Assembly (NCBI GenBank): GCA_030610255.1
Contig: JAUWSB010000003.1
Coordinates: 1 to 33,771, forward strand
DNA: 33,771 nucleotides
Direction of reading: 5' to 3'
DNA from: Bacteroidota bacterium
GTDB lineage: Bacteria > Bacteroidota > Bacteroidia > Bacteroidales > JADFUO01
Shown here: positions 1 through 33,771 of the stretch, one piece after another
Layout of the letters: every line of letters begins with the position of its first letter
Numbering within the stretch: the stretch's first letter is position 1
The notes under the pieces: model-generated
Told to the model about the DNA's origin: nothing
Databases searched by the model: none
What the model saw: only the letters and a program-made list of their open reading frames with translations
Position numbers and translations under genes: made by a program

Positions 1-894
1 AATGAATGCTTCCAGTTCGGCAAACCCTTCTTTAACCCCTTCGGCTATTGCTTCCTGAACTTCCGGGCTGAATTTATTGATATCGAATTTGTCGCCGGTA
101 CCCAAGCCGATTTTTGCAAACCGTTTCATCAATTCCTTTTCATCCAGATGTATACTTGCAAGGCTTAGCATAAAATTGATGTATTCAAAAGCGCCAACAT
201 TAAACTGGCTTTCTTCTTTCCATTCGGGAAATGTAATATTTGCCGGGGGTGCAGGGGTTTCTGTTCCCAGAAATGTACTTAATGGTTCAAACCTGTAAGC
301 ATCCTGAATAGCCTTCACATTCTTTATGTCTTCGGGATTGAACAGTTGGGTGCGAACAACAGAAAAAAGAAATTGTGTTTCGCACGGAATTACTTCTGTT
401 ATTCCTTCAGGTTTTTCGCCTTTCCAACCAGGACTTGTGATAAGGTAATTTCCAGGCTTATTACCGGTAGCAACCGTGCTGACATAGGCAAAATTGTGCG
501 TATATAAATCAATGAGTTGTACCTGGAAGAAACGGTCTTCTTCCATTTCAGGAACAGTGAGCACAAGTGATTCGCTGCGCAAATCACCCCAAAACATGCA
601 ATATGGAGTATCTGAATTAGGGGTAACAACTGCTTTGTCTGCCGGTGTGTAAACTCTGGCTGCACATGCTAAATAGTTGAACGGCCCTTTATATTCGGGC
701 GAGTTTTCATCAATCACATACATGTACATGGTTTTGTAATTCACCACCATAGGGAAACCATAGATATAGGCTTCTTTGGCAATGGCTTTTGCCTCTTCGG
801 TTGTTACTTTTACTTCTTGTTTGCACGATGCAAACGTTGATAACAAGATTACTACAAGGGTAATCACTTTTGTTATTAATTTTAATTTTTTCAT
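1..894 (-). CDS. DUF1254/DUF1214-family lipoprotein, truncated by window edge (C-terminus missing)
   Basis: Manual translation from ATG at 894 (minus) stays open to base 1: MKKLKLITKVITLVVILLSTFASCKQEVKVTTEEAKAIAKEAYIYGFPMVVNYKTMY...TPNSDTPYCMFWGDLR. Lipobox and DUF1254-type 'YIYGFPMV' and 'TPNSDTPY' motifs. Absent from the ORF track because it runs off the window. Confidence 0.85.
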   Translation of the reverse strand, partial: MKKLKLITKVITLVVILLSTFASCKQEVKVTTEEAKAIAKEAYIYGFPMVVNYKTMYMYVIDENSPEYKGPFNYLACAARVYTPADKAVVTPNSDTPYCMFWGDLRSESLVLTVPEMEEDRFFQVQLIDLYTHNFAYVSTVATGNKPGNYLITSPGWKGEKPEGITEVIPCETQFLFSVVRTQLFNPEDIKNVKAIQDAYRFEPLSTFLGTETPAPPANITFPEWKEESQFNVGAFEYINFMLSLASIHLDEKELMKRFAKIGLGTGDKFDINKFSPEVQEAIAEGVKEGFAELEAFI

Positions 895-980
895 TGTTTC
901 AATTGTTATGTTACTTAATTATCTAATTTTAAATACTAGAATCGGAATTAATCCTATATATCTACAAAAGCTAGTTGCAA

Positions 981-2468
981 TCATTCGCCAACCTTCTCTA
1001 TATCCGGTAATTCCCAGCTTCTATCAAAATAAGGTTCAAGAGGTGCATACAATCGCAAGTAAGCAAAAAATCCTTGATCTGGAACCGTAGGTATCCAGTT
1101 TTGTTCTTTGCCTTCCGGTGCTTCCGGTCCAAAATACAAATCAACCGAACCATCTTCATTGGTCAGTAAATCCATTCTTGATGAACGATCGGCTATTTGT
1201 TGTTCGTTGTTAATCAAACAGCGTGTATCTACATCATAAAGTGTGATAGACCAAAACTGTTTTGCCGGTGGATTTGGAGGAATATGCAGTTTGTAGTTAT
1301 TGCTACCATCCAGCCAGTTTCCTTCACTATCTTTATAAGCACCAAGGTAAGCCTGACCAACCCCTGGAATTTCAGTAGCCATTGCCTGATTTGTTCCTAT
1401 AGCTTCATAGGTATATGCAGCCATTTCATCTATTTGGTGATAAAATTCGGTTTCGTGTGTCCAGTGCCAGATCATAACATATTTCCAATGCGTTTCAGCG
1501 CGATAATATACATCCTTAAATCGTTTTTCAAAGGTATTGGCTTTTGCCATTGCTTCACCCATCATTGCAGCTTCTGTCAATATCTTTTTTTGGCGTTCAT
1601 CAGGATTAAATGGCTTGCCTTTTTCAATGCCCAAAGGCTTAAGCATAGCCATCATTACGCGATCGTGCTCCTGAACTACTTCATTGTTAATAATGTCAGA
1701 CAATCTTTCCCAGTAAGCCATTCCTCTTGGCTGCACATGGCTCCATTCCCGATTGTTCGCATCAATAAATTTGGTTTCCGGAGGATTATTTCTTTCCGCA
1801 TATGGGTAAAGTTTCAGGCTACGAATCCAAGCTAAGCCTTTTTCATAGTCTGGATCGAGCGCACGAAGACCTAATCCAAAATTTTGCGATGGCATACGAA
1901 CCATAAAATAACCATTAACGTCCGGCATATCACTATCTGGAGGAACAATAAGGTATTTACCTCCCTTGCATTGGTCTGGTCCCATGGCACCCACATCCAT
2001 AATATTTAACTGCCAGAAATTGCTTATACCACCTGCGTTTAGTCCGGGCTGAAGCTCCAAAACAAGTGGACCGGTCTGAGCCAGATTCGCCAAAGAAAAA
2101 ACATAAGGAGTTGTTGCATTTGCAGTCAGAATTCCCAGTTTATCCTTGTAGGAGGTAAAAATTACAAAATCACCTTCGCCTGTACCAAAAACCTCTCTAT
2201 GTTCATTTTGCCATTCGGCAATAGATACAAAGGGAAGCCCCCATATATATGCCTGACAAGCACGTTGAAAATCCATTTCATCGTAAAGCATTTTTACGGT
2301 TTCATCGGTTGGATAACCATGTTCAAATGCATGGGAGAACTCAAGCTCCCCTATTCTTGTTTGAACTTTTGTTTGATCTGAACTATTTGTTTCAGTCGTA
2401 GTTGTTTGATTACAACTAAACAAGACAAATGCTGTAAGCAGGCTTAAAGCTAAAATTAAATTTTTCAT
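981..2468 (-). CDS. DUF1254/DUF1214 domain lipoprotein
   Basis: 495 aa ORF; lipobox (LFSC); 'AYIWGLPFVSIAEW', 'TANATTPYVFSLANL', C-terminal 'PPNPPAKQFWSITLYDVDTRCLINN' and 'NWIPTVPDQGFFAYLRLYAPLEPYFDRSW', typical of DUF1214. Confidence 0.9.
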   Translation of the reverse strand: MKNLILALSLLTAFVLFSCNQTTTTETNSSDQTKVQTRIGELEFSHAFEHGYPTDETVKMLYDEMDFQRACQAYIWGLPFVSIAEWQNEHREVFGTGEGDFVIFTSYKDKLGILTANATTPYVFSLANLAQTGPLVLELQPGLNAGGISNFWQLNIMDVGAMGPDQCKGGKYLIVPPDSDMPDVNGYFMVRMPSQNFGLGLRALDPDYEKGLAWIRSLKLYPYAERNNPPETKFIDANNREWSHVQPRGMAYWERLSDIINNEVVQEHDRVMMAMLKPLGIEKGKPFNPDERQKKILTEAAMMGEAMAKANTFEKRFKDVYYRAETHWKYVMIWHWTHETEFYHQIDEMAAYTYEAIGTNQAMATEIPGVGQAYLGAYKDSEGNWLDGSNNYKLHIPPNPPAKQFWSITLYDVDTRCLINNEQQIADRSSRMDLLTNEDGSVDLYFGPEAPEGKEQNWIPTVPDQGFFAYLRLYAPLEPYFDRSWELPDIEKVGE

Positions 2469-2481
2469 AATTGATAGTGTA

Positions 2482-3861
2482 TTAATTTATTTTTTGAATT
2501 GCAGGCACATAATATTGATAAGTAAGTGCATCATCTTTTGGGACGTAAAGACGTAATGTCATCGCAAATGATTTCCCTTTTGCTACTGGCAACCAATTTG
2601 ACTCTGGTACACTTTGTGGCAACTCAGCTGCAAGAAATAGTTTTAATGAACCATCATCAGCATACTCAAATTCAGAAATGTTATTCAAATTATATTTATT
2701 AAGTTTATTAGGTATTACACGATAATCGGGCAAACTTAGCATAGTTAGAGACCAATATGCATTTACATGTTCTATTGGCAGGTCTTCTTTATTGAAATGC
2801 AACACATAAGTATTATCACCGTTCAAATCATCGCCATTTGAATCTTTTAAACCTAAATAATAAATTGCCTCTCTACTTGTATTTGCCCAAATGCCGGCAT
2901 AATTTGTAATTGTTCGTTGTAAAAAGTTTTCTTTAAAACCATCCATTACTTCTTCTGCAACAGTACTCCAACCGCCTTTTTTTGTCCCAAAGTTTTTTAT
3001 GCTGTTTAAAAAAGAAGGTATTGCTTTTATCTTGATTATTTCATCAATAGAATTTATGTTCTCATCACTTTTTTCCACAAAATCAGCAATGGCAAATACT
3101 TTCTTTTGCAATTCATCTGAATTCCCAACTGCATCGGGAGCACTTTTCAAAACTTGTACAACCATAGGTTTTTTAAACATATCAACCATAATAAGATCCT
3201 TGTTTGAGAACATTGGGATTTCAATTGCTTTTTCTATCTTCGGCTCCCCTGCTTTTATAATCTTAAAAGCCCTTTGCAAGGCCACAGCTCCCTCATCATC
3301 ACCTTGTCTTTCAACACGAGCAAGCATTTTGGCCTTTTTCGATGGGATATCAATACGTAAAGCACCTTCAGGGATTTCAGGGTTTGAGCCTTTTAAACAA
3401 ATGGCATATTTACCATAAGGGTGATCGGGAAAATTACGCTCATTGATGTTGTGAAGTATTTCCGCCCATTCATCCACAATTTGTGCGGTGTAATACCTGC
3501 CTTCAATTTTTGGAATTTCAAGAATAACCGGCGTATTTTCGTCTACTGCAAACCAGGCCTCCAGATAGGCCACATCCAGATTGGGATTCACAAATTCGGC
3601 CTTGCCCAGCTCGTTATATTTAATCACATTATAATCCACACCTTCTTCGGCCATGTCAATATGCTCTTGTCGTATTACAAGGTAGCGGGCTAAAGTGTAC
3701 ACCCAACTGTCAATTACTTCCTGTTCAGTTAAGCCCAAGCCTTTAATTACAGGGTTTTTGGTGTCCTTATCATCTTCGTTTGAGTTTTGATTTGATTGGT
3801 TGCATGAAATAGATAGAGCGAATACAGCCCCTAACAATAGAAAAATTTTTCTTATATTCAT
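2482..3861 (-). CDS. DUF1254/DUF1214 domain lipoprotein
   Basis: 459 aa ORF; lipobox (SISC); 'NPNLDVAYLEAWFAVDENTPVILEIP', 'NAYWSLTMLSLPDYRVIPNKLNKYNL', 'SNWLPVAKGKSFAMTLRLYVP'. Confidence 0.85.
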   Translation of the reverse strand: MNIRKIFLLLGAVFALSISCNQSNQNSNEDDKDTKNPVIKGLGLTEQEVIDSWVYTLARYLVIRQEHIDMAEEGVDYNVIKYNELGKAEFVNPNLDVAYLEAWFAVDENTPVILEIPKIEGRYYTAQIVDEWAEILHNINERNFPDHPYGKYAICLKGSNPEIPEGALRIDIPSKKAKMLARVERQGDDEGAVALQRAFKIIKAGEPKIEKAIEIPMFSNKDLIMVDMFKKPMVVQVLKSAPDAVGNSDELQKKVFAIADFVEKSDENINSIDEIIKIKAIPSFLNSIKNFGTKKGGWSTVAEEVMDGFKENFLQRTITNYAGIWANTSREAIYYLGLKDSNGDDLNGDNTYVLHFNKEDLPIEHVNAYWSLTMLSLPDYRVIPNKLNKYNLNNISEFEYADDGSLKLFLAAELPQSVPESNWLPVAKGKSFAMTLRLYVPKDDALTYQYYVPAIQKIN

Positions 3862-4506
3862 TTTTCTTAAATTTAGATTAGTTAAAATTGAATTTACTGT
3901 TTATTTTGGAAATAGCTTTTGTATTTGTAATCTTAATGTTAAGGTCATCTATTGGCTTTAAAATTTTCGATACTCCTTTTGTTTAGATCAGCATAAATTG
4001 CCGTAGTTTTTTTGTATTATGATAAGTGTATTTTTAATTGTTTTTCTATTGGTAAATATTTTATACCGATACGGAATGATTCCGATAGCTCGGAATACCA
4101 ATTTTAAGTTGTTGTTCCTACCCGCCTGCCAAAGTAGTATGGCGGACAGGTCGGCATAACTGCTTCTTATAAAAAAAACTTCACATTTTTAATAAGAGGC
4201 AGTATAAAAGCAGCTTGCAAAATAATGCCTGTCAAGTTTCAATTTCATTTTAAGTGGCAAATATAGAATAAAAATTAAAAACATATCATTTTTGGAAATA
4301 TATTTTATTAAGCAGTTAGTAAATAACTGAAGGTTCTATTTTATTTTAAAATCCGTTTTTGCAATACCGTGAATATTGAATTTTTAATATATTTGAAAGA
4401 TAGTATTTTTAATATTTGTTATATTTGAAGAAATTATTGATAAAATACATGGACCGAATAATCAATTAAAAACCTATATAAACTAAAATGTTTTTAACTT
4501 TGTTTT

Positions 4507-5661
4507 ATGAAAAAATTCATTGATCATAAATTGATTTATATAGTACTATTTTTTTTAATAAATGTTTATGCCTTTTCTCAAACACAGATATCTCAAAGTA
4601 CAAAGCAACAAGACACCTTAAAATCATCTTTTGATCGCTTTAATGCTAAAGCGGAACGTCTTTTTAAAATCATTCCTGTACCGTTTGTTACTTATACACA
4701 GGAAACGGGCACATTATTCGGACTTTCCAAATTTAATCTCTTTCGTCTGTCAAAAGAAGATACAATTTCCCAACCCTCAAAAGTAGTTGGTAGTATCACT
4801 GTTTCAACCAATGGATATATGTCGATGGGCGGAGGTACAGTTTTTAATTTCGGTAAAGGTCAATATTATATTATTACAGGATTCGGTGTAAAACAATTCC
4901 CTGAGTACATATTAGGTATTGGAAATGATGTTAGTATAGATAATGTTGAGTTAACGATAGTTTCAGAATGGTTAATAAAATTCAATGCCTTACATGAAGC
5001 CAAAGAAAACTTCTATGTAGGTATCAATTATGATTTTGCCAATTACTGGGATATTGAGAAAGAGGATAGCAGTTTTCTTATAATTAATAACATTACGGGA
5101 GCCAATGGAGGTATTATATCCGGTTTTGGGCCGTCAATTATTTATGATAGCAGAGACAACCGGTATAATGCGTCAAAAGGTGTTTTTTTCCTGGCATCCT
5201 ATTCTACATTTCAAAAATTTACCGGATCAGATTTTATTTTCAATTCCATAAAAATTGATTTCAGGAAATATTTCAATCCCTGGCTTAAACATGTCATTGC
5301 ATTCCAGATCGCGAATGATTATCATTATGGCAATGTACCCTATTTCCATCTGTCTTTAATGGGTGGAAGTGACAGAATGCGTGGTTATTACAAAGGTGCT
5401 GTTCGCGATAAACTATTAATAGACAGCCAGATTGCTTACCGAATGCCCGTTTGGAAAATATTCGGCCTTGCAGCTTTTTTCGGTGCAGGAAGAGTTTATC
5501 CAGATTATGAATACCTTACTTTCAAAGACTTATATTATGCTGGAGGTGTGGGTTTAAGAATTAGGGTTGATAGTGAGAATAATACAAACCTGAGACTGGA
5601 TTTTGCATACGGAAAAGATGGTGTTTGTTCAGTTATTTTTGGCTTTGCTGAAGCCTTTTAG
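4507..5661 (+). CDS. Outer-membrane beta-barrel, surface antigen D15/BamA-like
   Basis: 384 aa, signal peptide, 'GPSIIYDSRDNRYNASKGVFFLASYS', 'GGSDRMRGYYKGAVRDKLLIDSQIAYRMPVWKIFGLAAFFGAGRVYPD', typical of D15 C-terminal barrels. Confidence 0.8.
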   Translation: MKKFIDHKLIYIVLFFLINVYAFSQTQISQSTKQQDTLKSSFDRFNAKAERLFKIIPVPFVTYTQETGTLFGLSKFNLFRLSKEDTISQPSKVVGSITVSTNGYMSMGGGTVFNFGKGQYYIITGFGVKQFPEYILGIGNDVSIDNVELTIVSEWLIKFNALHEAKENFYVGINYDFANYWDIEKEDSSFLIINNITGANGGIISGFGPSIIYDSRDNRYNASKGVFFLASYSTFQKFTGSDFIFNSIKIDFRKYFNPWLKHVIAFQIANDYHYGNVPYFHLSLMGGSDRMRGYYKGAVRDKLLIDSQIAYRMPVWKIFGLAAFFGAGRVYPDYEYLTFKDLYYAGGVGLRIRVDSENNTNLRLDFAYGKDGVCSVIFGFAEAF

Positions 5662-5679
5662 TTCGCATATATTATCAGT

Positions 5680-5822
5680 CCCCAGTCTTAAATCTTCAGT
5701 CCTCAGTCTTCAGTTCCCAGTCTTCAGTCCCCGGTCCTCAGTCTTCAGTCTATTAATCGCCTACTGTCGACTTCTGACTGCCGATTGCCGACTACTGACT
5801 GCCGACTATGGACTGTTGACTA
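5680..5822. repeat. Intergenic low-complexity repeat of CAGTCTTCAGT and ACTGCCGACT units
   Basis: Repeated 'cagtcttcagtc' then 'gactgccgattgccgactactgactgccgac'; shares 23 nt (ctattaatcgcctactgtcgact, 5750-5772) with 8576-8598. Confidence 0.85.
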
Positions 5823-6119
5823 CAAACAGTTCTATTTTTAAAATGTATCAATTTATCCCGCTTTTAGTATAAGTTGACAATTCTTATACCAAAATGGTTG
5901 GATTCACCTTTTATATTTTTTCTATCTGTGATAATCCGTGTCATCCGTGTTCTATTCATTAAAAAATGTTCAATATTCTGTGGTGTTTTTTCTTAGTTTT
6001 AAGAAGTCTAAACATAGACTTAACCCAGATAAAATGGAAATTACAAATATCAAATTACAAACATCAAATAAACCCTGTAAAATTTGCAAAGCGACTATTC
6101 AACAGGATAAACTTGCGAA

Positions 6120-7478
6120 TCATTTTTGAACATTGCTTGTTTTTGTGAGTTCTGATTCTTTTGGAGCCCCAATGTTGAACAACTGATTTAAAATAATAGC
6201 AAGTACTGTTGAGAGAGTTAGTGAAGACGCAAAAACCGGGCTTAGCCAGGATGGAACATTTGAATAAAGGTCTGGAAGAATGATGGCGCTAAGACCGAAC
6301 ACAAATGAAATTCCGATTATAAATGTTTTTCTTACATTCATTTTGCTGGATACCAATATCTGAATGCCGGAGATTACCATAAAGCAAGTTACAAAAATCA
6401 CGATTGCGCCCATTACGGGGCCGGGCATGATGCTAAAAATAGTTGTAAATTTAGGCATAAAAGCAAGGCAAATAAAAATTCCACCTGCATAATAAGCAAT
6501 TCGCCTGCTAGTTGCAGAAGTGGCTACTGATAAACCCACATTGCTTGCCGAGGTATCGACAGCCATGCCACCCAATAGTCCGCTTAAAGTCACACTGATA
6601 CCATCTGCAAACAATCCATTACCAATGTTTTTCATGTCTGTTTCTTTCCAGTTCTTGTTGTTTATTTTCTGACAAGTAGTCAAATTCCCGAAGGTCTTTA
6701 AACTGGCACATAACGAAACAATCAGGAAAGGAAATACCAGTGTCCAGTCGATTGCAAATTTAAAATGTTCAACACCTTTACCGGGCAATGCAAACCACGA
6801 AGCATCGGCCAATGTATTTAAATCGGATACGGAAAGAACTCCGAATAAATAGGATAATATGTAACCTAAACACATTCCTATAAGCACACAGTAGAGTTTT
6901 AGCTTACCTTTGCTCCATATATTCAATCCAATCATCGTAAACAGGGTAATGCTTGCTATTAGTAGTTTTTTAGTATTGATGGCATCACCGGCATATTCAA
7001 TTCCTACAAATTTTGAAGACCCCAGCGGGATCAATAAGATAGCAACCATCAGAACAACGAGACCTGATATTTCAATTGGAAACAGCTTCTTCAACTTGTG
7101 AACAACTCTTGATAGGATGCACTCAAAAACGCCCGCCAACATGGTCATTCCATGCATCAGCGGTAATCCTCCAAGCCATGCTGCCTGTAATGAAATCGAC
7201 ATATATGAAGGACCACAAAGATTGGGACAAAGATATCCCGAACCAATTATCCCCTTTTTTATTCCCTGAATAATTGTTCCGGTTCCGGCTGCAATCATTG
7301 AGAAACAAACAAAACTCTGCAATACTGCAAAATTTACTCCTATCTCCCTGGCGATAATTACCGGTAAAACAAGTGTACTGAACATTGTGAATACATGCTG
7401 CAAACCAAGTAAAAACGATACAGCAAAAGGGGGTTTGTCGTCAACGCCATAAATGAGATTTTCCGGTTTAGCAATCAT
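6120..7478 (-). CDS. NCS2 family xanthine/uracil-type permease
   Basis: Track ORF 6120..7517; Met14 (7478) is the likelier start because the longer form overlaps the upstream Cache ORF. 'PPFAVSFLLGLQHVFTMFSTLVLPVIIAREIG', 'SGLLGGMAVDTSASNVGLSVATSATSRRIAYYAG', multiple TM helices. Confidence 0.85.
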   Translation of the reverse strand: MIAKPENLIYGVDDKPPFAVSFLLGLQHVFTMFSTLVLPVIIAREIGVNFAVLQSFVCFSMIAAGTGTIIQGIKKGIIGSGYLCPNLCGPSYMSISLQAAWLGGLPLMHGMTMLAGVFECILSRVVHKLKKLFPIEISGLVVLMVAILLIPLGSSKFVGIEYAGDAINTKKLLIASITLFTMIGLNIWSKGKLKLYCVLIGMCLGYILSYLFGVLSVSDLNTLADASWFALPGKGVEHFKFAIDWTLVFPFLIVSLCASLKTFGNLTTCQKINNKNWKETDMKNIGNGLFADGISVTLSGLLGGMAVDTSASNVGLSVATSATSRRIAYYAGGIFICLAFMPKFTTIFSIMPGPVMGAIVIFVTCFMVISGIQILVSSKMNVRKTFIIGISFVFGLSAIILPDLYSNVPSWLSPVFASSLTLSTVLAIILNQLFNIGAPKESELTKTSNVQK

Positions 7479-7494
7479 ATTGAGACAATTAAAT

Positions 7495-8409
7495 TTATTT
7501 CCAGATTGGGTCCACAATAAACAAGCCTGAGCCTACAATTACATTTTCTTTTCCAACTTTAACTTTTCGTATATAAAGTGTCTTTTTTGAAAGTTTTGTT
7601 TGTCCGGGTCGGGGCCATAAATAAAGGAGAAATGCTTTGTTCTTATCTTTGAGCTTATCAATTATCTCTTTTACAACATATTTTCCTATCGCATCCTGAA
7701 AACCAATCAAATTCCTTTCTTTAATACCGGGAAATGCAGGATCAACAATAGCTTTTCCATCAAAGGAGATTACAAACATATAAACATCGGAAAAATAAAA
7801 AATACTGGATTTATCAATAAGTTTTTCATAAGCAGCCTTTCCTTCTTTTTCAATAAGATGTGCTGCGGAATCAACAATATCAACTATAAATTTTCTTTCA
7901 GTTCGAATATCGTAGGTTCCACTTCCTATGGCATACGGTTTCCCCTGCGGATCCTCAACACGAACAATATAGGCACTTTTCCAAAAAGGAAAAATCTCGT
8001 CGCTTTCTGCCCATAAATAATGAACCCAGCCTTTAGGTTTCAGGGTGTCGGAAGCAATGTTAATAATAAAACGAATCACTGGCTTACCATTCATATCGCA
8101 CATATCAATCATGTTTTTACCGACAAACTCTTTCTCAATGGGATGAAAAATACATTTGCCTTCAAGATCATAAATAAAGAGGTACTTGTTTCCTTTAAAC
8201 CATTTGCTTCCCTTATCGCTAAACTTTGCGAAAGACTCTGTTCCTTTTTGTGAAAAAACCTTTGCTGCCGATTCAACAAATTCAATCAGGTTTATGGTTT
8301 CTTCAAACTGATACTCAGATTGTGCTGTTTGAGATGTAGCACTAAAAAAAGAAATGATGAATATAAAAAGAGTTTGTAATGTTATCTTACATTGTATCAT
8401 AATAAACAT
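7495..8409 (-). CDS. Secreted stand-alone protein with two Cache (sCache_2-like) domains
   Basis: 304 aa with signal peptide; two copies of a Cache-like pattern: 'YLFIYDLEGKCIFHPIEKEFVGKNMIDMCDMNGKPVIRFII...GWVHYLW' and 'YMFVISFDGKAIVDPAFPGIKERNLIGFQDAIGKYVVKEII...AFLLYLWPRPGQTKLSKKTLYIRKVKVGKENVIVGSGLF'. No downstream signalling domain. Confidence 0.75.
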   Translation of the reverse strand: MFIMIQCKITLQTLFIFIISFFSATSQTAQSEYQFEETINLIEFVESAAKVFSQKGTESFAKFSDKGSKWFKGNKYLFIYDLEGKCIFHPIEKEFVGKNMIDMCDMNGKPVIRFIINIASDTLKPKGWVHYLWAESDEIFPFWKSAYIVRVEDPQGKPYAIGSGTYDIRTERKFIVDIVDSAAHLIEKEGKAAYEKLIDKSSIFYFSDVYMFVISFDGKAIVDPAFPGIKERNLIGFQDAIGKYVVKEIIDKLKDKNKAFLLYLWPRPGQTKLSKKTLYIRKVKVGKENVIVGSGLFIVDPIWK

Positions 8410-8420
8410 AAATTAATAAA

Positions 8421-8428
8421 CAAATGTA
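8421..8428 (-). promoter_or_regulatory. Candidate Bacteroidetes -7 box (TACATTTG) for the Cache gene
   Basis: Matches TAnnTTTG on the minus strand, 12 nt upstream of the start at 8409. Confidence 0.4.
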
Positions 8429-8559
8429 AAAAATTCTGTGGACAAACAAACCTGAATAATTCACAAATTTTACCATCATCATATTATATAAGGTTTAATC
8501 AACCGATTTAGAGATAAAGTTAAAAAAAAATAATTTTAAAAACTTAAATTGAATTATTA

Positions 8560-8626
8560 GTCTTCAGTCTTCAGCCTATTAATCGCCTACTGTCGACTGC
8601 TGACTGCCGACTGAGGACTGCCGACT
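8560..8626. repeat. Second copy of the CAGTCTTCAG / CTGCCGACT repeat family
   Basis: 'tagtcttcagtcttcagcctattaatcgcctactgtcgactgctgactgccgactgaggactgccgact'. Confidence 0.85.
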
Positions 8627-8835
8627 TTTTAACTATCACTTAAGCTAATTTGTTTGCAGCTTTGCTGCGTTATTATTTACACAAATAACCTGATTGTTGT
8701 TTTATTATATAAAAACCATGCATGAGTTTAAAAATTAGTAATAAATCTTGGAAAATACGGATGTCAAAGAATATACTATTTCGTACTTCGCATTTTTTAT
8801 ATTAACTTTGCAGAAGTATTCAAAAAAAATAAATT

Positions 8836-9564
8836 ATGAAATTTAAACATGTTCTAACAGCAGCCCTATTAATTATTCTGAGCCTGACTTTCTCATTTAA
8901 TACAAGGTCGCAGATATTAATTTCTATATTATTGGGAGATAAGCTGAATACAGGTGAAATTGAATTCGGATTAACCGGGGGATTTAACAGAACAAATATC
9001 ATTGGATTGGATGAAGCCAAAGGACTGAATAACTTCAATCTGGGATTTTATTTTGATTTTCTATTAAAAAAGAACTGGTATTTATATACAGGTGTGCTGG
9101 TAAAGTCGAATATGGGGTCATCCAATATACCTGTTTATTCACTCGGAGATGCCAACCTTGATACTTTAATGCAAGGAGGAAGGGTAGATAGAAAGATTAA
9201 TTATTTTAATGTTCCCCTCGAAATAAAACACAGGTTTAAAAACCGGATATATGTTGATGCCGGATTTATGTTTTCCCTCAGGTATAAAGCAACAGATTTA
9301 TTTATCAATGAAATAAAAGATAAGGATGATCTGGTTTATAAGCTTGATATCAGAGACCAATACAAAAGGCTTGATGCTGGTGTTATTGCCGGTTTAGGAT
9401 ATAAACTGAAAAAAGGACTCGGAATGAATATTGGTATCCGTTACTACTATGGACTTGTGGATATTATTAAAGATGGAAATTCCAAGGGAGTGAACAGTTC
9501 TTTATACCTTTATGCAGAAATACCTATCGGTGCAGGCAAGAGTAAGAATAGAAGTAATGAGTGA
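8836..9564 (+). CDS. Outer-membrane beta-barrel protein, PorT-like
   Basis: 242 aa, signal peptide, alternating barrel pattern: 'GFYFDFLLKKNWYLYTGVLVKSNMG', 'INYFNVPLEIKHRFKNRIYVDAGFMFSLRY', 'RLDAGVIAGLGYKLKKGLGMNIGIRYYYGLVDI'. -7 box TAACTTTG at 8803-8810. Confidence 0.75.
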   Translation: MKFKHVLTAALLIILSLTFSFNTRSQILISILLGDKLNTGEIEFGLTGGFNRTNIIGLDEAKGLNNFNLGFYFDFLLKKNWYLYTGVLVKSNMGSSNIPVYSLGDANLDTLMQGGRVDRKINYFNVPLEIKHRFKNRIYVDAGFMFSLRYKATDLFINEIKDKDDLVYKLDIRDQYKRLDAGVIAGLGYKLKKGLGMNIGIRYYYGLVDIIKDGNSKGVNSSLYLYAEIPIGAGKSKNRSNE

Positions 9565-9600
9565 TGTAAAGATCATCGTTGTGGTCATTGGTTATTAGGA

Positions 9601-9672
9601 ATTAGTAGGCAGTAAGGAGTAAGGAGTAATAAAAGTAAGCAGTAATAAAAGTAAGCAGTAAGTAGGCAGTAA
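9601..9672. repeat. Short tandem repeat region, (AGTAAGCAGTAATAAA)-type
   Basis: 'agtaaggagtaaggagtaataaaagtaagcagtaataaaagtaagcagtaagtaggcagtaa'. Confidence 0.7.
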
Positions 9673-9706
9673 TCCTCTATACCAGCATCCAATATCAAGC
9701 ATCCAG

Positions 9707-10756
9707 CTATTTCCCAAACCTGTATCCGACAAAAAAGCTTAACTTCCCATGTCCGATTTGCATACTTAGTTTTTTATCAATGCGGGCAGAAAATGTATCT
9801 CTTAAAAACAGGAAACCTGTAAAAATTCTTCTGCCGTTATAGCCGATAGCTCCAATGGTTTTAACTTTAAAAGAGATATTGGATGTTAAAGTGTTTCTCG
9901 ATATTGTTAAATAGTCACCGGCTATATAGCTTATTGCAGGTATCAACCCTGCTGAAAGGAAAAAATGTTCCCTGTAAACCAGACTGTACATATATCCAAG
10001 GTTTAATCCCAGGCTGAGGACATTAAAATCTCTGAGATAAAGCTTTTTGTCGAATTGGTCCATTACCTCAGGTGGCACAACGGAAGAGTCAGCATCCATG
10101 ATGAAGAATGAAAAGCTTGCCCCAATGATCATACTTCCGGCACTTTTGCGCTGGATCTCATTAAATACAAAGGGTGCTTTAAGGGAGAATCTGCCATAGT
10201 TGTAAGCATACAGGTATTGTAAGCCTAAATGGATGGTCCGGATATCCTCCCGTATTTTTGATATTTCCTGTATGTCGGTATTAAGCCCGGAGGTATGATC
10301 CATCTGATAGCCGTAATAATATTGTAGTGTCCCTTCTATATATTGTTTACTACTGAATATCCTGCACTGGAAATCAAAAGCCTTACTGTCAGTAAATTTT
10401 TTATCTTCACGGAGTCCAACGTTAAAGGTGATGTCAAGCGCCAACCATTTGTATGAAAATCCTAAACCGAAATTAATACCTAGTTCCGGGCGGTACCTGA
10501 GGTTGGTGCTTTGCTTCCGGTCCCTGATACTGAAATAATTGGATTTACTTACAGCAACAATCTTCAGTGCAAATCTATCTCCATGATTTTTAATATAATT
10601 TGTATCATGATTGCGAAACAATAAATAATTCCCCAATTTTTCAATCTTCTCGATTAGCGTATCGGGCTGGATATTCTGGGCTGTAAGGGTGCAATTCTTG
10701 AAATTGCCAAAGCATATAAGAATGAGCAGTACTAATATTTTAATTATTGGTCTCAT
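9707..10756 (-). CDS. DUF4421-family protein
   Basis: 349 aa; signal peptide; 'DTNYIKNHGDRFALKIVAVSKSNYFSIRD...LRYRPELGINFGLGFSYKWLALDITFNVG', recognised as DUF4421-like. Confidence 0.7.
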   Translation of the reverse strand: MRPIIKILVLLILICFGNFKNCTLTAQNIQPDTLIEKIEKLGNYLLFRNHDTNYIKNHGDRFALKIVAVSKSNYFSIRDRKQSTNLRYRPELGINFGLGFSYKWLALDITFNVGLREDKKFTDSKAFDFQCRIFSSKQYIEGTLQYYYGYQMDHTSGLNTDIQEISKIREDIRTIHLGLQYLYAYNYGRFSLKAPFVFNEIQRKSAGSMIIGASFSFFIMDADSSVVPPEVMDQFDKKLYLRDFNVLSLGLNLGYMYSLVYREHFFLSAGLIPAISYIAGDYLTISRNTLTSNISFKVKTIGAIGYNGRRIFTGFLFLRDTFSARIDKKLSMQIGHGKLSFFVGYRFGK

Positions 10757-10859
10757 TAGTTAAAAACATATAAATTTTAAAGATCAGGTACTTCACAAAC
10801 CTGTGATAAAATTAATTCAATTTATAAAATATTCTTCTTCTTGATCAAAAATTTTATAT

Positions 10860-13157
10860 TTATCTCATCAGTTGTATCTTTTTTATATCTTCATTATCAG
10901 GGAACTTAACGGTCATTGTTTTAATTAATTTACCGGCTTTTTCTATATAATTATTTTTAATATAAAAGTTAAGAAGGATAGAGTAATTAGTAATGTTCAA
11001 ATTATCTTTATCAATAGCTTTTTTTAAGTATTTTTCAGCATTATCTTTATCTCCAAAAAAATCGTAAAGCATTGCAATATTGTAATCTACCCTTGAATTG
11101 TCAGGCATTTGTTCGCTTGCTCTAATCAAATATTCAAGTGATTTTTTATACTTTTTGTTCTCCGATAATATTAAGCCGTAATTATATAATGAAACAGCAT
11201 CGTCTGGATTTTCTACAATATATTTTTCCAATATTTTCTCAGCTTTTAACGGTTGTCCCATGGCACTATACAAATGAGCCAGATTGATTTTAGCAACAAT
11301 CAATTCATTGTCTTGCTTTATGGCTTTTAAATAATATTTTTCAGCTTTTTCATAGTCTTTTTGCTTATAATAAAAGTTGCCAAGATTATATTTTTCGGTA
11401 GGAAAATCAGAGTTATATTGCAGCATGGCAACATATTCATCAAGCGCTTTTTGATAGGCAGCTTTGTATCTCTGAGGAATTTGTCCGGAACTCAAATTAG
11501 AGAGTTTGTAAGCAGTTTCAATTCTTACTGCTTTTGTTTCATCATAAAGCAGCAATAGTAATTTATCAAAAACTTTTTGTGAATTAATGTCTAATCTTCT
11601 AATTGCAGAAATTCTGATAGAAGGTTCTATGTTTTGTAAAGATTGGTTTATTACTTCATCGTTATTCGATTCAAATCCGGTGTTTAAATAATTAATTGCT
11701 GCACTTCTGATACTTGTAGGATATAACTCGTCTTTAATTATTCTTTTTAATCTGTGATCTGCATTTTTGTCTACATTATTAGCTGCTGAGAATGCTTCTC
11801 CAAATTGATATGGACGACTTGTTCCAAACCATTTTTCAATGTATGATTGTGCCCACTGATTGCTTGAATCTTTGTGGCATTGAATACAAGCATTAGGAGT
11901 TCCGTTTTTGATTGACAAGTCCGGCCGGGGTATTCTAAAACTGTGGTCTCTCCGATAATCAACTCCCATATAATTTTGTCCGTGCATGTGGCAATTGATA
12001 CATAGTGTTCCCGAACCAACTTCAAATTTAATACCTGCATCAGAAATTACAGCTTCACCGCTTTCACCAAAACCTTTATGAAATGTATGTGATTTTGTAT
12101 CGTAATCATCTGCCTTATGGCATTGTAAACAAAGTGCATTATCCTCAAAAAGAAGTTTTCCGGAATGTACGTTATGACAATCGTTACATTTAACATCGTT
12201 CATAAACATTCTGCTATGCGTAAACGATCCATAAACATAATCTTCGTTTTTTATTTGACCATCGATATAATAATTAGGTTCAATGGGCAATAAAGGAATC
12301 ATATGGTTATAAATATTTTTGGTATACGGATTAAAGTCACTCAAAGTGTTTCGTCGGGAATGGCAACGAGCACAATTATCAACATATTGCTTATTGTCTA
12401 TTCCGCTTGTTTGAATAACCAAACCCGTATTCTTGATGTCTTTACGAGCATATTCAGGTAAATCTGCCCAAGCCAAATGCTCTGATGCAGGTCCATGACA
12501 AGCCTCGCAGCTAACATTAATTTCAAACCAGGTAGTATGGTATGTGTCAGTGTGAGGATCATATCCTTTTTTCAAATTTGTTGAATGACAATCGGCACAC
12601 ATTGAATTCCAGTTTTGAGCCTGATTAGTCCAATGCAACCAGTTGGTGTGGTCAACATCTTCGTCCCGATAAACAGCATCCGGCATATAATACCAATTCT
12701 TTTCAATAGTGTTCCATGTTAAAGCTAAGGTTTGTAATCGTCCGCCTTCAAATTCTACTAAATATTGTTGTAGCGGTGAATATCCAAAGACATATTTCAC
12801 CTCGTATTCATGCATTTTACCGTCTTCGCCATCGGTATAAACGAAAAATTTATTGCCTTTTTTGTAGAATTTATGTGTTTGATTATTTCTTATTAAAGTT
12901 GCATTGTTAAAATCACCTAATACAGTGCTGTCGGTAGCATAATCCATAGCTAAATCATGGTCAGAACCTTTCCAATCGTTATATTCGGCCTCATGGCATT
13001 CTATACAAGTATTTCGTCCAACATATTCGGGAGTTTTTTCCGTAATATTGGTTTTGTCCGTAAAATATGCTTGTTTTATAATATAAGCCGGCAATAATAG
13101 CAATATTATAACTGTAATAATGACTCTTACAGTATTGTATTTTTTTTGATCTATCAT
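10860..13157 (-). CDS. Membrane-anchored octaheme cytochrome c (c554-like) with HEAT-like and TPR C-terminal domains
   Basis: 765 aa; N-terminal TM; eight CXXCH motifs (CIECH, CADCH, CEACH, CARCH, CNDCH, CLQCH, CINCH, CIQCH); HEAT-like helices; TPR pattern 'YNLGNFYYKQKDYEKAEKYYLKAIKQD'. Confidence 0.9.
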   Translation of the reverse strand: MIDQKKYNTVRVIITVIILLLLPAYIIKQAYFTDKTNITEKTPEYVGRNTCIECHEAEYNDWKGSDHDLAMDYATDSTVLGDFNNATLIRNNQTHKFYKKGNKFFVYTDGEDGKMHEYEVKYVFGYSPLQQYLVEFEGGRLQTLALTWNTIEKNWYYMPDAVYRDEDVDHTNWLHWTNQAQNWNSMCADCHSTNLKKGYDPHTDTYHTTWFEINVSCEACHGPASEHLAWADLPEYARKDIKNTGLVIQTSGIDNKQYVDNCARCHSRRNTLSDFNPYTKNIYNHMIPLLPIEPNYYIDGQIKNEDYVYGSFTHSRMFMNDVKCNDCHNVHSGKLLFEDNALCLQCHKADDYDTKSHTFHKGFGESGEAVISDAGIKFEVGSGTLCINCHMHGQNYMGVDYRRDHSFRIPRPDLSIKNGTPNACIQCHKDSSNQWAQSYIEKWFGTSRPYQFGEAFSAANNVDKNADHRLKRIIKDELYPTSIRSAAINYLNTGFESNNDEVINQSLQNIEPSIRISAIRRLDINSQKVFDKLLLLLYDETKAVRIETAYKLSNLSSGQIPQRYKAAYQKALDEYVAMLQYNSDFPTEKYNLGNFYYKQKDYEKAEKYYLKAIKQDNELIVAKINLAHLYSAMGQPLKAEKILEKYIVENPDDAVSLYNYGLILSENKKYKKSLEYLIRASEQMPDNSRVDYNIAMLYDFFGDKDNAEKYLKKAIDKDNLNITNYSILLNFYIKNNYIEKAGKLIKTMTVKFPDNEDIKKIQLMR

Positions 13158-13619
13158 TTAAACATAGGTTAACTGAGATTTATCGAATCCCTTTCTTCTG
13201 ATAGGATTATTGATATCAACTAATATCTCACCGTTTTCAAAAGTAATCGAAAAAATATCTAATGCTCTTGTAGCCGGTGGCGATAAGACTTCGCCATGCT
13301 TATCAAATGTAGATGCGTGACAAGGGCAATCAAAGCCTTTGTCGTTAGCTTGAACTATGCATCCTAAATGAGTACATTTTATTGATATTGCCAGCATCCC
13401 TCCATCATCAAATACCGACAAGTAGAATTTACCGGAATTAAATGGATACATTTTATTTTTTTCAAAAGCATTTATTTTTCCTGCTGAAAATAAATCTTTA
13501 TTTTGCTTTTTTGAAGCTTTGTTTTTAAATACATCAAAAATTAAATAAGCAATTTCTAAGCTTATAACAGTTAGAATAGCTTTTTTTATAAAATTTCGTC
13601 TGTTTATTTTCTTTCTCAT
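13158..13619 (-). CDS. Rieske [2Fe-2S] protein with Tat-like N-terminus
   Basis: 153 aa; 'CTHLGC...CPCHAS' cluster motifs; N-terminal 'INRRNFIKKAILTVISLEIAYLIF'. Stop abuts the octaheme start at 13157. Confidence 0.9.
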   Translation of the reverse strand: MRKKINRRNFIKKAILTVISLEIAYLIFDVFKNKASKKQNKDLFSAGKINAFEKNKMYPFNSGKFYLSVFDDGGMLAISIKCTHLGCIVQANDKGFDCPCHASTFDKHGEVLSPPATRALDIFSITFENGEILVDINNPIRRKGFDKSQLTYV

Positions 13620-13630
13620 TTTTTTTAAAA

Positions 13631-13925
13631 TCGTAACTAATCAGTTTATTAATCAATTCCTATTCCCGATAGCTATCGGGATTGAGTATAGATTTTAAAA
13701 ATGGTATCCATACGGATGCCCTTCGGTTATAGGGGGGAGTTAAAGTGAAAAGGCTAAAGGCTAAAGTAAAAAGGCTAAATCCCTATTTACCTTACAACCG
13801 CAGGGCGTCCGTATGGATTTCCCCTATTTCCCCTATTTCCTCTATTTCGCTTATTTCCCTTATTTCCCCTATTTCCCTATTTCCTTATTTCCCTTATTTC
13901 CCGATTTCCCATATTCCCCAGTTAA
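13631..13925. repeat. Composite intergenic repeat element (GTAACTAATCAGTTTATTAAT ... CCCGATAGCTATCGGG ... GGCTAAAGGCTAAAG ... (TATTTCCCC)n)
   Basis: Includes the 16-nt palindrome cccgatagctatcggg (13665-13680), repeated 'aaaaggctaaa', and an approximately 100-nt (tatttccc)n tract. A shorter relative lies at 23665-23785. Confidence 0.8.
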
Positions 13926-13953
13926 GATATTTTCATCGTTAATTTAATACTAA

Positions 13954-15231
13954 TTAGTTACAAAAAGTCAAATTCATAGACTCACCTCTAAACCAAACAC
14001 CAACAATACTCATCATTATATAAGAAGTAAAAATAATAGTCATTATTGCAATGATAATCTCAACTTTATCAGCTTTTAGAATAGCTTTTAAATAAAACAA
14101 GAAGCCCAATGCAGGCACTAAATAAAATAATAAAGGTATAATACCGCTACTTATAAATAAATGAATATTTAGTTGGTTAAATTTAAACCAATATTCGAAA
14201 ATGATGATTAGTGCCGATGTTAAGAGTGTTGAAAAGATAATTGATAAAATAATAATTTCCCCCCCCTTTTGACTGTAAAACCAGGAACCTATTTTTTCTT
14301 TATCAATTTTAATATAGGGAGTGTAAAACAAAAAAGTCATTAAACTTAACGGTATCACAAAAGTTACAAGAATAGGATGTAAATGAATCAATAATTCCTG
14401 AACACCCATAAAATACCATGGTGCTTTACTCGGATTAGGACTTATCAAAGGGTTTGCTTTATCGAGCATAGGTGCATCAAAAAATATTGCAAATAGAATA
14501 ATTAAAGCAATTAAAAATAAGGCAACGATAATTTCTTTTAATATCAAACCGGGATAAACCTTAACCATTTTTTGTTCATTTTTATTGGCAACAGTTACTC
14601 CTTTGGCTTTACGAACCAACCAAAAATGCAAGACCATAAAAAATACAAATAAGATGGGTAATAAAGCTGTATGAAAATTATAAAAATTTAATAGAGTGTT
14701 CTCATTAACTATTTTTCCTCCTCTGATAATGTTAGCTAAATAACTGCCTATTAGCGGAATGTATTCTACAATATTGGTCATTATGGTTACAGCCCAATAA
14801 GATAATTGATCCCATGGCAATAAATATCCGGTAAAATTGAAAAATAATACGAGACCGAATAGAATTAAACCATAGTGCCAATTCTTTTTTCTTTCGTAAA
14901 AAATAGATTGTGAATAGAACACCCTTAATAAATGTAAAAATGCAGTTATTACCATGAGCATTGCACTCCAATGATGAATATTTCTTAAAAGAGAACCAAA
15001 AAGCGTATTATTTTGTAACGATGTGATTGAATCGTAGGCATTTTCAGGTATTGGCACATAGCTAAAACGCAAAAGTAAACCTGTAAAAGCTAAAATTATA
15101 AACAGCAAAGCATTAATACCGCCAAGACCAAATGTTCGAGTGTATTTTAAGGCTTGCTCATTTACGGTTTTTGGGTGTAAATGCAAAAGAAAATTTATGA
15201 ATGAGGAATGTTTGTTTTCTTTAAAACTCAT
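13954..15231 (-). CDS. Cytochrome b (fused b6 / subunit IV-like) of a bc-type complex
   Basis: 425 aa, about 9 TM helices; heme-ligand pairs in 'NIHHWSAMLMVITAFLHLLR' and 'FHTALLPILFVFFMVLHFW'; 'FTGYLLPWDQLSYWAVTI'; C-terminal 'NPSKAPWYFMGVQELL'. Confidence 0.9.
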   Translation of the reverse strand: MSFKENKHSSFINFLLHLHPKTVNEQALKYTRTFGLGGINALLFIILAFTGLLLRFSYVPIPENAYDSITSLQNNTLFGSLLRNIHHWSAMLMVITAFLHLLRVFYSQSIFYERKKNWHYGLILFGLVLFFNFTGYLLPWDQLSYWAVTIMTNIVEYIPLIGSYLANIIRGGKIVNENTLLNFYNFHTALLPILFVFFMVLHFWLVRKAKGVTVANKNEQKMVKVYPGLILKEIIVALFLIALIILFAIFFDAPMLDKANPLISPNPSKAPWYFMGVQELLIHLHPILVTFVIPLSLMTFLFYTPYIKIDKEKIGSWFYSQKGGEIIILSIIFSTLLTSALIIIFEYWFKFNQLNIHLFISSGIIPLLFYLVPALGFLFYLKAILKADKVEIIIAIMTIIFTSYIMMSIVGVWFRGESMNLTFCN

Positions 15232-15268
15232 TAAAAAATTATTTTAATAGACCTTCCTTGCCGGACAT

Positions 15269-16306
15269 TTATTTTGATTGGTTCTCAAATGGATAAATCA
15301 CTTTCCAATCGTTTTTCATATCAATAACTGCCCATCCTTTCTCTTTAGCTTCATCAAGCCCTTTATCTAACCGGCCGATATGCGACTCCCTGTCGTACGC
15401 CCACTCACGGATGGAGTCGGTATGGTGAACATAAAGCATAAATCTTTTTCCTTCTCCTGAAGCAGTCCATTGCAGCATTTGCAGATCGCCATCGGAATTT
15501 CCTGAAGCGAAAACAGGTTTACGACCAATAAACTTGTTTATACCTAAAGGTTTCCCATCTTTATCATCAATAAAATCAATTTCAGCTAATCTATTAATGA
15601 TTGGGTTTCCATCTTCGTTTACAAATTCTGTCTTAATACTGCTACCCACAACCTGATCACGAGGTATCCCATAAACTTCTTCAACCCAGGGGCGCATAAA
15701 TTCAATGCCACCTCCAGAAACAATATAAACTTTAAAATCATTATCTCTCAAATAATCTAATAGCTCAAGCATTGGTTGATAAACCAAATCGGTATAAGGT
15801 CTATTGAAACGCGGATGTTTTGCCGTTGCAAGCCACTCTTTTACAATCGCTTTAAATTCTTCAGTGGTGTTGCCTGCATGTGATGCCATTACTATTTCTA
15901 ATATACCATGTTCACCATGTTTAGACAGTTCTTTCATATCATTTTCCAAAACGGCCTTAAAGGGTTGTTTGTTTTTCCATTCGGGATGATGTGGTGCTAA
16001 TTCTTTGATCCGATCGATGACAAAGAACAATTGAAAATAAGCGGGTTGCTCACTCCAAAGTGTGCCATCATTATCAAAAGTTGCAATTCGGTCAGCTACA
16101 GGAATAAAATACTCACTGTTTTCATTGGTTACAGCCTCTACAAAATCAATTATGGATGATTTTGTATTTCCATCATTCCACGAAGGAAGCGGGTTGGTTT
16201 CATTGGATAATTCACCAGCATTTTTATCAATGGTTGTTGAACAACCGGCCACAAACAAGAGTAAAAAAACAACTGAAAATAAATTAATAATGTCTAATCG
16301 TTTCAT
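15269..16306 (-). CDS. HAD-family phosphatase-like lipoprotein
   Basis: 345 aa; lipobox (AGC); 'RIATFDNDGTLWSEQP' (DxDGT), 'IVSGGGIEFMRPW', 'PVFASGNSDGDLQML'. Confidence 0.85.
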   Translation of the reverse strand: MKRLDIINLFSVVFLLLFVAGCSTTIDKNAGELSNETNPLPSWNDGNTKSSIIDFVEAVTNENSEYFIPVADRIATFDNDGTLWSEQPAYFQLFFVIDRIKELAPHHPEWKNKQPFKAVLENDMKELSKHGEHGILEIVMASHAGNTTEEFKAIVKEWLATAKHPRFNRPYTDLVYQPMLELLDYLRDNDFKVYIVSGGGIEFMRPWVEEVYGIPRDQVVGSSIKTEFVNEDGNPIINRLAEIDFIDDKDGKPLGINKFIGRKPVFASGNSDGDLQMLQWTASGEGKRFMLYVHHTDSIREWAYDRESHIGRLDKGLDEAKEKGWAVIDMKNDWKVIYPFENQSK

Positions 16307-16328
16307 AGATTAATATATTTAAAAAAAA

Positions 16329-16352
16329 GCCAGATAGTATTAATTATCTGGC
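16329..16352. terminator. Bidirectional Rho-independent-like terminator hairpin
   Basis: gccagata-gtattaat-tatctggc, flanked by A8 on the left and CTTTTT on the right; 13 nt downstream of the sulfatase stop (minus). Confidence 0.75.
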
Positions 16353-16364
16353 CTTTTTGTTTTG

Positions 16365-17903
16365 TTAATTACTTGTTGGTGAGGATAATTTTTCCAACAC
16401 TTGATCTAAACTAAAACTTGCAGCTTTCATTCTTGGAGGAAATTCTTTGAAAGTCGATAAAAAATCACCTACAATATCTTGCGCTGGTACCAAAAGAAAG
16501 ACATGATCTAACTGCCAATCATAATATTGGTTTGAAGTAATAGTAGCAAATTCATACGGATCTCTTCTTAAATTGAATATTAGAGGTACACGTAAGGGAG
16601 TAAATGGATTAGCCCATACCAACATAGTTCCGGATGCTCTTTGTTCCAAGAAAATCATCTTCCAATCGTCATAACGTAAAGCTGTGAGGTCACCATCATC
16701 AGAGAAATAGAAAATTTCCTGGCGAGGGCCTTTTTCTTCTTCACCGGTAAGGTAGGGCAGAAAGTTATAACCGTCTAAATGAACCTTGAAAGTTTTACCA
16801 TTGATAGTATAACCATCAAGAAGTTTTTCTTTGATTTTGTCATCGCCTGCTGCGGCAAGAAATGTTGGCATCCAGTCCATACCGGATATAATTTCATTCG
16901 AAACAGATCCTGCTTCAATATGCCCCGGCCAACGAACCATAGAAGGAGTCCTCCAGCCGCCTTCCCAGTTAGTGTTTTTCTCTCCGCGGAATGGGTTAAC
17001 ACCAGCATCAGGCCAAGTGTTTTTATGAGGACCATTATCAGTACCGTACTGAACAATGGTATTATCAGCAATCCCCAGTTCATCTAGTAGATCAAGCAAT
17101 TGGCCAACATGCATATCATGTTCAACCATACCGTCGGCATATTCATCTTGCCCTGAAATTCCACTTAGTTCCTCTTTTACATGAGTGCGAAAATGCATCC
17201 TTGTACCATTCCACCAAACAAAGAAAGGCTCACCTGCATCAACAGCATCACGTATAAACTTTTTGGCGGCTTCAATGGTTTCATCATCAACAGTTTCCAT
17301 TCTCTTTTTAGTCAATGGGCCGGTATCCTCAATTTTACCATCAGTATAGGAATGAATTACGCCACGGGGACCATAATTTTTCTTGAAGTTTGGATATTTT
17401 TCAGGATCCGGATAATCGGGTAATTCGGGTTCTTCTTCTGCATTCAGATGGTAAAGGTTACCAAAGAATTCATCAAAACCATGATTTGTAGGGAGGTGTT
17501 CGTCCCTGTCGCCGAGATGGTTTTTTCCGAACTGCCCCGTTCGATAACCTAATGGCTTTAATAACTCGGCAATGGTTGGATCCTCAGCAGTAATACCTTC
17601 TTTTGCTCCGGGTAAACCAACCTTACTTAAACCGGTACGAAAAACACTTTGTCCAAGTATAAACGATGAACGTCCGGCAGTACAACTTTGCTCCGAATAA
17701 TAATCAGTAAAGATCATGCCTTCATTGGCAACACGGTCGATGTTTGGTGTTTCATAGCCCACCAAACCCATAGTGTATGCACTAACGTTTGATTGACCGA
17801 TGTCGTCACCCCAGATAACCAGGATGTTTGGTTTTTCGTCTTGCTGTGCCTGCATAAGTAATGGTATAGCAAAAATCAACATTAAAAATGATAGTTTTCT
17901 CAT
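16365..17903 (-). CDS. Arylsulfatase (formylglycine-dependent sulfatase)
   Basis: 512 aa; signal peptide; 'KPNILVIWGDDIGQSNVSAYTMG', 'CTAGRSSFILGQ' Cys-type FGly motif, 'GQFGKNHLGD', 'QYGTDNGPHKNTWPDAG'. Confidence 0.95.
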   Translation of the reverse strand: MRKLSFLMLIFAIPLLMQAQQDEKPNILVIWGDDIGQSNVSAYTMGLVGYETPNIDRVANEGMIFTDYYSEQSCTAGRSSFILGQSVFRTGLSKVGLPGAKEGITAEDPTIAELLKPLGYRTGQFGKNHLGDRDEHLPTNHGFDEFFGNLYHLNAEEEPELPDYPDPEKYPNFKKNYGPRGVIHSYTDGKIEDTGPLTKKRMETVDDETIEAAKKFIRDAVDAGEPFFVWWNGTRMHFRTHVKEELSGISGQDEYADGMVEHDMHVGQLLDLLDELGIADNTIVQYGTDNGPHKNTWPDAGVNPFRGEKNTNWEGGWRTPSMVRWPGHIEAGSVSNEIISGMDWMPTFLAAAGDDKIKEKLLDGYTINGKTFKVHLDGYNFLPYLTGEEEKGPRQEIFYFSDDGDLTALRYDDWKMIFLEQRASGTMLVWANPFTPLRVPLIFNLRRDPYEFATITSNQYYDWQLDHVFLLVPAQDIVGDFLSTFKEFPPRMKAASFSLDQVLEKLSSPTSN

Positions 17904-18056
17904 AATAAATAATTTAAATTAATAATAATATTTGTTACTTTGGCATTATATGTTCTTCTGGTTAAAAACAAACTTTCTCAAAAACAGTTTATAAAAAATT
18001 TTCCTTATTATCAAATTTGCTGTAAAAGTACAATTTTAAATGATATCAAATAAAAC

Positions 18057-18977
18057 TTAGTCGTTGCTTTCCATTGTCACAACCTGATAAACATCTTTAC
18101 CATTTTGAGTAATGGGTTGAAAATATGTATTGTTAAAAACCACATATTTTTGTCCATCAATTTCCTGTTCTTCTGCACCTTCAGGTATATTTGCTACCAC
18201 TGCACCGTCGGGTGCCACAATTACTTTGTAACCATCATCTTCTTTTGAGTAAAAAGTACCTCCATAATAATAATAGGTTACATCATTAAGCGGTATGGCT
18301 ACTTTATCATCCGGTATTTCTACAACTACAATATTAACCGGTGGTGGAACTACATTATATCCTCCCGAAACCTGTACATAATAAACCCCATAGTCATAAT
18401 AATAAGGTTGGCTGTTTATCGAAACAATAATTGCAGTTGTGGCAACTGTAGCTACAAAAAAACCGAAAGGATGCCAATGGGGACCATAATAATAAGGCCG
18501 ATAAGGATGGTAGCGGTATGGAGAATAACCACGGTGACCATTGTAATAACGATTATGATGGCTATTATTTATATGGACGTTTCTATTCACATTTACGTTC
18601 ACATTTGTCCTTCTATTGTCAATATTCACCTTGTTACCTGATCTGCCTTTTTTCTTATCTCCTCCCTGAATTTTAGTATTTCCTGTTATGTTTCTATCGC
18701 GATTACTTGGCTTAGCTTGGTTTCCCACATTAGGCTTAGCTCGATTCCCCGTACTAGGCTTTACACGATTTACCGTACTAGGCTTAGTTCTTTGGGGTTT
18801 GTTATACTCACGGGTTTGTGGTCGATTAGCAGATCGTGATGCTCCTCCATTTATTGAACGGCCACCTCGGCCACCTCTTCCTGAGGAGGAATGGCGCATA
18901 CGCTGGGCCATAACATCATTCACTGAGAAACTAAGGGTCAAAAGTGTTGTTAAAAAGATAAAAATATATTTTTTCAT
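18057..18977 (-). CDS. DUF6515-like secreted protein with basic/Asn-rich N-terminal half
   Basis: 306 aa; signal peptide; RGGRGG/NRxKPS-rich segment; 'QPYYYDYGVYYVQVSGGYNVVPPPVNIVV...YYYYGGTFYSKEDDGYKVIVAPDGAVV'. Confidence 0.65.
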   Translation of the reverse strand: MKKYIFIFLTTLLTLSFSVNDVMAQRMRHSSSGRGGRGGRSINGGASRSANRPQTREYNKPQRTKPSTVNRVKPSTGNRAKPNVGNQAKPSNRDRNITGNTKIQGGDKKKGRSGNKVNIDNRRTNVNVNVNRNVHINNSHHNRYYNGHRGYSPYRYHPYRPYYYGPHWHPFGFFVATVATTAIIVSINSQPYYYDYGVYYVQVSGGYNVVPPPVNIVVVEIPDDKVAIPLNDVTYYYYGGTFYSKEDDGYKVIVAPDGAVVANIPEGAEEQEIDGQKYVVFNNTYFQPITQNGKDVYQVVTMESND

Positions 18978-18989
18978 GATGACTATAAT

Positions 18990-19718
18990 TTAATTTTTAG
19001 CTTGTAATTTTACTCTGGTTGAATTGACCGGAGGTTCAAATTCAAATAACAAATCAGGTAACTCCGGGTTTACTTTCCAATTTGAAAAGACGGCTTCATA
19101 ATAATTGCCATCTTCAATTTGTGAAGCAATAATTATTTTGTGAGGTAAATTGGAAATTTTCTCTATCCATATTTGTAGAACTTTATCTTTGTTTGATGCT
19201 TCAAGAGCAATACAATCAATGTCATCAATTTTCACTTTGCCTAAATAGTAAACCTGGTCGTAATTCTCTATGATATCATCCGTTAAGCTCGGATAGAAAA
19301 AATCGGCTGCCGGAAAATCAATTTCATATTTACCATGTAAAAAATCTATTGCTGCAATGATGTTTTCAGGGGCAGCAACCGTATCATAAACATTTTTGTC
19401 GTACGAGAAATACGCAAAACTACTACCATTATACCAAAAACCTCTAAGTCCTTTTGTTCCATTTGAATGGACATACATTTTATCGGGCCCGCGCATATAA
19501 ACATCATGTTCGTTACTAAATTCCAAATCGTTACTTTCTGATACAATCGTATTTAATGTGTAGCTACACGAATTCAAGTCTCCGATAGTTTCACTTAAAT
19601 TATCAAGACATTCTATAGCCCGTTCATCATATTTTCCGGTATCTTTATCTGCGGTAGATATACAAGACACGAAAAACAGAGCCGGAGCAATGAAATAAAT
19701 AAGAACTTTTTTGATCAT
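18990..19718 (-). CDS. DUF2092-like predicted periplasmic lipoprotein
   Basis: 242 aa; lipobox (VSC); 'RAIECLDNLSETIGDLNSCSYTLNTIVSESND', 'GPDKMYVHSNGTKGLRGFWYNGSSFAYFSYDKNVYDTVAAPENIIAAIDFL'. Confidence 0.65.
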   Translation of the reverse strand: MIKKVLIYFIAPALFFVSCISTADKDTGKYDERAIECLDNLSETIGDLNSCSYTLNTIVSESNDLEFSNEHDVYMRGPDKMYVHSNGTKGLRGFWYNGSSFAYFSYDKNVYDTVAAPENIIAAIDFLHGKYEIDFPAADFFYPSLTDDIIENYDQVYYLGKVKIDDIDCIALEASNKDKVLQIWIEKISNLPHKIIIASQIEDGNYYEAVFSNWKVNPELPDLLFEFEPPVNSTRVKLQAKN

Positions 19719-19809
19719 TTTATATGTTTTTAATTTTTATTAATGAATAATTTAAAATACAAAACTAACAAAAAAGTTAAGTTTATTAAGAAAATGAATT
19801 AATTTGGCT

Positions 19810-20315
19810 AAATAATATTTTGATGTGCTGGGGAATGAAATAAAAATTATGTATTGTACCATAAACCTAAAATAAAACATTTCTTTGTATGAAAATTGAA
19901 TATAATAACCTTTATACCCATTTTGTTTTCACAACATTATCAACAAAACTTAGGAAAAAATAAGGTAATATTTATATTGAGCGAAGCCGAAATAAGGTTT
20001 TATGTAAGTAGTAAAACATGATGACCGACTCTCACAAACCTTACGACACGAAGTTAGTCCGTATGGATAACCTTATTTTAGTGAGAAGAGTAGAGTAGAA
20101 ATTTCTGAATAGTGTGGATAAAAATTAAGTGTAACTAATCAGAGGTCATTTAGCAATAAATTTAATGAGTCTAATACATTTTGATTATTTTAAAGAATGG
20201 CATCGGCAACTGACCTGAATACTGCAAAGTCAAAAAAGTTTCATAAAGAAGATACAGTTTGCTCAAAAATATAATGAAATATATTTTCATTCCCCAGCAC
20301 ATCAAAATATTATTT
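19810..20315. repeat. Approximately 506-bp non-coding element bounded by 31-bp perfect terminal inverted repeats
   Basis: Left 19810-19840 aaataatattttgatgtgctggggaatgaaa; right 20285-20315 tttcattccccagcacatcaaaatattattt is its exact reverse complement. No substantial ORF between. Confidence 0.85.
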
Positions 20316-20406
20316 TACCATTAATTTTGTATTTGCTAAATTGAATGCTTCATTATTCCCGGTTAACTGTAATGCAGTAGCAACTAATTCCCGCTCTTTT
20401 ATAAAT

Positions 20407-20466
20407 GTTATACGTTATATGTTTTTTACTTTATAATCGAATAACTTATAACAAATAACGTATAAC
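20407..20466. repeat. Imperfect inverted repeat downstream of hcp (gttatacgttat ... ataacgtataac)
   Basis: 12-nt complementary arms at 20407-20418 and 20455-20466, just 3' of the hcp stop. Confidence 0.6.
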
Positions 20467-20477
20467 ATATAACATTT

Positions 20478-22112
20478 TTATAAACCCATAAACATTTTAA
20501 TATCATCTTCAACTTCACCAATACCGGCTATACCGAATTTATCAATCAAAACTTTTGCTACATTCGGTGATAAAAATGCAGGCAACGTTGGTCCGAGATG
20601 AATATTTTTTACACCAAGATAAAGCAAAGCTAATAAAACAGTTACTGCTTTTTGTTCGTACCACGCGATATTGTAAGCAATCGGTAAATCATTAATATCA
20701 TTAAGCTCAAATACTTCTTTAAGTTTAAGAGCAATAACTGCCAATGAATAAGAATCATTGCATTGTCCTGCATCAAGCACTCTTGGAATTCCATTTATAT
20801 TTCCAAGATTAAGTTTATTGTATCGAAATTTTGCACAACCGGCTGTAAGAATAACCGTATCTTTCGGAAGTTTCTCGGCAAACTCGCTATAATAATTTCT
20901 TGTTTTATGACGACCATCGCAACCTGCCATTACAAAGAATTTTTTAATTGCTCCCGATTTAACTGCATCTACAATTTTATCAGCCAATTGCATAACCTGA
21001 TTGTGAGCAAACCCGCCGATGATTTTTCCTGTTTCAATTTCTACCGGAGCTTCACATTTTTTAGCATGTTCGATAATTTGAGAAAAATCTTTTGCTTTAC
21101 CTTCTTCCCTGTCGGGGATGTGAGTAACACCTTCAAATCCCACGGAACCGGTTGTGTAAACACGGGCTTTATAAGATTCTTTTGGCGGAACAAGACAATT
21201 GGTTGTCATTAAAATCGGCCCGTTGAAAGAATCAAATTCCTTATTTTGCTGCCACCAGGCATTACCGTAGTTTCCAACAAAGTGCTTGTATTTTTTTAAA
21301 GCCGGATAATAATTTGCAGGTAACATTTCCCCGTGAGTATAAACATCAACACCTGTTCCTTCGGTTTGTTTCAGGAGTTCTTCCATATCTTTCAGGTCGT
21401 GTCCGCTGATAAGAATTCCGGGCTTTTTTCCAACACCGATATTTACTTCTGAAATTTCAGGATTACCGTAAGATTCTGTATTTGCTTTGTCTAACAGCGC
21501 CATTGTATCAACAGAATATTTTCCACATTCCAGAACAAGTGCAACAAGTTCATCAACAGAAAGATTGTCGTTTAGAGTTGATGACAAGGCTTTTTTTATG
21601 AATTTATGGATACTCTTATCATTGTATCCGAGAGCCATAGCATGATGAAGATATGCAGCCAAACCTTTCAGTCCGTAAATCAATAATTCTCTTAATGAAC
21701 GTACATCTTCATTTTCTGTAGAAAGAACACCGATTATTTCGGCTTTTTTCTCAAATTCTTCAATTGTGCCGGCTGTCCAGTTTCCTGCATCATGTAATTT
21801 GCAAGCACATTCAGGGTCTTTACATTGAGATTTTACTCTGTCTCTCAACTCCAGACCTTTTTTAATTTTTTCAGCAATTACATATTTGTCAAAATTAACA
21901 TTGGTTATTGATGTAAAAAGAGCATCAACAACAAAATCATTAACTTCGGCATCTTCAATTTCAGCATTTTCGCAACAGATTGAAATACCTTTTGAAGTGT
22001 AAATTAATAAATCAAGCAGATTTGAAACATCTTCGCTTTTGCCGCAAACACCTTTTATTGTACAGCCGGTTCCTTTGGCTGTTTCCTGGCATTGATAACA
22101 AAACATACTCAT
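20478..22112 (-). CDS. hcp: Hybrid cluster protein / hydroxylamine reductase
   Basis: 544 aa; '[23 protein letters not shown]' N-terminal Cys motif; '[39 protein letters not shown]', '[11 protein letters not shown]', '[10 protein letters not shown]', '[18 protein letters not shown]'. Confidence 0.97.
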
Positions 22113-22173
22113 AATTTTATTTTTTTATTAGTTTATATTTATTGAAATTTATAAATTTTTGATTAAATTTTAT

Positions 22174-22412
22174 GGCATTTTTCATAAGTATAAAAAGGTA
22201 ATTTACACTTTTACAATTTAAGAAAAACCTTATTTTTATTCCTTTAACCTTAGTAAAAAAATAAATAAACTCCTCCTCGAAACCTTATTACCTTATTTTC
22301 ACTCATTTAATAAGGTTTAAATCAAGAATTAATTTTATCTGTTACTAAGGTTAAAAAATTTAAAAATAAGGTTTTCATACAAAAAAGTGTAAACTAAGAA
22401 ATGAAAAATGCC
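22174..22412. repeat. 239-bp long imperfect inverted repeat between hcp and the Fe-S protein gene
   Basis: Left 22174-22255 and right 22342-22412 share (after reverse complement) ggcatttttcat, tttacactttt, aaaaccttattttta and ttaaccttagtaa in order; nested inverted repeat aaaccttatta / taataaggttt in the loop. Confidence 0.8.
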
Positions 22413-22459
22413 AGCTTTATTTTCCAAGCCTCAGCCTCAGCCTTTTCCTTAGCCTTTCT

Positions 22460-23383
22460 TCATATCCATTCTTCTGATATAACTTCTCCTTTAATTCCTA
22501 TTATCATAGCTTTAACCGGTACTTTTCTTTTTGCTTGTGAAGTTGCGGTTTTAACAATTTGTAATAATCCACTGCAACAAGGTACTTCCATCATCATCAC
22601 TGTTATAGTGTTAATTTTTGCATCGTCAATCAGACTTATTATTTTGGCTATATAAGTTTCAATACCGGAATCAAGTTTCGGACAAGCAATTATCAGAGTT
22701 TTTCCCTTCAAGTAATTTTGGTGAAAATCACCCATTGAAAAAGCAACACAATCGGCTGCAAGCAGCAAATCGGAATTTTTAAAATACGAAGTTGCGGGAT
22801 TAATTAAGTGCATTTGAACAGGCCAATGCCTTAGCTCTGATGCAAATATCGGCTGTTCCGTTTTAGGTAAAGCTGCCTTATTCATTTGTTCGATATTAAT
22901 ATTAAAATCAATCGGCATCGAACCCGGACACCCACCGCTACAAGCACTTTCTTCAACCATATTTTCTTCTTTTTTAATTAAATTTTCAGGTTTAATATTA
23001 TTATGAACGTAATACTTCACATTATCGGGATCAAATTCCAATGAATTTCTATTTTGTTCAAGGTACTGGACACCTAGTTGAAGAAATTCCATTTCGTTAT
23101 GCTCTTTTAAATGTTGTAAATGAGCAATTACTACATTCCTGCCCTTTTTAACCATTTCCTTTATTACAGCAATTTCATCATAAGGCTCAGCTTCTCGTTG
23201 TTCAATTGTTATTGCTCCTTGTGGGCAATGTCCGATACAAGCGCCAAGACCATCACACATCAAATCACTTATTAGCCTTGCTTTTTCATCAATTATTTGC
23301 AAAGCTCCTTCGTGACAATTCGGGATACACAGCCCACAACCGTCACATAATTCTTCGTCAATTTTTATAATATCTCGCTTCAT
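22460..23383 (-). CDS. 4Fe-4S binding protein commonly associated with hcp
   Basis: 307 aa; 'CDGCGLCIPNCHEGAL' and degenerate second 'CDGLGACIGHCPQGAI' Fe-S motifs; 'ESACSGGCPGS'. Confidence 0.85.
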   Translation of the reverse strand: MKRDIIKIDEELCDGCGLCIPNCHEGALQIIDEKARLISDLMCDGLGACIGHCPQGAITIEQREAEPYDEIAVIKEMVKKGRNVVIAHLQHLKEHNEMEFLQLGVQYLEQNRNSLEFDPDNVKYYVHNNIKPENLIKKEENMVEESACSGGCPGSMPIDFNINIEQMNKAALPKTEQPIFASELRHWPVQMHLINPATSYFKNSDLLLAADCVAFSMGDFHQNYLKGKTLIIACPKLDSGIETYIAKIISLIDDAKINTITVMMMEVPCCSGLLQIVKTATSQAKRKVPVKAMIIGIKGEVISEEWI

Positions 23384-23409
23384 GCCAAATAGATTTTGAA
23401 TTTATTTGT

Positions 23410-23417
23410 CAAAAATA
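23410..23417 (-). promoter_or_regulatory. Candidate -7 box (TATTTTTG) for the Fe-S protein/hcp transcription unit
   Basis: Matches TAnnTTTG on the minus strand; 36.5 nt from the centre of the palindrome at 23438-23455. Confidence 0.5.
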
Positions 23418-23437
23418 CAATACTGCGAAATACAATA

Positions 23438-23455
23438 TTGTAACCTATGTTACAA
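23438..23455. promoter_or_regulatory. Crp/Fnr-type operator palindrome TTGTAAC-CTAT-GTTACAA
   Basis: Perfect 7+4+7 palindrome upstream of the start at 23383; near-identical palindrome at 25868-25885 next to the Crp/Fnr gene. Confidence 0.8.
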
Positions 23456-23664
23456 ACCCGATTTTTATTTTAACTTTATTGAAAAAGATTGGAAATCAAT
23501 ACTAAAAGAATATGGTTTTGATAATTTTAAGGAAACCTTTTATTTTAAAAAATATGTCAGATTACTTAAAGCGGTAAAACACTCTGATTATTAAAAAAAT
23601 AACCGCCAAGAACGCTAAAATTCGCAAAAAGAAATTTTCTTAGTTTATTCAAATCAAACGTTTA

Positions 23665-23785
23665 ATGTTACTAATCAGTTTATTAATTAATCCCGATAGC
23701 GATGAACGAGCGTATTGGGGTGAAAAGGCTAAAGGCTAAAGTGAAAAGGCTAAACCCTTATTCCCTTATTTCCCCTATTTCCCAC
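23665..23785. repeat. Shorter copy of the composite intergenic repeat of 13631-13925
   Basis: 'gttactaatcagtttattaattaatcccgatagc...gtgaaaaggctaaaggctaaagtgaaaaggctaaacccttattcccttatttcccctatttccc'. Confidence 0.8.
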
Positions 23786-23833
23786 ACAATTCAATAATAA
23801 TATTTGCGCATTCTGCGGTTTATTTATTTTACT

Positions 23834-25540
23834 TTAGTATAGAAATAATCCTTTCATTTTCTCTTCATCAAATGCTGCTTTTTTGTCAACTATTTTGATA
23901 TATCTTGCAAGTTCGTCCATAATATCTTTTGTCGGAACATGCTCAAAATTTGCTCTGTTTAAAAATAACTCAACTGCTTTGGGCGATTGTCTGAGAATAT
24001 CATACGACATCATTGCTGCTTCTTTTTTATTGTTATTAACCCAATCAATTGCTTTTTTTAATTCACTGATAAATAAATTAGCAATATCAGGATGATTTTT
24101 CAAGAAATCATTTTTAAATATTAAACCGGCATTTGGTAATCGTGTATTTTTCTCATCTATTTGATTCCAAAGTTTTCTGTATGAAAGCGATTCGTGAGCA
24201 GAGGTTCCTGCATTATAAAGAGCAAAACTTGCTTCCGGTTCTCTTAGTAGCACAGTATCGGCTTTACCGCTGATAAAATCGTTTTTAATTTTATCCGGTC
24301 TGCCAAAAGGTTTGTCGTAATGAAAATCAAAATCATCGGGATTATATCCCAATTCTTTCATAATATATTTAGTTACAGCAGTTGGAGGTGCTTCTTTGAA
24401 TAAAGGAGTTTGTATAGTATGACCTTTGATATCTTTAAAGTTGTTAGCTTTATATCCATTTGTAAGCAAATAAAAATTATCCCAGATATCAACAGATACC
24501 ATTTTTATATCAGCACCAACGGCGTAAAGTTTTGTGGCAGCAGCAACAGCAGAAAAGGTAATATCGGCTTTCTTATTAACTATCCATGCCATGTGTTTCT
24601 CTGTTTCTTCCCAAACCTTTAATTCTTTAATGTCAATTTTACTCATCAGCTCGTCCGATTGCAACATTCTCATAATAATCGGATAAGTAATTGGTGTTGC
24701 GGATTGAATAACGAGAGGTATTTTATCTCCTGTAATTTTGATATTATTTTTTGTCGATATTTTATAGAAATAAATTCTGAAATTGTTATTTTCCTTATCC
24801 TCTTCAGTATAATCTTCAAATCCCATTTGGTTGAGCATATTAATAAGAGGCATTGGCTGAAACACTTGTATAAGCACAAAACCTTGTCCGGGTTTAATTG
24901 ATTGGGCATTTTTCATAATTAACTCAAAAGGGTCTTCCGGCATTCCTATAACATTCAATTCGGGAAAGCGGTCCAATTGTTTTTTCCAATCAATTTCAGG
25001 ATTAATTCCTAAATCGTTTTCTGAAGGTAAAATTGTAAGATGAAATTCGTTATCGTTAATTTTTTCGGAATAATATTTATCACCTTTTTCTTCAAACATG
25101 CGTTTTAATGGAAGAGGGTCGAAACTGTTTATAACTGTTAATGCCTGAGCCGGTTTTAATTGTTTTAGTTTTTCAATAATTTTAGGAAAAAAATATCCTT
25201 CTTCATCTCTCACATCATAAATAACAAATTGCTTGATTTCATCGTACCATCCGGGTTTTGTTTCTTGTTGCAAACCATTAGTTTCCTTGATACATTCCGG
25301 GAATATTTTTTCAAGATTTTCTTCTTCGCCAATTGCAGTGTTTACAGTGTGTAATAAGTCGCAAATAGATATTTTTCCGATTTTGGCAACATCATTAAAA
25401 GTAGCCCATCTTGCTACAGTATTAAAGATTAATTTGTTATTAAGCTTTTTAAATTTTGATGAATAACTTATTAATACATCTTTTAGCTCAGGATGTTTTT
25501 CCAAAGCAATTTTTATTTTTGTATCTCCTTTAATTATCAT
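23834..25540 (-). CDS. DUF1858 - DUF2249 - DUF2249 - NMT1/SsuA-like substrate-binding domain fusion, predicted cytoplasmic
   Basis: 568 aa. N-terminus 'MIIKGDTKIKIALEKHPELKDVLISYSSKFKKLNN' (DUF1858-like) without signal peptide; DUF2249-like 'VIYDVRDEEGYFFPKIIEKLKQLKPAQALTVINSFDPLPLKRMFEEKG' and 'GMPEDPFELIMKNAQSIKPGQGFVLIQVFQPMPLINMLNQMGF'; C-terminal 'IPLVIQSATPITYPIIMRMLQ...KADITFSAVAAATKLYAVGADIKMVSVDIWDNFYLLTNG' (NMT1-like). Confidence 0.75.
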   Translation of the reverse strand: MIIKGDTKIKIALEKHPELKDVLISYSSKFKKLNNKLIFNTVARWATFNDVAKIGKISICDLLHTVNTAIGEEENLEKIFPECIKETNGLQQETKPGWYDEIKQFVIYDVRDEEGYFFPKIIEKLKQLKPAQALTVINSFDPLPLKRMFEEKGDKYYSEKINDNEFHLTILPSENDLGINPEIDWKKQLDRFPELNVIGMPEDPFELIMKNAQSIKPGQGFVLIQVFQPMPLINMLNQMGFEDYTEEDKENNNFRIYFYKISTKNNIKITGDKIPLVIQSATPITYPIIMRMLQSDELMSKIDIKELKVWEETEKHMAWIVNKKADITFSAVAAATKLYAVGADIKMVSVDIWDNFYLLTNGYKANNFKDIKGHTIQTPLFKEAPPTAVTKYIMKELGYNPDDFDFHYDKPFGRPDKIKNDFISGKADTVLLREPEASFALYNAGTSAHESLSYRKLWNQIDEKNTRLPNAGLIFKNDFLKNHPDIANLFISELKKAIDWVNNNKKEAAMMSYDILRQSPKAVELFLNRANFEHVPTKDIMDELARYIKIVDKKAAFDEEKMKGLFLY

Positions 25541-25574
25541 TACTTTTTTTATTTAAATTTTAACTATTATAGTT

Positions 25575-25614
25575 CTGTCTTCCGTCTTCCGTTTGCCGAT
25601 TGCCAACTGCCGAC
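25575..25614. repeat. Short copy of the TGCCGACT/CTTCCGTCTTCCG intergenic repeat type
   Basis: 'tgtcttccgtcttccgtttgccgattgccaactgccgact'. Confidence 0.6.
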
Positions 25615-25803
25615 TTATTCGTGAGATATTGCCTCAACCGGGCAGGATTCTTCACCTTCAAGGGCGCTTTCTTCAAGTTCTGCCGGTATAATGTCCTTAA
25701 TAACATGAGCTTTATCATCGTCTCTCATTTCAAATACTTCAGGGCAAACGCCTTCACATGCCCCGCAACCTATACATAATTCCTGATCTACTATAAATTT
25801 CAT
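25615..25803 (-). CDS. Small ferredoxin (4Fe-4S)
   Basis: 62 aa; 'CIGCGACEGVCPEVFEM...EESCPVEAI'. Confidence 0.9.
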   Translation of the reverse strand: MKFIVDQELCIGCGACEGVCPEVFEMRDDDKAHVIKDIIPAELEESALEGEESCPVEAISHE

Positions 25804-25839
25804 GATTATTCAATTTTAATTTAATACTAATTTTTTATG

Positions 25840-25847
25840 CAAAATTA
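25840..25847 (-). promoter_or_regulatory. Candidate -7 box (TAATTTTG) for the ferredoxin/DUF1858 fusion operon
   Basis: TAnnTTTG on the minus strand; 36.5 nt from the palindrome centre at 25876.5, the same spacing as at 23410/23446.5. Confidence 0.5.
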
Positions 25848-25867
25848 TTATGATGTCACCATTAAAA

Positions 25868-25885
25868 ATGTAACATAAGTTACAA
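25868..25885. promoter_or_regulatory. Crp/Fnr-type operator palindrome ATGTAAC-ATAA-GTTACAA in divergent promoter
   Basis: TGTAAC-ATAA-GTTACA is a perfect palindrome between the divergent ferredoxin and crp/fnr genes. Confidence 0.8.
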
Positions 25886-25901
25886 ATAAGCAATTATTTT
25901 G

Positions 25902-25909
25902 TAGTTTTG
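25902..25909 (+). promoter_or_regulatory. Candidate -7 box (TAGTTTTG) for the Crp/Fnr gene
   Basis: TAnnTTTG, 22 nt upstream of the ATG at 25932. Confidence 0.45.
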
Positions 25910-25931
25910 AAGAAAATTAATATTTAATAAT

Positions 25932-26603
25932 ATGTATTCAAAAATCTCAGAAACACCAATCTTTAAAGGAATAAATCCGGGCGAAGTTGTACATATTTTA
26001 AATTTAGTACATCATCAAATAAAGACTTATGATCCTGAAACAATTATTGCATACAGCGGTGATGAATGTATAAATTTATATATTTTAATAGAAGGGAGCG
26101 TAAGGGGCGAAGTTGTTGATCTTAAAGGGAAGGTCATAAAAATTGAAGATATTAATGCCCCTGATACTTTTGCAGAAGCATTTTTGTTTGCTGATGAAAA
26201 TAACTTGCTTGTAAACATTGTAACAAACATAAAAACTAAAATTTTAATTATATATAAAGATGATTTATTACAATTATTCAAATCGAATAAAAAAATATTA
26301 GAAAATTATTTGAATATTACTTCAAACAGATTTGTCCTTGTAACAAAGAAATTAAAATTTTTATCTTTAAAAACCATTAAAGGAAAACTGGCAAACTACA
26401 TTTTAGGTTTAGAAAGAAAAAATAAAGGAAAACAGCACTTTTTAATTGACAAAACCCAGGAACAACTGGCAGAATATTTTGGAGTTACCCGTCCGTCATT
26501 GGCAAGGGCTCTTGGCGAAATGAAAGATGAAGGTTTGATAGAAATTAAAAGGAAAGAAATTAAAATCCTTGATAGAAATAATTTGGTTCGAATGTTAAAA
26601 TAA
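25932..26603 (+). CDS. Crp/Fnr family transcriptional regulator (candidate nitrosative-stress regulator)
   Basis: 223 aa; cNMP-binding-like N-terminus; C-terminal HTH 'DKTQEQLAEYFGVTRPSLARALGEMKDEGLIEIKRKEIKILD'. Confidence 0.9.
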   Translation: MYSKISETPIFKGINPGEVVHILNLVHHQIKTYDPETIIAYSGDECINLYILIEGSVRGEVVDLKGKVIKIEDINAPDTFAEAFLFADENNLLVNIVTNIKTKILIIYKDDLLQLFKSNKKILENYLNITSNRFVLVTKKLKFLSLKTIKGKLANYILGLERKNKGKQHFLIDKTQEQLAEYFGVTRPSLARALGEMKDEGLIEIKRKEIKILDRNNLVRMLK

Positions 26604-26639
26604 TTTTTATTTTATTTTCAAGTCTTTAATCTTATTTTA

Positions 26640-27416
26640 TTATCCTGCGCCATCAAGCCATACTTTAATTGGAAATACTTTATCCCTGCTTACTATGATT
26701 TCCTTATCAAAATCCCAGTTTAAAATGATTCTTAACCGGCTGTTTGAATAAACTATTACATCTTTGATGGCATTAATATTAATAATAAACGACCTGTTAG
26801 GTCTGAAAAACATTACCGGGTCTAAGCATGATTCCAGTTCTTCCAGCCTGAAATCAACAATATATTTATTTTGCTTGTTTGTTAGCAGGTAAACTGTTCT
26901 TCCTTCTGCATAAAAAAGGGAAATGTTTTCTGTTTTAACTGATTTGATATGGTCACCGACCTTTATCATGAATCGGGTCTTATAGGACTTGTTAAGTTGA
27001 AGCAAAGCTTTGCCAAGTTCCTCGTATTCCAATCGCTGCCTGTTAAAAGGAAGGTTTTCCCTGAGGCTTTTGATTTTTTCCATGCTACGGTAAAAATCAT
27101 CATAAGATAGTGGCTTTAACAGGTAATCAATACTATTAACTTTAAAAGCCCGGATAGCATATTCGTTATAGGCTGTGATAAAAATTACAGGTGTATTAAT
27201 ATCGATTTTGTCAAAAACCTCGAAACTAAGCCCATCCGTTAGCTGGATGTCCATAAACATCAGATCTGGATGATTCTCGGGAATATTAAGGAATTCAACT
27301 GTTTTTTCAATAGTACCGAACTTGCCTGAAATCTCAATCTCCGGATCATAATTTTTTATCATCTGTTCAAGCTTGTCAGCAGCCGGTTTTTCATCTTCAA
27401 CAATAATAACTTTCAT
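26640..27416 (-). CDS. LytTR family response regulator
   Basis: 258 aa; REC 'VIIVEDEKPAADKLEQMI...LMFMDIQLTDG...PVIFITAYNEYAIRAFKVNSIDYLLKPL'; LytTR 'RFMIKVGDHIKSVKTENISLFYAEGRTVYLLT...FFRPNRSFIININAI'. Confidence 0.95.
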   Translation of the reverse strand: MKVIIVEDEKPAADKLEQMIKNYDPEIEISGKFGTIEKTVEFLNIPENHPDLMFMDIQLTDGLSFEVFDKIDINTPVIFITAYNEYAIRAFKVNSIDYLLKPLSYDDFYRSMEKIKSLRENLPFNRQRLEYEELGKALLQLNKSYKTRFMIKVGDHIKSVKTENISLFYAEGRTVYLLTNKQNKYIVDFRLEELESCLDPVMFFRPNRSFIININAIKDVIVYSNSRLRIILNWDFDKEIIVSRDKVFPIKVWLDGAG

Positions 27417-27521
27417 GTTTTAATGGATTAGAGTTTTCAAACTAATAACTGTTTTTTTATCTTTACTTCTCAACCTCACGACCGAAGGAAGTCCGTATGG
27501 AGCCTTTACCTTAAAATTCAA

Positions 27522-28568
27522 CTAATTTTCTTCTTCTATCTCCAACAGAGGTATTTCAAAAAACCGTAATTGTCCTTCTTCCCGAATAATGAATCCGCTA
27601 TGCGAATAATATTCATAAGCCTTTCTGATAAAATCTATACGGTTATTCTTAGTGCTAAAGTCCATAAGATGCTTTTTTAATTTGTAACTTATATTAACTG
27701 AATTTTTGTTATTTTTAATCATTATTTCAAGTGGCAAATTTTTTGTAATGATGTTTTCCGTTGCAGCTTTTTCAAAAATTGCAAGAAAAACTCCCGGCAC
27801 TATGCCCAAATTTAAAATATCGTTATCAATTTGAATATTGCATTTTATTTTTCCGTGAAAACGGATATTTAAAACATTCAACAAGTATTTAACCGACTCA
27901 AGTTCTTCCTTTAGAGTTACTAAATCATTATGTTTATTATCAAGGGTATAACGGTATATTTTTGATAAATCATTGATCAAGTCATCGGCTGACTTTTTAT
28001 CCCTGTATAATTCTGAAATTATCGTTTCAAGACTTTGAAAAAGTAATTCAGGATTTATCTGATTTTTATATGCCTGTAACTCAATTTCAAGATTCTCTCT
28101 TAGCTTTTGTTCTTTCAAAACCCTGTCTTCATTTTTCAGATTCAGTAAAATTATGCTGAAGAAAAAAAGGTTATAGAAAAAAACGGTTAACAGATATAAA
28201 ATGTTAAAAGTAATTAATTCAGTCCTGATAGTGCTGAATCCTTCAATAAAAATGAAATAAAAAAATAATATTAATGAGACAAGAATAACAGATAAAAGGG
28301 AAGTTAAAGTTATTTGGAGAAGAATCCTGATTTTTAAATTTCGTGTAACGGGATATATTTTATTTAATAATACAATGCATAACCGTAGACTTTCTGATAA
28401 AAAAAATGTTAAAACAATAACAAACAATACCTCGCTGCTGAAGAAATTCTTTATGATCATATTAACCGAATCAAAGAACATCAGGATGAGCAAATATATT
28501 AATATCCCATAGAGTATAGGAGTCACAAGCCTAAAAACCACATTGTTATAAAAAAGTTGTCTGTTCAA
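27522..28568 (-). CDS. Degenerate LytS-type (His_kinase family) membrane protein, predicted pseudokinase
   Basis: 348 aa; four TM helices; 'YKNQINPELLFQSLETI' at the position of the usual 'QxxPHFLFNSLN' (H->E); N-box replaced by 'FEKAATENI'; no recognisable 'GIGLxN' G-box. Confidence 0.8.
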   Translation of the reverse strand: MNRQLFYNNVVFRLVTPILYGILIYLLILMFFDSVNMIIKNFFSSEVLFVIVLTFFLSESLRLCIVLLNKIYPVTRNLKIRILLQITLTSLLSVILVSLILFFYFIFIEGFSTIRTELITFNILYLLTVFFYNLFFFSIILLNLKNEDRVLKEQKLRENLEIELQAYKNQINPELLFQSLETIISELYRDKKSADDLINDLSKIYRYTLDNKHNDLVTLKEELESVKYLLNVLNIRFHGKIKCNIQIDNDILNLGIVPGVFLAIFEKAATENIITKNLPLEIMIKNNKNSVNISYKLKKHLMDFSTKNNRIDFIRKAYEYYSHSGFIIREEGQLRFFEIPLLEIEEEN

Positions 28569-29643
28569 TTTTTTCAGTTATTAATGGTAATTTAACGGTA
28601 AAATATTTATTAGCAGATACAAGGATTTCTTTGTCAGTAAAAAAATTATACCTCTTTTTTATATTTTCCAGCCCGATTTTATGAGATGTATTTTTTTTAG
28701 GTCTGTCAACAAGTTTTTGTCCGATTTTTATAAGCTCGGATTTTGGAATATAGTTATTTCTAACCACCAAATATTTTTGGTTCTCGGAAAATATTTCAAT
28801 CAGCATTGGATTATCTTCGGAAATAGCATTGTGCTTCAAAGCATTTTCAACAAGCATTTGCAGGACAAGTGGAGGTATGAATAATTTTTTCTCATAAGGA
28901 GAAATATTAATTTTCAAATCAATATATTCTTCATACTTTATCTTCTGCAATGAATAATAAGTAAAAACAGCATCGAGTTCATCATATAAAAAAACCAGCT
29001 TTTGTTCGTTGGTTTTTAGAATATATTGATACATAATTGCAAGATTTCTGATAAATAATTCAGCAGAGTTAATATCACTGTATATTAATGATGATATGTT
29101 ATTCAATGAATTGAAGAGGTAATGGGGGCTCAACTGGCTCTTCAGGGCATCAAACTGTAGTCGTATTTGTTCTCGTTCGATTTTTATTGATTCAATTCTG
29201 ACAACCGAATACTGATTAAAAGAAAATATGGAAAAATTTATGACCGTGTAAATATAAACAACGGCAAGGGAAATGATTAAAAACTTAATGATAGCATCAC
29301 GGTAAACAAACCAGAAACTACCTCCATCATCCAAAGGTATAGCATGTTTAAAGAAAACCAAACTCAGGATAAAACCCATTACAATAATAATTATCAGACT
29401 GATGCCTGCTTCGGCAAGAAAACGAATAGTTAGACGCTTGTTCCATGATAAATACCTGTTTAACCGGTGGCTAACTAAAAAGATTAATATTCCGGTGATG
29501 TTTGCTGCAACTATGGTAAACAGTAAGCCTGTCCGGTTTTCTGCTGTGTTCGGAACTGTGCCGGCTTCGCTGTAAATAAGATAAACAAATACAGCAACAG
29601 CAAGTATTGTAGATATTATTAAGTTTCTCCAAATCCAGGACAT
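28546..29643 (-). CDS. LytS-type sensor histidine kinase
   Basis: 365 aa; four TM helices; intact 'LKSQLSPHYLFNSLNNISSLIY', N-box 'LQMLVENALKHNA', G-box-like 'KIGLENIKKRY'. Confidence 0.9.
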   Translation of the reverse strand: MSWIWRNLIISTILAVAVFVYLIYSEAGTVPNTAENRTGLLFTIVAANITGILIFLVSHRLNRYLSWNKRLTIRFLAEAGISLIIIIVMGFILSLVFFKHAIPLDDGGSFWFVYRDAIIKFLIISLAVVYIYTVINFSIFSFNQYSVVRIESIKIEREQIRLQFDALKSQLSPHYLFNSLNNISSLIYSDINSAELFIRNLAIMYQYILKTNEQKLVFLYDELDAVFTYYSLQKIKYEEYIDLKINISPYEKKLFIPPLVLQMLVENALKHNAISEDNPMLIEIFSENQKYLVVRNNYIPKSELIKIGQKLVDRPKKNTSHKIGLENIKKRYNFFTDKEILVSANKYFTVKLPLITEKIEQTTFL

Positions 29644-29725
29644 AAAACTTTATTGTGTATGTATCTATGTTATTTTAAAATCAAGTTATTAAATTAATGT
29701 CACCTGTGGTGGAAATTAACAGACA

Positions 29726-29752
29726 GTTTCATGTTGCAGGTTTCATGTTGCA
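29726..29752. repeat. Tandem duplication of gtttcatgttgca (14-nt period)
   Basis: gtttcatgttgca at 29726-29738 and 29740-29752. Confidence 0.8.
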
Positions 29753-29906
29753 AGTTAAAAAAAATTATTGACAAACAAACAATTGACGATTAAAAAACAC
29801 TTTGCAAATCGAATGCCTGTCCGAAGCAGGCGGGTTCATAAATCATCAATGCTAAATCAATTTTAACTATATATAAGTATCAATCAGAGATTAAAATTAA
29901 TCAATA

Positions 29907-31601
29907 TTAATCAATTGCTTCAATAACTCTTCTGTAATCAGTGTTGGATGTCAGGCTTCCGGCTGTTGTTTTATAGAGTTTACGGATTTCAGGGTCTTTG
30001 ATAAATTTCGTATGACTAAGTTTTATCATAACAGAAGATTTTTCTGTATTTGATGACATTTTTTTAATGCTTTCAAGTATTTTATAACATATAAATTTAT
30101 TCAGATGCTCGTTAGTTATCACTTCTCTTAAAACACGTCCATGCTCAGTATTGCTTGAAAAACTGTTAGCAGCATTGAAAAATGCATCAATAACGGATTC
30201 ATTATCATAAGGCATAAACTCGCTTGCTGAGATCATTACAGATGCCATTTCAGTATTGGATGAAAGCCTTCCTGTTTCGTTTAATAATTGAATCCATGAT
30301 TTATCATTAAGATCATACGTTTTAATTGTGTATCGCAAAACGCTTCCGGCTTCTGTATTACTCGTCATACTTCTGATAGCAATGAAATAAGCTTCATTTA
30401 CATCTTGGTTTTTAAGGTTAATGGAAACAATCGTTCTTAAAATGCTGCCTATTTCTGTATTAGAAGTCAGTTTTTTTACACTTCTTAATAAATTCACATA
30501 ATTCTCATCAGTCAAATCGCCTTTCTTTATCAGGTGGCGGAGTGTACTGCCTGCTTCTGTATTGCTTGTCATCCCATCAATGGCATTGAAGTAAGCCACA
30601 TTAACCGGGGAATTATTTATATCAAGCTTGTCAAGCGACCTCATAACAGAACCCATCTCGGTATTTGAACTAAATTTCTTTACACTCATAAGCAATCTAG
30701 CATAAGCCTGGTTGTTTAATTTCTGGGTCTTTTCCAGATTTCTTAGTACACTTCCGCGTTCCGTATTGCTCGTCATTTTATCTACACAGGCAAAATAAGC
30801 TTCTGTTACCTTTGGATCTTCAAAATCGATTTTTGTTGAAATATTTTTTAAAATTGAGCCTCTTTCCGTATTTGAAGATAATTTTGAAATGCTTTGAAAA
30901 TAGACTACTGCAGTTGTGTTGTTTTTCATGAATAGATCAGAGTATTTACGGAACAACCTGCCACGTTCTGTATTAGAGCTAATCTCACTTGCAATTGTTG
31001 AGCAAGCAGAAACTAATTCATTATCATTTAAACTAATATTTTCCAGTAATGCTTCAAAATATTTTGCCATCACTGAATTAGAAGGTATCTCGTGAATTTC
31101 CTCAATAAAACCATCAATACCTTTTTGCCTGTAAATCCGTTTTGTCCTGCCTACTGCGTCAATACCAGTGATATGGATAACCTCAAGTAATACATCAGCA
31201 AGCCATTTCCTGCCATCCGGCTCAAAGGGAATTTCCTTTCTGCCTTCATAATATTCGTAGCTCAGTTCCCCATTCGAATTACTTTCAATAATAATAGTCC
31301 TTTTATTTCCGAATGTTCTTTTGCTGATTTTGATATACCCGCCCGGTGAAATACTCTTGATACCAGTGTCGTCATCATTTACACTAATATCGCCTTTAAC
31401 CTGGATATCAAAAGAGGAGAAAACATTGGAATATCTATATTGCTTTTTACCATCCTGATATTTTTGAAAATAAATTTCATATGAGGAATTGCTGCTATCT
31501 GAATTTTGTCGGTCTGCAAAAACATTTGTAATCAATAAAGTGTTTATCAGAATTAAACACGAAAATATTGAAGCTGTGGATTTAAATTTCATTGCTTTCA
31601 T
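29907..31601 (-). CDS. Exported protein with 11 'SNTE' helical (HEAT-like) repeats
   Basis: 564 aa; signal peptide; eleven copies of [ST]SNT[ED]xxxxVh spaced about 34-40 aa, with a two-repeat superperiod. Confidence 0.8.
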   Translation of the reverse strand: MKAMKFKSTASIFSCLILINTLLITNVFADRQNSDSSNSSYEIYFQKYQDGKKQYRYSNVFSSFDIQVKGDISVNDDDTGIKSISPGGYIKISKRTFGNKRTIIIESNSNGELSYEYYEGRKEIPFEPDGRKWLADVLLEVIHITGIDAVGRTKRIYRQKGIDGFIEEIHEIPSNSVMAKYFEALLENISLNDNELVSACSTIASEISSNTERGRLFRKYSDLFMKNNTTAVVYFQSISKLSSNTERGSILKNISTKIDFEDPKVTEAYFACVDKMTSNTERGSVLRNLEKTQKLNNQAYARLLMSVKKFSSNTEMGSVMRSLDKLDINNSPVNVAYFNAIDGMTSNTEAGSTLRHLIKKGDLTDENYVNLLRSVKKLTSNTEIGSILRTIVSINLKNQDVNEAYFIAIRSMTSNTEAGSVLRYTIKTYDLNDKSWIQLLNETGRLSSNTEMASVMISASEFMPYDNESVIDAFFNAANSFSSNTEHGRVLREVITNEHLNKFICYKILESIKKMSSNTEKSSVMIKLSHTKFIKDPEIRKLYKTTAGSLTSNTDYRRVIEAID

Positions 31602-31757
31602 TTTAAAAATATTTTATATTAAACATTTATTTGATTGGTACAAAATTGTAATAAATTAAAGGGATAAAAAAACGATTTGTTTTGAACCGTTGAAAAAATG
31701 TAGTGAATTGCAGGATAGATGTAGTGAGCTTGGCTGAAATTTATTTATCTTTGTATT

Positions 31758-33771
31758 ATGAAGACTTTTATATCAAAAATAATTAAAAAATTAAAGTATA
31801 TTAATTTATTGATTTTAATATCAGTATTATTGTTTCTGATGGCTTTTTCAAAATATAAAAACACATGGCCTCATCCGATACCGTGCCGTATTAAAAATAG
31901 TACGAATCCCGAATTATTTATTATGACTCTCGGTGATGTGAAAACCAAATTATCCCAGGGAATTTTTTATCCTGATAAGGATTTGGTTACCCTGAATGAT
32001 GGAACAAAAATCAAAGACTATTACAAAGAAACTTTAGAAATAAAATACTTCAAACCGATTGATAAATTAAATTTCCCATTACCTCCATCAGGCTGGTGTT
32101 CGTGGTATTACTATTATCAGGAAATTTCGGCAGACGAAATAAAGAAAAACGCCAAATGGCTTGCTGAAAACCTGAAAGAATATGGCGGCATTTATTGTCA
32201 GATTGATGACGGATGGCAGGGAACCGGGCATGGACTTGGCGAAAACCGCGACTGGACAACCATTGATAAACGGTTTCCCGAAGGCATGAAAGAACTTGCA
32301 ACATTCATCCGCGAATTAGGATTATTGCCCGGCATCTGGTTGGCGCCACATGGTCAAAGCAACAGGGGAGTTGTTGATAAATGGAACGCGTTTCTTTTAA
32401 AAGAAGACGGCACCACAGCTTCCGACACTTGGGAAGGAACATATCTGGTTGATCCTACTGCCTCTGATGCAGATAAATACATAAAAGATTTATTCAATAC
32501 CATGGCAGATAAATGGGGCTATGATTATTTTAAAATTGACGGGCAGCCAATTGTTATCAACGAGTATAAAAAGAAACAATCGTTTATGAAAAACTCTGAT
32601 GAAGATCCTGTTGAATTATATCGCCATACTTTAAACACCATTCGCGAAGCAATTGGAGAGGAACACTATTTGCTAGGCTGCTGGGGCATCCCGCTTGATG
32701 GTATCGGGATAATGAACGGTTCGCGAACAGGTGGAGATGTTTTCCTTGATTGGGATGAAGGATTCATAACTGCCGTTAATGCAACTATGTCTTATTATTA
32801 CCTGCATAACATAGCCTGGTATTGCGACCCTGATGTGATGTGTGTGCGTTCACCTTTAACCATGGATATGGCTCGTGCATGGGCAACATTGCAGGGTTTG
32901 ACAGGTCAGGGATTGATGGATAGCGACAGGTTAATGGATCTGTCCCCCGAACGTGTTGAGATAATGAAAAGGGTTTACCCTGCAGTTGACATACGGCCTC
33001 TTGATTTATTTCCATCAAAAAGGAATAAAAAAATCTGGGATTTGAAAATAAATCATCTCGGAAGAAATTATGATGTTGCCGGATGTTTTAATTATGAAGA
33101 AAACAAGACAGATGTCGTTCATCTTAACTGGGAAGAGCTGGGTTTGCCTGCAAATGCCAAAGTTCATGTTTTTGATTTCTGGAACGAAGAATATCTGGGA
33201 TGCTGGGAAAAAGGATATTTTGCTCATTTGGCACCTGCAAGTTGCCAGGTTTTAACTTTGATGGTTGCCGAAGAATATCCCCAATTAATTTCTACAAACC
33301 GGCACATAACTCAAGGTTGGGTTGATTTGATTGAGTGTAACTATGATGAAAAAAACAATACTTATTCTGGCGAAAGCCAGGTAATCGGGAACGATACCTA
33401 TGAATTACGATTTGTTTTCCCCCGCGAGGGAAAGACTTATCGAGTGAAATCTGCTGTAGCTGAAAACCTGAAGGCAGTTATTAATAACCATCAGGGCTGG
33501 GCGAGTATTAGGTTTACAAGTCCGGAATCAAAAAAAATATCATGGAAGGTAATTTTTGAACCAACTGAAATATATACTTATCCTGTTAATAAACCATATA
33601 AAATTAATATTGAGCCGCTTGGCTTCAACGCGGTGAAATTATCATGGTTTCCAAATTATTATTTAACTGCCGGGTACAACGTTTATTACAATAATGAGTT
33701 ACTTGGATTGACGCCTGAAAGCAATGTTATTTTGCGAAACCTGAATTTTTCGGAAAATGATTCCATTGAAA
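31758..33771 (+). CDS. GH-D clan alpha-galactosidase / raffinose-synthase-like glycoside hydrolase, truncated at window end
   Basis: Manual translation from ATG 31758 stays open to the window end: 'PPSGWCSWYYYYQEISADEIKKNAKWLAENLKEYGGIYCQIDDGWQGTG', 'LPGIWLAPHG', 'KWGYDYFKIDGQP', 'HYLLGCWGIPLDGIGIMNGSRTGGDVFLDWDEGF'. Absent from the ORF track because it is open-ended. Confidence 0.85.
   Translation, partial: MKTFISKIIKKLKYINLLILISVLLFLMAFSKYKNTWPHPIPCRIKNSTNPELFIMTLGDVKTKLSQGIFYPDKDLVTLNDGTKIKDYYKETLEIKYFKPIDKLNFPLPPSGWCSWYYYYQEISADEIKKNAKWLAENLKEYGGIYCQIDDGWQGTGHGLGENRDWTTIDKRFPEGMKELATFIRELGLLPGIWLAPHGQSNRGVVDKWNAFLLKEDGTTASDTWEGTYLVDPTASDADKYIKDLFNTMADKWGYDYFKIDGQPIVINEYKKKQSFMKNSDEDPVELYRHTLNTIREAIGEEHYLLGCWGIPLDGIGIMNGSRTGGDVFLDWDEGFITAVNATMSYYYLHNIAWYCDPDVMCVRSPLTMDMARAWATLQGLTGQGLMDSDRLMDLSPERVEIMKRVYPAVDIRPLDLFPSKRNKKIWDLKINHLGRNYDVAGCFNYEENKTDVVHLNWEELGLPANAKVHVFDFWNEEYLGCWEKGYFAHLAPASCQVLTLMVAEEYPQLISTNRHITQGWVDLIECNYDEKNNTYSGESQVIGNDTYELRFVFPREGKTYRVKSAVAENLKAVINNHQGWASIRFTSPESKKISWKVIFEPTEIYTYPVNKPYKINIEPLGFNAVKLSWFPNYYLTAGYNVYYNNELLGLTPESNVILRNLNFSENDSIE

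What the first reader, a model, noticed from the sequence alone, without database searches (positions are those of the whole stretch)
23834..25540. Cytoplasmic fusion of DUF1858 and two DUF2249 domains to an NMT1-type substrate-binding domain
The C-terminal half reads like an ABC-transporter periplasmic solute-binding protein, but the ORF starts with a DUF1858-like domain and has no signal peptide or TM segment. No permease or ATPase gene is nearby. It sits in an apparent operon with a ferredoxin under a Crp/Fnr-type operator. DUF1858 and DUF2249 are often found near nitrogen-oxide metabolism genes. Inference: an intracellular ligand sensor or carrier rather than a transporter component.
Basis: partly seen in the sequence, partly recalled or inferred. 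Interest (0 to 1): 0.62.

Follow-up and report, generated by a model that had tools for sequence, protein, structure and literature searches.

The report
Ferredoxin-linked cytoplasmic nitrosative-stress fusion protein
A protein that looks like half of a nutrient importer has been rebuilt into an internal, ferredoxin-partnered protein that shares its predicted control with a nitric-oxide defence enzyme; the same multi-domain design recurs in at least five bacterial phyla and appears undescribed.

Summary
ORF 23834-25540(-), 568 aa, is DUF1858 + DUF2249 + DUF2249 + an NMT1-type substrate-binding (SBP) domain. It has no signal peptide (an in-frame stop lies just upstream), no TM segment and no ABC partner on the contig. 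It is a conserved family: full-length relatives occur in Bacteroidota, Neomarinimicrobiota, Cloacimonadota, Calditrichota and Aminicenantes. A sister clade of 16 carries a [4Fe-4S] ferredoxin fused in frame at the N-terminus; in the window the same kind of ferredoxin is the next gene upstream. The operator is the published HcpR2 consensus. Exact copies occur only twice in the 2.3-Mb genome, before this operon and before the ferredoxin-hcp pair. Two relatives sit beside a quinol-type NO reductase. The N-terminal half is the architecture of DrpB, a proposed nitrate-sensing protein of Thermus, but SBP-fused members all have Cys60, His64 and Cys83, absent from ten stand-alone DrpB-like proteins. 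The SBP domain has its own invariant motifs, unlike its transporter relatives. Best reading: a cytoplasmic, ferredoxin-coupled accessory protein of nitrosative-stress defence with a repurposed ligand-binding domain. Ligand and chemistry are unknown. 'Not a transporter part' is well supported; 'sensor' versus 'redox enzyme' is open.

The parts
23834..25540 (-). 568-aa DUF1858-DUF2249-DUF2249-SBP fusion protein
   Evidence: conserved family
25355..25534 (-). DUF1858 domain (residues 3-62)
   Evidence: Pfam 2.5e-13; 47.2 bits in the genome search
25361..25363 (-). Cys60 codon (with His64 four residues on): present in 32/32 fusion members, absent in 10/10 stand-alone DrpB-like proteins
25292..25294 (-). 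Cys83 codon: present in 32/32 fusion members; Cys60 and Cys83 are the only cysteines in the protein
25028..25231 (-). DUF2249 domain 1 (about residues 104-171), TusA/SirA-like fold without the CPxP cysteine
24761..24961 (-). DUF2249 domain 2 (about residues 194-260)
   Evidence: residues 201-259
23846..24724 (-). class II substrate-binding-protein domain (about residues 273-565)
   Evidence: Pfam NMT1; Foldseek; invariant residues
24296..24310 (-). PFGRP motif (residues 411-415): invariant in the family, aligned mostly to gaps in transport SBPs
25615..25803 (-). 62-aa single-cluster [4Fe-4S] ferredoxin, first gene of the apparent operon; its homologue is fused to the protein in a sister clade
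25869..25884 (.). HcpR2-type operator TGTAACATAAGTTACA, 65-66 bp before the ferredoxin start, between the operon and the divergent regulator
25932..26603 (+). Crp/Fnr-family regulator, HcpR2-like by its recognition helix (TRPS: Arg180, Pro181 in CRP numbering)
23439..23454 (.). second HcpR2-type operator TGTAACCTATGTTACA, 55-56 bp before the 307-aa ferredoxin gene
22460..23383 (-). 307-aa protein with an N-terminal 2x[4Fe-4S] ferredoxin domain, second HcpR2-type unit
20478..22112 (-). hcp, hybrid cluster protein / hydroxylamine reductase
   Evidence: NF003658, 870 bits

Best explanation
The protein is a cytoplasmic, ferredoxin-coupled accessory protein of nitrosative-stress (NO / nitrogen oxide) defence. 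Shown by sequence: an HcpR2-type operator precedes the ferredoxin-fusion operon and a second copy precedes the ferredoxin-hcp unit; ferredoxin and fusion protein belong together (adjacent genes here, one polypeptide in a sister clade); the SBP domain is a divergent intracellular subfamily with its own invariant motifs. Inferred: the ferredoxin feeds electrons to the DrpB-like half, probably at a Cys60/His64/Cys83 site. The SBP domain binds a small polar or charged ligand made or released under NO stress and either presents it to that redox site or gates the redox event. The outcome supports Hcp- or qNOR-based detoxification or repair of NO damage.
For: Operator equal to the published HcpR2 consensus GTAACnnnnGTTAC (Rodionov 2005, PMC1274295), exact only twice in the 2.32-Mb genome against 0 for the reversed-pattern control, both in this locus. 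Spacing of 65-68 bp to the ferredoxin start is kept in relatives. The regulator has Arg180/Pro181 as HcpR2 should. Ferredoxin fused in frame in 16 relatives, all four cluster cysteines kept, one tree split 100/100. Next to qNOR in L040 and L108 (PF22085 hit in L040; 82% identical protein in L108) and to hcp in the window, L002-L005 and L121. In Neomarinimicrobiota/Cloacimonadota the neighbours include a thioredoxin-reductase-like flavoprotein and thioredoxins, another electron-donor setting. Cys60, His64, Cys83 in 32/32 fusion members and 0/10 stand-alone DrpB-like proteins. Invariant Q279-P283, W310-H316, WDN 353-355, FGRP, REPE and PNAG, mostly different in 17 transport SBPs. In C. difficile the HcpR targets frdX (ferredoxin-like) and hcp are both NO-induced and both needed for NO resistance (PMC12915319).
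Against: No ligand, electron transfer or phenotype is shown. Cys83 lies in a low-confidence linker (pLDDT below 50), so a Cys60-Cys83 pair is not structurally supported. Aminicenantes and three Calditrichota-phylum members have neither ferredoxin nor thioredoxin gene adjacent. The ferredoxin-fused form never co-occurs with hcp in the order sampled (0/12), so the protein is not simply an Hcp partner. Several ferredoxin-fused loci have uninformative neighbours (L110, L111, L113-L115, L122, L123).
Confidence: 0.6

Rival explanations
1. It is an intracellular sensor of nitrate, nitrite or another nitrogen oxide: the SBP domain binds the ligand and the DrpB-like half passes the signal to a regulator, as proposed for DrpA/DrpB in Thermus and resembling the cytosolic SBP-like regulatory domains of NrtC/CmpC.
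For: The N-terminal half has the DrpB architecture, and drpAB deletion makes nar expression nitrate-independent in Thermus (PMC6282519). The CmpC regulatory domain, one entry solved with nitrate present, is among the Foldseek matches (9uak, 9uai). The operon is divergent to a Crp/Fnr regulator gene.
Against: It does not explain the ferredoxin partner or the Cys60/His64/Cys83 signature that stand-alone DrpB-like proteins lack. No Pfam match to the NrtA-type family NMT1_2 was reported at E up to 1. No nar genes are in the window.
Confidence: 0.22
2. The SBP-like domain is an enzyme, as in the cytoplasmic SBP-fold proteins Thi5 (pyrimidine synthase) and MqnA, and the ferredoxin supplies electrons for its reaction.
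For: Thi5 and the DUF178-type structure 2nxo are among the Foldseek matches. The domain carries invariant Lys, His, Arg, Glu and Asp residues as an active site might.
Against: There is no cysteine in the SBP domain, so the cysteine-rich iron motif of Thi5 (recalled, not fetched) cannot be present. No thiamine or menaquinone genes were noticed next to the gene. No catalytic precedent matches the invariant set.
Confidence: 0.13
3. It is a component of an ABC importer whose permease and ATPase lie elsewhere.
For: Sequence relatives are SBPs of ABC operons, some of them linked to nitrosative stress (beside NnrS in Arcobacter and Sulfurimonas; beside hcp in Paraclostridium).
Against: No signal peptide in this protein; no ABC genes in the window; no further exact operator copies in the genome; an N-terminal ferredoxin/DUF1858/DUF2249 part is hard to reconcile with lipoprotein export.
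Confidence: 0.03

Closest known systems
DrpB of Thermus thermophilus (DUF1858-DUF2249-DUF2249; proposed nitrate-sensing system DrpAB, PMC6282519)
   Same: Same N-terminal three-domain order; about 25% identity over residues 2-260; nitrogen-oxide context.
   Different: DrpB ends after the second DUF2249, has no Cys60/His64/Cys83, no ferredoxin gene next to it, and lies downstream of nar.
NMT1/SsuA-type substrate-binding proteins of ABC transporters (PF09084, TIGR01728; 3hn0)
   Same: Class II SBP fold and weak sequence similarity.
   Different: No signal peptide, permease or ATPase; different invariant motifs; an extra FGR in the PFGRP loop.
HcpR2 regulon (hcp and ferredoxin genes under an FNR-like regulator; Rodionov 2005, PMC1274295)
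   Same: Operator consensus, Arg180/Pro181 recognition residues, hcp and ferredoxin targets.
   Different: Rodionov reports that predicted HcpR2 regulons of most Bacteroides contain only hcp; here the regulon includes the fusion operon. No Met or His between residues 29 and 168 of the regulator, so the Met68 heme ligand of P. gingivalis HcpR is not evident.
NrtC/CmpC C-terminal regulatory domains (cytosolic SBP-like domains; 9uak, 9uai)
   Same: A precedent for an SBP fold working in the cytosol as a sensor; Foldseek match.
   Different: Fused to an ABC ATPase there (from general knowledge); here fused to DrpB-like domains and a ferredoxin.

Membership tests
ABC-transporter substrate-binding protein (NMT1/SsuA type) | class II SBP fold / Pfam NMT1 above gathering score | tested here: met
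   24.5 bits against 20.5; Foldseek 3hn0 E 6e-15
ABC-transporter substrate-binding protein (NMT1/SsuA type) | export signal or lipobox | tested here: not met
   stop codon four codons upstream of the ATG, no hydrophobic N-terminus; 17 transport SBPs scored alongside do have one
ABC-transporter substrate-binding protein (NMT1/SsuA type) | permease/ATPase in the operon or regulon | tested here: not met
DrpB | DUF1858-DUF2249-DUF2249 order | tested here: met
DrpB | location downstream of the nar nitrate reductase operon | tested here: not met
   no nar genes in the window; hcp, ferredoxin and regulator instead
DrpB | needed for nitrate-dependent expression | not testable with these tools
   needs genetics
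HcpR2 regulon | operator GTAACnnnnGTTAC upstream | tested here: met
   two exact copies in the genome, both here
HcpR2 regulon | regulator with Pro at position 181 of the recognition helix | tested here: met
   helix reads TRPS
HcpR2 regulon | heme-dependent NO sensing by the regulator | tested here: inconclusive
   no Met/His at residues 29-168, so a Met68 equivalent is not evident; other ligation not excluded
TusA/SirA sulfur carrier (for the DUF2249 domains) | CPxP cysteine | tested here: not met
   only two Cys in the protein, Cys60 and Cys83, both outside DUF2249
Thi5 pyrimidine synthase | cysteine-rich iron-binding motif in the SBP fold (recalled) | tested here: not met
   no Cys in residues 84-568
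single-cluster [4Fe-4S] ferredoxin (partner domain) | CxxCxxC...CP cluster motif | tested here: met
   kept in the separate ferredoxin and in all 16 fused domains

The most novel reading that the evidence does not exclude
A new class of ferredoxin-dependent cytoplasmic redox protein for nitrosative stress, in which a former nutrient-binding domain captures an NO-derived or NO-released metabolite and a Cys60/His64/Cys83 centre on a DrpB-like scaffold reduces or transfers it; in hcp-lacking lineages the ferredoxin-fused form may carry out part of Hcp's job.
Probability: 0.25. Interest if true: 0.82.

Novelty: new variant of a known kind. Interest (0 to 1): 0.62.

Why it matters
DUF1858 and DUF2249 recur in denitrification and NO regulons with no known biochemistry. 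The fusion supplies what stand-alone DrpB lacks: a built-in ligand pocket, a built-in electron donor and a family-specific Cys/His site, so the question 'sense or react, and with what' can be tested in one soluble polypeptide. It is also a clear case of a transporter-type binding protein moved into the cytoplasm, and it extends the HcpR2 regulon of Bacteroidota beyond hcp.

Tried and rejected
Transporter component: rejected (no export signal, no ABC genes, N-terminal ferredoxin in relatives). Chance fusion or MAG artefact: rejected (same architecture in genomes of several phyla). TusA-like persulfide carrier: rejected for lack of the CPxP cysteine. Thi5-like enzyme: no cysteine in the SBP domain. 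Extending the regulon with one mismatch: 12 sites against 8 for the reversed-pattern control in G000, so uninformative. A blanket association of the family with hcp or qNOR: not significant when pooled (11/16 against 109/182, p 0.60); the signal is clade-specific. I first labelled the L108, L120 and L004 hemerythrin-PAS proteins 'DUF438'; in L108 and L004 Pfam shows only Hemerythrin and PAS domains, so that label is dropped. Foldseek of the N-terminal half gave mostly low-quality matches; only the single-domain SirA/TusA-like match is used. A literature search for DUF2249 with NMT1 found no paper.

Full report
OBSERVATION. The ORF at 23834-25540 on the minus strand is real and its domains are confirmed by Pfam: DUF1858 (2.5e-13), two DUF2249 (2.8e-19) and NMT1 (2.9e-5, above the gathering score). 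Its N-terminus looks cytoplasmic: an in-frame stop lies four sense codons upstream of the ATG, and there is no hydrophobic N-terminus or TM segment. An AlphaFold model (pLDDT 75.7) places the C-terminal half among class II substrate-binding proteins (3hn0, E 6e-15). A separate model of the N-terminal half gives one good single-domain match for DUF2249, the SirA/TusA-like 3hz7 (TM 0.73, probability 0.98, E 0.18).

FAMILY. The same four-domain architecture occurs at 46-92% identity in Bacteroidota, Neomarinimicrobiota, Cloacimonadota, Calditrichota and Aminicenantes; a shorter DUF2249-SBP form occurs in Vulcanibacillus. Genome searches found it in 16 of 198 genomes of the window's order, in 9 of 82 of the Calditrichota phylum (some partial), and in 4 of 118 and 3 of 25 in two other phyla. 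A tree of 32 full-length members splits into two groups of 16 with full support (100/100). One group carries a [4Fe-4S] ferredoxin fused in frame at the N-terminus; the other, which holds the window protein, does not. In the window and its close relatives a 62-aa ferredoxin is the gene immediately upstream, and all four cluster cysteines are kept in the separate and the fused versions. The ferredoxin and the fusion protein therefore very probably work together. In Neomarinimicrobiota and Cloacimonadota the neighbours include a thioredoxin-reductase-like flavoprotein and thioredoxins.

WHAT SETS IT APART. The protein has only two cysteines, Cys60 and Cys83. Both, with His64, are present in all 32 DUF1858-bearing members and absent from ten stand-alone DrpB-like proteins, Thermus DrpB included. 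The SBP domain keeps motifs (QSATP, W-x2-TEKH, WDN, FGRP, REPE, PNAG) in all or nearly all of 33 sequences; most are different or missing in 17 transport SBPs, which carry hydrophobic N-termini and mostly sit in ABC operons. The DUF2249 domains lack the CPxP cysteine of sulfur carriers. That these motifs line a pocket is inferred from the SBP fold; model coordinates could not be inspected.

REGULATION AND CONTEXT. It matches the HcpR2 consensus GTAACnnnnGTTAC of Rodionov et al. 2005 (PMC1274295). A scan of the whole 2.32-Mb genome (77% complete) finds two exact copies and none of the reversed control: this one and one 55-56 bp before the 307-aa ferredoxin gene that precedes hcp. The spacing is conserved in relatives, and the same site precedes a ferredoxin in a Paraclostridium plasmid that also carries hcp and an SBP transporter. 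The divergent regulator has Arg180 and Pro181 in its recognition helix as HcpR2 proteins do. It shows no Met or His at residues 29-168, so heme sensing as in P. gingivalis HcpR (PMC12750200) is not established. In two relatives the fusion gene sits beside, or one gene from, a quinol-type NO reductase with an Rrf2-type regulator. In the order sampled, the ferredoxin-fused form never co-occurs with hcp (0/12, p 0.0006) and is enriched with qNOR (7/12, p 0.006), while the unfused form always has hcp (4/4, p 0.04); pooled, there is no association. Relatedness among genomes was not corrected for, although the 12 genomes come from ten families.

MECHANISM. Shown by sequence: no export signal, HcpR2-type operator, ferredoxin-paired, divergent SBP subfamily. 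Inferred: electrons pass from the ferredoxin to the DrpB-like half at Cys60/His64/Cys83, and the SBP domain binds a small polar ligand linked to NO damage or detoxification. In C. difficile both HcpR targets, hcp and the ferredoxin-like frdX, are NO-induced, and knock-down of either gives NO sensitivity (PMC12915319), which makes a ferredoxin-dependent partner plausible. The main rival is a nitrogen-oxide sensor in the manner of DrpAB (PMC6282519), with the cytosolic CmpC/NrtC domain as structural precedent. The Cys/His signature and the ferredoxin partner tilt the balance to a redox role, without deciding it.

NOVELTY. DrpB, SBPs, ferredoxins and the HcpR2 regulon are known. The combined architecture, its clade with fused ferredoxin and its Cys/His signature were not found in the literature searched, which is limited to open-licence PubMed Central papers. 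It is filed as a new variant of a known kind.

Noticed in passing
L131:1587-3016 (same-genus genome G590, C92): A second HcpR2-type operon in a same-genus genome: divergent Crp/Fnr gene, exact operator, then a 232-aa DUF2249 protein whose C-terminal part looks AhpD/carboxymuconolactone-decarboxylase-like (by eye, no Pfam match), then a second hcp.
   Followed up: partly
L038:3803-10052; L037:1773-6870: Uncharacterised ABC importer clusters on Arcobacter and Sulfurimonas plasmids pairing an SBP related to this protein with permease, ATPase and NnrS (in Arcobacter also a TonB receptor and a Crp/Fnr gene): a candidate NO-linked uptake system.
   Followed up: partly
L041, L044-L048 (stand-alone DrpB-like genes): In other Bacteroidota, DrpB-like genes without the SBP sit in a recurring cluster with a COX1/NnrS-like membrane protein, a DUF59-type protein and, in several loci, ScdA/RIC-hemerythrin, Crp/Fnr or Rrf2 genes.
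   Followed up: partly
window 22460-23383 and L043:2180-3016: The 307-aa protein has two 4Fe-4S motifs and an unassigned C-terminal part; a homologue lies near DUF1858-DUF2249 and hemerythrin-type genes in another Bacteroidota genome.
   Followed up: partly
window 10860-15231: Compact respiratory gene cluster: cytochrome b, Rieske protein and a multiheme cytochrome c fused to TPR repeats.
   Followed up: no
window 981-3861: Two tandem lipoprotein-like DUF1254/DUF1214 proteins.
   Followed up: no
window 6120-8409: Xanthine/uracil-type permease overlapping the end of a Cache-domain gene.
   Followed up: no
window 26640-29643: LytTR response regulator and two overlapping LytS-type histidine kinase genes, one with a TTG start.
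   Followed up: no
window 29907-31601: 564-aa probably exported protein with many 'SSNTE' repeat motifs and no Pfam match.
   Followed up: no
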